A stretch of DNA of 53,499 nt from Pseudohongiella sp. (GTDB lineage: Bacteria; Pseudomonadota; Gammaproteobacteria; Pseudomonadales; Pseudohongiellaceae). The stretch lies in NCBI GenBank assembly GCA_030696315.1, contig JAUYSM010000084.1, positions 1 to 53,499 of the forward strand, written 5' to 3'. Of this stretch, positions 1 to 53,499 are shown piece by piece; the first letter of the stretch is position 1; every line of letters begins with the position of its first letter. The position numbers and the translations under genes were made by a program. The notes under the pieces were generated by a model. The model was not told the DNA's origin. It made no database searches and was given only the letters and a program-made list of their open reading frames with translations.

Positions 1-866
1 AAGGCCATGGCCAGACGCTCAGACAAGCGGCGGGTATTCACAAACACCAGCGTTGTGTGGTGCTGCTTGATCAATTCCACCAGGCGCTCATACAGCTCTG
101 CCCACACTTCATTGCTCATCAGCGCAGATAAAGGCGACGAAGGCACTTCGATACGGATATCGCGTTTTCGACTGTATCCGCTATCCACAATGGCGCACGA
201 CGCGCCGGGATGATTGCCAACCAGATAATTCGCCACCATGTCGATAGGCTTTTGTGTCGCGGACAAACCGATACGCTGAAAAGGCTGTCTGGTCAGCGCC
301 TGCAGCCGCTCAAGCGACAAGGACAAGTGCGAGCCGCGTTTGTCACCGAGCATGGCGTGAATTTCATCGATGATGACAGTTGTGACACCACGCAGCATGT
401 TGCGACCGTGGATACTGGTCAGCAACAGATACACCGACTCCGGCGTGGTCACCAGAATATGAGGCGGATTCTTCAGCATTTTCTGGCGATCGGACTGCGG
501 CGTATCACCAGTACGCACCGCCACACGTATGTCGGCCGGATGAGCACCTTGCATAAACAACTCATCTTCTATGCCTGCCAGCGGCAGTTGCAGGTTACGC
601 TCGATGTCGTTGCTTAAGGCCTTCAACGGGGAAATGTACAGAATGCGGGTCACTGCCGGCAACGCAGCTTTTTGTGCCTGCCACACCAGCTCATCAATAG
701 CGGCGTAAAACGCTGCCAGGGTTTTACCACTGCCGGTAGGGGCAGCTATCAGCGTATGTCTGCCGGCCTTGATGTTGGGCCATGCGTCCGCCTGCGCCGG
801 GGTGGGTTGTCCCAGTGTGGATTCAAACCAGGCCCGGCTGGCCGGGTGGAAGGCGGATAGAGACAT
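1..866 (-). CDS. lhr: Lhr-type DEAD/DEAH-box helicase, N-terminal part (runs off the window)
   Basis: Partial gene; only the first 288 codons are visible and there is no stop in the window. The protein shows a Walker A motif (APTGSGKT) near residue 40, the DEIH form of motif II ([18 protein letters not shown]), motif III (GLSAT), and an early helicase-C strand ([16 protein letters not shown]). The DEIH box followed by [10 protein letters not shown] is typical of long Lhr-family superfamily 2 helicases, which are usually about 1,400-1,500 residues and act in DNA repair. The start is the ATG at 866, giving [15 protein letters not shown], a usual Lhr N-terminus. A LexA-like box lies about 40 bp upstream. 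The symbol is a family assignment; the shorter ligase-associated helicases are an alternative that the missing C-terminus would settle. Confidence 0.88.
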
Positions 867-906
867 GTTTTTCCTGCCAGATCGATTACATCAACACTGC
901 ACAAAT

Positions 907-926
907 ATCTGGATACTTGTACAGTA
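907..926 (-). promoter_or_regulatory. LexA (SOS) box candidate upstream of the Lhr-type helicase
   Basis: Read on the minus strand the site is TACTGTACAAGTATCCAGAT. It matches the gammaproteobacterial LexA pattern CTGT-N8-ACAG at 7 of 8 core positions and has a perfect TACTGT left half. It ends 40 bp before the helicase start codon and overlaps the earliest possible start of the divergent DedA gene, so one repressor could cover both promoters. Functional status is inferred from sequence only. Confidence 0.5.
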
Positions 927-1573
927 TGATTATCTCAAACCCAGACCTTGTCAATTCGACTTTTTATACCTGCCAACACGCTACTCAGATCCACCAAGCA
1001 GCCGTGGACGTAGAATTGGATAGAAAAACCCGGCAATGTGATAGTCACTTCAAATGCGAGCAAACCAAAATAGAAACCTTATTTACTGAGTGGCTTAACA
1101 GCAATCGTAACCTGGCACCCATAATTGTGGTTGGTCTTGCTTTTGCTGAATCATGCGTTGGCATTGGTATTTTTGTCTCTGGCGCATTTTTGTTAATAGC
1201 AACAACTCTGTTACTTAACAACGACGTGATAGGGCTTTATCAAATTGGATTACTGGCGTTTGCGGGGGCAGTCGCTGGCGACCAAGTCGGTTTCTGGCTC
1301 GGTCATCGCACAGGTCCCGGCTTTCACCATTCACGACTTGCTCAAAAATATGCTACTCAACTCAATCGGGGTGAGCAACTTGTCCTTCGGCACGGCAGTT
1401 TTGCGGTGTTTATCGGTCGTTTCATCCCAGCGATCCGCAGCCTCGTCCCGGCGCTGCTTGGGGTCTCTGGTTTTGGCACACGCAAGTATGTAATTCTGGA
1501 CATCGCGGCGTGTGTCACATGGGCGATCGCACTTTGTATTCTGACCCTGCTTGGCTCAAAAGCGCTTGGCTAA
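926..1573 (+). CDS. DedA/SNARE-associated family membrane protein
   Basis: Integral inner-membrane protein of the DedA family (undecaprenyl- or phospholipid-translocase superfamily). The family signature is visible: AFAESCVGIGIFVSGAFLL in the first hydrophobic segment, GAVAGDQVGFWLGHRTG, then the conserved basic stretch FIGRFIPAIRSLVPALLGVSG and two C-terminal hydrophobic stretches. The start is uncertain. ATG 926 gives 215 residues but has no good ribosome binding site, and the family-like sequence begins only around ETLFTEWLNSN. GTG 1004 or TTG 1016 are alternatives. The gene is divergent from the Lhr-type helicase. The substrate cannot be read from sequence. Confidence 0.8.
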   Translation: MIISNPDLVNSTFYTCQHATQIHQAAVDVELDRKTRQCDSHFKCEQTKIETLFTEWLNSNRNLAPIIVVGLAFAESCVGIGIFVSGAFLLIATTLLLNNDVIGLYQIGLLAFAGAVAGDQVGFWLGHRTGPGFHHSRLAQKYATQLNRGEQLVLRHGSFAVFIGRFIPAIRSLVPALLGVSGFGTRKYVILDIAACVTWAIALCILTLLGSKALG

Positions 1574-1662
1574 TCACTGGATTGACCGACTTAAGGCAAT
1601 GGCGTAATGTTGGTTGGTTAATTTTCTCCACGCTCTTGATTTTCCTATGAGAAAGATCAGCA

Positions 1663-2322
1663 ATGAAACACTACCTGCTCGCCTTCTGGCGTGAAAACCG
1701 CAAATTTCTGCTGATTCTGGCGACCATAGTCTGTTTCAAGAGCGCTATCGCTGACCTGAACTCCATCTCCGGGCGCTCCATGCAGCCAACTCTGCTGGAT
1801 GGCGACAAGGTCTGGGTTAACAAGCTTGCCTACGACCTCAAGATTCCTTTTACCGATATTACTGTGATGACGACTGGCGAGCCGAGCCATGGTGACATCG
1901 TCATCATTGATTCCTCTGCAGCGGGCAAACGCCTGGTAAAACGTATCATTGGCCTGCCGGGTGATACTGTTTATATGCGCAACAATGTCTTGATGGTCAA
2001 TGACACCGTTGTGGATTTTGAGGTATTGGAAGAAAGCCGTGAAGGCGTGACCATTGAAGAGCACTTGTTTAACAGCACCTATCAGGCCATGTTGTCGCCG
2101 AGTCGAAGCAACCGCTCAACACGCAGCTATGGCCCTGCTCAAGTGCCTGACGACCACTTTTTTGTGTTGGGTGACAATCGTGATAACAGCGCTGACAGTC
2201 GCATGTACAGCTTTATCCCAAGGGATCAGATTGTTGGCCGCTCCAGCTCAGTGGTGTTTTCACTGGACAGTGAGCATAGCTTTCGACCGCGTAGCGGTCG
2301 CTTCCTGGCTGAATTGGACTAA
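1663..2322 (+). CDS. lepB: signal peptidase I (S26 family)
   Basis: Membrane-bound protease that removes signal peptides from exported proteins at the periplasmic face of the inner membrane. The catalytic serine is in SGRSMQPT (Ser39) and the general-base lysine in LVKRIIGLPGD (Lys93). The C-terminal box GDNRDNSADSR is also present. One membrane segment (about residues 14-30) precedes the catalytic domain. At 219 residues it is shorter than E. coli LepB (324), lacking the second membrane segment and part of the inserted domain, as in many compact S26 enzymes. It is a lone gene between dedA and gcvT. A second lepB elsewhere in the genome (for example beside lepA) cannot be excluded. Confidence 0.9.
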   Translation: MKHYLLAFWRENRKFLLILATIVCFKSAIADLNSISGRSMQPTLLDGDKVWVNKLAYDLKIPFTDITVMTTGEPSHGDIVIIDSSAAGKRLVKRIIGLPGDTVYMRNNVLMVNDTVVDFEVLEESREGVTIEEHLFNSTYQAMLSPSRSNRSTRSYGPAQVPDDHFFVLGDNRDNSADSRMYSFIPRDQIVGRSSSVVFSLDSEHSFRPRSGRFLAELD

Positions 2323-2394
2323 GTCGCACTCGCGCCTGTTAAAAACTACCCGTAGCCAGTAAAATGGCGCCCTTTCATTCCGAGGACTCTACCT

Positions 2395-3525
2395 GTGGGT
2401 TTGCGTACCGCATTGTTTGATAAACACGTCGACGCCGGCGCCCGTATTGTCGATTTCGGCGGCTGGGATATGCCTATTCAATACGACTCCCTGATCAATG
2501 AGCATCACGCCGTGCGGCAACACGCTGGCGTGTTTGATGTTTCTCATATGACGATTGTGGATGTGAAAGGCCCGCAGGCAGAAAGCTGGCTGCGTTATCT
2601 GTTAGCCAATGACGTGGCGCGCCTGAAAGAAACTGGTCATGCCTTGTATTCGGGCATGCTGAATGAACAGGCCGGCGTCATTGATGACCTGATTGTGTAT
2701 CGCATGGCCTGGGGATTCCGCCTGGTGGTCAACTGTGGCACCCGCGAAAAAGATCTGGCCTGGATGAGCAAGCAGTCTGCCGGATACGATGTAACACTGA
2801 CGGAACGCCCTGAGCTGGCCATTCTGGCCGTGCAAGGCCCGGCTGCCATGCACATTGTGATGGATCTGCTAAACAGCAAAGGCGCATCTGCTGAAGCCGT
2901 ACAAGTGGGAAGCTTGAAAAACTTCAGTGGTGCTGAGTTTGGCAGCTGGTTTATCGCCCGCACGGGCTACACCGGGGAAAACGGCGTGGAGATCATGCTG
3001 CCAGATAACGAAGCACCTGGTATCTGGGATGAACTGCTTGCGGCCGGCGTTAAACCCATTGGTCTGGGGGCGCGCGACACCTTGCGCCTGGAAGCCGGTA
3101 TGAATCTCTACGGCCATGACATGGACGAAAGCATCTCTCCCCTCTCCGCCAATATGGGCTGGACCATCGCCTGGGAACCGGCTCATCGTGACTTCATAGG
3201 CCGCAGTGTGCTGGAAAACCAACGCGAGGCGTTTAAGCGCGGTGAACTGCCAAAGCTCTCCGGCTTGGTCATGGAAGAGCGCGGTGTATTGCGCGAAGGC
3301 CTGCGCGTGCAGTGCACGTTTTCTGATGGGTCAATCAAGGACGGTGTCATTACCAGCGGAACGTTTTCGCCCACATTGAAGCATGGCATTGCATTGGCTA
3401 GAATCCCGTCTGGTTCGCAGAATGCCGTTGTCGAAAAATGTGAAGTAGACATCCGCGGCAAACTCATCCCCGTGCGCCTGGTAAAACCGGGATTTGTACG
3501 CCTGGGCAAAAAAGTATTCGAATAA
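2395..3525 (+). CDS. gcvT: glycine cleavage system T protein (aminomethyltransferase)
   Basis: T protein transfers the methylene group from lipoyl-bound aminomethyl on GcvH to tetrahydrofolate and releases ammonia. Family sequence is clear throughout: [24 protein letters not shown] at the N-terminus, FDVSHM, the [10 protein letters not shown] loop, and [23 protein letters not shown]. The 376 residues fit the family. The start is GTG 2395 with GAGGA about 9 bases upstream. It is first in the gcvT-gcvH-gcvP operon. The 72-bp leader after lepB has no room for, and no sign of, a glycine riboswitch. Transcription from a local promoter or read-through from lepB are both possible. Confidence 0.96.
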
Positions 3526-3570
3526 GCCACAACACTATCCACTACTAACTATAAGCACGAGGAACTCTCC

Positions 3571-3954
3571 GTGAGCGATTTTCCTGATGATTTGAAATAT
3601 GCCGCCACCCACGAATGGCTGCGACTCGAAGAAGACGGCACTGTGACCATGGGTATCAGTGACCATGCCCAGGAACTGCTGGGTGACATCGTTTTTATTG
3701 AACTGCCGGAAGAAGGCAAAGTGGTTGATGCTAAACAGGAAATCAGCGTGGTTGAGTCTGTAAAAGCAGCCTCTGATATCTACGCGCCGATCTCTGGTGA
3801 AATTATTGCTGTTAACGAAGATCTGGCCGATGCGCCGGAAACCGTCAACACCGCACCCTATACCGATGGCTGGATCTGCCGCATCCTGCCAAGCAATCCC
3901 GCTGAACTCGAAGAGCTGCTGGACGCAGATACCTACGCTGGAATGTGTGAATGA
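3571..3954 (+). CDS. gcvH: glycine cleavage system H protein (lipoyl carrier)
   Basis: Small lipoylated shuttle that carries the aminomethyl intermediate between GcvP, GcvT and the L protein. The lipoylation site is the lysine in [19 protein letters not shown], the family signature. N-terminal [14 protein letters not shown] and C-terminal DGWICRI are also typical, and 127 residues is the usual length. The start is GTG 3571 with GAGGAA upstream. The gene lies 45 bp after gcvT, and its TGA overlaps the gcvP ATG (ATGA), so gcvH and gcvP are translationally coupled. Confidence 0.97.
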
Positions 3955-6836
3955 ATATAAATACGCCCCTGCGATCCCTGCAAGAATCTGAATCGTTTAT
4001 CGGCCGCCATATCGGACCTGATGATCATGATACGCAGGCCATGCTGGCCGAACTGGGTTACGACTCATTGAGTGATCTGATCCGCGCCACCGTGCCGGAC
4101 GTGATTGCGTTGAACCGCCCACTGGCGCTCGCTGCCCCAAGCAGTGAGCAAGAGGCATTGGATCGCCTGAAACAACTGGCTCTGCAGAACAAACTTCACC
4201 GTTCACTGATTGGGCTGGGGTATTACGAGACCGTCACGCCACCGGTGATTCTGCGTAATGTGCTGGAGAACCCGGGTTGGTACACGGCTTACACGCCTTA
4301 TCAGCCGGAGATTTCGCAGGGGCGTCTTGAAACGCTGCTGGCATACCAGCAAATGGTGTTGGATTTGACCGGCATGCAACTGGCGAACGCCTCGTTGCTG
4401 GATGAATCCACCGCAGCCGCTGAAGCAATGGCTCTGGCCAAACGCGTCAGCAAAAGCAAATCCAATACGTTTTACATCGACGAAGGCACCTTGCCGCAAA
4501 CCGTCGATGTGATCCGCACCCGTGCCGAGTGTTTTGGTTTTGACATTATTGTTGGCCCCGCTGCCGATGCCGCCAACCATGATGTGTTTGGTGCCATATT
4601 CCAGTACCCGGATCGTAACGGCGTTGTGACTGATCTTGGCGATGTGATTGCAGCACTGCAGGCAAAAAATGCTATCGCGTGTGTCGCCGCTGACCTGATG
4701 AGTCTGGCACTGCTGAAGTCGCCCGGCGAAATGGGCGCAGATGTTGTTGTAGGCAACACGCAACGCTTTGGTGTGCCTATGGGTTTTGGTGGCCCACACG
4801 CCGCCTATTTCGCAACAAAAGACGAATACAAACGTGCGGTGCCGGGCCGCATCATTGGTGTATCGGTTGATGCGCGCGGCAAACAAGCTTTCCGCATGTC
4901 GCTGCAGACTCGCGAACAACATATCCGTCGCGAAAAAGCCAACAGCAACATCTGCACAGCGCAGGTTCTGCTCGCCAATATTGCGGCCATGTATGCGATG
5001 TACCACGGCCCGGAAGGCGTGCGCAAAATTGCCTTGCGCATTCATCGTCTCGCCCGCGTTCTGGCTGCCGGTCTCACTCAAAAAGGCATCAAAACCAACA
5101 CCGCCTTTTTTGACACACTGACTTTCGCAGTGACAGGCGCACAACGTGAAGCCGTGCTGCAACGCGCCGCGCAACAGAGTTATAACCTGCGCACCACAGA
5201 TGCCGCGACACTGGGCATCAGTCTGGATGAATGCTCCAGTGCTGCTGAGGTCGAAACGCTCTGGCAGATTGTGCTAGGTGCTGATGCTTCAGGACTGAAC
5301 GTTGAAGCGATTGATGCGGCGCTGGCTGATGACGCTGGCATCCCTGCTGCACTGCAGCGCAGCTCTGAATACATGACTCACGCGGTGTTTAATCGGTATC
5401 ACAACGAAACCGACATGCTGCGTTATCTGAAACGCCTTGAGAATCGTGACCTGTCGCTTGCCCATGCCATGATTCCGCTGGGTTCTTGCACCATGAAGCT
5501 CAATGCCACGGCAGAAATGCTACCCATTACCTGGCCGGAATTCAGCAAGCCGCATCCGTTTGTGCCGCGCGAACAGGTGACGGGTTATCTGCAGATGATT
5601 CGTGAACTGGAAGATATGCTGGCAGAAATCTGCGGTTTTGATGCCGTCAGCATGCAGCCAAACTCCGGTGCTCAGGGTGAATATGCCGGCCTGCTGGCGA
5701 TTCGCAATTACCTGAACAGCATTGGTCAGACGCAGCGCAATGTGTGCCTGATCCCAAGCTCAGCTCATGGAACCAATCCGGCCAGCGCACAAATGCTGAG
5801 CATGAAAGTGGTGGTGGTTGCCTGTGACGACAAAGGCAACATTGACGTGGGCGACCTCAAAGTCAAAGTCGAGCAGCACAAAGACAATCTCGCAGCATTG
5901 ATGATCACATACCCGTCCACCCACGGTGTATTTGAAGAAGCGGTCAAAGATATCTGCCAGCTGATTCATGATAACGGCGGCCAGGTATATATGGACGGCG
6001 CCAATCTTAATGCTCAGGTGGGTGTGTCACGCCCCGGCGATATTGGTGCCGACGTATCACACGTCAACCTGCACAAAACGTTTTGTATTCCGCATGGTGG
6101 CGGCGGTCCCGGCATGGGCCCTATCGGCATCAAAAAGCACCTGGCACCCTTTGTGGCCAATCACTCGGTTGTCAAACTCGATGGCCCCAATGCTGACAGT
6201 GGCGCGGTATCAGCCGCACCGTGGGGCAGCGCCAGCATTCTGCCAATTTCATGGATGTATATTTCCATGATGGGCGCATCGGGCTTATTAAAATCGACGC
6301 AGGTTGCCATTTTGAGCGCCAACTACATTGCACAACGCCTGCAAGGCCACTACCCGGTGTTGTATACCGGCAAAAATGGCCGGGTAGCGCATGAGTGCAT
6401 TATTGACCTGCGCCCCTTAAAAGCTGCCAGTGGTATTACGGAAGAAGATGTGGCCAAGCGTTTGATGGATTATGGTTTCCATGCGCCGACCATGTCATTT
6501 CCAGTACCGGGTACACTGATGATCGAGCCGACTGAAAGCGAACCTCGTGCCGAGCTGGATCGCTTTATCGAAGCCATGATTTGTATCCGTCATGAAATTG
6601 CACGTGTAGAGTCGGGCGACTTGCATGCCGAAAACAACATGCTCAAGCATGCCCCACATACGCTGGCCGATATCATGGACGAAAGCTGGGACAGACCTTA
6701 CAGCAAAAATGAAGCTGCCTTCCCGGTAGCCTCATTGCGCGACAACAAGTTCTGGCCAACGGTCAATCGTATCGACAACGTATACGGTGACCGTAATCTG
6801 TTCTGCGCCTGTCCTGCGATTGAAAGCTACACCTGA
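3951..6836 (+). CDS. gcvP: glycine dehydrogenase (decarboxylating), P protein
   Basis: PLP enzyme that decarboxylates glycine and loads the remaining aminomethyl group on GcvH. It is the single-chain form with both P1 and P2 halves (961 residues, as in E. coli), not the split gcvPA/gcvPB form. N-terminal [11 protein letters not shown] is typical. The PLP lysine is Lys709 in [19 protein letters not shown], a position almost identical to E. coli. It overlaps gcvH by four bases. A long inverted repeat follows the stop and separates it from convergent pilT. The gene for the L protein (lpd) is not in the window. Confidence 0.98.
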
Positions 6837-6857
6837 GCAGGCTTGTAACTGACACCC

Positions 6858-6887
6858 GGTTGGCAGCCTAACATCAGGTTGCCAACC
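6858..6887. terminator. inverted repeat between convergent gcvP and pilT
   Basis: A 12-bp stem (6858-6869 with 6876-6887, one G:T wobble) around a six-base loop sits in the 59-bp gap between the gcvP and pilT stops. There is no T-tract on the plus side, so if it terminates transcription it is a weak intrinsic or a Rho-assisted terminator. It may serve both genes. Confidence 0.5.
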
Positions 6888-6895
6888 CGGTTACT

Positions 6896-7933
6896 TCACA
6901 TAAACGCCTCGGGCGCTTTGGCTTTACCTCGTGCAGCCTCTTTGCTGACCAACCCTGATTGCACCAGCTGCTGCAAATGCTGATCCAGTGTGCGCATACC
7001 CACATTGGCACCTGTCTGAATGGCAGAATACATCTGAGCCACTTTATCTTCCCGAATCAGGTTTCTGATCGCCGGGGTTCCCAACATGATTTCGTGTGCA
7101 GCAACCCGACCCCCGCCGGTTTTTTTCAGCAGCGCCTGAGAGATAACTGCCTGCAGGGACTCCGACAACATAGACCGAACCATGGCCTTTTCGGCAGCAG
7201 GAAATACGTCAACCACTCGGTCAATCGTTTTGGCCGCTGACGTGGTATGCAGTGTTGCAAAAACCAGGTGACCCGTTTCAGCGGCGGTTAACGCCAGGCG
7301 AATAGTTTCCAGATCACGCAACTCACCTACCAGAATGATGTCCGGGTCTTCACGCAAGGCGGAACGCAACGCCTCATTAAACCCCATTGTATCCCTGTGC
7401 ACTTCTCGCTGATTCACCAGGCATTTTTTGCTCTGGTGCACAAACTCAATGGGGTCCTCAATGGTCAGAATGTGCTCGTAACGGGTATTGTTGATGAAGT
7501 CGATCATGGCAGCGAGGGTTGTACTTTTACCCGAGCCCGTGGGGCCAGTGACAACAATCAGACCACGAGGAAAACCACATATTTGCTCAAAAATTTTACC
7601 CATGCCCAGCTTGTCCATGGTCAAGACGTCAGCCGGAATGGTTCGGAATACCGCGGCAGCACCACGGTTCTGATTAAATGCATTGACCCGGAAGCGCGCA
7701 AGATCCGGGACTTCGAAGGAGAAATCCGTCTCCATAAATTCTTCGTAGTCCTTGCGTTGTTTGTCGGTCATGATGTCGTAGATCAGGCCGTGGACCGTTT
7801 TGTGGTCCATCAACGGTAAATCGATTCTGCGCATGTCTCCATCAACCCGAATCATGGGTGGCATGCCGGCGGTCAAATGCAAATCCGATGCGCCGCTTTT
7901 GACGGCAAATGTCAGCAGTTTAGTGATATCCAT
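6896..7933 (-). CDS. pilT: type IV pilus retraction ATPase PilT
   Basis: Hexameric cytoplasmic secretion ATPase that depolymerises type IV pili and drives twitching motility. Visible features are the Walker A motif GPTGSGKST (about residues 130-138), the Asp box (ILTIEDPIEFVH), the Walker B region (DPDIILVGELRD), the His box (ATLHTTSA), and the AIRNLIRE motif near the C-terminus that distinguishes PilT from PilB. Length 345 is that of Pseudomonas PilT. It diverges from yggS across 134 bp, a conserved gammaproteobacterial arrangement. No pilU follows it here. The FimX-like gene 3 kb away fits the same motility system. Confidence 0.96.
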   Translation of the reverse strand: MDITKLLTFAVKSGASDLHLTAGMPPMIRVDGDMRRIDLPLMDHKTVHGLIYDIMTDKQRKDYEEFMETDFSFEVPDLARFRVNAFNQNRGAAAVFRTIPADVLTMDKLGMGKIFEQICGFPRGLIVVTGPTGSGKSTTLAAMIDFINNTRYEHILTIEDPIEFVHQSKKCLVNQREVHRDTMGFNEALRSALREDPDIILVGELRDLETIRLALTAAETGHLVFATLHTTSAAKTIDRVVDVFPAAEKAMVRSMLSESLQAVISQALLKKTGGGRVAAHEIMLGTPAIRNLIREDKVAQMYSAIQTGANVGMRTLDQHLQQLVQSGLVSKEAARGKAKAPEAFM

Positions 7934-8067
7934 TGTTTATCTCTGAAAGTGGCCCTTTGTAACGGTACTGAACACAATAAAGCCAAGGCCTTGGTACGGC
8001 AAGCTCGTTTTATCAACGCGCCAACATGCTACTATCATGGCCGTTATCATCCAGTTGTGACATTTGA

Positions 8068-8790
8068 ATGAGCATCAACAGCATCGCTTCAAACTATCAT
8101 CAGTTGCTTGCCTCGATACGTGAACAGGAGCGTTTATATCAGCGTGTTACCGGCAGCGTGAAACTGCTCGCGGTCAGTAAAACGCATGGCCCCGCCATGG
8201 TTCGCGAGGCATGGAGCGCCGGCGCACGTGATTTTGGTGAGAACTACGTTCAGGAAGCCTTGGCAAAAATTGCCGAGCTATCTGCCCCGCAATCATCGAC
8301 ACCAGGCATCATCTGGCACTTTATCGGCCCCATTCAATCCAATAAAACCAGAGACATTGCTGCGCATTTTGCCTGGGTGCACAGTGTTGACCGACTCAAA
8401 ATCATCCAGCGCCTGCAGGATCAACGACCGGTGGAGCTGGCTCCCTTAAACGTGTGTATCCAGATCAATCTGTCCAATGAAGACACCAAATCCGGTGTCG
8501 ATCTGCAGCAGGCGCGTGATCTGTGTGCGGCCGTTGCACACATGGACAGGCTGTGTCTGCGGGGATTGATGGCGATCCCGGCGCCGTGTGCTGACCATCA
8601 GTTACAGCGGGACGCGTTCAGACCGCTGGCGGATCTGTTCCGCGAGATGCAAACGCTTTATCCGCGCATGGATACACTCTCGATGGGCATGAGTGATGAC
8701 TATGCCGCTGCGATTGCAGAAGGCTCTACCATGATCAGAATTGGAACCGGGATTTTCGGCAAACGCGAATATGCAGGAGAACAATCATGA
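8068..8790 (+). CDS. yggS: YggS/PROSC family PLP-binding protein
   Basis: Pyridoxal phosphate carrier of the alanine racemase-like fold III group (PLPHP) that keeps free PLP balanced and has no known enzyme activity. PLP binds Lys38 in KLLAVSKTHG. FGENYVQEA, WHFIGPIQSNK and the C-terminal LSMGMSDDYAAAIAEGSTMIRIGTGIFG are strongly conserved family blocks. Length is 240 residues. It is divergent from pilT, and its TGA overlaps the ATG of the next gene. The usual downstream partner proC is replaced here by a serine hydrolase. Confidence 0.95.
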   Translation: MSINSIASNYHQLLASIREQERLYQRVTGSVKLLAVSKTHGPAMVREAWSAGARDFGENYVQEALAKIAELSAPQSSTPGIIWHFIGPIQSNKTRDIAAHFAWVHSVDRLKIIQRLQDQRPVELAPLNVCIQINLSNEDTKSGVDLQQARDLCAAVAHMDRLCLRGLMAIPAPCADHQLQRDAFRPLADLFREMQTLYPRMDTLSMGMSDDYAAAIAEGSTMIRIGTGIFGKREYAGEQS

Positions 8791-10136
8791 AAAAACTGAT
8801 CCCCACCGTCATTATCATGCTGCTGATTGCAGTGTTATCTGCCAATGGCATTACGCCGTCTTACATTATCAGCGCGCCCGGCGTGGCATCTGGTATGGGT
8901 GCAAAACTGCTGTGCAGCGCACGCTATGTCAGCGGCTTTTCGCAGCAGCTAGCGTTTGCAGATCTTGTGCAGTACTCAAGCATTCTCGAGCGCCTTGACG
9001 TGCAATATAACGATGAAGCACGCACTGTCAGCACCTCGTTTTTTGGGATGGCCCCCACCACTGCGACTTACGTCGAAGGTCTGGGCTGCGCCAACGACTA
9101 TGCAGGCTATACGCAGCGCAGTGAGCTGAATCATCCGCCGCTGCCCGTTTTCACCAGCCGCTGGCCGCATGGCACCCGGGTGGAGAGCATCAATCCATCC
9201 ATTCAATCACTCACGGATGCCCTGGTAGCTCAGGACAACAGCGCCGGGCTTGATACCCGCGCCTTGCTGGTTGTGCATAAGGGCAACATCGTTGCAGAGT
9301 CTTACGCACAAGGCGCCTCTGCTGAGACACCATTGCTGGGCTGGTCTATGGCCAAAAGCCTGACCTCAGTCATGATTGGCAATCTGGAATATCGCGGTCT
9401 GTTAAGCGCCGACGACACTGCCGGTTTCCCGCTATGGCAAAACGATAATCGGCGCGACATCACCATCAAACAACTGCTGACCATGACCGATGGCCTGGAT
9501 TTCTCCGAAGAATACAATCCTGGCGACGACGCAACCGCCATGTTGTTTACCGAAGCATCCGCGTCAGACTATGCGCTTGGCAGAGCATTGGCCGAACAAC
9601 CCGGCAGCCAGTTTAACTACAGTTCCGGAACCGCCAATGTGCTGTCACGCCTGTACTTTGATAAAACTGGCGGTTCACTCGCAGCTGCCATGCAGGACTA
9701 CAGAACACACATTGCTGTGCCTCTCAGTTTTCAGCACGCTGTTTTTGAGACTGATGCATCCGGCGTATTTGTAGGCAGCTCGTACCTGTATGCGTCTGCA
9801 CGTGACTGGGCAAGACTTGGACAGTTGATGCTGAACAAAGGTGTGTTAAACGGTGTGCGAGTGGTCAGTGAAGACTGGGTTCAGCAGTCCGTGCAGCCTA
9901 ACAACTCATTAAACGCGCGTGCCTATGGTTATCAGTGGTGGTTAAACTCAGACGGTTCTGGCGCAGCGGTACGATGGCCGGACTTGCCGGTAGAGGCGTA
10001 CTCGGCACAGGGCAATCGCCAGCAGTATGTGATGGTCATCCCCTCAGCTGACACAGTTATTGTGCGCCTGGGTTGGACCTCCGGGGCGTACCCGGTCAGT
10101 TCACGGTTTGCGCAGTTGCTTCAGGCACTGGAATAA
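8787..10136 (+). CDS. exported beta-lactamase-family serine hydrolase
   Basis: Member of the class C beta-lactamase/penicillin-binding fold (Pfam Beta-lactamase group; esterases, peptidases and lactonases). The catalytic Ser-x-x-Lys is SMAK at residues 187-190 in GWSMAKSLTSVMIG, and the Tyr-x-Ser element is YSS at 278-280 in FNYSSGTANVLSRL. An N-terminal hydrophobic segment (about residues 4-20) indicates export or membrane anchoring. Residues 30-130 ahead of the catalytic domain match no domain I recognise. It overlaps yggS by four bases, so the two are co-translated. The substrate is unknown and nothing specifically indicates antibiotic resistance. Confidence 0.85.
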   Translation: MKKLIPTVIIMLLIAVLSANGITPSYIISAPGVASGMGAKLLCSARYVSGFSQQLAFADLVQYSSILERLDVQYNDEARTVSTSFFGMAPTTATYVEGLGCANDYAGYTQRSELNHPPLPVFTSRWPHGTRVESINPSIQSLTDALVAQDNSAGLDTRALLVVHKGNIVAESYAQGASAETPLLGWSMAKSLTSVMIGNLEYRGLLSADDTAGFPLWQNDNRRDITIKQLLTMTDGLDFSEEYNPGDDATAMLFTEASASDYALGRALAEQPGSQFNYSSGTANVLSRLYFDKTGGSLAAAMQDYRTHIAVPLSFQHAVFETDASGVFVGSSYLYASARDWARLGQLMLNKGVLNGVRVVSEDWVQQSVQPNNSLNARAYGYQWWLNSDGSGAAVRWPDLPVEAYSAQGNRQQYVMVIPSADTVIVRLGWTSGAYPVSSRFAQLLQALE

Positions 10137-10162
10137 ATGGCTGCCGACACATGGCAGCCATT
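10136..10162. terminator. bidirectional inverted repeat between convergent genes
   Basis: A perfect 10-bp stem, AATGGCTGCC paired with GGCAGCCATT around a seven-base loop, begins at the last base of the serine hydrolase stop codon. It faces the convergent VOC gene. The following bases are only moderately T-rich on either strand. Confidence 0.6.
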
Positions 10163-10181
10163 CATTCAGACAAAGAGCTGA

Positions 10182-10559
10182 TTACTTGCTTGTGCAGAAC
10201 ACGCAGAGTTTATTGCCATCCAGATCACGGAAGTAACCTGCATAAAAGCCCGAGTCACCGCGTGGGCCGGCGGCACCTTCATCTTTGCTGCCCAGCTCAA
10301 TGGCTTTTTTGTACACACGATCAACCGTAGCAGGACAATCAGCAGCCAGTGAAATCATGGTGCCGTTGCCCGCCGTTGCTTCTTTGCCATCATACGGCTT
10401 GATGATACTGACCATCGGCGCGTCAGGGCTGTTGCCCCAGGCAATAAAGCGATCGTCCATTTCCATCGCTCGTTTGCCACCCAGCTCCGCCAGCAATACA
10501 TCATAAAACGCGGCGGCTTTGGCAAAATCATTGGTTCCCAGCGTGATATATCCAATCAT
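10182..10559 (-). CDS. VOC (glyoxalase/bleomycin-resistance fold) family protein
   Basis: Small vicinal-oxygen-chelate protein of 125 residues. It shows the paired beta-alpha-beta modules: GYITLGTNDFAKAAAFYDVLLAELG at the N-terminus and GFYAGYFRDLDGNKLCVFC at the C-terminus, the latter being the usual VOC ending. Metal ligands cannot be assigned with confidence. Family members include glyoxalases, dioxygenases and drug-binding proteins, so the substrate is open. It stands alone on the minus strand, 60 bp beyond the next minus-strand gene's stop. Confidence 0.85.
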   Translation of the reverse strand: MIGYITLGTNDFAKAAAFYDVLLAELGGKRAMEMDDRFIAWGNSPDAPMVSIIKPYDGKEATAGNGTMISLAADCPATVDRVYKKAIELGSKDEGAAGPRGDSGFYAGYFRDLDGNKLCVFCTSK

Positions 10560-10619
10560 TGTAATTTTCTCCGGTTAATAAAAAGCACCCGATTGGGTGC
10601 AGTAAACATACTGATGCCG

Positions 10620-10982
10620 TTAAGCAGCGTGATGACAACTCAATCCACAGTGAGCACAGCTGCGTGGAAACGGATTGAGGAAGTACTTTTTCACAAAAAA
10701 TTGTTGATGACAACGTGGACAACGTCTGATCGAGAGGTTGATGCCAAAGCCTGCGTACAGGGCCATATACAGCATCATCAATACGCCAATGTCTTGACCG
10801 TTACCCAGCAACGTGGTGACCGCCATGACGTACAGCGGAAAGGTCAGAAAACACACCATCAACTGGCTTCGGGCGCGCTTTATCTGCTTCAGTCGCGGCA
10901 AAAATTTTGCCAAAGACACCGTGCCGTTGTCGCCAGAAGTGTCCTCTGGGGACTGTTGGGAAGGGTCTGATGGAGACGCCAT
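10620..10982 (-). CDS. small membrane protein with a C-terminal zinc ribbon
   Basis: I do not recognise a named family. The 120 residues comprise a polar, probably disordered N-terminus (about 1-25), two hydrophobic segments (about 40-60 and 65-85), and a C-terminal CPRCHQQ ... CAHCG pair. That pair has the spacing of a four-cysteine zinc ribbon. The likely topology is two membrane passes with the zinc site in the cytoplasm. It diverges from the FimX-like gene across 150 bp. The function is unknown. Confidence 0.7.
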   Translation of the reverse strand: MASPSDPSQQSPEDTSGDNGTVSLAKFLPRLKQIKRARSQLMVCFLTFPLYVMAVTTLLGNGQDIGVLMMLYMALYAGFGINLSIRRCPRCHQQFFVKKYFLNPFPRSCAHCGLSCHHAA

Positions 10983-11132
10983 AACATAAACTCTGTCATC
11001 AATTTAGTAGTTCCGGCGTAAGATTCGTTCAATCAATTGCACAATCTGCCGATGAGCTTAGGATACCGATAAAGTCCGTCCGTTGACAGGACAAAACCAG
11101 CACGACCTTCAATCACACACTAACATACTGAT

Positions 11133-13199
11133 ATGAACTCAAGCACGATACATAACATCCTGATCAATCAGGGCGCAGAAGGCCTTGCGGCAAACCTGCT
11201 GTCCTTGTTACGCCGTGCGGGTATCAGCATCAATCCCCGGGAATTTGATGGCACTCATCTGCCCGATGATGTACCGGGTGGCGAGAGCCATGATCTGATT
11301 CTGTTACTGGCAGATTCCCTGGGACAGAGTTGCGAGGCACTGCTGAGACAATTGCAGAGCTCCCGCCGTGATATCCCCTGCTTGCTGATTTGCAAAACAC
11401 CCGCGCGCTGGCTGCCCATGTTGAGCCTGGGTGCTGCAGGGTTGATCGGCGAGCCTCAGCTGGAATCCGCTGCCGGACAGGTGCAATTTGTGTATCAGGT
11501 ACGTCGCGAGCTTGACCAGCTACTGCAACGCCGCGAGATGCGCCGCGCGATCAGCAACGCCCGCGAACTCAATCAGCGTCTGCAAGTATTCATGGACAAC
11601 ACCCGTGATGCCATCGCCTGTTTACAGGATGGTTTTCACCAGTATGCCAATCCGGCCTGGCTGCGGTTTTTCGGGTTTCCAGCACTGGCGGATACGCAGG
11701 GCATCTCCTTTCTTGATCTGGTGGCGGAAGAAGATGTCGAGCGGGTTCGCACGTTTATGACTGGCCCTTTTCAGGCTGGTCATCAGCGTTGCGAGTTCAC
11801 CGCCGTCAGGCGCGATGGTCAAGAGGTGTTATCAACGGTTGACAGTGCATCGGTCAGCATCAATGGCATGCAGAGCCTGCAACTGATTGTTCAAATCGCT
11901 CATGGCAATGCAGCCCTGTCCAACGCAGTGCGCGAAGCGGTAAGCCGCGACCTGCAAACCGGATTATTGAACGAAGAACACCTGCTACGCTCCATCAATC
12001 AGGCCATCAGCAGCGCCGTCTATCAAGGCCGATTTAGTGCCCTGTTGATGCTCAGCGCCAGCCAGCTCCCCGAAATTGCTGTGGTGCTAGGCAAAACTGA
12101 TATGCATATGTTTTTGCGTGATATTGCCAGTGTACTGGCCTCGCGTTGCCCCCTGCAATCCGTGCTGGGCCGCCTGGACAGTGGCGACTTTATTGTGCTG
12201 ATGCCAGACGCCGACACGGAAAGTTGTCAGCACCTGTTGCAAACTCTGGACGGTCTAAACGCCACCTTGCTGCCCTTGGTCCCCGCTGGTTTAAGCCTGC
12301 AGTTCAGTGTCGGTGCGGCGATGATCACGGATGAAGCACCCGATGCAGATACCTTGCTGATTCGGGCGCGCCAGCATCAAGCCATTCGCCGTCACCAGTC
12401 AGGCAGCAATCAGGGCTTAAATCAAAGCAGCGCAACACTTGAGCTGCTGCGGCAGGCCTTGCAGGATGAAAATCTGTTGCTGGTTTATCAGCCGACCGTT
12501 TGTCTGAGAGCAGATGCGCGCGAGTATTATGAAGTACGTGTCAGATTACCCATGGCCGACCGGCTTGTGTATCCCACCGAGTTTATTGATGCGGCCAACC
12601 AACATGGTATCGGTGAGCGACTTGACCGCTATGTGCTGACACACGCCATGCGCGCCATTCGCCATCATGCCAACGAGCAATTGCGCCTGACCATCAATCT
12701 CACTGCTAACTCATTGTTATCACAAACGCTGTTGGCCTGGCTTACTCAGGAGTTGCAACGTCAACAACAAAGTCCGCGACAAATAGTCCTTCAAGTGAGT
12801 GAAATCGACTTTCTGAGTGCGCCAGAACAGGCGAGGTCGTTTTGTGCGCAAGTCCGCAAACTGGGTTTTGAATTGTCGGTGACGCATTTTGGTTGCAGTC
12901 TGGATCCTTTCCGTATGCTGGGTGAAGTACAGGCTGAGTTTGTCAAACTGGATCGGGCCTTGTTGCAGAACATTGATGTGGACGCACGCCAGCGCGAACG
13001 GCTTTATGAAGTGGTCAGCGTTTTGCACGGCCAGGGGATTCGGGTGATTGCACCCATGGTAGAAGAAGTAGAGCTATTGCCAATCCTATGGCAGGCCAAT
13101 GTGAACTTTGTACAGGGCAACTGCCTGCAGCAACCCTCGGATCATATGGATTTTGGATTGTTTAACGAGGAGGAGCTCAGCCAACTGCCAGCGGACTGA
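11133..13199 (+). CDS. FimX-like protein: receiver-like, PAS, degenerate GGDEF and EAL domains
   Basis: 688-residue cytoplasmic protein with domain order and length like FimX of Pseudomonas aeruginosa (691), a c-di-GMP receptor that controls type IV pilus assembly. Order: receiver-like domain (about 1-130), a connecting helix, PAS (about 145-260), GGDEF (about 270-420) and EAL (about 435-680). The GGDEF site reads DSGDF (349-353). The EAL motif reads EVR (467-469) where FimX has EVL, and the DDFG motif reads THFG (584-587). It is therefore very probably not a cyclase or phosphodiesterase. Residual nucleotide-binding features (INLTANSL, FVKLDR) remain in the EAL domain. The nearby pilT supports a pilus role. 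Orthology to FimX is inferred; other degenerate GGDEF-EAL proteins are possible. Confidence 0.8.
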   Translation: MNSSTIHNILINQGAEGLAANLLSLLRRAGISINPREFDGTHLPDDVPGGESHDLILLLADSLGQSCEALLRQLQSSRRDIPCLLICKTPARWLPMLSLGAAGLIGEPQLESAAGQVQFVYQVRRELDQLLQRREMRRAISNARELNQRLQVFMDNTRDAIACLQDGFHQYANPAWLRFFGFPALADTQGISFLDLVAEEDVERVRTFMTGPFQAGHQRCEFTAVRRDGQEVLSTVDSASVSINGMQSLQLIVQIAHGNAALSNAVREAVSRDLQTGLLNEEHLLRSINQAISSAVYQGRFSALLMLSASQLPEIAVVLGKTDMHMFLRDIASVLASRCPLQSVLGRLDSGDFIVLMPDADTESCQHLLQTLDGLNATLLPLVPAGLSLQFSVGAAMITDEAPDADTLLIRARQHQAIRRHQSGSNQGLNQSSATLELLRQALQDENLLLVYQPTVCLRADAREYYEVRVRLPMADRLVYPTEFIDAANQHGIGERLDRYVLTHAMRAIRHHANEQLRLTINLTANSLLSQTLLAWLTQELQRQQQSPRQIVLQVSEIDFLSAPEQARSFCAQVRKLGFELSVTHFGCSLDPFRMLGEVQAEFVKLDRALLQNIDVDARQRERLYEVVSVLHGQGIRVIAPMVEEVELLPILWQANVNFVQGNCLQQPSDHMDFGLFNEEELSQLPAD

Positions 13200-13222
13200 G
13201 CCCATTCTCTTTATATAGCGTC

Positions 13223-15475
13223 CTATTCGGCCAACTCAATTTTGTCGACGTTCTGGAAACCACGTGGCAGTTTATTTCCACGTCGTCCACGTTCGCCTGT
13301 GTAGTGCGCCAGATCCGATGCCTTCAGGGTGACATGGCGCTTACCGGCATACACGGTCAGAGACGCGCCTGCTGGAATCACTGCCATGGATACCACAAAC
13401 TCAAGACGGTCCATCACCCGACCCGATGGAATGCCCACAATTTTATTCCCCTTGCCTCGCGGCAACACGGGCAACTCCGCGACCGGGAAGCACAACATGC
13501 GGCCTTCGTTAGTCACCGCGATCAGCACATCCGTTTCGGGCGACTGTACCAAAATGGGTGACATGACTTTAGCGCCTTTGGGCAAACTCAGCACAGCTTT
13601 ACCGGCCTTATTTTTAGCCTGCAGATCCGCCACACTGGTGATAAAACCGTAACCGGCATCACTGGCCATCAGCAGTTGTTGCTTGTCATCGGCCATGATG
13701 ATCGCTTCAAATGTTGCCCCCGAGGGCGGCGTCAGGCGACCCGTCAACGGCTCACCCTGGCCTCTCGCCGACGGCAGGGTGTGTGCAGCAAGACTATACG
13801 TGCGCCCGGTGGAATCCAGGAACACCGCGTTCTGATTACTTTTACCTTTCACCGCCACTTTGAACTCATCACCAGACTTGTATTGCAAACTATTGGGATC
13901 AACATCGTGGCCTTTGGCTGAGCGCACCCAACCTGCCTTGGACAGCACCACGGTGACGGGCTCAGTAGACATCAATTCCACTTCACTGAACGCAGATGCT
14001 TCGCTGCGTTGAATCAACGGGGAGCGTCGGTTGTCGCCATACTTCTCGGCATCGTCACTGAGTTCTTTTTTGATCAGGTTCTGCAGTTTTTTCTCGGAAC
14101 CCAACAGACCTTCCAGCATTTCACGCTCTTTAGCCAATGCATCCTGTTCGGCGCGGATATTCATTTCTTCCAGCTTGGCCAAATGACGCAGTTTTAATTC
14201 CAGAATGGCTTCGGCCTGAATATCACTGAGCGCAAAACGCGCCATCAACACCGGCTTGGGTTTGTCTTCCGTGCGGATGATGTGAATCACTTCGTCGATA
14301 TTCAGAAACGCAATCAGCAAACCTTCCAGAATATGCAGGCGATCGAGCACTTTCTGAAGACGATACTGCAAACGTTTACGCACGGTTTCGGTACGGAACG
14401 CCAGCCACTCCACCAGCAGGCTGCGCAAATCTTTGACCTGCGGGCGGCCATTGGTGCCAATCATGTTGAAGTTCACACGATAGGTTTTTTCCAGATCGGT
14501 GGTGGCAAACAAATGCAGCATCAACTCATCGGCATCAATGCGGTTGGAACGCGGCACGATCACAATGCGTGTGGGGTTTTCGTGATCGGACTCGTCACGC
14601 AGATCCACTACCATCGGCAGCTTTTTCTTCTGCATCTGCGCAGCAATCTGCTCCAACACTTTAGCGCCGGAAACCTGATAGGGCAGACCAGTGATCACCA
14701 CATCGCCATCTTCAACTTTATAGACCGCGCGGGCGCGCACTGAGCCACGACCGGTTTCATACATGGCACGCAGTTCAGCAGCTGGGGTAATGATCTCGGC
14801 ATCGGTTGGAAAGTCAGGACCTTTAACATGCAGCATCAAGTCGGCGAGTGTGGCCTTGGGACTGTCCAGCAGATGGATACAGGCACTGACCACTTCGCGC
14901 ATATTGTGCGGTGGAATATCAGTTGCCATACCCACCGCAATACCACTGCCGCCGTTTAACAGTACATTGGGCACACGCGCAGGCAACAGCATGGGTTCAT
15001 CCATGGTGCCATCGAAGTTGGGTTTCCAGTCGACGGTGCCCTGCCCCAGCTCCGACAGTAGAAGGTCAGCGTATTTTTGCAGACGCGACTCGGTATAACG
15101 CATGGCCGCAAAGGACTTGGGGTCGTCAGGTGAACCCCAATTGCCCTGGCCGTCTACCAGTGGATATCGATAACTGAAGGGCTGCGCCATCAGCACCATG
15201 GCTTCGTAGCAGGCTGAATCGCCGTGCGGGTGAAATTTACCAATCACATCACCGATGGTACGGGCTGACTTCTTGAACTTGGCCGACGCTTTTAAGCCCA
15301 GCTCAGACATCGCATACACAATACGGCGCTGCACCGGCTTCAGGCCGTCGCCAATATGTGGCAGCGCGCGGTCGTTGATGACGTACATGGAGTAATTCAG
15401 ATACGCCTGGCGCGTGTAGCTGCTCATGGCAATCTGTTCGACGCCATCCTCATTGATGGTGATATTCATGGTCAT
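13223..15475 (-). CDS. parC: DNA topoisomerase IV subunit A
   Basis: Subunit of topoisomerase IV, the type IIA enzyme that decatenates replicated chromosomes together with ParE. The catalytic tyrosine is Tyr127 in [10 protein letters not shown]. The quinolone-resistance region [17 protein letters not shown] carries Ser87 and Glu91, equivalent to E. coli Ser80 and Glu84, both the drug-sensitive residues. C-terminal beta-propeller repeats follow. Identity to ParC rather than GyrA is given by [20 protein letters not shown] and the shorter C-terminal domain. At 750 residues it is normal. A start two codons downstream (15469) is equally possible. parE is 8 kb away on the same strand. A TGTGCT/AGCACA hairpin (15505-15521) lies in its leader. 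Confidence 0.97.
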
Positions 15476-15556
15476 AGTGCGGGGTATGTGTCCGTTTTTG
15501 ATGATGTGCTTTTATAGCACATTGTGCTTGTGCAGCTGTAGTGTGTGGGCTATGCC

Positions 15557-15593
15557 AAAAAAAAGTGGCAGACACTTTACCCGTGCCTGCCAC
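15557..15593 (-). terminator. intrinsic terminator downstream of the delta-60 repeat gene
   Basis: On the minus strand an 11-bp stem (15583-15593 pairing with 15565-15575, one G:T) encloses a seven-base loop and is followed by eight T residues (15564-15557). This is a textbook Rho-independent terminator. It ends the transcript of the delta-60 gene before the parC promoter region. Confidence 0.88.
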
Positions 15594-15625
15594 TCCATGC
15601 TTACCTTGCAAAACACACACGTCAG

Positions 15626-17410
15626 TTAGCGCGTTGGTGTCTCCACCGCACTTCTGAGCACCAGCCTTAACTGCGGCTCATCAATGACCTCAAACATCAC
15701 CGTGAAGGTCTGAGCGCCCAATTGGATAAAATCGGTGTAGCGGTTGGTGGTGGCCTCGTAGATCCCGCTGCAGTCTGGTAAAGCACCGCTGGCAGTTAAC
15801 GACCCGGACTCATTAAATGGGCGTGTTTTTACCACCTGAATTATGCCCTGATCCATATCGAGAATTTTGAAGCCGATATCAAAGCGCTCAACACCCTCCA
15901 GACTGCCCTGCACACCATTACTCTGAATGATCACGCAGGACGAAATACTCATCGTTTCCAGTACCAGCTCACCAATGGTATTCACGTTGATGGCCAGATT
16001 GGTGGCTGGGGTGACGCCACTGAAGGGTTTTGGCCAATCCGCTGTTGGTACATAAGGCGCGGGCACAACAGATGTTAGCCCACCTTTTAGACGCATGGCC
16101 GCCACTCTGGGGTTGAAACTAGAGTTGGTTGCTTCTGCCACGTACAAAATACTGCCGTCAGCATTCACGTTCAGCGCCGCCCGGTTAGGCATCGTGGTAT
16201 TAAATTCGAAGCCTGGATTGTGCACACGCAAGCCATTGTCACCATCAAACTCAGTGACTGGCGTCAGGTCAGCGTTAAACATGCCAAACAGCTGTCCTGT
16301 CGCCAGGAACGGCGGCGCCGACATAGTACCCACCCAGTCTGCACTCAACAGAATCCGGCCATCGTTCAAACGTTTGATCAACGCGCCGCGTGTCAACCGC
16401 GCCTGCCCCGTGATGCCTTGTGGCAATTCCCTGATACGGGCAGACATGGCAACCGAGCTGCCAGTTTTACTGAAATGATTGAGGCGACAAGTTGAAGTAC
16501 CCTGCTTACAACCTTCCAGCGCCAGCACACCGCCGTCAGGCATGGCGGCAATGGTATTGGTCACACTGTTAGTTAACAGTTTTAAGCGGCCACCTGTGCC
16601 AAACGCCGTATCCAGGGCGCCGGTACTTGTATAACGCAGCAAACTATTAGCATCGCCGCCACTGCCACCGGTCAGCACATAATAGCCGCCGTCGGTTGCC
16701 ACCGCCTGTGCAAGGAAAGTCTCAAACTGCGCACGGTCCGCGGGTAGCGGAGCAATACCATTAGCACCAAAACTGCTATCCAGAGCACCATTAGCCAGAA
16801 AACGCATCAAGCCTTTGGAGAATGATGTCACCATAATCCGGCCTTGAGCGTCCTCGCCGAGTGTAATCTCGGATCCGAGCAGCAACATGTCTGGATCCGC
16901 CACCGTGCCGTTATTGCCAAAGGAACTGTCCAGTGTGCCGTCCCTGTTCAATCGCTTGAGATACCCGGGCGCATTGATGCCTGCGACGGATACACTGCTG
17001 CGAGCAAGAATAATTTTGTCTGCGGCTGAGTACGTAGCTATGGTTGGCCGGGCGTCATTGATCAAAACGGGTTGTTGCGCCACACCATTGGCGCTGAAAC
17101 TCTGCACAAACGCGGTCGCAGTTGCGCCATTGCTGGTCTGCCCAAACACAACAAAACTGCCATCGGCGTTAATGATGGGTAAAAATGGTGCATTTTGCCG
17201 GCTGCTACTATTGTCAGGATTGTAGTTATCCATCATGTAGCCGGTGCTGTTAAAACTGATATCCAGATCGGATGGATTGGCAAAAGCTGTACTCACAGCC
17301 ATGCTCATCATAAGAGCTGCCAGCATGCTACGTGTACGCCTTGCTGCCGACACAGTCATGGATGGAGTCCGTAGAACGGTCTGAGACCTGCTGATGTGGA
17401 CGCTGTGCAT
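15626..17410 (-). CDS. exported delta-60 repeat protein
   Basis: 594-residue secreted or surface protein. The start has a good ribosome binding site (AGAGGA 8 bases before ATG 17410). A long signal peptide follows: a basic n-region to about residue 28, a hydrophobic core, and likely cleavage after AFA at residue 44. At least four delta-60 type repeats of the pattern LDxxFxxxG are visible (LDISFNSTG, LDSSFGNNG, LDSSFGANG, LDTAFGTGG), a repeat that builds beta-propeller-like extracellular domains. The C-terminal 150 residues have no recognisable domain; they hold several cysteines that could be disulfide-bonded in the periplasm. The gene is monocistronic. No catalytic site is visible, so the role is unknown. 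Confidence 0.8.
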   Translation of the reverse strand: MHSVHISRSQTVLRTPSMTVSAARRTRSMLAALMMSMAVSTAFANPSDLDISFNSTGYMMDNYNPDNSSSRQNAPFLPIINADGSFVVFGQTSNGATATAFVQSFSANGVAQQPVLINDARPTIATYSAADKIILARSSVSVAGINAPGYLKRLNRDGTLDSSFGNNGTVADPDMLLLGSEITLGEDAQGRIMVTSFSKGLMRFLANGALDSSFGANGIAPLPADRAQFETFLAQAVATDGGYYVLTGGSGGDANSLLRYTSTGALDTAFGTGGRLKLLTNSVTNTIAAMPDGGVLALEGCKQGTSTCRLNHFSKTGSSVAMSARIRELPQGITGQARLTRGALIKRLNDGRILLSADWVGTMSAPPFLATGQLFGMFNADLTPVTEFDGDNGLRVHNPGFEFNTTMPNRAALNVNADGSILYVAEATNSSFNPRVAAMRLKGGLTSVVPAPYVPTADWPKPFSGVTPATNLAINVNTIGELVLETMSISSCVIIQSNGVQGSLEGVERFDIGFKILDMDQGIIQVVKTRPFNESGSLTASGALPDCSGIYEATTNRYTDFIQLGAQTFTVMFEVIDEPQLRLVLRSAVETPTR

Positions 17411-17576
17411 TTTTTGTTCCTCTTGGACGGATTGAACTCACAAAAAACTCATCAGTGGGTGTTTTACGTGAAAAGGAAGGCGCGTCCTACCCCATAGATA
17501 GGTGGTCTGGACGTCTGAGTGCAGGTATTCTTATGTGAGCCATCCACTTTTTTGACGACAAGACACAGGCCCCAAC

Positions 17577-18338
17577 ATGCGTTTGATTTCCTGGAACCTC
17601 AATGGCATTCGTGCCGCCATAAAAAAAGATTTCCTGACGGCACTGCAGCAACTGCAACCAGATGTGCTCTGCGTGCAGGAAACCAAGGCTCAGGATCATC
17701 AGGTAGTGGAGGCCGTGGGGGTCCTGGAAGAATTCCATTTGTATACCCATTCGGCAGTGCGGCCAGGTTATTCCGGCACCGCCATGTTCTGCCGCACCGA
17801 ACCACTCGCCATCCAGTATGGTATGGACATTGAAGAGCACGACCAGGAAGGCCGTGTCATTGCGGCAGAGTTCCCCGACTACTTTTTGGTGACAGTGTAC
17901 ACACCCAATTCTGGCGAAGGTCTGAAGCGCCTTGAGTATCGCGCGCGCTGGGATCATGCCTTCCAAAAACACATTCTGCAGATGGAGCAGAAAAAACCCG
18001 TGGTCATTTGCGGCGACCTGAATGTGTGTCATCGCCCGATTGACCTTGCCCGACCTCAGGCCAATTACAACAAAAGCGCAGGTTATACCCAGATCGAAAT
18101 TGATGGCCTCGATAGACTGATCAATGCCGGGTACATCGATACATTCAGGCACCTGTATCCGGATACAGTGAAGTACAGCTGGTGGAGCATGCGAGGCGGT
18201 GCGCGCGAAAAAAACATCGGGTGGCGTCTGGATTATTTTCTGGCATCAAAAGCCCTTGAGCAGCGCATCCAGACAGCTGAGATACTGAACGACTATTATG
18301 GTTCTGATCATTGCCCCGTGGTGCTGGAACTTAAATGA
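17577..18338 (+). CDS. xthA: exodeoxyribonuclease III
   Basis: AP endonuclease and 3'-exonuclease of the exonuclease-endonuclease-phosphatase fold, used in base excision repair. The protein opens with MRLISWNLNGIRAA (catalytic Asn in WNLNG), then QETKAQ (metal-binding Glu), GDLNVCH (Asp/Asn pair) and the C-terminal GSDHCPV with its catalytic Asp-His. W-S-M-R-G-G and RLDYFLAS are further family blocks. Length 253 is normal. The upstream ribosome binding site is weak. It is divergent from the delta-60 gene and stands alone. The close paralogue exoA cannot be fully separated by inspection. Confidence 0.92.
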   Translation: MRLISWNLNGIRAAIKKDFLTALQQLQPDVLCVQETKAQDHQVVEAVGVLEEFHLYTHSAVRPGYSGTAMFCRTEPLAIQYGMDIEEHDQEGRVIAAEFPDYFLVTVYTPNSGEGLKRLEYRARWDHAFQKHILQMEQKKPVVICGDLNVCHRPIDLARPQANYNKSAGYTQIEIDGLDRLINAGYIDTFRHLYPDTVKYSWWSMRGGAREKNIGWRLDYFLASKALEQRIQTAEILNDYYGSDHCPVVLELK

Positions 18339-18395
18339 ACAAGTAAGGCAATTGTAAGCAGCAACAATCGGAGTCTCGGAAGCGCGTTAACCTGA

Positions 18396-18797
18396 CTACC
18401 AAATTGTTTTAACGTGCTTGTACGCGTTGATTTTTTCATCTGAAGTGAGCAGTGGTGCGTTGATATGTCTCGCCAGAGCAACAATCATTCTGTCTGCCGG
18501 ATCCTTATGGAAATCCCCCGGTAATCTCGCAGACTGAATAGCGGTTGCATTGTCAACGGGCACAAACCTGACTGACTCAACCTCAGCCACCGCCGCAAGC
18601 CAATCGTCAACACTCATGCTGAGCGTCAATCGCCCTTTTTCAACCAGCATCGCAATTTCCCAGGCAGAGATGGCTGATATCAGAATCTGCCCTTGTGCAC
18701 TGTTGTGCTCCTGATGAATGGCTGAGCGCGCCCTGGCAGAAAGCTGCGTGTCTCCTCCTATCCACCACAGTAATACGTGTGTATCCAGTACAATCAA
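18396..18797 (-). CDS. VapC-type PIN-domain toxin
   Basis: PIN-domain ribonuclease toxin of a type II toxin-antitoxin pair. Acidic metal-binding residues are visible in VLDTHVLLWW (N-terminal Asp), SAWEIAMLV (Glu), and DPADRMIVALAR (Asp), with TSDEKI after them. The chosen start is TTG 18797, because GGGAGG lies 7 bases ahead of it inside the antitoxin's last codons; it gives 133 residues. An upstream TTG at 18812 is also in frame but has no site. The TTGA overlap with the antitoxin stop implies coupled translation, as usual for such pairs. Confidence 0.85.
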   Translation of the reverse strand: MIVLDTHVLLWWIGGDTQLSARARSAIHQEHNSAQGQILISAISAWEIAMLVEKGRLTLSMSVDDWLAAVAEVESVRFVPVDNATAIQSARLPGDFHKDPADRMIVALARHINAPLLTSDEKINAYKHVKTIW

Positions 18798-19030
18798 TCT
18801 ACTGCCTCCCAATCATCATCACTGATGGGATCCGTCGGGCGCCTGAGCTCTAGCACACTGCCATTCAAGCGCTCCAGCGGTGAGCGATTATCCTGCTGAT
18901 ATCGCCGCACCTCAATGACTGGTTGCCCTTTGTCAGTCACGATCACTTTCTCGCCCGATGCTTCAACTTGCCTGAAATATTCCAATGCTCGCGCCTTAAA
19001 CTGGGATTTTGATACCTGATCAGAGTTCAT
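18794..19030 (-). CDS. Phd/YefM-family antitoxin
   Basis: Antitoxin of 78 residues with the Phd/YefM fold: SQFKARALEYFRQVEASGEKVIVTDKGQPVIEVRRYQ is the DNA-binding dimer core. The C-terminal tail (PTDPISDDDWEAVD) is the acidic toxin-binding part. The start is placed at ATG 19030 because the two upstream in-frame ATGs (19048, 19042) fall inside the TAGTCAT operator repeats. The pair is probably autorepressed through the heptamer repeats at 19042-19099. It directly overlaps the PIN toxin. Confidence 0.85.
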   Translation of the reverse strand: MNSDQVSKSQFKARALEYFRQVEASGEKVIVTDKGQPVIEVRRYQQDNRSPLERLNGSVLELRRPTDPISDDDWEAVD

Positions 19031-19041
19031 GTTACATCCCA

Positions 19042-19099
19042 TAGTCATTGAGGATAGTCATAACTCTAATCCTCGCTCATGACTACTGCAAGTAGTCAT
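19042..19099. promoter_or_regulatory. probable autoregulatory operator of the Phd/VapC pair
   Basis: The heptamer TAGTCAT occurs four times in 58 bp: as direct repeats at 19042-19048 and 19055-19061, inverted at 19079-19085, and again at 19093-19099. The last two belong to a perfect 21-bp palindrome, ATGACTACT and AGTAGTCAT around a three-base centre (19079-19099). Phd/YefM antitoxins bind short palindromes of this kind at their own promoters. The site lies directly upstream of the antitoxin start. Confidence 0.7.
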
Positions 19100-19262
19100 C
19101 TTGCAATTGCTATCACAGAGAGACTATTCATACCTCTCATTAGAGTATAGATGGCACGAGCGAGTGATGCGCTGCGACAGTTGCCATTGCCGACGCTGCT
19201 TGCCTCAGCTACTCTTTACCTACCATCAACCGGACTTACACACCAATAATAAGGAATCTCTC

Positions 19263-19754
19263 ATGAAAAAGGCTCTGCTTTCACTACTCGCCGCCCCCGC
19301 GATCCTGCTCTCCAGCTATACGCTGGCGCAGGAGTACGTCACCATCGAAATGGAAATTGATGTCGCCCGTTCTGCAGAACAGACTTGGGCGGCGGTTGGC
19401 GACTATTGTGATATCAGCGAGTGGCTGGGAATTGACTGCACCATCACCTCAGGTGAAGGCGGCATTGGGACTGTCCGAGTACTGGCCAGCGGACGAATCA
19501 CCGAGGTGCTGGTTGCTCAGACTCCGCTGTCTTACGGATATACACAGCCAGCTGTAGAAGGCCAGTTCTATAACCTTTATCACGGTTTTATGGAGGCGCG
19601 TCCGGTCAGCGCCACCAGCTCCAAGCTGCTTTATACACTAATGCTGGATGTTTCCAATCTGGCTGACCAAGCCGCCAAAGACGCTGATGTCACCCGACGT
19701 CGTGCCACATTTGAGCGCGCACTGGCCAGCATGAAAGAGATCGCCGAGAAGTAA
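19263..19754 (+). CDS. exported SRPBCC (START/Bet v 1 fold) family protein
   Basis: 163-residue protein with a signal peptide (MKKALLSLLAAPAILLSSYTLA, cleavage near residue 22). A polyketide-cyclase/SRPBCC domain follows: IEMEIDVARSAEQTWAAVGDYCDISEWLG is the usual first strand, helix and tryptophan. The fold binds hydrophobic ligands. A periplasmic location is unusual but known. The start at ATG 19263 has AAGGAA upstream; the longer reading frame from 19101 crosses the toxin-antitoxin promoter and is not credible. The ligand is unknown. A strong inverted repeat follows the gene. Confidence 0.78.
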   Translation: MKKALLSLLAAPAILLSSYTLAQEYVTIEMEIDVARSAEQTWAAVGDYCDISEWLGIDCTITSGEGGIGTVRVLASGRITEVLVAQTPLSYGYTQPAVEGQFYNLYHGFMEARPVSATSSKLLYTLMLDVSNLADQAAKDADVTRRRATFERALASMKEIAEK

Positions 19755-19764
19755 GCAGCTGTTG

Positions 19765-19804
19765 TGATGCCTGCGGTCCGCATAAAACGGCACCACAGGC
19801 ATCA
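19765..19804. terminator. inverted repeat between convergent SRPBCC and YHS genes
   Basis: TGATGCCTG (19765-19773) pairs with CAGGCATCA (19796-19804) in the 66-bp gap between two convergent genes. It is probably a bidirectional terminator without long T-tracts. Confidence 0.5.
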
Positions 19805-19820
19805 GCGCTATGTCATGTAG

Positions 19821-20354
19821 TCAGTCGATCAATTTGCCTTCAGCAATCGCGGTCTCAAAATTCTTCAACGCATTGCTCATGTTGGTTTCCGTGGCTGACA
19901 AGAAGCGGGCGCGCACATCAAAATTACCATTAAGCACCAGGCTGTCACCCACGCGCACAGCAGTACGGGGATCACCCCGTGCAACCAGATTGTTAAAGGC
20001 GAGTCCCAAGGAGCAGTGACCGCCACCAAAGGGTACATATTTGTTCTGGCCAGATTCCGTGGTTGCCGCAGTAAAAGTCTGGGCATTTTCGGCACTGGCA
20101 AAACACCAGCTCACGCCTTGCAAGTCAACTTTGTGCGCGCTGCAATCGGCTATCTGAACCGTGTGAGCGTCAAATGCCGCGACCGGATCATAGGCAAGTA
20201 CTTGTCCTTCCTCCAGGCGGGAGAAAGCAATACCGTTGTTATTGATGATGATCGGTTGCGGCTGAGCTTCTGCCTCTGCGGCAAAGGCAGCGCCCGAAAT
20301 AGGTGCGCCCAATAACAGTGCCAGCGTTACAACAAGCCTTGGGAGTGCTTTCAT
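19821..20354 (-). CDS. exported YHS-domain protein
   Basis: 177 residues from ATG 20354, which has AAGGAA at good spacing. A signal peptide covers about the first 27 residues (ALALLL core, cleavage after AFA). The mature part has the YHS-domain pattern seen in secreted bacterial members: YDPVAAFDA, WCFASAENAQTFTAA, then KYVPFGGGHCSLGLAFN and a strand-rich end. YHS domains are often found next to metal-handling proteins, but their biochemical role is poorly defined. It diverges from the DUF3667 gene; no other metal gene is adjacent. Confidence 0.75.
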   Translation of the reverse strand: MKALPRLVVTLALLLGAPISGAAFAAEAEAQPQPIIINNNGIAFSRLEEGQVLAYDPVAAFDAHTVQIADCSAHKVDLQGVSWCFASAENAQTFTAATTESGQNKYVPFGGGHCSLGLAFNNLVARGDPRTAVRVGDSLVLNGNFDVRARFLSATETNMSNALKNFETAIAEGKLID

Positions 20355-20485
20355 GATGTTTTTCCTTATTTTAATTAATGAACCTGAACTGCGGGGGTGC
20401 CCGAAGTTTATTGTGAAGTCCATTCCATATGCTATAAAAAACAGTGCTTGAAACACATTATTGCATTTGGGAATATTCAATCACC

Positions 20486-21367
20486 ATGCCAACCAAGACA
20501 ACCACTGACACCGGCCAGGATATCTGCCCAAATTGCGAGCAGGCAATCCCTGAAACCGCACACTTTTGCCCTCACTGTGGGCAGGAAACCCGCTTGCGCC
20601 CACCCAAGGTGATGGAATTCCTACAGGAATTTGCGGGCAACTATCTGGCCGTCGAAGGCGCGCTGTGGCGCTCCCTCAAATTATTGTTGCTGAAACCGGG
20701 TATGCTGACGCGTAACTATCTGGCGGGCCAACGACGCAAATACGTGCTGCCGCTGCGGCTTTACCTCAGCATCAGTCTTTTGGCTCTATTTGGCATGGGT
20801 ACACTTTTTAATGCCAAAGTGGTGAGCGCACCGCCTTTGCTACTGGACATACCACAATCACACATTGTTGTACTCGATCTTGGTGTAATCAGCGCGGGCC
20901 TCGACCAAGGCAAGTTCTATTGTGATGGTTTGCCCGACACGACGTGTCAGCGGTTGCAGCAACGATTGACGACAGATCCGGCAGGCCTTTGGCAACAAGC
21001 GACACTCAGCGGTGAGCGATTTATTGGTAGCCTGGGCTCAGTGATGTTTGTCTTGGTGCCGGTATTTGCGCTGTTGCTGCGTTGGATATATGCGCGCCGC
21101 CATTGGCGTTATGCAGAACATTTGGTGTTTGCACTGCACATACATAGTTTCTGGTTCCTGATGCTTTGTATTGCTGTGCCAGGATTAACGTTTGTGACAC
21201 CAGCCGCGTGGTTGACCATGCCAATTTACACACTGCTAGCAACTCGCACTGTGTATGGCGGTCGCTGGTCAGTGACACTGCTTCGACTGGCACTGCTTGC
21301 CGTGACCTACACGCTGATGCTTGCCGTCGGGTTGAGCATACTGATGCTTTGGATTCTGCTGTATTGA
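20486..21367 (+). CDS. DUF3667 zinc-ribbon membrane protein
   Basis: 293 residues from ATG 20486. A four-cysteine zinc ribbon (CPNCEQ at about residue 13 and CPHCGQ at about 29) is followed by the DUF3667 signature FAGNYLAVEGALWRSLKLLLLKPGMLTRNYLAGQRRKYVLPLRLYLSIS. Four or five hydrophobic segments then run to the C-terminus. The protein is an inner-membrane protein with a cytoplasmic zinc head; the function of the family is unknown. It is convergent with the ABC permease, with only 23 bp between stops and no terminator visible there. Confidence 0.82.
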   Translation: MPTKTTTDTGQDICPNCEQAIPETAHFCPHCGQETRLRPPKVMEFLQEFAGNYLAVEGALWRSLKLLLLKPGMLTRNYLAGQRRKYVLPLRLYLSISLLALFGMGTLFNAKVVSAPPLLLDIPQSHIVVLDLGVISAGLDQGKFYCDGLPDTTCQRLQQRLTTDPAGLWQQATLSGERFIGSLGSVMFVLVPVFALLLRWIYARRHWRYAEHLVFALHIHSFWFLMLCIAVPGLTFVTPAAWLTMPIYTLLATRTVYGGRWSVTLLRLALLAVTYTLMLAVGLSILMLWILLY

Positions 21368-21390
21368 GGGCGTTTCTGCAGCTTAAGTGA

Positions 21391-22419
21391 TCACATCAGC
21401 CAACGTCGTTTCATCAACAGGTATGAGAACCAAAACATTAATAGCCCTAGCAGGATCAGGTAGACCCAGTCGAAGGCCATATCCGTCAAACTGGCATTTT
21501 CGAGAAGTATGGACTGAAGCGGTTTATACAGTTGATAAGACGGCAACAACGGTGCCACGGCAGTTAATTGTTGTGATACATCCGACATGGCCGACGGCAG
21601 CAGATGCGGCAAATAGAAGATGACGCCCAAAGTTCTGGCACTGGCTTGAGTGCGGCACAAAAAGCCGAGGAAGACTCCGAAGGCGCTGAAGCAAAAACTA
21701 CCTGCAAGCAGTATCGCGACATAGTCAACCAGATGTACCGGACCGAATTGACCCAAGACATGCAGAAACACCACCGCCGTCAGTATCAACAACATTCCCA
21801 GCAGCACTTTGGCCGCCAACCATTGAACTTCATTGATAGGCGTCTGAAGCAGGGCAAGCAGCAGCTTCTTTTCCTTTTCCTCAGCCACTTGCGCCGGCAA
21901 GATAACAAACCCGATCAACAGCACTAACATCAATACCCATGTCGGTAAGGTTTCTCTTTGCACATCGCTTTCGTGCAGTGAACTGACGTTGGTAATCCAA
22001 TCCGGGCGCGCGCCTTCTGCCACTTTTTGCAGTGCTGAAAACGTCTGTAAAATTGCAAGCGTCTGAACAGAATCTCTTTTCAGAACAAGCAGCTCAAGAC
22101 TACCTGTTGCTGCATCATTCCTTGTTAAGATGCCGTCAATCTGTCGCTCTTTCAGTAAACGATTTCCCTCGTCCACATTTGCCAACCAGGTTAGCTCTAC
22201 CAGTTGTTCAGCCGCGCGAATACTCTGCACAATATCAGGCGCAAGAGTTTCCTGTTGAATCAAGCCGATTCTGATTTTGTCCGGCCCTGATCCTGCATCG
22301 TCCACCAGATTCAGTGTCACAAACACAAAAAGGGGAATAAACAAAATCAGAAGAAACGTCTTATTCTTGAACGCAATTGCCAGATCGTTGATGGTGAGTA
22401 TGATGATGTTTCCAATCAC
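21391..22419 (-). CDS. ABC-2 type transporter permease (NatB-like)
   Basis: 342-residue permease. One membrane segment near the N-terminus (ILLILFIPLFVFV) is followed by a 130-residue extracytoplasmic domain and then five to six segments at the C-terminus. This is the arrangement of NatB-like exporters. The motif LPAQVAEEKEKKLLLALLQTPI is the conserved ABC-2 coupling element. Its start codon overlaps the stop of the ATPase gene by four bases. It probably exports sodium or a small molecule; the substrate is inferred only from family resemblance. Confidence 0.82.
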   Translation of the reverse strand: MIGNIIILTINDLAIAFKNKTFLLILFIPLFVFVTLNLVDDAGSGPDKIRIGLIQQETLAPDIVQSIRAAEQLVELTWLANVDEGNRLLKERQIDGILTRNDAATGSLELLVLKRDSVQTLAILQTFSALQKVAEGARPDWITNVSSLHESDVQRETLPTWVLMLVLLIGFVILPAQVAEEKEKKLLLALLQTPINEVQWLAAKVLLGMLLILTAVVFLHVLGQFGPVHLVDYVAILLAGSFCFSAFGVFLGFLCRTQASARTLGVIFYLPHLLPSAMSDVSQQLTAVAPLLPSYQLYKPLQSILLENASLTDMAFDWVYLILLGLLMFWFSYLLMKRRWLM

Positions 22420-23114
22420 AGTGCATACAGCCTTTCATGAATCTCTGATTGGAAATATGCGTGAGGAAGACCATCAAAAACCAAGCGACTTTCATGCAGC
22501 ACCATAATGCGTGTTGCAAGATTTTTGATCTCTTCTGGTCGGTGAGATGTAAAAATGATTGTTTTGCCAGCCGAATGCATCGCCTGTAACAAGCGATAGA
22601 TCTCTCTTGTCATTTCGAAATCGAGACCGGAAGTAGGCTCATCCAAAAGCAGAATCGCAGGATCTGCCAATAGCGCGCGTCCGATATTGACCCGCTGCTT
22701 TAAGCCCTTTGATAGTGACTGGACCTTACTTTTGCGAAAGGGCAACAAACTGAATTCGCGCAGAATGACTTCTACCCGTGAGAACGGGGTGTGGGAGAGC
22801 AACGCAAAGAGCTTGAGGTTATATTCGACGGAAAAGAAGTCAAACAGGTTGGGTACTTCGGGAATGAAACCCACCTTTCCGATAATTGCCTTTCTATTGG
22901 CTAGCCCAAACCCGTCAATGGTGACGGTTCCGTCGTCCGGAATGATCCAGTTGCCCAGCATTTTCAGAAGGGTAGATTTCCCAGCACCGTTGTGGCCAAC
23001 AATGGCGATGAGTTCGCCTGTTTCCACTTCAAAGCTCGTCGCCGCCAGCCCTCGCTTTTTGTCATACAGCTTTGCGAGATTTTCAACGATGAGTTGCATA
23101 CTGGTATCCGCCAC
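22416..23114 (-). CDS. ABC transporter ATP-binding protein (NatA-like)
   Basis: 232-residue ATPase partner of the adjacent permease. Visible motifs are Walker A (GHNGAGKST), the Q-loop region (VGFIPEVPNLFDFFSVEYNL), signature LSKGLKQRV (a variant of LSGGQ with Lys for the first Gly), Walker B (AILLLDEPTSG), the D-loop and the switch histidine (FTSHRPEEI). The signature variant LSKG is common in the NatA/CcmA exporter subgroup. ATPase then permease, with an ATGA overlap, make a two-gene operon. Confidence 0.9.
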   Translation of the reverse strand: MADTSMQLIVENLAKLYDKKRGLAATSFEVETGELIAIVGHNGAGKSTLLKMLGNWIIPDDGTVTIDGFGLANRKAIIGKVGFIPEVPNLFDFFSVEYNLKLFALLSHTPFSRVEVILREFSLLPFRKSKVQSLSKGLKQRVNIGRALLADPAILLLDEPTSGLDFEMTREIYRLLQAMHSAGKTIIFTSHRPEEIKNLATRIMVLHESRLVFDGLPHAYFQSEIHERLYAL

Positions 23115-23198
23115 TGTTGAACAATGGCGAACGGCATCACCATACAGAAAATTTCGCCCAGCTGGGCAAGCCCATTATGCGGCAAGTTTCGGCTGAAT

Positions 23199-23255
23199 TT
23201 AGATAAGTCTGGCGATGACCAGCACAAGAACGATTACTACTAATAAACCTATCAT
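23199..23255 (-). CDS. 18-residue hydrophobic small protein
   Basis: Tiny ORF encoding MIGLLVVIVLVLVIARLI. It is supported by an excellent ribosome binding site: AGGAG with six bases before the ATG, itself preceded by a run of A. The peptide is one continuous membrane helix ending in Ala-Arg-Leu-Ile. In length and composition it resembles Ibs-type type I toxins and other very small membrane proteins. It lies alone in the 286-bp gap between parE and the ABC operon, on the same strand. It could be a leader, a toxin-like peptide or a chance ORF; the ribosome binding site argues against chance. Confidence 0.5.
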   Translation of the reverse strand: MIGLLVVIVLVLVIARLI

Positions 23256-23400
23256 GGTGAGCTCCTTTTTTTCGGCGGGGATGACGTTGAGATTGTCTTC
23301 GGAGTCAAACCCAGTTTATGAATACTGCACTGAGAGGCATTCTGCTCCGTATTCATTCTCCATCACCGTGCGCTAACGCACCAAGCGGACACCAAGAAAC

Positions 23401-26185
<2,785 letters not shown>

Positions 26186-26188
26186 AAT

Positions 26189-26740
26189 TTAATCGACACA
26201 CAGAAAATCTGACGTCCTGGCGACTACCCCTGGCTGCAAACACCAGCCCAGCCACTCTGCAAGAAATTCGTTGATCTGCCTCTTTTCGTCCTGATGATAC
26301 ATATCAGCATTGGGCAAATGGCTTTTTGCCGGTATCTGCCGATGTCCCTGATAACTCAGCGGTTCAGCGGTGGCCGCGTCGTGGTACATACGCACCAGCA
26401 TCACAGGTGCCGGCGCCCACTGCGGGAAGCCGTAACTGATGCTAATCTCAAGCGTGCTGGTATATCGAAAAGTCTCCAGCAACCGAACCCGAATGATCAT
26501 TTTATTGTTTGATTTTTTGATCGCCTTTTTGCCAGCACCGATTTTGCTGCTGCTGGCGTCAAACTCCCAACAACTGCCTGATGCCGGAAGCTCCCCTGAA
26601 TGAGCGGGCTTTCCTGATTCTAGAGCAGGCACCAGCTTTAGTAAACGACAATAATTGGCGTCACATGTCTGCATGTACGCTGCAAGATCCACTCGATATC
26701 GCGGCGGAACCGCCAACTCGTAATACTCGAACTCCAACAT
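26189..26740 (-). CDS. yqiB: YqiB family (DUF1249) protein
   Basis: 183 residues from ATG 26740, which overlaps the nudF stop (TGATG). The diagnostic N-terminal block is VPPRYRVDLAAYMQTCDANYCRLLKLVPAL. The C-terminal YHQDEKRQINEFLAEWLGWCL also fits. The family has no assigned biochemical function but is almost always found between nudF and cpdA. Translational coupling with nudF is clear from the overlap. A reading frame extending to 26785 is open, but its extra residues lie within nudF. Confidence 0.88.
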   Translation of the reverse strand: MLEFEYYELAVPPRYRVDLAAYMQTCDANYCRLLKLVPALESGKPAHSGELPASGSCWEFDASSSKIGAGKKAIKKSNNKMIIRVRLLETFRYTSTLEISISYGFPQWAPAPVMLVRMYHDAATAEPLSYQGHRQIPAKSHLPNADMYHQDEKRQINEFLAEWLGWCLQPGVVARTSDFLCVD

Positions 26741-27363
26741 CAAGCAGACTCCGCTCCGGACTCCATCTTTCTGATCTGCAACCACTGCAATGCGATTATT
26801 GCCATGGCGTTATTGATCAATCCCTGCTGCATTGCAGCGATGGCAACCGCCCTGGGCAGCACCACCACACGAATATCTTCATTTTCCTCAGGCAACCCAT
26901 GCACGCCAGCAGCGTGACTGGAGTCAACCTCCGCATAAAACAGGCTGATGCGTTCGTCGCAGCCGCCTGGACTGTTGTAGTACTCACATATGAATTGTGC
27001 TTGACCGATTGTCAGCCCGGTTTCTTCCAGCACTTCTCGACTCGCCATGTCTTCAGGTGATTCACCCTCGTCCACCATACCGGCGACCAGTTCCAGCGCC
27101 CACGGGCTTTGATGGGCCGAATTGAGCATGCCAACCCGAAATTGTTCAACTAAAACAACATGATCGCGCGCCGGGTCATACAACAGCACGCCCGCGGCCC
27201 TGCCGCGCAGAAACAGTTCACGCGTGAACACCTGGCTCCAGCCACCGGCATACAGGCGATGACGTAAACTCAGTTTATCAACTGCAAAAAATCCCTTAAA
27301 AACGCGATGGCGCTCCAGCACCTCAACATCACTTTTTTCATAAATCGGAAGATGCGCCGCCAT
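26740..27363 (-). CDS. nudF: ADP-ribose pyrophosphatase (Nudix)
   Basis: 207-residue Nudix hydrolase that splits ADP-ribose to AMP and ribose 5-phosphate. The full Nudix box is present (GMVDEGESPEDMASREVLEETGL matches GX5EX7REUXEEXGU). Upstream, GRAAGVLLYDPARDHVVLVEQFRVG is typical of the ADP-ribose group. The gene is first in the nudF-yqiB-cpdA-parE block. Its upstream 240 bp are filled by palindromic repeat copies rather than by an obvious promoter. Confidence 0.93.
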   Translation of the reverse strand: MAAHLPIYEKSDVEVLERHRVFKGFFAVDKLSLRHRLYAGGWSQVFTRELFLRGRAAGVLLYDPARDHVVLVEQFRVGMLNSAHQSPWALELVAGMVDEGESPEDMASREVLEETGLTIGQAQFICEYYNSPGGCDERISLFYAEVDSSHAAGVHGLPEENEDIRVVVLPRAVAIAAMQQGLINNAMAIIALQWLQIRKMESGAESA

Positions 27364-27435
27364 GATTTCCCTTGCCCCCGGTAGAGCGCAAAATTATGCC
27401 GCAGTCGACGATGCACCGCTATCACTGATTGCCAC

Positions 27436-27480
27436 CCGGCGGTAACCGGGACATGAGCCAAGAACAATAAAGACGCCGAA
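27436..27480. repeat. half copy of the palindromic element (left arm and half core only)
   Basis: This stretch repeats the left arm and the first half of the core of the complete element 78 bp to its right, with about 90 percent identity. It reads GGCGGTAACCGGGACAT, then GAGCCAAGAACAATAAAG and GACGCCGAA, and stops where the second half of the core should begin. It has no right arm of its own, so it could only fold with the neighbour's right arm. It looks like a truncated or recombined copy. Confidence 0.7.
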
Positions 27481-27512
27481 GCGCTACGCTACCCCTGAGT
27501 CTGGCACAAGCA

Positions 27513-27590
27513 CGGCGGTAACCGGGGCATGAGCGAGGAACAATAAAGACGCCGAAGGCGTCGTTCCGAGGAATGCCCCGGTTCCCGCCG
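27513..27590 (+). repeat. palindromic intergenic element, copy A
   Basis: Arms of 18 bp (27513-27530 and 27573-27590, one mismatch) enclose a core beginning TGAGCGAGGAACAATAAA and ending GTTCCGAGGAA, with an inner GACGCC/GGCGTC hairpin. The core is shared with the elements near 38.2, 39.56 and 39.74 kb; the arm sequence is not. It lies between chrR and nudF, beyond the chrR terminator. Read in the direction of chrR transcription, the core runs in the same sense as the other copies relative to their upstream genes. Confidence 0.85.
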
Positions 27591-27601
27591 GGCGCTACCA
27601 G

Positions 27602-27633
27602 AAAAAAAAATGGCGACCACCTTGGCCGCCATT
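27602..27633 (-). terminator. intrinsic terminator of the sigma/anti-sigma operon
   Basis: On the minus strand a 10-bp stem (27624-27633 with 27609-27618, one G:T) and a five-base loop are followed by a run of nine T residues. It lies 26 bp after the chrR stop. It is a canonical Rho-independent terminator. Confidence 0.9.
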
Positions 27634-27658
27634 CTTGACTCACTATAGACCATCAGCC

Positions 27659-28345
27659 TCAGTGACTAAACCCCGACAAACGATATTGCACAAAAGGCTC
27701 CAGCAACCGATACCACAAAGAACTCGGCTTCACCGGCTGCTCCAGACTCACCAGACAGATACAATCCGTATCCAGCGTCGCCGTTGGCTGATGTCGCTCA
27801 CCAGCATGCCGCACAACAAAATCTCCACGCACATACTTACCGTCAGCATCCGAGAAACTTCCCTTCAACAACACGGTAATTTCCTCACCGCGATGCTCAT
27901 GCTCAGGCATCGGTCGCCCGGCTTTGATGTCATAAATGGCAGTCTGGCGACGCTTGCAACCAACATCCATGGGAGCGATTCGCAGCGAGCCTCCCAGCTT
28001 GACCCAGTTCAGGTCTTGCAGATTGTCACCAGCCAGTTTTTCAACGACCCGTGGGATTCCGGAGGCAGCGAGCGCAGGCCTGCCTGCTCGGACCACACTT
28101 TCCTGGGGAGCTGCAGGCTCAGCAGAATCGATGCGCTGCATCAGACTTTCAAAGCCATCATGCTCATCAGCAATCGGTTCTAACCTTGCCATCATCTGGG
28201 CAGCAACGTCACTGAGTTGTTGCACGTGAGCGCGGCACTTGCCACAAAATTCAAGATGCGCAGCGACACATACCGCTTCTGACATTGCCAGACTGCCCGC
28301 GGCGAAATCTGTCAAAAATTTTGAGTCTGGGTGAAAAGAGACCAT
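27659..28345 (-). CDS. chrR: ChrR-type zinc anti-sigma factor with cupin domain
   Basis: 228-residue anti-sigma factor. The N-terminal zinc anti-sigma domain has the H-x3-C-x2-C motif (HLEFCGKC, about residues 31-38) and an upstream His. The C-terminal cupin domain has MPEHEHRGEEITVLLKGSFSD and a second histidine block (RHAGERHQP). This two-domain layout is that of ChrR of Rhodobacter sphaeroides, which releases sigma-E in response to singlet oxygen or organic peroxide. It lies 50 bp after the sigma gene, in one operon with it, and has its own strong terminator. The symbol is by family. Confidence 0.9.
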   Translation of the reverse strand: MVSFHPDSKFLTDFAAGSLAMSEAVCVAAHLEFCGKCRAHVQQLSDVAAQMMARLEPIADEHDGFESLMQRIDSAEPAAPQESVVRAGRPALAASGIPRVVEKLAGDNLQDLNWVKLGGSLRIAPMDVGCKRRQTAIYDIKAGRPMPEHEHRGEEITVLLKGSFSDADGKYVRGDFVVRHAGERHQPTATLDTDCICLVSLEQPVKPSSLWYRLLEPFVQYRLSGFSH

Positions 28346-28395
28346 TTTATTACCTGAAAAATTAAATCAGCTGTTTAAGCCTTGTTGTCGGAATA

Positions 28396-29037
28396 CTATC
28401 GGTCTATCAGTATCTGCATTTTATTCAGTGCCAGTCGGATCCGGGATTTGACAGTACCAAGCGGTAAGCCCAATTCCTCTGCAACTTCGTTGTGCGACTT
28501 GCCTTCCATAAACGCCTTGTACAACACCTGCACTTGCTCTTCCGGCAAGGTTGCCATCGCTTGCTTGATGACCTGCTCAGCACGACGCTGCTGCATGTCA
28601 ACCAGGGGTTCAGGCGATTCAGCCTCATGCCAGATATCTTCGATATCAATCTCGCGGTTGTTGCGGTCATTGCGCCGGATAAAGTCGATACGCGTGTTAC
28701 GCGCAATCGTGAATATCCATGTATTGACGCTGGCTTTGGCCGGGTTAAAAGATGCGGCTTTATTCCACACCTTGATTAACACTTCTTGAGTAATCTCTTC
28801 AGCCTCAGCCCGATTTGCCCCAGACCCCATGCTTTTGAGCAAAAAAGCTCGAATCAGTGGGGTAAAGTGCTTATACAGCAATTGAAATGCTGCTCTGTCG
28901 CGCTTCACCGCGACCAGCCGTACATTTTCAGCCCATAAGTCGGGCACAGAACTTCGCGTTAGTTGTGTTGCTACACTGTCCATATCGTCATTGTTATCCA
29001 CGTGGATTCCGGTTAGCGCGTCTACAAATGCCATCAT
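28396..29037 (-). CDS. rpoE: ECF RNA polymerase sigma factor (RpoE/ECF11-like, partner of ChrR)
   Basis: 213-residue extracytoplasmic-function sigma factor. Region 2 is visible in HFTPLIRAFLLKSMG ... AEEITQEVLIKVWNKAASFNPAKASVNTWIFTIARNTRIDFIRR. Region 4 is LPEEQVQVLYKAFMEGKSHNEVAEELGLPLGTVKSRIRLALNKM. The pairing with a ChrR-type anti-sigma places it in the ECF11 group controlling photo-oxidative stress. It is autoregulated if the TGATCC/CGTA promoter directly upstream is real. Start at 29037 (or the next ATG, 29034) leaves a leader of about 15 bases; ATG 28983 is an alternative. This RpoE is not the envelope-stress sigma factor of E. coli. Confidence 0.92.
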   Translation of the reverse strand: MMAFVDALTGIHVDNNDDMDSVATQLTRSSVPDLWAENVRLVAVKRDRAAFQLLYKHFTPLIRAFLLKSMGSGANRAEAEEITQEVLIKVWNKAASFNPAKASVNTWIFTIARNTRIDFIRRNDRNNREIDIEDIWHEAESPEPLVDMQQRRAEQVIKQAMATLPEEQVQVLYKAFMEGKSHNEVAEELGLPLGTVKSRIRLALNKMQILIDR

Positions 29038-29058
29038 TTTTAGCGTAGACCCACATTC

Positions 29059-29084
29059 TACGCAAGCTCTTCAGACTCGGATCA
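29059..29084 (-). promoter_or_regulatory. ECF11-type promoter of the rpoE-chrR operon
   Basis: On the minus strand TGATCC (29084-29079), 16 bases, then CGTA (29062-29059). The -10 element ends about 21 bases before the sigma factor ATG. The same motif pair with the same 16-base spacer is found on the other strand of this intergenic region, which makes chance unlikely. The motif fits what is known of RpoE/ChrR-group promoters (TGATC and CGTA elements) and predicts autoregulation. Confidence 0.8.
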
Positions 29085-29106
29085 CCCATCTAGAAGGCGC
29101 GTGTTT

Positions 29107-29132
29107 TGATCCACCTGATTGCAGTTGCCGTA
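29107..29132 (+). promoter_or_regulatory. ECF11-type promoter of the lipid-modification operon
   Basis: TGATCC (29107-29112), 16 bases, CGTA (29129-29132), followed by TCTAATCC. It lies 43 bases before the start of the NTF2-like gene and is the mirror partner of the rpoE promoter. It would place all five downstream genes under the sigma factor encoded beside them. Confidence 0.8.
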
Positions 29133-29175
29133 TCTAATCCTATCTAGCACACGCTTACCCTCAGAGTTTAATTAA

Positions 29176-29634
29176 ATGGCCACCGAAATGAATTCAGTCA
29201 GCGAAAATTTGCGAACCGCTTTACTGAACGACTTCAAGGACTTCTACCGCAATCCAGGCATCGCCTCGCTTGAAAACATTCAGCGCGTTTACACTCAGGA
29301 CGTGGAATTTCGGGATCCGGCACACGCGCTGCATGGCCGCCTGGCTGTAAAAAATTATTTACGCAGCCTGTATGCCAGCACCAAATACATGAAATTTGAC
29401 TATCTGGAGGAGCAGATTGGTGAACATACGGCTACCATCGTCTGGCAGATGACTTTTAGTCATACCAGCCTCAATGGCGGAAATCCCGTGGAAGTACGGG
29501 GTGTTACGCTGATTCGGTTTACTGACCGTGTTTATTACCATGAAGACTTCTTTGATCTTGGCGCTATGCTTTATCAGCATGTGCCGGTACTTGGATCAGT
29601 AATCAGGTACATTAATAATCGTTTAAGCGCATAG
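29176..29634 (+). CDS. NTF2/SnoaL-like domain protein of the ECF regulon
   Basis: 152-residue single-domain protein with the cone-shaped NTF2-like fold pattern: helical N-terminus, IQRVYTQDVEFRDPAHALHGRLAVKNYLRSLYAS, then strands ending in DRVYYHEDFFDLGAMLYQHVPVLGSVIRYI. No signal peptide is present. Genes of this kind commonly open the operon next to rpoE-chrR in gammaproteobacteria. Catalytic residues are not evident and it may bind a lipid or an intermediate. It is first in the operon, behind the ECF-type promoter; the next gene follows after 30 bases. Confidence 0.78.
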   Translation: MATEMNSVSENLRTALLNDFKDFYRNPGIASLENIQRVYTQDVEFRDPAHALHGRLAVKNYLRSLYASTKYMKFDYLEEQIGEHTATIVWQMTFSHTSLNGGNPVEVRGVTLIRFTDRVYYHEDFFDLGAMLYQHVPVLGSVIRYINNRLSA

Positions 29635-29664
29635 TTGTTTACCTCTACGCCTTTTGGACATGAA

Positions 29665-30465
29665 ATGAGTAGCAATGAATACAGCAGTCACAATGTCTGG
29701 ATAACCGGCGCAGGGTCCGGGATTGGACGCGCCCTCGCCCTGCATTACGCTGCACAAGGCTCACACGTGGTGATCAGTGGTCGCACCTTGGACAAATTAC
29801 ACCAGGTTCGTGATGCTGCTGCATCGCTGCCGGGCCAGATCAGCTGCCTGCCCTTTGACGTGACAGATGCCGAGTCTGTTAACAGCACCAGCGAGGCGCT
29901 ACGCGCTATTGTTCCTCATCTGGATCTGGCAGTGCTTAATGCTGGCACCTGTGAGTACATCAAGAAGGGGAATCTTGACCCTGCGCTTTTCCGACGGGTA
30001 ATGGATACCAACTTTTTTGGTTTTATTCATTCAATCAATGCCGCCCTTCCGCTGCTGAAAGCAGCCAGCACTAAACCTCACCTTGCGGGTGTATGCAGCC
30101 TGGCGGCTTTTATCGGTTTTCCTCGCGCGGAGGCTTATGGCGCTTCCAAAGCAGCAGCTCGCTACCTGCTGAATTCAGTTCGCACAGATTATAGCGATCT
30201 GATGGATGTGACAGTGGTTAACCCAGGGTTTGTCACCACGCCGATGACCGCCGCCAACGACTTTCCAATGCCGTTTGAAATGGATGCGGAGAACGCAGCA
30301 CAGCGAATTGCCTCAGCACTCATAAAACGGCCTCTGGAATACAATTTCCCGAACCGATTGACCTGGGTATTGCGATTGGCACAACTATTTAATGGCATCT
30401 GGTACCGGCAGATCAGCAAACAACGCAGAACTGACAACGCCGCCAAGAGGAAAACAGCGGGATGA
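29665..30465 (+). CDS. short-chain dehydrogenase/reductase of the ECF regulon
   Basis: 266-residue NAD(P)-dependent SDR. The cofactor motif is TGAGSGIGRAL, followed by NAG (VLNAGTCEY). The catalytic Ser lies in GVCSLAAFIGFPRAEAYGASKAA, with the Tyr-x3-Lys as YGASK. Start is ATG 29665 (TTTTGGA upstream); an in-frame TTG at 29635 would add ten residues but directly abuts the previous stop. Its TGA overlaps the ATG of the DUF1365 gene. The likely substrate is a lipid or fatty-acyl intermediate, inferred from its neighbours. Confidence 0.88.
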   Translation: MSSNEYSSHNVWITGAGSGIGRALALHYAAQGSHVVISGRTLDKLHQVRDAAASLPGQISCLPFDVTDAESVNSTSEALRAIVPHLDLAVLNAGTCEYIKKGNLDPALFRRVMDTNFFGFIHSINAALPLLKAASTKPHLAGVCSLAAFIGFPRAEAYGASKAAARYLLNSVRTDYSDLMDVTVVNPGFVTTPMTAANDFPMPFEMDAENAAQRIASALIKRPLEYNFPNRLTWVLRLAQLFNGIWYRQISKQRRTDNAAKRKTAG

Positions 30466-31262
30466 ACAGCGCCATCTACACTGGCATTGTGAGGCATAGA
30501 CGCTTACACCCGGTACTGCATCACTTCAGATACCGCGTGTTTATGATGTATCTCGATCTGGATGAGCTGAAAACCGTGTTTGATGACTCGTGGTGCTGGT
30601 CTTCGCGCAATCCAGCCTTGGCATGGTTCCGCCGCAAAGACTTTCTCAATCCTGAGACCCCTGATTTAAAGCAGGCGGTGCTGGATTGCGTGCAAGCATC
30701 AACCGGTGAGCGCCCGGATGGCGCTGTGTGTGTACTCAGCAACTTGCGTTACTTTGGATACCTGGTTAACCCGATTACCTGCTACTACGTGTTTGGAAAA
30801 GACGGAGCATTGCGGTTTGTTGTTGCAGAAGTAACCAACACGCCTTGGGGCGAAAGTACGCACTATGTTATCCCGTGTGGCACTGTCTCTGATGGAGCTT
30901 TCAGCTTTGAAAAACAAATGCACGTGTCACCTTTTATGCCCATGAATATGACCTATCGTTGGCGCAGCTCCTCACCGGCCCAGCGTTTGAATCTGAATCT
31001 CCAGAACTGGCAGGCCGATCGCCAGGTTTTTAATGCCAGCCTGTCCTTGCAAAAACAGGCTCTTACGCCCGGCAACTTGAGGCGCATGCTCATGCTGTAT
31101 CCACTGATGACCGTTCAAGTGTTTGTTGCCATCTACTGGCAAGCTTTAAAATTATTTGTCAAAAAAGTGCCCATTGTTGCGCACCCCGCTCATGTTCCAC
31201 CTGCGATAACACAGCCCGCTATACCACAGCCGGCGATAACACAAAGAGACAAGCCATTATGA
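30462..31262 (+). CDS. DUF1365 family protein
   Basis: 266 residues with the DUF1365 signature at the N-terminus (AIYTGIVRHRRLHPVLHHFRYRVFMMYLDLDEL) and NLRYFGYLVNPITCYYVF plus EVTNTPWGESTHYVI in the middle. DUF1365 proteins are almost always encoded beside CFA-synthase-like methyltransferases and, in Rhodobacter, belong to the RpoE/ChrR regulon. No catalytic mechanism is established. Four-base overlaps on both sides show tight translational coupling. The C-terminus carries a short Pro-Ala-Ile-Thr-Gln repeat (PPAITQPAIPQPAITQ). Confidence 0.9.
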   Translation: MNSAIYTGIVRHRRLHPVLHHFRYRVFMMYLDLDELKTVFDDSWCWSSRNPALAWFRRKDFLNPETPDLKQAVLDCVQASTGERPDGAVCVLSNLRYFGYLVNPITCYYVFGKDGALRFVVAEVTNTPWGESTHYVIPCGTVSDGAFSFEKQMHVSPFMPMNMTYRWRSSSPAQRLNLNLQNWQADRQVFNASLSLQKQALTPGNLRRMLMLYPLMTVQVFVAIYWQALKLFVKKVPIVAHPAHVPPAITQPAIPQPAITQRDKPL

Positions 31263-32593
31263 AATCTCCGGGTAACCGTCAGACCGGCGCAGTTCAAACG
31301 GCTGCGCGTCAACATGCTTTAGACGTCGAGCAAAGTTCACCTGTCCAAAACTTTATGAGCCACGCGACGCGCATTCAACGCATAGCAAGACATTTACTGT
31401 TCAGAAAGTTGTCACAGATCAGCTCAGGAAGAATTGTGATTGACGAAGGCACCGCCGTGCACAGCTTTGGTGAGACGAATTCAGAGGCCTTGACGGCACA
31501 CGTGATTGTGTCGCATCCGGCCTTTTATCCTGCCGTCGCCTTTAACGGCAGTATCGGCGGAGGCGAGTCCTACATGCAGCAACACTGGCATACTCCGGAT
31601 CTGGTGACCCTGGTGCGCATCATGGTCATCAACATGAGCATGTTGGATGCACTGGATGGCGGAAAGGCAGCGATTGCCCGATTTATGGACAAGATCATGC
31701 ATCTTCGTAATCGCAATACGATTGCTGGATCACGTAAAAACATTTCCGCACATTACGATTTGAGCAATGAATTTTTTGCAAGCTTTCTTGACCCGACCAT
31801 GATGTATTCATCTGCTATTTTTCGTGACGAGCAGCAGACATTGCATGAAGCATCAATTAACAAACTCAACCATATTTGTGAACGCCTGCAACTGAAACCA
31901 GGCGACCATCTGATTGAAATCGGCACAGGCTGGGGCTCCATGGCAATTCATGCCGCCAGACATTTCGGCTGTAAAGTGACCACCACCACCATTTCACAAG
32001 AGCAATTTAAACACGCTAGCGAACGTGTCAAAGCAGAAGGTCTGGAAAACCAGGTAGAACTGCTTTTGAAGGACTACCGCGACCTGACAGGCAAATACGA
32101 TAAACTGGTATCTATTGAAATGATTGAGGCCGTCGGGCATGAGTATTTTGCCAACTATTTTGAAAAATGCTCCTCGCTCTTGAAACCGGATGGCCTGATG
32201 CTGATACAGGCCATCACGATTTCGGATCAACGTTACGAATCAGCAAAACGCACAGTTGATTTTATTCAGCGTTATATTTTCCCGGGCGGCTGTCTGCCCA
32301 GCAACAGTGTCATCGCAGCACATGTTGCCAAAAATACTGATCTGCAGATTGTAGGGCTGGAAGACATCACGCGCGATTATGCGATGACGCTCGAACGCTG
32401 GCGCAAAACGTTCCTGAGCAAGCTCAAGGACATTCAGGCGCAAGGTTTCGGGCCTGATTTTATCAGGATGTGGGACTACTACCTGGCATATTGCCAAGGT
32501 GGTTTTATGGAACGGGTCATCCACACGGCACAGATTGTCATGGCGAAACCTCAACACCGTATGCAGGCACTGCACGCGAGAATCCCAAAATGA
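31259..32593 (+). CDS. cyclopropane-fatty-acyl-phospholipid synthase family methyltransferase
   Basis: 444-residue SAM-dependent enzyme that acts on unsaturated acyl chains of membrane phospholipids. The SAM site is EIGTGWGSMAIHAARHFGCKV. HYDLSNEFFASFLDPTMMYSSAIF and VDFIQRYIFPGGCLPSN are family active-site blocks. It is about 60 residues longer at the N-terminus than E. coli Cfa (382). Members in RpoE/ChrR operons may make cyclopropane, methylated or furan fatty acids, so the symbol is withheld. It overlaps DUF1365 and the following gene by four bases each. Confidence 0.9.
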   Translation: MKSPGNRQTGAVQTAARQHALDVEQSSPVQNFMSHATRIQRIARHLLFRKLSQISSGRIVIDEGTAVHSFGETNSEALTAHVIVSHPAFYPAVAFNGSIGGGESYMQQHWHTPDLVTLVRIMVINMSMLDALDGGKAAIARFMDKIMHLRNRNTIAGSRKNISAHYDLSNEFFASFLDPTMMYSSAIFRDEQQTLHEASINKLNHICERLQLKPGDHLIEIGTGWGSMAIHAARHFGCKVTTTTISQEQFKHASERVKAEGLENQVELLLKDYRDLTGKYDKLVSIEMIEAVGHEYFANYFEKCSSLLKPDGLMLIQAITISDQRYESAKRTVDFIQRYIFPGGCLPSNSVIAAHVAKNTDLQIVGLEDITRDYAMTLERWRKTFLSKLKDIQAQGFGPDFIRMWDYYLAYCQGGFMERVIHTAQIVMAKPQHRMQALHARIPK

Positions 32594-33342
32594 ACCGACG
32601 TCGAACTATTCAGCATAGCTTACTGATTGTCGCCGGACTGCTCTGGCAGAGCAGTTACGGCGCTACTGACGAAGCCAACTTGTGGGCAATTGGTACGGCA
32701 TGGACACCCGACAAGTCGGACGTGCTTTACCGAGAATATCATTTTGCCGAAGACCCCAATCTGGACCTGACCACCCGTGTCCAATACCGCCGCCCGGATG
32801 GCAGCGTGTTTGCCGAGAAGACCATTGATTACTCTCGGTCACTGACAGCACCGGAAATACAACATATCGACTACCGCAATACCGCAAGAATCAACACGGA
32901 GTTTTTGGAAGATGCGCGATCAGCGATGATCAAAGTGGGTTTTCAGGCGCATGACAGTGAACGCTATCGGGAAGAACTGCTGACGTACCGGGATTCCGTG
33001 GTTGTGGATGCAGGTTTTGATCCTTTTGTACGGAAGAACTGGCAGTCACTGGTTGCGGGAACATCCGTTGGTGCGGCCATGCTGGTCCCCTCGCGTCTGG
33101 ACACGGTGAGAATCAGTCTGATTAAAACTGACCACCGATTCTGCGATGCTAATAATGCAGATATCTACTGCTTTGTGGTCCGGCCCGCTGGCATGCTGCG
33201 CGCCGTTGGCTGGTTTGTCGACCCTATCTACATTGGTTATGACAAGGACTCTAAACGACTCAAAAACTTTAATGGCATCAGCAACCTACGTGATGACAAT
33301 GACCAACCTCGTAACGTACTGATCAGCTTTGAGTACTTCTGA
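32590..33342 (+). CDS. exported protein of unknown function, last gene of the ECF regulon
   Basis: 250 residues from ATG 32590, which overlaps the methyltransferase stop. A signal peptide covers about residues 1-24 (HSLLIVAGLLWQSSYG, cleavage near GA). The mature part is rich in charged and aromatic residues without membrane segments: VLYREYHFAEDPNLDLTTRVQYRRPDGSVFAEKTIDYSRS and later VPSRLDTVRISLIKTD. I do not recognise the family. The position at the end of a lipid-modification operon suggests a periplasmic or outer-membrane lipid-related role, which is inference only. Confidence 0.75.
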   Translation: MNRRRTIQHSLLIVAGLLWQSSYGATDEANLWAIGTAWTPDKSDVLYREYHFAEDPNLDLTTRVQYRRPDGSVFAEKTIDYSRSLTAPEIQHIDYRNTARINTEFLEDARSAMIKVGFQAHDSERYREELLTYRDSVVVDAGFDPFVRKNWQSLVAGTSVGAAMLVPSRLDTVRISLIKTDHRFCDANNADIYCFVVRPAGMLRAVGWFVDPIYIGYDKDSKRLKNFNGISNLRDDNDQPRNVLISFEYF

Positions 33343-33421
33343 GTGAATCTGCACAAAAGCTTTAAGTCAGTTTTTGAGTGGCCTGAGGTATAATCCCGCG
33401 CCTCAAGCGGAGGAGCACCCC

Positions 33422-34018
33422 ATGCCTTTACCCAATCCCGTAGCACGGGAACATATCCATACACGCAAAGTCAATTTTGAAGGCTTTGAGCGTGAAGATG
33501 GTCGTTTTGATATCGAGGCCCATCTGATTGATACAAAAACTTATGCGTTCAGTAATAACTGGCGGGGCACCATAGAGCCCGGCGTCGCTTTGCATGAGAT
33601 GTTGCTGCGTGTGACCATCAATGACAAGTTTGTCATTGAGGATATCGAAGCCGCCACCGACAACAGTCCGTTTGCAATCTGTCCGGACATCGCGATTGAC
33701 TATAAAAAGTTGATCGGAGTGACCATGGGGCCGGGCTGGCGCAACATGATCCGCAGTCGACTCGGCGGCTTAAAAGGCTGCACACACCTGACTGAATTGT
33801 TGTACCCCATGGCGACAGTTGCCATTCAGACCATACGACCCTTGCAGAACCATCGACGTCGCAAGGCAGACTCAGACAGCCGCCACCATGCTGGCAAACC
33901 TTTTGTTCTGAACACCTGTCATGCCTGGGCAGAATATTCGCCGGTGGTGAAAGAAAATGCGCCAGACTATTACGTGCCGCGCGAACTGAGTGAACTGATT
34001 GCCACTGACAGCGATTGA
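33422..34018 (+). CDS. DUF2889 family protein
   Basis: 198 residues from ATG 33422, preceded by GGAGGAG at ideal spacing. The family block is HIHTRKVNFEGFEREDGRFDIEAHLIDTKTYAFSNNWRGTIEPGVALHEMLLRVTINDKFVIEDIEAATDNSPFAICPD, with GGLKGCTHLTELL further on. DUF2889 proteins have no known function. A good -10 element (TATAAT at 33389-33394) lies 28 bases upstream, so it probably has its own promoter, separate from the ECF operon. Confidence 0.85.
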   Translation: MPLPNPVAREHIHTRKVNFEGFEREDGRFDIEAHLIDTKTYAFSNNWRGTIEPGVALHEMLLRVTINDKFVIEDIEAATDNSPFAICPDIAIDYKKLIGVTMGPGWRNMIRSRLGGLKGCTHLTELLYPMATVAIQTIRPLQNHRRRKADSDSRHHAGKPFVLNTCHAWAEYSPVVKENAPDYYVPRELSELIATDSD

Positions 34019-34031
34019 ATGGGCAACATAG

Positions 34032-34072
34032 GGAGTCGGAGCCCATTTCCTTCGGAAATATCCTCCGACTCC
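34032..34072. repeat. long hairpin after the DUF2889 gene
   Basis: GGAGTCGGAG (34032-34041) pairs with CTCCGACTCC (34063-34072). A second stem, ATTTCC with GGAAAT and a TTC loop, stacks inside (34045-34059). It lies between convergent DUF2889 and histidine kinase genes. It looks like a REP-type element rather than a simple terminator because there is no T-tract. Confidence 0.7.
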
Positions 34073-34087
34073 TGACACCGCTCCCCT

Positions 34088-34135
34088 TTAAGCCCCTGCT
34101 CCGTTAAGCCCCTGCTCCGTTAAGCCCGTGCCACG
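34088..34135. repeat. 16-bp tandem repeat, three units
   Basis: TTAAGCCCCTGCTCCG occurs at 34088-34103 and 34104-34119, exactly repeated. A third, diverged unit TTAAGCCCGTGCCACG follows at 34120-34135. The array ends at the base before the stop codon of the convergent histidine kinase gene. The same 16-base phase continues with TTAA into that stop. Confidence 0.8.
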
Positions 34136-36331
34136 TTAATCCAGCAACGGAATGACCAGCGTAATCGCCACGCCCTCATACTCTTTGATGTTGTCGGCTC
34201 GTATTTGTCCCTGGTGGAATTCTGCCACCAATCGTGCAATATGCAGCCCCATGCCTAAGTGTGGCTCGCGCTGTTTTTCCTGAGGCCGCACCGAGATCAT
34301 GGAATCAAACAGGCGACCCTTCATTTCTTCAGGCAGGTAAGGTCCGTAGTTGGTGACTCGCACCACTGCACGATCTTTGATCGCACGGCAGAAAACAGTA
34401 ATTGGCTTTTTGTAGTAGCTGAACTCAACGGCATTAGCGATGAGTTTGTCCATCAATTGTGCGATGTATTCCGGCACACCGTTGATCATCACACAACCTT
34501 CAAGATCGGCGTCGATGACGGCATCGGGATAGGCCAATCGATACCCCTCAACACAGCCGGCCAAGACCTTTACCAGATCTATTTTTTCTTTCTCTGAGGT
34601 CTGCAGCATCTGCTCGAGCCGGGTTGCTTCACTCATATTGGTCAGAATCAGGTTCAGGCGACTGATCCCCTCTTCAGCGCGCTGGATATAAACAGCAGAC
34701 TCTTTGTCTTGGGAAACCATGCCCAGATTCTCGAGGGAGGAACGCACTACGGTAACGGGCGTACGTAGCTCATGCGACAAGCGCGACGACATGTTCTCCA
34801 GATAGTTGGTGTATTGACCCAGGCGTTCCACCATGTTGTAAAAGCTTCGGGAAAGGTCGCCAATTTCATCTGAACTTTTTGTGGCGATAATTGTATTTTT
34901 GAGCCGCCCGTTGTCATCAATAATATTTTCTGCCTGATTCCTCAGCGCTCGTATGCGTGTTGATATCCGTGATGCAAAAAAGAACAAGCCAAACGCTACC
35001 AGTAACATGACACCGAGAATAGTATTGAACAGTGTCTCCATGGCCTGATTACGGAAGGTTCTCAGACCATTCATATTCTGGTCGACCACAACCGCACCCA
35101 TAATTTCGCCGTCTGCAAAGATGGGGTAAGCGGCTTCCAGAATTCGGGTTTGATCCTCGTTGATTGTTCTGAACTGGGTCTGGGCTTCGCCTCCCAATGC
35201 GGAGCTCAAATGTGCCCCTTCCAAGCGGCTACCGACATACAGTTCATCAATAAAATCGTTAGAGGGCTTGGTCAGTATCTGATAATAAATAGGGTGAAGT
35301 ATCTTGTCTTCGAGAATGCGCAGATACCTGTTACGTTCTTCGTCGTCCTGTGGCGAGGTTAAGGACAATCCGGTTGCCGACTGTATATCACCAACACTTA
35401 GCAATACACGACGCGTTCTGTCGACTACCTGGATACGAGAGTCGGTATACCCCATGCCCTCGACAATCTTGTCAATTTCCGGTGTAGGCCTCTGAACAGC
35501 GCCAAGTCGCTCAATATCGTTAACATTCGACGTGGCGACAACTGCCGTTACATTGCGGGTTTCAGGGTCGTCTACATCATAGACAGCAAATCCCAGCTTG
35601 GAACCCAGCATCGTTAAAGGCATGCGAAGCTCGATGGTGTAGCCATCCAGATTTTCATACCACTGACCGCTGATGCGCTCTTCATGCCTCAGCGAACCAA
35701 TATCGCGCAAATCACTGCCTATTTCGTAGGCATAAATGAATTCCGGACCGCGGGGTGACACAACATAACGCCTTAGCTCGCCATCAGGGCCGCTCATGGA
35801 AATCTGCACAAAATCACTGCGGTGAATGCTCAGACTGTCAGGCGCTCGATACACAACATTGTTGTCTACAACGTTGATGTAGGCATACAAAAAGCGATTG
35901 TGTTCGCCCACCAACAATTTGAAGTTAAGCGACTCATCGTTGTGGTAGTAACGAGAGAACTCACTTTGAGGATTCAGTGGTGTAGCAATGGTATTTGCCC
36001 GACCATAGGACAGTTCATAGCGTTGATAATCGCCCCAGTCTGTGAGGGTATTATCATCAAGACCCAATGCATAATAGATCGGATAGACATACAGGTTTTC
36101 GCTGCGCCGCGCGGGACCAAACGTGCCTTCGTCAAAAAGCTCAGGGCGCTCGTTCAGCGCAGTCGCCAAAGCCCGGGCAGTGCCAAGCACAACCTGTTCC
36201 TGACCACGGCGCAAGTAGTCTTCCATTTCCAGAATATAGCGATACCCCAACCACGGGATAACAAGCAGAAAACTGGACAAAAATACCAGCTTGAAGCGAA
36301 TGCCAAATGGGTGTTTAAGGGCTTTAGTCAT
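34136..36331 (-). CDS. sensor histidine kinase resembling the proteobacterial dedicated-sortase-system kinase
   Basis: 731-residue membrane sensor kinase. An N-terminal membrane segment (about 14-33) and a second near 440-465 flank a large periplasmic region. HAMP follows. The HisKA domain has the phospho-acceptor His520 in SSRLSHELRTPVTVVRSSLENLG, and the HATPase domain has an N-box (MDKLIANAVEFSYY). The long sensor region and its pairing match the dedicated-sortase-system kinase (PdsS type), but no sortase or sortase substrate is encoded in the window. It follows the response regulator after 17 bases in the same operon. Confidence 0.82.
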   Translation of the reverse strand: MTKALKHPFGIRFKLVFLSSFLLVIPWLGYRYILEMEDYLRRGQEQVVLGTARALATALNERPELFDEGTFGPARRSENLYVYPIYYALGLDDNTLTDWGDYQRYELSYGRANTIATPLNPQSEFSRYYHNDESLNFKLLVGEHNRFLYAYINVVDNNVVYRAPDSLSIHRSDFVQISMSGPDGELRRYVVSPRGPEFIYAYEIGSDLRDIGSLRHEERISGQWYENLDGYTIELRMPLTMLGSKLGFAVYDVDDPETRNVTAVVATSNVNDIERLGAVQRPTPEIDKIVEGMGYTDSRIQVVDRTRRVLLSVGDIQSATGLSLTSPQDDEERNRYLRILEDKILHPIYYQILTKPSNDFIDELYVGSRLEGAHLSSALGGEAQTQFRTINEDQTRILEAAYPIFADGEIMGAVVVDQNMNGLRTFRNQAMETLFNTILGVMLLVAFGLFFFASRISTRIRALRNQAENIIDDNGRLKNTIIATKSSDEIGDLSRSFYNMVERLGQYTNYLENMSSRLSHELRTPVTVVRSSLENLGMVSQDKESAVYIQRAEEGISRLNLILTNMSEATRLEQMLQTSEKEKIDLVKVLAGCVEGYRLAYPDAVIDADLEGCVMINGVPEYIAQLMDKLIANAVEFSYYKKPITVFCRAIKDRAVVRVTNYGPYLPEEMKGRLFDSMISVRPQEKQREPHLGMGLHIARLVAEFHQGQIRADNIKEYEGVAITLVIPLLD

Positions 36332-36348
36332 GTTCCAGGCACCCGCTG

Positions 36349-37098
36349 CTAATCGCCTCCATCTCCATCGCTGTCTCCATCGATGGCAACGTCGCCGCCA
36401 CCAATCATTTGTGTATTCCAGCGATACCCCATGCCATAGACTGTTTCTATGCAGTCGAATTCCGGTGCAACCTGCATAAACTTCTTACGGATACGTTTAA
36501 CGTGCGAGGTAATTGTGCTGCCATCCACAAAAATCTTGGATTCCTGCATTAACACCTGGCGACTTTTGACATGACCGGGAAACTTGACCAGCGCGTGCAC
36601 CATCCAGAACTCTGTCACAGTCAGTGGAACAGCCTGCCCATCCCACTGAATGGTCAGCCTGCCAATATCCAGCACCAGTTTTTCTCGCTGCAGCAGGTTT
36701 TCCGGTGAGGTTGGCTGATTCAACGCATCCTGCCGACGGAACAACGCGGCAATGCGTGCCGACAAGTGTGGCAGGCTGATATCTTTTGTCAGATAGTCAT
36801 CTGCGCCCATACGCAGGCCGCTGACCGTGTCAAAGTCGTTGTCTCGCGCAGTCAGGAAAATGATAGGCAAGGTTTCTGACATCGATCTCAGGCTCTGGCA
36901 AAGTGCAAATCCGCCGTCGATCTCGTTTTCCAGACCAATATCGATAATCGCCAGATTGGGTAATCGCAAGTCAAACGCGCGCATGGCATCGCGCCTGTTG
37001 GCGAATGTCTGGACCTCGTAGCCTTGTTTACGCAACACATCTGCGTAGTTCTCACGTATTGCTGCTTCGTCTTCAACAATCGCAATTCGTCGAGCCAT
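36349..37098 (-). CDS. OmpR-family response regulator resembling the dedicated-sortase-system regulator
   Basis: 249 residues from ATG 37098, which has GAAGG at good spacing; the reading frame is open further upstream but has no such site. The receiver domain has the acidic pair in VEDEAA, phospho-acceptor Asp53 (LAIIDIG) and LTKD as the Lys motif. The winged-helix C-terminus (LTVTEFWMVHALVKFPGHVKSRQVLM ... VYGMGYRW) is OmpR-like. A tail rich in Asp and Gly (GDVAIDGDSDGDGGD) closes the protein. It is the cognate partner of the adjacent kinase. Confidence 0.88.
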   Translation of the reverse strand: MARRIAIVEDEAAIRENYADVLRKQGYEVQTFANRRDAMRAFDLRLPNLAIIDIGLENEIDGGFALCQSLRSMSETLPIIFLTARDNDFDTVSGLRMGADDYLTKDISLPHLSARIAALFRRQDALNQPTSPENLLQREKLVLDIGRLTIQWDGQAVPLTVTEFWMVHALVKFPGHVKSRQVLMQESKIFVDGSTITSHVKRIRKKFMQVAPEFDCIETVYGMGYRWNTQMIGGGDVAIDGDSDGDGGD

Positions 37099-37313
37099 CG
37101 TACACCTTCCCCAAAATACCCTCAGGGCGCTGACTATACCGTATTTATGCGGACAACAAAGTGGTCGAAGCCTCGCGTAACCACATGCCATTATTCTGAC
37201 ATATTTGTTCAGCACAATGCCCTTGTTTACGCCTGCCAACGCAAGAAATCTCCTGTCTAATCCCCAGAGAACAACAGCTATTGCTGGATATTTTTTGCTT
37301 GGAGCCTGCACTG

Positions 37314-37976
37314 ATGAGCACTACCAGACTGGTAATTGGAGACAAGAATTTTTCATCCTGGTCACTGCGACCCTGGTTATTGTTAAAAAACTTCGAAATC
37401 CCGTTTGAAGAGGTCAACGTAGCACTTTATCAAGGCAATACTGCCGAGAAGCTGGGGCCTTTATCGCCCTCGCTGAAAGTGCCGGCGTTTCAGCATCGCG
37501 ATACCACCGTATGGGACTCCATTGCGATTTGCGAATACATATCGGAAGCCTTGCTGGATGGTAAAGGCTGGCCCAGCAGCCCTCGTAAACGCGCGACCGC
37601 ACGCTCCATATGCGCTGAAGTACACGCGGAGTTCCCGAATTTGAAGCGCGATTGGCCGATGAACTGCCACGCGTCCGTCAAGTTGTCGGTGACAGACGCG
37701 ATCGCCGACGAAATCGCGCGTATCGACGCGATCTGGAGCTGCTGCCGCCGGAAACACGGTGCCGGCGGCGAGTACCTGTTTGGTCGATTCTCTATTGCTG
37801 ATTGTATGTATGCGCCCATGGCCATTGCATTTCGCGCATATGGGGCGGAACTCAGTGGCCCCGCACAAAAATACGCGGATACCATTCTCGCCAACCCATG
37901 GGTGCAGGAATGGATTCGTCAGGGTAAAGCAGAGCAGCGAAGCAAAGTTGTTTTAAGTTCTGTCAGTAGTTTGTAG
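37314..37976 (+). CDS. glutathione S-transferase family protein
   Basis: 220 residues from ATG 37314 with GGAG 9 bases upstream. The N-terminal thioredoxin-like domain reads TRLVIGDKNFSSWSLRPWLLLKNFEIPFEEVNV, and KVPAFQHRDTTVWDSIAICEYISE holds the conserved cis-Pro and the Ser-Ile pair. The helical C-terminal domain ends GRFSIADCMYAPMAIAFRAYG. The SSWSLRPW start is typical of a bacterial GST subgroup resembling YfcF. It probably conjugates or reduces with glutathione; the substrate is unknown. It is followed by a GTA-rich tract and a terminator. Confidence 0.88.
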   Translation: MSTTRLVIGDKNFSSWSLRPWLLLKNFEIPFEEVNVALYQGNTAEKLGPLSPSLKVPAFQHRDTTVWDSIAICEYISEALLDGKGWPSSPRKRATARSICAEVHAEFPNLKRDWPMNCHASVKLSVTDAIADEIARIDAIWSCCRRKHGAGGEYLFGRFSIADCMYAPMAIAFRAYGAELSGPAQKYADTILANPWVQEWIRQGKAEQRSKVVLSSVSSL

Positions 37977-38078
37977 TAGTAGTGGCAGTAGTAAGTGGTA
38001 GCGAGTGTTTGTATATGAGTGTGTTGGAAGTAACTCCTTGAAGTAGTGTTGTGAAACTTGTGGCAAGAGTGACTTTGA

Positions 38079-38106
38079 GCAGGCCTTTATGGCCTGCTTT
38101 TTTTTT
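38079..38106 (+). terminator. intrinsic terminator after the GST gene
   Basis: GCAGGCC, a five-base loop, GGCCTGC and nine T residues: a perfect Rho-independent terminator on the plus strand, 103 bp after the GST stop. Confidence 0.93.
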
Positions 38107-38108
38107 GC

Positions 38109-38240
38109 CCTTCGATTCCGGTCGCACACTGAGCCAAGGGCAGTTCCTCAGAACGGCGCTGCGCGCCTGATTGTCCTTCGATTCCGGTCGCACACTGAGC
38201 CAAGGGCAGTTCCTCAGAACGGCGCTGCGCGCCTGATTGT
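38109..38240 (+). repeat. two exact 66-bp tandem copies within palindromic element B
   Basis: Units 38109-38174 and 38175-38240 are identical. Each runs from CCTTCGATTCCGG through the left arm GCACACTGAGCCAAGGGCAG to the end of the core half (GCCTGATTGT). The second unit passes directly into the rest of the complete element. The exact identity indicates a recent duplication. Confidence 0.9.
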
Positions 38241-38270
38241 TCTTCGCTCACTGCCCTTGGCTCAGTGTGC
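38190..38270 (-). repeat. palindromic intergenic element, copy B
   Basis: Perfect 20-bp arms (38190-38209 and 38251-38270) enclose a 41-base core (38210-38250). The core reads on the minus strand from TGAGCGAAGAACAAT to GTTCTGAGGAA. The inner hairpin is the GCGC type shared with copy D. A further left arm, from the duplicated unit, lies at 38124-38143. It follows the GST gene and precedes the diguanylate cyclase. Confidence 0.88.
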
Positions 38271-38305
38271 TAGTGGGCCGCATCGAGTTCAGCTACACTG
38301 CGCAG

Positions 38306-39493
38306 ATGATGCTCAATGGTATTAAATCTCGTATTTCGCAGATCCAGCGCGACCACCACGCGTTTGGCGATGAGCTCGCGGGCAAATCGTTTAATCGAAT
38401 GTTTATCTTGTCAGTGATTGCGACACTGGTGTCGGCTGCACATATTCCGGTTTTTAGTGCGCTGAGTTTCGAGACAGACATTGAGCAACAATGGCGCCTT
38501 GGGATTGTGGTCTACCATAGCTTCATGTTTTTAATGTGTGCTGCCTTCTGCGTATTGACTCGCCCTGGTCGACAGTTGTCGATCACTGCGCGGCGTCGCA
38601 TCACTAGGGTTCTGCACGGAACGGTGCTATTGGCGGGCGTGGTAGTGACCTCGATTGATCAGCTGGTGACACCCGCAGTCACACCATTTCTGGTGGCATG
38701 CACTGTGGCCGGTGCGTTGTTTATCGTAAACCCCCTGACGGCAGTGCTCATTTATTCCCTGTTGTTTTGCCTTTTTGCCTTGGTTCTACCTCTGACCCAG
38801 ACCAATGAAGCCATCCTGATTTCGAATCTGCTTAATGGACTCACCTCCTGCGGTATCGCTATTGGTTTATCGTGGGTGTTGTGGAAGCAAAATATTCAAG
38901 CGGCGCAACAGCGCGATGTGATTTATCAGCAAAAGGAAGCACTTGAGCTGAGTAACCGTCAGCTCGAGCAACTTGCAACACGCGATGACCTGACCGGGCT
39001 CGCCAACCGCCGTATGCTGCAGATGGTTGCCACAGAAGAACAGTCTCTGATGAATCGCCAGAAAATTCCTGCCTGCTTGTTGTTGCTCGATCTGGATCTT
39101 TTTAAAAACATCAACGACGAGTTGGGTCATCCGGCCGGAGACGAATTGCTGCGTCAACTGGCTGAGTTATTGACTCAAACTGTCCGCGCGTCCGATCGGG
39201 TAGCGCGCTGGGGAGGCGAAGAGTTTGCAATTCTGCTGCGCAACACCGATGCCGATCAAGGCATGCAAGTGGCGGAGAATATTCGTGCGTTTATCGAACA
39301 GCATCGGTTTGAGCTGGCAAATCAGAAAGGCGTGGCCCATGAGGTAGCACTGACCGTCAGTATCGGCGTGGCGCGCTTGGATGCAACTGCGGAGGATATG
39401 CTGGATCATGCCTATCGGGAGGCTGATTTGGCGTTGTATGCGGCAAAGGCCGGTGGTCGAAATCGAGTCGTTTTGCGCGCGAGTGCTGCCTGA
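38306..39493 (+). CDS. membrane-bound diguanylate cyclase (GGDEF)
   Basis: 395 residues from ATG 38306 (or the next ATG, 38309). The longer reading frame to 38237 begins inside the palindromic repeat and is unlikely. The N-terminal half has about six hydrophobic segments (residues 30-190) without a recognised sensor name. A short coiled linker leads to a GGDEF domain: TRDDLTGLANRRML, then the active site RWGGEEFAILL, and SIGVARL near the end. The GGEEF motif and metal-binding Asp (LLDLDLFKNIND) are intact, so it should make c-di-GMP. No RxxD inhibitory site is evident five residues upstream. Its last codons are part of an imperfect inverted repeat. Confidence 0.9.
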   Translation: MMLNGIKSRISQIQRDHHAFGDELAGKSFNRMFILSVIATLVSAAHIPVFSALSFETDIEQQWRLGIVVYHSFMFLMCAAFCVLTRPGRQLSITARRRITRVLHGTVLLAGVVVTSIDQLVTPAVTPFLVACTVAGALFIVNPLTAVLIYSLLFCLFALVLPLTQTNEAILISNLLNGLTSCGIAIGLSWVLWKQNIQAAQQRDVIYQQKEALELSNRQLEQLATRDDLTGLANRRMLQMVATEEQSLMNRQKIPACLLLLDLDLFKNINDELGHPAGDELLRQLAELLTQTVRASDRVARWGGEEFAILLRNTDADQGMQVAENIRAFIEQHRFELANQKGVAHEVALTVSIGVARLDATAEDMLDHAYREADLALYAAKAGGRNRVVLRASAA

Positions 39494-39650
39494 GTAAGGG
39501 GCCGTGAGGTTGGTGCTTATCGCACTCAGCGCAGCGGGTGGTTCCTCAGGACGACGCCTTTGGCGTCTTTATTGTCCTTCGCTCACCACCCGCTGCGCTG
39601 AGTGCTCATTCAAAACCTGAGACGGCCCCTTACTCAGGCGTGCGCTCGCG
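39478..39650. repeat. outer inverted repeat formed from the 3' end of the diguanylate cyclase gene
   Basis: Bases 39478-39505 (last codons, stop codon and 12 bases beyond) are inverted at 39622-39650. Twenty-six of 29 aligned columns match, including 18 consecutive bases around the stop, such as CTGAGTAAGGGGCCGT. Palindromic element C lies between the two arms. Confidence 0.85.
39522..39605 (-). repeat. palindromic intergenic element, copy C
   Basis: Perfect 20-bp arms (39522-39541, GCACTCAGCGCAGCGGGTGG, and 39586-39605) enclose a 44-base core. On the minus strand the core begins TGAGCGAAGGACAATAAA, has the GACGCC/GGCGTC inner hairpin, and ends GTCCTGAGGAA. It follows the diguanylate cyclase gene in the same relative sense as the other copies. 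Confidence 0.9.
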
Positions 39651-39655
39651 GCTAC

Positions 39656-39820
39656 GGATGCGATGCCGGCGCGTGGGGCTGGCACTGTCAATCGATGCCG
39701 CAGGCGGAGCGGGACATGAGCGAGCAATAATCAGGCGCGCAGCGCCATTGCGAGGAATGTCCCGCTCCGCCTGCGGCTATCCAGATATACAATCAAGCCC
39801 CACGCGCCGGCAGCACATCC
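39656..39820. repeat. outer inverted repeat formed from the 3' end of the DAHP synthase gene
   Basis: Bases 39796-39820 are the last sense codons of the minus-strand DAHP synthase gene. They are inverted at 39656-39680 with 23 of 25 matches, 15 of them consecutive (CCGGCGCGTGGGGCT). Palindromic element D lies between the arms. Five bases separate the left arm from the neighbouring outer repeat of the diguanylate cyclase side. Confidence 0.87.
39697..39777 (+). repeat. palindromic intergenic element, copy D
   Basis: Perfect 21-bp arms (39697-39717 and 39757-39777) enclose a core from TGAGCGAGCAATAATCAGG to CATTGCGAGGAA on the plus strand. The inner hairpin is the GCGC type also found in copy B. 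It follows the DAHP synthase gene (minus strand), again with the core in the same sense relative to that gene. Confidence 0.9.
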
Positions 39821-40866
39821 TTCAATTTCGCGGCCATCTCACGAATGCTACGCTCAGTCTCCGCCCAATCAATACAGGCATCCGTCACAGACACACCGTA
39901 CTTGAGATCACACAGATCCTTTGGAATCTTCTGATTACCAAAATTGATATTGCTCTCCAGCATCACCCCCACAATCGACTGATTACCCTCCAGAATCTGA
40001 TGTGATACATCCTTTAATACCAAGGACTGAATCATCGGATCCTTGTTGGAGTTGGCGTGGCTGCAATCGATCATGATGTTAGTGCTGACACCGCCTTTAC
40101 GCAGCGCATCTTCTGTTTGTGCGACGTGTACAGAATCGTAGTTTGGACCTGCGCTACCACCGCGCAGGACGACGTGCGCATAGGGGTTGCCTTTGGTGCG
40201 CACAACCGCCACCTGACCTTCCTTGTTAATGCCGAGGAAACGGTGCGGATTGTTGACCGACTGCATGGCGTTCACCGCCACCATCAATCCACCATCGGTA
40301 CCGTTTTTAAAACCCACTGCTGACGACAGGCCACTGGACATTTCACGGTGTGTCTGCGATTCAGTGGTACGCGCGCCGATGGCAGACCAGGCAATCATAT
40401 CCTGCAAGTACTGCGGCGAAATTGGGTCAAGCGCTTCGGTTGAGGCAGGAAGTCCCATGGAGACGATGTCCAAAAGCAACTTGCGACCGATGCGTAAGCC
40501 ATCCTGAATGCGGAACGTATCATCCATATACGGGTCGTTGATCAGCCCTTTCCAGCCGATGGAGGTACGCGGCTTTTCAAAATACACGCGCATGACCAGA
40601 TACAAGGTGTCTTTGACTTCATCCGCCAAGACTTTCAGACGCTCAGCATACTCAATGGCGGCCTTGGTATCGTGGATAGAGCAGGGCCCCACCACCACAA
40701 AAAGTCGCGGGTCCTTGCGATCCAGAATGTTAAAAATTGTCTGCCGTGCATCACGCACAGACTCCAGCGCCACGCCATCCAATGGCAGTTCAGCTTTTAA
40801 CTGAGCCGGCGTCAGTAAAGTCTCGATAGACTCGATGTTCAGATCATCAGCTTTTAAATCAATCAT
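39793..40866 (-). CDS. 3-deoxy-7-phosphoheptulonate synthase, class I
   Basis: Condenses phosphoenolpyruvate and erythrose 4-phosphate in the first step of aromatic amino acid synthesis. 357 residues from ATG 40866; the TTG just upstream is not needed. Class I blocks are clear: VVGPCSIHDTKAAIEYAERL, MRVYFEKPRTSIGWKGLINDP, IGARTTESQTHREMSSGLS, GFKNGTDG and RGGSAGPNYDS. It is one of the AroF/AroG/AroH isoenzymes; which feedback amino acid it senses cannot be read by inspection. Its last codons form one arm of an inverted repeat around palindromic element D. Confidence 0.95.
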   Translation of the reverse strand: MIDLKADDLNIESIETLLTPAQLKAELPLDGVALESVRDARQTIFNILDRKDPRLFVVVGPCSIHDTKAAIEYAERLKVLADEVKDTLYLVMRVYFEKPRTSIGWKGLINDPYMDDTFRIQDGLRIGRKLLLDIVSMGLPASTEALDPISPQYLQDMIAWSAIGARTTESQTHREMSSGLSSAVGFKNGTDGGLMVAVNAMQSVNNPHRFLGINKEGQVAVVRTKGNPYAHVVLRGGSAGPNYDSVHVAQTEDALRKGGVSTNIMIDCSHANSNKDPMIQSLVLKDVSHQILEGNQSIVGVMLESNINFGNQKIPKDLCDLKYGVSVTDACIDWAETERSIREMAAKLKDVLPARGA

Positions 40867-40913
40867 CAATCACTCTCTAGATTCAATTCTTATGGCTATA
40901 GTTACCCTGGGCC

Positions 40914-43211
<2,298 letters not shown>

Positions 43212-44564
43212 ATGGGACGATTTACCCGCACGATAGTTCTCGCGGCAGGACTGCTTGTTTGCGTAAAACCAGTATTTGCTGACGATTTGGTGAGCATTCT
43301 TGAACTGGCCATGCGCAATGACCCCGCACTGCGTCAAGCACAAGCCCAGCTCAATTCCGGGCAACAACAGGTACGACTGGCGCGCGCAAGCCTGATGCCA
43401 CAGGCAAGTGCCAGCCTTTCTGAACAGCGACAATCTACTGGCCCCGAAGGCACCATCAGTTTTACCGATCTGGATGCCAGCACCCGTCGCTACAACGTCA
43501 GCGTTCAGCAAGCATTGCTGAATATGAATTCCTGGTACAGCTATCAAGGTGCCAAGGAAGCCGATCAGGCACGTTTTTACAACTTTGCTGCGCAAGAGCA
43601 GGAATTGATCATTCGTGTCGCAACAGCCTACTTTACCGTGCTGCGCGCCATCGACGATCTGAGCACGCGCAGGCAGGAAGAAGAAGCCGCCATGCGCCAG
43701 TTTGAACGAACCCGCCAGCGTGAAGAGGTTGGTCTGGTTGCTATTACTGAGGTTTACGAATCTCAGGCTGCGTACGATCTGGCCCGAAATAACACCATTC
43801 TGGCTGAGGACGCCCTGTCATCCAGCTATGAAGCGCTGGAAGCAATTACCGGCCAGCCACATCCCAATCTTGAAATTCTGCGGGCTGACTTTCCAATCAC
43901 CCCGGCGGATGGCGACATGGACACTTGGGTTCAGGAAGCTTTGAACAGCAATCCACAACTGCTGGCGGCGCGTTACAGCGTGGAGGCTCAGGCCAAGACG
44001 GTGCAGGCTCGTCGTGCTGAGCATCTGCCAACCATCGGCTTGCAAAGCAGCTACTCGAATACCGACTCGAACTCCGGTCAGGGTGCTGATGGTAGTGTGC
44101 GCTCAACTGGTGTCATTGAGGGATTTAGCGTCGCGGTTCAGGTCACCATCCCCTTGTACTCCGGTCATGCTGTCACTGCCCGTCGCAGCCAGGCAGAATA
44201 TGATCTGGTTGCGCAACAGGAACAAGCGAGCCTGATCCGTCGCCAGACCACTCAAAATATCCGCAATGCGTTTCGCCGCGTGAATACAGATGCCCTGGTG
44301 ATAGCACAGCGCCAGCAGGCAATTGTGTCTGCGCAATCAGCGCTGAATGCAATTGAAGCCGGTTATGAAGTCGGTACGCGCAATGTTGTTGACGTTGTGC
44401 AGGCGCGCCAGCAATTGTTCGTGGCTCTGCGTAACTACTCAGATGCCCGATACAACTACGTGGTCGATACACTGCAACTCAAGCGCACCGCCGGTGTGCT
44501 CACGCCGCAGGACATTATTGATCTGAATGAGTGGCTGGCCGCTGAGCCGGTTACTGCGCAGTAA
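43212..44564 (+). CDS. tolC: TolC-family outer-membrane channel protein
   Basis: 450 residues from ATG 43212 (AGGA upstream). The signal peptide is about residues 1-23 (ending PVFA). The duplicated TolC repeat is visible as two halves, each with helical barrel and strand pairs: DDLVSILELAMRNDPALRQAQAQL begins the first, DTWVQEALNSNPQLLAARYSVEAQAKTVQARRAEHLPTIGL the second. It is the outer-membrane exit duct of type I secretion and drug efflux systems. No efflux pump gene adjoins it. A palindrome follows the stop. Confidence 0.93.
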   Translation: MGRFTRTIVLAAGLLVCVKPVFADDLVSILELAMRNDPALRQAQAQLNSGQQQVRLARASLMPQASASLSEQRQSTGPEGTISFTDLDASTRRYNVSVQQALLNMNSWYSYQGAKEADQARFYNFAAQEQELIIRVATAYFTVLRAIDDLSTRRQEEEAAMRQFERTRQREEVGLVAITEVYESQAAYDLARNNTILAEDALSSSYEALEAITGQPHPNLEILRADFPITPADGDMDTWVQEALNSNPQLLAARYSVEAQAKTVQARRAEHLPTIGLQSSYSNTDSNSGQGADGSVRSTGVIEGFSVAVQVTIPLYSGHAVTARRSQAEYDLVAQQEQASLIRRQTTQNIRNAFRRVNTDALVIAQRQQAIVSAQSALNAIEAGYEVGTRNVVDVVQARQQLFVALRNYSDARYNYVVDTLQLKRTAGVLTPQDIIDLNEWLAAEPVTAQ

Positions 44565-44575
44565 TAGTGGCTACT

Positions 44576-44633
44576 GGGGACGGAGGCGTACGCCTCCGTC
44601 CCCTTCTAACCTGAGGCGTACGCCTCCGTCCCC
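44576..44633. repeat. GC-rich palindrome with a repeated half, between tolC and hemH
   Basis: A perfect 28-bp palindrome (44576-44603) is built on the centre GAGGCGTACGCCTC with GGGGACG and CGTCCCC outside. Its right 21 bases occur again 30 bp on (44613-44633), each followed by a T-rich stretch. Located between convergent tolC and hemH, it may act as a bidirectional terminator. It is unrelated to the TGAGCGA-core family. Confidence 0.85.
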
Positions 44634-44646
44634 TTTTACTTTTAAC

Positions 44647-45726
44647 CTACTTTTCCGCACCCAAGGCCATCGCGCGCGCCTGACGCTGAGTATCCACCTC
44701 AGCTGGTTGCCAGCCTTGCATATTTGACTGCAACAAATCCGCAAGCGCAGAAATATGTTCGGGCCTGTCGTTCAGTGCGCTGATGTACTCGTAACGCTCC
44801 CCGCCCGCATGCAAGAAATATTCTTTGTTTTCCTCGCCAATTTCTTCGATGGTTTCAAGACAATCGGCTGAGAAGCCCGGACAAAAAACCTGCACTGACT
44901 TTACGCCTTGGGCAGGAAATGCCTTCAGCGTGTGATCGGTGTAGGGTTTCAGCCACTCCTCGCGACCAAAACGGGATTGGAATGTGGTGATGTATTCATC
45001 AGTCGTCAGCCCGAGTTCCTCTGCAATCAGTCGCGAGGTTTTGTAACACTCACAGTGATAGGGGTCACCGTTGAGCAAATAGCGTTTGGGGATGCCGTGA
45101 AAGGAAAACATCAGTTTGTCCGCACGGCCATGTGCCTGCCAATGCTCCCTGATTCGAATGGCTGATGCTTTGATAAACGGGGCGTAGTCGTGATAGTGAT
45201 TCACAAAGCGCAACTCCGGCATCCAGCGACGCTTGGTAAAGTCCGCACTGATGGCATCAAAGGTAGACGCGGTTGTGGATGCTGAATACTGCGGATACAA
45301 GGGCAGCACCAGTAATTTGCCAACCCCCTGATCAAACATATTCTGTAATACCGATGGAATCGATGGATTGCCGTAACGCATGGCAAAATCTACAACCACG
45401 TTGTCATGCCCGCGCGCTTTCAACTCTGCTCTCAGTGCGTCAGCCTGATGACGGGTGTGGAACAACAAGGGCGAGCCTTCGTCGGTGAACACGGTTGCGT
45501 AGGACTTGGCAGACCGACTGGGCCGTATATTCAGAATTACCAGATTCAGAATCAACCACCAGATAGGCCGCGGCGTTTCCACCACGCGCGGATCCCATAA
45601 AAACTCTTTGAGATAACGGCGTAATGCCGCTGGTGTCGGCGCATCCGGTGTACCAAGATTGGTGATTAACACACCAATCTTTTCAGTCTGCTGGTGAGTG
45701 TATTTGGGGCTGCCCTTAAACGTCAT
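44647..45726 (-). CDS. hemH: ferrochelatase
   Basis: Inserts ferrous iron into protoporphyrin IX, the last step of heme synthesis. 359 residues. Diagnostic parts: GVLITNLGTPDAPTPAALRRYLKEFLWDPRVVE at the N-terminus, PLYPQYSASTTAST, the catalytic His in MFSFHGIPKRYL, and VQVFCPGFSADCLETIEEI with the conserved Glu. The C-terminal extension ends the protein without a membrane anchor. It is convergent with tolC and follows, on the same strand, the small membrane protein gene. Confidence 0.95.
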   Translation of the reverse strand: MTFKGSPKYTHQQTEKIGVLITNLGTPDAPTPAALRRYLKEFLWDPRVVETPRPIWWLILNLVILNIRPSRSAKSYATVFTDEGSPLLFHTRHQADALRAELKARGHDNVVVDFAMRYGNPSIPSVLQNMFDQGVGKLLVLPLYPQYSASTTASTFDAISADFTKRRWMPELRFVNHYHDYAPFIKASAIRIREHWQAHGRADKLMFSFHGIPKRYLLNGDPYHCECYKTSRLIAEELGLTTDEYITTFQSRFGREEWLKPYTDHTLKAFPAQGVKSVQVFCPGFSADCLETIEEIGEENKEYFLHAGGERYEYISALNDRPEHISALADLLQSNMQGWQPAEVDTQRQARAMALGAEK

Positions 45727-45758
45727 GTGTTGTCCTGTTACTGCTATTTAAATGTTAG

Positions 45759-46214
45759 TTAATTGCCTGAGTCGTTTGCTGCCCGGCGTCGCATACCGGC
45801 TTTGGCACCCAGCGTCCCCACATAAAACTGTGGCACAGACAGCACGGTCACGTAGATCATGGCGACGGGCAACATGTGGCCTGCACCAAAAAAAATGGAA
45901 GAGAACACTTGCCCGAGCATCATGCTCAGGGTCCAGCGCCAAGCTCGTACAGGATACGCTCTGGCCAGCAGATAGATCACGAGGCACATCAACGGCAAGC
46001 CAAAAATATAATATCCAATAGAGGCCCAGGCGACGGGCACCTCTGATGTCAGTGAAACACCAGACGCCAATGACACGCCGCTCGATACAATAAAACCGGT
46101 CACTGCAGCAAACAGATGCACCGGGTTCTCTCCCGATCTCAAGGTGCGTAGCGTGTTCCTTACAAATCCGTTGCTCGATGTTTCGGTCTGCTGATCCGGC
46201 TCATTGTTATTCAT
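45759..46214 (-). CDS. membrane protein of unknown family
   Basis: 151 residues from ATG 46214. A polar N-terminal tail (to about residue 30) is followed by four hydrophobic segments: HLFAAVTGFIVSSGVSLASGV, VAWASIGYYIFGLPLMCLVIYLLA, TLSMMLGQVFSSIFFGAGHMLPVAMI and VTVLSVPQFYVG. I do not recognise the family. The gene starts four bases after the stop of the heme-site lipoprotein, so the two probably act together. No catalytic motif is visible. Confidence 0.7.
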   Translation of the reverse strand: MNNNEPDQQTETSSNGFVRNTLRTLRSGENPVHLFAAVTGFIVSSGVSLASGVSLTSEVPVAWASIGYYIFGLPLMCLVIYLLARAYPVRAWRWTLSMMLGQVFSSIFFGAGHMLPVAMIYVTVLSVPQFYVGTLGAKAGMRRRAANDSGN

Positions 46215-46218
46215 TTTT

Positions 46219-46797
46219 TTATCTCGGGTCTGTTGGTGAACGCAAGCTGATCGCTCCACGAATTTGTCCCGCCAGATAACCGGTTGCCATGTCATCAGGA
46301 TAGTGGCGGGCCAAGGCTTCGCTGACGTCTGCTGCGATGTCGGTTCCGTGACAGGTCAGACATAGCGGACCCGCAGGCTGGGCCTGCATGTAACGAAACT
46401 CACCGGCAACTACTTCGGCATAGTTGATTTGCGCTGCCGGTTCGCCTGCCAACTGCCGTTGATCAAAGGCTTGCAAGACGCTGGTTTCCCAGGCATCAGG
46501 CGTTGCCAATGCGCCATTACGGGTTTTTAAACTGACGCGCTTGACCTGCCAGCCACTTTGCTCGCTCAGGGTCTGTGCAATCGCCGGCGCCTGAACCGCA
46601 CACACTTCAATACCATTGACTGGACCGCCGGCCTGAATGGCCTGCTGCAAGGTGGGTAACAAAGTACCTACAAACTGCGCAGCCAGCTCAGCGCCTTGCG
46701 CGCGCAAGGCTTCCTCATCAAGCGGTGGTACTGGCTCTGCGTCACTGCAGGCTACTAACAATATTGCCAGGCAACCAAGATAGCGTGTGTGGTTCAT
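46219..46797 (-). CDS. lipoprotein with DUF3365 (Tll0287-like) heme-binding domain
   Basis: 192 residues. The N-terminus is a lipoprotein signal (LAILLVACSDAE, lipobox LVAC with Cys at about 17). The mature protein has the DUF3365 pattern: GIEVCAVQAPAIAQTLSEQSGWQVKRVSLKTRNGALATPDAWE, and later GPLCLTCHGTDI with a CxxCH c-type heme site. Such proteins are periplasmic cytochrome-like sensors or electron carriers. The single heme motif suggests one heme. It is encoded ahead of the small membrane protein, just after metY, on the same strand. Ferrochelatase lies two genes on. Confidence 0.85.
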   Translation of the reverse strand: MNHTRYLGCLAILLVACSDAEPVPPLDEEALRAQGAELAAQFVGTLLPTLQQAIQAGGPVNGIEVCAVQAPAIAQTLSEQSGWQVKRVSLKTRNGALATPDAWETSVLQAFDQRQLAGEPAAQINYAEVVAGEFRYMQAQPAGPLCLTCHGTDIAADVSEALARHYPDDMATGYLAGQIRGAISLRSPTDPR

Positions 46798-46817
46798 GCT
46801 GTATTTCCTTTGGGTGT

Positions 46818-48104
46818 TTAAACCTTGTCGAGCGCTTGCGTGATGTCGGCGATGATATCGTCTATATGCTCGATACCGATTGATAAACGTACAAGATCCT
46901 CACTGACTCCGGCCTTGGCCAGCTCAACAGGACTTAACTGGCGGTGCGTAGTAGTCGCCGGGTGACAGGCCAGGGATTTGGCATCCCCAATATTCACCAG
47001 ACGCAGAATCATCTGTAAGGCGTCAATAAACGTCGCACCCGCTTCTTTTGATGTTTTGCCGGCGCTGGATTTAATACCAAAACTTAAAATGCCGGATGCA
47101 TGACCCGAGCAGATTTTTTTGCACAGTGCGTTGTAGGGACTTTCCGGCAAAGCAGCATAGTTCACCCACGATACTTTGGGGTGATTTTTCAGGAAACTCG
47201 CAACAGCCAGCGCGTTCTGGCAATGGCGCTCGATGCGCAGCCCCAGCGTTTCCAGCCCTTGCAGGATGAGGAATGCACTGTGAGGCGACAACGCTGCGCC
47301 AGTATTTCGCAAAGGCACAACCCGGCAACGACCAATATAAGCCGCAGGCCCCAAGGCAGCGGTATAAACCACGCCGTGATACGACGGATCAGGCTCATTG
47401 AGCATTGGAAAGCGTGTTTTGTTTGCTACCCAGTCAAAGCGGCCCGAGTCAATGATCACGCCACCCACTGTTGTGCCATGACCACCTATGTACTTGGTCA
47501 GTGAGTGCACAACAATATCAGCACCTTGATCAAGGGCGCGGCAGAGATATGGCGTGGCGACTGTGTTGTCGACAATCAGCGGAACGCCATGGCGATGGGC
47601 TATTTCTCCCAGTTTTTGCAGGTCAACTACATTGCCCGCCGGATTGCCAATCGACTCGCAAAACAATGCTCTGGTCTTATCATCAATGAGTTTCTCGAGC
47701 CCTTCGTAGTCGTCAAATGACGCCATGCGCACCTCAACACCCTGCGTTGGCAAGGTATGCGCAAACAGGTTGTAGGTGCCGCCATATAACTGACTGGTAC
47801 TGACAATATTGTCACCCGTACGGGTGATACATTGAATGGCGTATGTGATTGCAGCCATGCCTGAGGCCAGTGCCAAGGCGCCGATACCACCTTCCATTTC
47901 TGCCAAGCGCTGTTCAAGCACCGCCGTTGTGGGGTTCATGATACGCGTATAAATATTGCCCGCCACCTTGAGGTCAAACAAATCTGCGCCGTGCTGGGTA
48001 TTGTCAAAGGTGTATGACGTGGTCTGATAGATGGGTACCGCGGCCGCTTTGGTTGTGGCCTCAGATGTGTATCCGTGGTGCAGGGCCAGTGATTCAAGTT
48101 TCAT
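46818..48104 (-). CDS. metY: O-acetylhomoserine aminocarboxypropyltransferase
   Basis: PLP enzyme of the Cys/Met metabolism family that makes homocysteine from O-acetylhomoserine and sulfide. Start is ATG 48104, placed by GAGGAG 6 bases upstream; the ATG at 48110 sits directly on that site. The PLP lysine is in VHSLTKYIGGHGTTVGGVII. MKLESLALHHGYTSEATTKAAAVPIYQTTSYTFDNTQHGADLFDL is typical of the O-acetyl type. 428 residues. It is the first gene of a minus-strand run that continues through the lipoprotein and membrane protein toward hemH. Confidence 0.93.
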   Translation of the reverse strand: MKLESLALHHGYTSEATTKAAAVPIYQTTSYTFDNTQHGADLFDLKVAGNIYTRIMNPTTAVLEQRLAEMEGGIGALALASGMAAITYAIQCITRTGDNIVSTSQLYGGTYNLFAHTLPTQGVEVRMASFDDYEGLEKLIDDKTRALFCESIGNPAGNVVDLQKLGEIAHRHGVPLIVDNTVATPYLCRALDQGADIVVHSLTKYIGGHGTTVGGVIIDSGRFDWVANKTRFPMLNEPDPSYHGVVYTAALGPAAYIGRCRVVPLRNTGAALSPHSAFLILQGLETLGLRIERHCQNALAVASFLKNHPKVSWVNYAALPESPYNALCKKICSGHASGILSFGIKSSAGKTSKEAGATFIDALQMILRLVNIGDAKSLACHPATTTHRQLSPVELAKAGVSEDLVRLSIGIEHIDDIIADITQALDKV

Positions 48105-48144
48105 AGTCATCTCCTCGTTTTCTGTTTCTTGGGCCAGTCCGATT

Positions 48145-48645
48145 TTACCCGGCCAACCAGTTATTTACGCCCATTCCGACCAACCATGACAAAATCATCA
48201 CCAGCGTAGCAATGCCGAGATGTTCAGCCACAACAGACCAGCACGGCTCTTTTTGTTGTTTTGCGATAAAAATACTCAGTATGGTTAACACAATGGCCCC
48301 CCATACCAGACAGGCAATAACCGCGTGCTGTAAAGGCAGCAACAACAAGGGCAGTACAAACGTTGATGCCATCACAAACTTGGTGACAAATGTAGCCATG
48401 GTCGCCAGCCAGACACTTCTGCTGGTGCTGTCGGGGCGCGCCTCTTCTGACAAATGGATACCAAACGCGTCTGACATGGAATCGGAAACAGCGATGACCA
48501 GAATGCCACCCATCACGGCTGCCAGTGATTCTGTGCCTGCAAACAAGCCCACTATCAAACCTAATGTTGTAATGACACCCGATCCGGTGCCAAAAAACAC
48601 ACCTGTCAACACGCCACGCAAACGCGCTTGTGATTGATCTGTCAT
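48145..48645 (-). CDS. VIT1/CCC1-like small membrane protein
   Basis: 166 residues with five hydrophobic segments. The stretch GVITTLGLIVGLFAGTESLAAVMGGILVIAVSDSMSDAFGIHLSEE resembles the first part of VIT1/CCC1-type iron and manganese transporters. The second half is shorter than in full members, and the cytoplasmic metal-binding domain is missing. A role in metal transport is therefore an inference from partial similarity. Start has AGGA upstream. It is placed between metY and DUF486 on the same strand. Confidence 0.6.
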   Translation of the reverse strand: MTDQSQARLRGVLTGVFFGTGSGVITTLGLIVGLFAGTESLAAVMGGILVIAVSDSMSDAFGIHLSEEARPDSTSRSVWLATMATFVTKFVMASTFVLPLLLLPLQHAVIACLVWGAIVLTILSIFIAKQQKEPCWSVVAEHLGIATLVMILSWLVGMGVNNWLAG

Positions 48646-48669
48646 AGTAAATGTCCTTTTAGTGCAGCG

Positions 48670-49026
48670 TCAGGCAAACAGTTTGCTGCGAAATGCAAAA
48701 AAGACCGCACCCAACAGACACAAGGCACTCCAAAGATAGTCCATCTTTAACGGCTCCTTCAGATAAAACAAGGCAAATGGAACAAACACACTCAGCGTAA
48801 TGACTTCCTGCAATATTTTCAGTTGCCCAACCGACATAACGGTATACCCGATGCGGTTAGCAGGAACCTGGAACAGATACTCCAGCAGCGCAATGCCCCA
48901 GCTGATCAACGCGGCAATGATCCAAGGCTTGTGTGCCAGATCTTTAAGGTGCGCGTACCAAGCAAATGTCATAAAAATATTGCTGATGATAAGCAAGCCG
49001 ATTGTTATCGCAGCAGGATGAACCAT
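48670..49026 (-). CDS. DUF486 family membrane protein
   Basis: 118 residues from ATG 49026, which has GGGAG at good spacing. Four membrane segments are visible. Family blocks: SNIFMTFAWYAHLKDL, ALLEYLFQVPANRIGY, SVGQLKILQEVITLSVFVPFALFYLKEPLKMDY. DUF486 resembles small multidrug-resistance or EamA transporters and has no fixed function. It stands between the VIT1-like gene and the DUF3482 GTPase. Confidence 0.85.
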   Translation of the reverse strand: MVHPAAITIGLLIISNIFMTFAWYAHLKDLAHKPWIIAALISWGIALLEYLFQVPANRIGYTVMSVGQLKILQEVITLSVFVPFALFYLKEPLKMDYLWSALCLLGAVFFAFRSKLFA

Positions 49027-49076
49027 TACCAAGCTCCCGGCATGAGTGTTATCTGTTCAATTCACGAAGGTGGGCA

Positions 49077-50489
49077 TTATATGCGCAGCGTGGCCATGGA
49101 TTGCGTCAATTCTGCGCTCAGGGTGTTGATTGCTTTTTGCAAACGCTCGTCACCGAGCATATCGGCATTGTGATGTGACCACTGCGGATTTGCTCTGGCA
49201 AGACGCAACTCGGCAGGCAACTCAGAGTCATTGAGTACCGGGCGGACTGCCGTGGTTGCAGACGTTGCCTGCTGAGCCGCATGGCCGCGCCGTTCCAGTG
49301 CCAGAATTAATCCACACTGTCGCGCAGCCAGCACTCTGAGGATATTGTCATCAACTCTGAGGTTCTTTTCACCCGTCATCATGGCCATCAGATTACTACC
49401 GTAATGTCGCAGGGTTTGCAGTCCACCACCTAGCAGAGCACCCACTAATGTGGCCGCACCCAGCGTTAACCCGCCCGCGATCAAGTCAATGCCAACCCCT
49501 GCGGCGGCCCCGGCTGCGGCACCGCCACCAACACGCATGCCCAGATATTGCAACATGACAGGGTCAAACGGATCCTGCTGCCACTTGCCGTCAATTAATG
49601 GCAGCGCCGCGGTTTCAATATCATCCGGATAAAACCGATAAAGGCTTAGCAATCGCTCCACACATGCCTGTTCACGTTTAACTACGTCGTCATTTAATGC
49701 CTGTGCACCCAAGGCCAGTGCTTGCGGATCCAGCGTGGATACTCGTTGTCGACAGGCAGCGACACCCAGCAGTAATTCTGCTATCTGCTGCGCGGCTGCC
49801 TGCTGCCGTAGCCGGGTTTCCTCAGCGTGATTCTCGATCAAGGCATTCAAGACATCCGCATGGGAATCAAGCAAACCAGCGAGTTTACTGTACAGTAACC
49901 GCTCACCGTCTTCGGTGGGTGCCACAATGTCAAACCGCACAATTGCATGCAGACCCAGTCCTGCCAAGGCCTCGCGCCAGGCTGTTTCCCGGGCTGACGC
50001 ATCGGCGACAAAATTGAGCAAGGGCAGCAAAGGTACGCCGCACAAGCGTAGTATTTCAAGCTCATCGCGGTGTTTTGCCAGCACCGGATCCCGGCTATCA
50101 ATCACATAAAACGCGGCGTCACTCTTGAGCATCTGACGCAAGACTTTAGCTTCCTGCTCAAATTGTTCGCGGGCAGGTGCCGACGCCAGAAAGCGCTCTA
50201 TGCGCTGCGGCCCGTCTTCCCGGGATCCACTGACCAAAGCCTGTTGCTCAAGCAGGGCCAACAGCTCAATGGGCTCTTCGATTCCCGGCGTGTCATACAG
50301 CTCAACCAGCACACGTCCGTTGACCAGTAATCGTGCCGCTTCAACATGGCGAGTTGTGCCGGGGCGATCACTGACTTCACCAAAACGCGCATCACGAGTC
50401 AGCGTGCGCAACAACGATGTCTTCCCGGTATTGGTATGGCCAGCCACCGCAATATGAACAGGCTTGTCGATTCCCTGCAGCTTATTCAT
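49077..50489 (-). CDS. GTPase with DUF3482 domain
   Basis: 470 residues from ATG 50489. The GTP site is P-loop GHTNTGKTSLLRTL, then G2-G3 with DRPGTTRHVE and DTPGI. A glycine- and alanine-rich hydrophobic stretch (GGGAAAGAAAGVGIDLIAGGLTLGAATLVGALLGGG) in the middle suggests membrane contact. The C-terminal region is DUF3482. The gene overlaps the DUF2868 gene by four bases, and such pairs occur together in several proteobacteria, so a joint membrane-associated role is likely. The function is not known. Confidence 0.85.
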   Translation of the reverse strand: MNKLQGIDKPVHIAVAGHTNTGKTSLLRTLTRDARFGEVSDRPGTTRHVEAARLLVNGRVLVELYDTPGIEEPIELLALLEQQALVSGSREDGPQRIERFLASAPAREQFEQEAKVLRQMLKSDAAFYVIDSRDPVLAKHRDELEILRLCGVPLLPLLNFVADASARETAWREALAGLGLHAIVRFDIVAPTEDGERLLYSKLAGLLDSHADVLNALIENHAEETRLRQQAAAQQIAELLLGVAACRQRVSTLDPQALALGAQALNDDVVKREQACVERLLSLYRFYPDDIETAALPLIDGKWQQDPFDPVMLQYLGMRVGGGAAAGAAAGVGIDLIAGGLTLGAATLVGALLGGGLQTLRHYGSNLMAMMTGEKNLRVDDNILRVLAARQCGLILALERRGHAAQQATSATTAVRPVLNDSELPAELRLARANPQWSHHNADMLGDERLQKAINTLSAELTQSMATLRI

Positions 50490-51916
50490 GCATTTGCCTC
50501 CAGCCACAAACGAGCGTCTGCGTCTTCATCAAAAACCGACGAAGGCAATATTCCGAGTGTCTGCAAATGCTGTCGCCATAACTGGCGACGGCTGCCTGTA
50601 CCGCTGCCAGCCAACAAGACGGCAACGTGCAAGGCTCTACCCGATGCATCAGAAAGCCAGGACAATGACCCGCGATCAACGGTCTGAGCAGCATCGCACA
50701 CCAGTAACAAGGCACGAGGCGGCGCTTGATCAAGGAGCGCCAGACAATTGATGCGCTCCTGGCGATTGGCAACACGCTCATGATGAAAATCGCTGAAGGC
50801 GGCAGTAGGCCACACAATCTGATCACTCAATTCGAACGCAACAATGATGGCTGCGCCTTGCGCCGTGTTACAACGCTGCCCCGTGAAGGTCTTGCCGGGC
50901 ACGGTGGCTTGCTCAGGGTCGATGACACCCACTGCCTGATCGCTGGGCGACAATCGCGCGCTGAGTGCGTTCCAATCTGCATGATGCAGGTCCAGCCGAT
51001 AACGACTCATTCCCCGGGTCAAGCGCCAGGCGCTGAACAACAGTAACAACAAGCGTGGTAACAAGCCGTACACCAGCAGTGCCCCGCATAACCAACCCGC
51101 CCATGCTCTGCGCTCAGGCTGAGACTGTGTTGCCCAATCGCCACTCAGGGCGCCTGCGGCATTAACCATTGTTTCGCTTGGCATCGCGAACCCAAACTGA
51201 GCGGGCAGCCACCCAATACTTTGCACCAACGTGTTAAATAAAGACGCCGGCAAAATGGTGGTTTCCCAGACAAACACGTAGCTGCGCAACGAAAGCGCCA
51301 AGAGCAATCCAATTAATGCGCCAGCCGCCACACAGCTCCAGATACTGTGTGTCACCGCGGCCATCCACCATCGGCTGATTCCAATACGCGCGCTCAACCC
51401 TGCAAAAGACCGCGCCAGCAGCGCTGTCTTGTTGCCAGCAAAGCGGGAACTCAGCCAGAACCAGACCCGACCCATGGAAAGCTCGCCCGGCGTCATCCCC
51501 AGGCTCAGCATCCAGAACACGAGCATCAATACATTAAAACCCAACAAGGCACCCAGTGCCCAAAGCACGTTCACCGGCGCATCACTATTGCCCATGATGC
51601 CGAGAGCCGCAGACATTCCGCCAGCAAATGCCAGCACCCACATGACAATCAACAACAATCCAGAGCGCTGTCGCCAGACATGCAAGGCATCTTTGAGTCC
51701 AGCATGCTGTGAAAGCTTTTCTGCCCAAGCGAGCACACGCTGTTCCGGACTGCCTTGTTGTTGCCGGGCAAAACGCTCCGCATCCAACTGCGGTTGAGGG
51801 GCTAGCAACGCCAGATCAAGTCGCACTGATTCCGCCAGCCAACGGTCGCTGAATACAAAACGCCGATCTTTCAGCGAACTGGATGCTTGATTCAGTGACA
51901 CGTTTTCCTCCCCCAC
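50486..51916 (-). CDS. DUF2868 membrane protein
   Basis: 476 residues. The N-terminal region (to about 80) is soluble, with SPEQRVLAWAEKLSQHAGLKDALHVWRQRS. Four to five membrane segments span about 85-300, and a cytoplasmic C-terminal domain follows (about 310-476). That domain has the look of a degenerate nucleotide-binding fold, ending in FDEDADARLWLEANA. It precedes the DUF3482 GTPase with an ATGA overlap. DUF2868 has no assigned function; the fixed pairing with a GTPase suggests a membrane scaffold for it. Confidence 0.8.
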   Translation of the reverse strand: MGEENVSLNQASSSLKDRRFVFSDRWLAESVRLDLALLAPQPQLDAERFARQQQGSPEQRVLAWAEKLSQHAGLKDALHVWRQRSGLLLIVMWVLAFAGGMSAALGIMGNSDAPVNVLWALGALLGFNVLMLVFWMLSLGMTPGELSMGRVWFWLSSRFAGNKTALLARSFAGLSARIGISRWWMAAVTHSIWSCVAAGALIGLLLALSLRSYVFVWETTILPASLFNTLVQSIGWLPAQFGFAMPSETMVNAAGALSGDWATQSQPERRAWAGWLCGALLVYGLLPRLLLLLFSAWRLTRGMSRYRLDLHHADWNALSARLSPSDQAVGVIDPEQATVPGKTFTGQRCNTAQGAAIIVAFELSDQIVWPTAAFSDFHHERVANRQERINCLALLDQAPPRALLLVCDAAQTVDRGSLSWLSDASGRALHVAVLLAGSGTGSRRQLWRQHLQTLGILPSSVFDEDADARLWLEANA

Positions 51917-52063
51917 ACGCCTTGCATTATTGAGCCAGTCGGCATTCTAGCTGATCACGTCTGACGACAGTACACCGATTGCGTTAGACTCAGGGCATAA
52001 CCGCAGCCACATCGCATTGATGTACACTCGCACACTCTGTAAACGATGCAACAGGATAACATT

Positions 52064-53467
52064 ATGGCCACCATCACTTTTTACGGCGCCGCTCAGGAAG
52101 TCACCGGTTCCTGCTATCTGGTTGAATCCCCCGCATTGGGCAAGGTTCTGTTTGATTGTGGCATGCATCAGGGTGGGGATGCGGTAGACCGGGTTGGACA
52201 TGACACATTCCCGTTTGACCCAAGGGAAATTGACGCTGTTGTGTTATCTCACGGACATCTTGACCATTCCGGCATGCTGCCAAAGCTCGTGCATGACGGA
52301 TTCAAAGGCCCGATTTATTGCACGCAGGCAACACGCCAGTTGCTGAGAATTCTGCTGGAGGATGCCTACGGTTTGTACGAACGTGATCTGGAGCGCGACA
52401 ATCTTCGTCGTTTACGCAGTGGCCGCACGCCCATTGAAGCGGAATATACCATTCGTGATGTCGAACACGCGTTGCATCAATGTGTTCCACAACCCTACCA
52501 TGTGGCTTTTGACATCGGCTCCTCCGCGCGTGTGCGCTTTCTGGATGCCGGCCATATTCTGGGATCTGCGATCGTCGAGTTAACCCTGACCGAACGCGGC
52601 GAAGACAAGATCATGGTGTTCTCGGGCGACCTTGGTAACAACGACTCCGCGCTGATGAATGACGCCGAAACCCCAGACAAAGCCAATCTTGTGCTCATGG
52701 AAGGTACCTATGGCGATCGTAATCACCGCAACCATGACGAAACTGTCGACGAGTTACGTACTGTGCTACGCGAAACCTGGGCACGCGATGGCAATGTGCT
52801 CATTCCGGCCTTTGCCATCGGCCGCTCGCAAGAACTGATCTTTCATCTGGGCTGCCTGTACCACGCTGGTGAACTGGATAACTGGCAGATATTCCTCGAC
52901 AGCCCAATGGCAATAGAAGTCACCGAAATCTATGACCGCTGGTTGCATATCATGGACGATACTGACATCCGTTGCCTGACCGATTCAGGCCGAGAGTCAT
53001 TGCGGAGCTTCCTGCCGACCTTAAAACTGTGCCGCAGTGCCGAAGAGTCCATGGAAATCAATAAAGTCAAACAGGGTGCCATTATTATTGCTGGCAGTGG
53101 CATGTGCACGGGCGGTCGTATCCGTCATCACTTCAAGCATCGCATCTGGCGAGAAACCAGCACGGTCATTTTTATTGGCTTTCAGGCACAGGGGACGTTG
53201 GGACGCCTGTTGGTTGACGGCAAAAAAGAAATCAAAATGTTTGGCGAGGAATTTAAAGTACGCGCCCGCATAGAAACCATCGGGGGCTTGTCAGCGCATG
53301 CTGGACAAAGCGCACTGATTGACTGGGCAGCGAATTTTAAAGACAAACCCCGACTGTGCCTGGTGCATGGGGAAGCCACAGCTTTGGAAGCACTCTCTCA
53401 AAAACTGTGGTTGGACAAAGGTATTCGTTGCGACGTGCCAGCCTATGGCACCAGCTTTGTGTTCTGA
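52064..53467 (+). CDS. beta-CASP metallo-beta-lactamase-fold RNA-processing hydrolase
   Basis: 467 residues from ATG 52064 (AGGATAAC upstream). Metal-binding motif 2 is SHGHLDHSG, with further histidines in LDAGHILGSA and the Asp in VFSGDLGN. The beta-CASP domain (about 200-400) and the RNA-specificity C-terminus are seen in GSGMCTGGRIRHHFKHRIW, IFIGFQAQGTLGR and GLSAHAGQSALIDW. Relatives are CPSF73-like nucleases. Bacterial stand-alone members are inferred to act on RNA, but their targets are unknown. It is divergent from the DUF2868/DUF3482 operon. Confidence 0.88.
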   Translation: MATITFYGAAQEVTGSCYLVESPALGKVLFDCGMHQGGDAVDRVGHDTFPFDPREIDAVVLSHGHLDHSGMLPKLVHDGFKGPIYCTQATRQLLRILLEDAYGLYERDLERDNLRRLRSGRTPIEAEYTIRDVEHALHQCVPQPYHVAFDIGSSARVRFLDAGHILGSAIVELTLTERGEDKIMVFSGDLGNNDSALMNDAETPDKANLVLMEGTYGDRNHRNHDETVDELRTVLRETWARDGNVLIPAFAIGRSQELIFHLGCLYHAGELDNWQIFLDSPMAIEVTEIYDRWLHIMDDTDIRCLTDSGRESLRSFLPTLKLCRSAEESMEINKVKQGAIIIAGSGMCTGGRIRHHFKHRIWRETSTVIFIGFQAQGTLGRLLVDGKKEIKMFGEEFKVRARIETIGGLSAHAGQSALIDWAANFKDKPRLCLVHGEATALEALSQKLWLDKGIRCDVPAYGTSFVF

Positions 53468-53499
53468 TCGGCTCAACCCGGAAACGACACCAAGGCGTC

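Follow-up and report, generated by a model that had tools for sequence, protein, structure and literature searches.

A dispersed hairpin family of Pseudohongiella-like genomes with a fixed head and paired, locus-specific arms that may be rewritten by template switching

The stretch of Pseudohongiella DNA analysed here (the window, 53,499 nt) contains four complete palindromic elements, A to D, in which a conserved core is enclosed by arms that pair at every locus and differ in sequence from one locus to the next. How can a pairing relation be kept where the sequence is not? The elements had been described in a sequence-only reading of the window, and all four copies are present with the features attributed to them (Table 1). 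The pattern TGAGCGA-N(20,45)-GAGGAA is matched four times against 0.05 expected, a number reached in none of 100 shuffled sequences. Two partial copies can be added to the original list, one near A and one near B, the latter contained in a 66-bp direct (tandem) repeat (38105-38236).

Table 1. Elements, partial copies, neighbouring genes and inverted gene-end copies in the window
Feature	Position	Strand	Remarks
Element A, complete	27510..27593	+	model boundaries; 20-nt arms, core 27530-27573, GACGCC-type tip
Element B, complete	38190..38270	-	model boundaries; 21-bp arms, GGCGC-type tip
Element C, complete	39522..39605	-	model boundaries; 21-bp arms, GACGCC-type tip
Element D, complete	39697..39777	+	model boundaries; 21-bp arms, GGCGC-type tip
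Partial copy of element A, left half	27437..27481	+	arm, TGAGC.., stem and part of tip; 93% identity over 45 nt
Right-half tandem copy of element B	38124..38180	-	CGA is the start in core sense
chrR, ChrR-family anti-sigma factor gene	27659..28345	-	Cupin_7; TIGR02451; 3' end toward element A
Glutathione S-transferase (GST) gene	37281..37976	+	upstream of element B
GGDEF diguanylate cyclase ORF	38237..39493	+	3' end toward element C; true start probably further in
DAHP synthase gene	39793..40869	-	3' end toward element D
Inverted 18-nt copy of GGDEF gene end including stop (39488-39505)	39622..39639	-	far side of element C
Inverted copy of final DAHP synthase codons (39796-39820)	39656..39680	+	far side of element D

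The strand that reads TGAGCGA...GAGGAA (the core strand) is antisense to the adjoining 3'-end gene at chrR, GST, the GGDEF gene and DAHP synthase alike, which bears out both the common orientation and the gene names first proposed. At A and B, gene and element are separated by a terminator-like T-run, which is absent at C and D.

We found that these four copies belong to a larger family, with 29 model matches in this genome (G000) and 15-34 in six relatives. Among the genomes searched, a single group of marine, Pseudohongiella-like bacteria has the full form. Named genomes yielded 61 stretches in a scan, 45 of them from this genus group and 16 from others; of the latter, 14 have an armless tip pattern and are probably chance matches, and two come from Baikal-deep-G147, which carries a sister form. 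An order-wide search, in which few candidates were scored per genome and known matches in G006 and G008 were missed, gave at least 3 of 390. Many copies are old, since 26 locus groups are common to several species, and at many loci the neighbouring genes are homologous between species. The orientation seen in the window is also favoured outside it: of 35 locus groups, 30 have the element in one orientation beside a gene's 3' end (p=2e-5), genes here being longest-ORF calls, some of them spurious. None of the three outcomes named beforehand as refuting the sequence-only reading (identical arms at most copies, random orientation, no further copies) was observed, and within a genome arm sequences differ at nearly every locus.

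The anatomy of the family was studied on 127 distinct elements, a subset of the model matches that includes 25 from G000; pairing counts were made on the 95 of them whose core follows the type-1 pattern and lies far enough from a contig end. Elements are 81-84 bp long, with arms of about 20 bp that are variable yet paired. The head is fixed. It opens with CGA and a 5-bp stem of free sequence, followed by a bulge (AATCA or AATAAA) and a G-C hairpin, in most cases with a GNA triloop (75/95), and ends with the returning side of the stem and GAG. An 18-nt tip is present in 64 of 95 elements, the AATCA type being commoner than the AATAAA type. The purine-rich internal (outer) loop GAGCGA/GAGGA is fixed, while arms and inner stem vary but remain paired. 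The TGAGCGA and GAGGAA sides had been described as unpaired; this stands for the GAGCGA/GAGGA loop, whereas partial covariation is seen between the outermost T and A, the bases at this position being T-A in 56 elements, C-G in five, but A.A in 24 (n=95). Pairing is very strongly kept: over 54 elements, 95.0% of 1,350 pair cells are paired against 60.4% after shuffling, double changes number 457 against 136, and the covariation score is 0.877 against at most 0.168 when slid. The arms are also partly constrained, with GGGNNR conserved beside the core together with other positions. In the flank, an A is preferred before the arm (64/95).

Folding energies choose no strand, because both fold about equally well as DNA: z-scores for A, B, C and D are -6.5, -8.7, -11.1 and -8.8 for the core strand, and -6.2, -8.8, -11.7 and -8.7 for the opposite strand. 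Over 92 distinct arm pairs, 53 G-T were counted in the core strand against 15 A-C (p=4e-6), and this excess makes it seem that one strand, the core strand, folds. Such an excess could come from folding of an RNA, from folding of DNA as a single strand, or from C-to-T changes confined to one strand. G-T pairs are nevertheless few overall (54 of 1862 arm cells).

Comparison of orthologous elements shows how the arms change. In ten G000-G004 pairs, 54 of 200 arm positions differ, 38 of them with both partners changed, and all 76 ortholog pairs together give 314 both-partner changes and 225 one-sided ones (225/539). Among 19 chosen pairs, the element at C13:8794 differs from those of G004 and G005 by identical 2-nt and 1-nt indels in both arms, and the G001 element at C2:926396 differs from that of G010 by a matched block of changes in both arms. 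Matched multi-base changes and indels of this kind are expected of quasipalindrome template switching. Beyond the arms at C and D, the end of the neighbouring gene recurs in inverted form. At D, this inverted copy finds its best match in the gene of its own species only for G000 and G014; for G001 and G004 the score is higher with the gene of G000, and G003 has no such copy. Flanks were analysed for 94 elements, those with a core off the type-1 pattern or too near a contig end being left out, and gene-end copies were evaluated in 38 of 45 groups (77/94 elements), after exclusion of groups with a TIR motif or a second core in the flank. With these confounders removed, extended inverted copies exceed the 95th percentile of controls in seven of the 38 locus groups and the 99th in two, and the mean over the 38 lacks significance, being equalled or passed by 22 of 300 derangements. 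Clear gene-end copies are thus confined to few loci and rare beyond C and D. Together, the joint arm changes and the inverted gene-end sequences suggest that arms are copied, an account of the arm differences that the sequence-only reading did not offer.

The elements also appear at new sites. All 12 genomes compared with G014 at C22:139710 lack the element present there (G003 and G004 being outside the comparison), and nested replacement, a copy inside an older copy, occurs in G010 and in G001. Such gains and nested insertions support the mobile-repeat explanation proposed from the window. Right-half copies begin at TGAG^CGA (the caret marks the junction) in 8 of 8 cases from 7 loci, namely seven model hits plus B in the window. 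This junction is not universal, as the left half of A ends within the tip and not at CGA, and an old remnant in G004 C596 retains GAGCGA. Insertion of a bare core into pre-existing terminators or palindromes was considered and rejected, no arm sequence being seen by eye in any of the 12 empty-site genomes, at a divergence of 20-30% that limits the view. At the C57 locus, G003 retains a short palindrome similar to one of the arms; it may be what a deletion left behind, or an original arm that stood alone.

From these sequence comparisons, we consider it about as likely as not that the elements form a lineage-specific dispersed family of single-stranded-DNA hairpins, REP-like in behaviour but without the foot, the shared stem and the RAYT association of REPs, whose arms would be rewritten by template switching. 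The TGAGCGA strand would fold while single-stranded during replication, and a single-strand nuclease, a transposase or a fixed polymerase stall would act at TGAG^CGA. The growing strand would then fold back on the head and copy its own earlier arm, rewriting the arms repeatedly, and this copying may sometimes run on into the adjoining gene end. Arms made from local DNA would be locus-specific. A bolder version, which we put forward tentatively and with more doubt than belief, is a self-writing palindrome: a short hairpin head that is mobile and undergoes cutting or stalling at TGAG^CGA might build long arms from adjacent DNA by fold-back copying and keep rewriting them, so that only the head would pass on its sequence, while the rest would pass on no more than its pairing.

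The strong covariation, the G-T excess over A-C in the core strand, the fixed loops and the positions shared across species would also suit a structured RNA, in which the core strand is transcribed, from the left gene or its own promoter, and acts as an RNA element or antisense RNA at the neighbour's 3' end, covariation then reflecting selection on RNA pairing. Of 91 type-1 elements for which both neighbours were called, 61 have a left gene that runs toward the element along the core strand, but it points away in the other 30. The scarcity of G-T among arm cells and the matched indels and multi-base changes between sister species speak against this reading, as does the lack of any conserved position outside the arm region up to 110 nt upstream of the core strand that would indicate a promoter or sequence at fixed distance. 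Rfam 15 gave no match in the window at gathering score, and only microRNA models below the cut-off for four loci at E<=1. We consider an RNA of this kind rather unlikely. The 3'-end RNA structure suggested at the outset keeps some probability, although the elements are antisense to the adjacent gene. An extra terminator or 3'-end mRNA stabiliser acting in gene-sense RNA is improbable. Its position would be suitable, a median of 42.5 nt past the stop where the right gene faces the element (100/123), and the AATAAA type reads GACGCC-TTT-GGCGTC-TTTATT in gene sense; but only these tips give a T-run (TTTATT) after the hairpin, the commoner AATCA type giving none, and most copies (the 64 of 95 with the 18-nt tip) have TGATT or similar where the T-run would be. 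In 22 of 75 cases there is already a T-run ahead of the element, and wobble in gene-sense RNA would appear as A-C, the rarer mismatch, the G-T excess favouring the other strand.

Could the elements instead be an ordinary REP family moved by the genus's RAYT (a Y1 transposase, PF01797)? They are numerous, extragenic and mostly 3' of genes, as REPs are, and bulged REP hairpins are processed as single strands (PMC8266576). Of 15 genomes, nine yielded a short RAYT, and all nine have element matches; four of the six genomes without it have none, these being related genomes and not independent. However, the search found no short RAYT in G004 and G013, which do have element matches. GGGGACG palindromes surround 8 of the 9 short RAYT genes (they were not seen at that of G001), and among 24 stretches surrounding Y1 genes of either kind the element model matched only once, at E 0.29. 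The RAYT that the sequence-only reading had advised looking for thus exists in the genus but carries repeats of its own, and no enzyme was found for the element. No foot tetranucleotide, GTAG or other, appears in the flank profile of 95 elements, and in place of a 20-40 bp unit with a largely shared stem there is a longer one with locus-variable arms. The view that this is not a standard REP therefore holds as far as tested, and mobilization by the RAYT appears quite improbable. Nor does the element behave as a TIR, with a GGGGWSAS-like motif and pairing around a transposase gene: it is absent from RAYT flanks, and a TIR-like motif was seen close to 15 of the 127 elements, compared with 9 of 257 gene ends used as controls. 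Least probable are attC-type recombination sites, in which a tyrosine recombinase would exchange folded single strands at the TGAG^CGA junction. Structure conserved over sequence, fixed orientation after genes and the CGA junction with old right halves kept would agree with them, but the neighbouring genes homologous between species at many loci are not cassettes.

Strong covariation is usually read as a sign of functional RNA; in this family much of it may come from DNA copying, and the G-T versus A-C strand comparison together with matched indels offers ways to separate selection on RNA from copying of DNA. If fold-back copying is true, the family would be a natural, repeated system for studying the origin of palindromes, and would suggest that a repeat can spread with its tip alone as heritable sequence. 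In a literature search that mostly did not cover subscription papers, we found no paper joining template switching with extragenic palindromic repeats, nor one joining Pseudohongiella with palindromic repeats.

Several known systems share features with this family. Integron attC sites are recognised as a folded single strand, with variable stems and a fixed orientation after genes; the element shares the variable stems and the orientation and may share the recognition as a folded strand, but no cassettes were seen at the loci compared. TIRtrons, tyrosine transposases flanked by TIRs with a GGGGWSAS motif (PMC3733652), are putatively present in the same genomes by our own assignment from the GGGGACGG motif; theirs are also palindromic repeats, but constitute a separate repeat that flanks the RAYT. 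The CGTC repeats lack a RAYT association (PMC3733652). REPtrons (REP/RAYT/TnpAREP) also share features: they too have a dispersed extragenic looped hairpin after genes, in inverted pairs and clusters, and probably work as a single-strand fold of one particular strand (PMC3733652; PMC8266576; PMC6006769), whereas the element is 81-84 bp long, has no GTAG-like foot, has locus-variable arms and does not lie beside a RAYT gene. Finally, in quasipalindrome template-switch mutation (PMC8794818; PMC7202029), reverse-complement copying makes and repairs hairpin arms and leaves multi-base matched changes like those seen here; it is described as a mutation process, while in Pseudohongiella a conserved dispersed head may seed such switching at many loci.

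The four complete hairpin elements of the window, A to D, are listed in the table together with partial copies of A and B. Their core pattern (TGAGCGA...GAGGAA) occurs four times in the window against 0.05 expected, and all four fold as DNA into one common structure. Outer arms of ~20 bp lead to the internal loop GAGCGA/GAGGA, beyond which come an inner stem of 5 bp, a bulge on one side (AATCA or AATAAA), and a G-C tip whose loop has three bases. For the core strand, which carries TGAGCGA, folding z-scores lie between -6.5 and -11.1; those of the opposite strand are about equal. From its sequence, the internal loop may form two tandem sheared G.A steps flanking a C-G pair. The genes found at the four elements code for a ChrR-type anti-sigma factor, a GST, a GGDEF protein, and DAHP synthase. 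The listed GGDEF ORF (38237-38300 at its start) has a TTG start that falls within element B; either its true start lies further in, or element B provides an early start.

Hairpin elements and partial copies in the window
Feature	Position	Strand
Element A, complete	27510-27593	+
Element B, complete	38190-38270	-
Element C, complete	39522-39605	-
Element D, complete	39697-39777	+
Left-half copy of A	27437-27481	
Tandem right-half copy of B	inside 66-bp repeat 38105-38236	

The exact core pattern matches ten times in the whole genome containing the window (G000), nine of these being elements by eye (the exception is C28:21143), and its reversed control matches once. A covariance model trained on 54 copies, chosen via the core pattern and independently of the arms, gave matches with E no higher than 0.01 in 11 of the 15 genomes of the genus, the counts including weak and partial matches: 34 in G001, 31 in G014, 29 in G000, 25 in G010, 21 in G003, 18 in G004, and 15 in G005, plus two to five in each of four others. 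No match was found at this cut-off in G007, G009, G011, and G012. A DAHP synthase gene tree of 14 genomes, G005 not among them, groups six of the seven rich genomes in a single clade with support 1.000. Across Pseudohongiellaceae, 12 of 137 genomes have matches, 11 of them belonging to the Pseudohongiella-like genus, and an order-wide sample gave matches in 3/390 genomes, all of the same genus, under stricter filters that missed two known matching genomes.

The weaker matches represent sub-types, which either retain the tip and differ in the internal loop (e.g. GTGCGTCGA/GAGACCCAC) or, in G006 and G008, have the internal loop and no tip hairpin. A tip of the same kind, with a different loop, is present at the same GST-DAHP site in G002, G006, and G013, and this element locus therefore looks old. 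Another genus of the family (Baikal-deep-G147 and G103; loci L221, L196, and L236) has a sister form that shares the tip and the CGA/GAG junction, but its arms appear alike from copy to copy. In G008, a short form without tip hairpin (L129, 185-247 and 3029-3091) lies between inverted GGCGGTCTACGTCCCC / GGGGACGTAGACCGCC ends, a layout that may be compared to that of a small non-autonomous transposon. Two inverted type-2 elements of G000 (contig C6, L111, ~2990-3840) enclose a second small ORF and a small gene, the start of whose product (MQILTYEEIEQVSGG) resembles a double-glycine bacteriocin leader.

Pairing is conserved in the variable arms and inner stem. Standard pairs fill 95.0% of cells over 25 pairs in the 54 elements vs 60.4% when shuffled, 457 cells are altered on both sides vs 136, and the covariation score is 0.877 vs 0.218 shuffled and at most 0.168 slid. 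Arm sequence is itself partly constrained, with a recurrent GGGNNR adjoining the core and purines at certain positions. Among 92 distinct arm pairs, G-T outnumbers A-C (53 vs 15, p=4e-6; counted per element, 32 vs 10, p=9e-4), and therefore the TGAGCGA strand would either do the folding or have the greater exposure to C-to-T change. Three-base GNA loops are present in 75 of the 95 type-1 elements (those fitting the main core pattern, out of 127 fetched); d(GCGNAGC) is an unusually stable DNA mini-hairpin.

The two arms also change jointly, as seen among the many elements at loci shared between genomes (26 groups). In ten G000-G004 pairs with flanks 78-98% identical, differences affect 54 of 200 arm positions, 38 of them with both partners changed, and loci are uneven, arms being unaltered at some and largely new at others. 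All 76 ortholog pairs, some matched only loosely, give 314 two-sided and 225 one-sided changes. The arms of element C are GCAC-TCAGCGCAG-CGGGTGG in G000, GCAC-ACTGAAGTC-CGGGTGG in G004, and GCAC-ACCGGGAGC-CGGGTGG in G001. At C13:8794, both arms of the G000 copy are longer than in G004 and G005 by an identical GT and A; such matched indels are hard to obtain via independent compensation and easy via copying of one arm from the other. Such copying is a known process: template switching is described as creating and repairing hairpins and giving multi-base compensatory changes (PMC8794818).

Concerning placement, the right-hand gene (in core sense, from ORF calls) points toward the element in 100 of 123 cases, at a median gap of 42.5 nt, and in 30/35 when counted by orthologous locus (p=2e-5). 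The left neighbour is mixed, reading toward 61 of the 91 type-1 elements with both neighbours called. Among 26 neighbouring elements within 300 bp, 18 are back to back (minus then plus), one has the opposite arrangement, and seven are tandem. A T-run separates gene and element in 22/75 cases, and the 95 elements show no conserved position in the stretch 25-110 nt ahead of the core.

On the far side of D, positions 39656-39680 repeat the final codons of DAHP synthase (39796-39820) in inverted form; G001, G004, and G014 show this copy too, and G003 lacks it at this locus. In G000 and G014, the copy best matches the gene of its own species, the G014 copy sharing its gene's variant, whereas in G001 and G004 it scores higher against the G000 gene. 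On the far side of C, similarly, 18 nt from the end of the GGDEF gene recur with the stop included (39622-39639 vs 39488-39505), and neither copy is visible by eye in G010, which has no elements at the C/D locus. Over all elements, 22/94 exceed the control 95th percentile and 13/94 the 99th; per locus, with confounder groups removed, these become 7/38 and 2/38, and the mean score over the 38 groups is not significant (22 of 300 derangements reach it). Gene-end copying is therefore clear at a few loci and no general rule.

Gain is seen at G014 C22:139710, where the element is missing from all 12 other genomes examined. At C57, the elements of G000 and G001 are oppositely oriented, and the locus is element-free in G003, G010, G014, and four others, one more genome being unreadable. 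At G010 C25:29326, an older copy, known from G000 and G003, has a new element in place of its left half, followed by the old right half; G001 (L011) shows the same nested replacement against G003 (L143). All eight right-half copies (seven model hits plus that of B, at seven loci) start at the CGA of TGAGCGA, the model starting one hit three bases earlier; cutting or stalling may thus occur at a fixed point, TGAG|CGA. Exceptions are the left half of A, which terminates within the tip, and an old remnant in G004 (C596) that retains GAGCGA.

We propose that the core strand would fold while single-stranded and that something may act at TGAG|CGA. The growing gene-sense strand would copy the gene end, the arm, and the head, fold back on the head, and then copy itself, which would explain why the arms are locus-specific and closely paired, and how the gene-end copies and half copies arise.

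As to a possible mover, a short REP-associated Y1 tyrosine transposase (RAYT) gene is found in 9 of the 15 genomes and loosely tracks the hairpin family; a model search around the Y1 genes found none adjoining a hairpin element. GGGGACG palindromes surround 8/9 of these genes (L155 1354-2170 on G000 contig C39, and RAYT loci L151-L159 except L154), a setting described for TIR-flanked transposases (PMC3733652). With fixed ends and paired inner arms that vary by species (GGATCA, GAGATCA, GGAGC, and others), these palindromes are a second repeat family. The window holds a GGGGACGGAGGCGTACGCCTCCGTCCCC palindrome of this type with a partial direct repeat (44576-44640).

An Rfam search of the window gave no match to the hairpin element. 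With REP sequences it shares hairpin form and placement; however, it lacks the REP foot motif and is not flanked by a RAYT gene, in agreement with the sequence-only reading, which had not recognised it as a standard REP. The element is thus REP-like in several respects, yet is not classed as REP, and we rate the family as palindromic dispersed repeats, unusual in the manner in which their arms are maintained.
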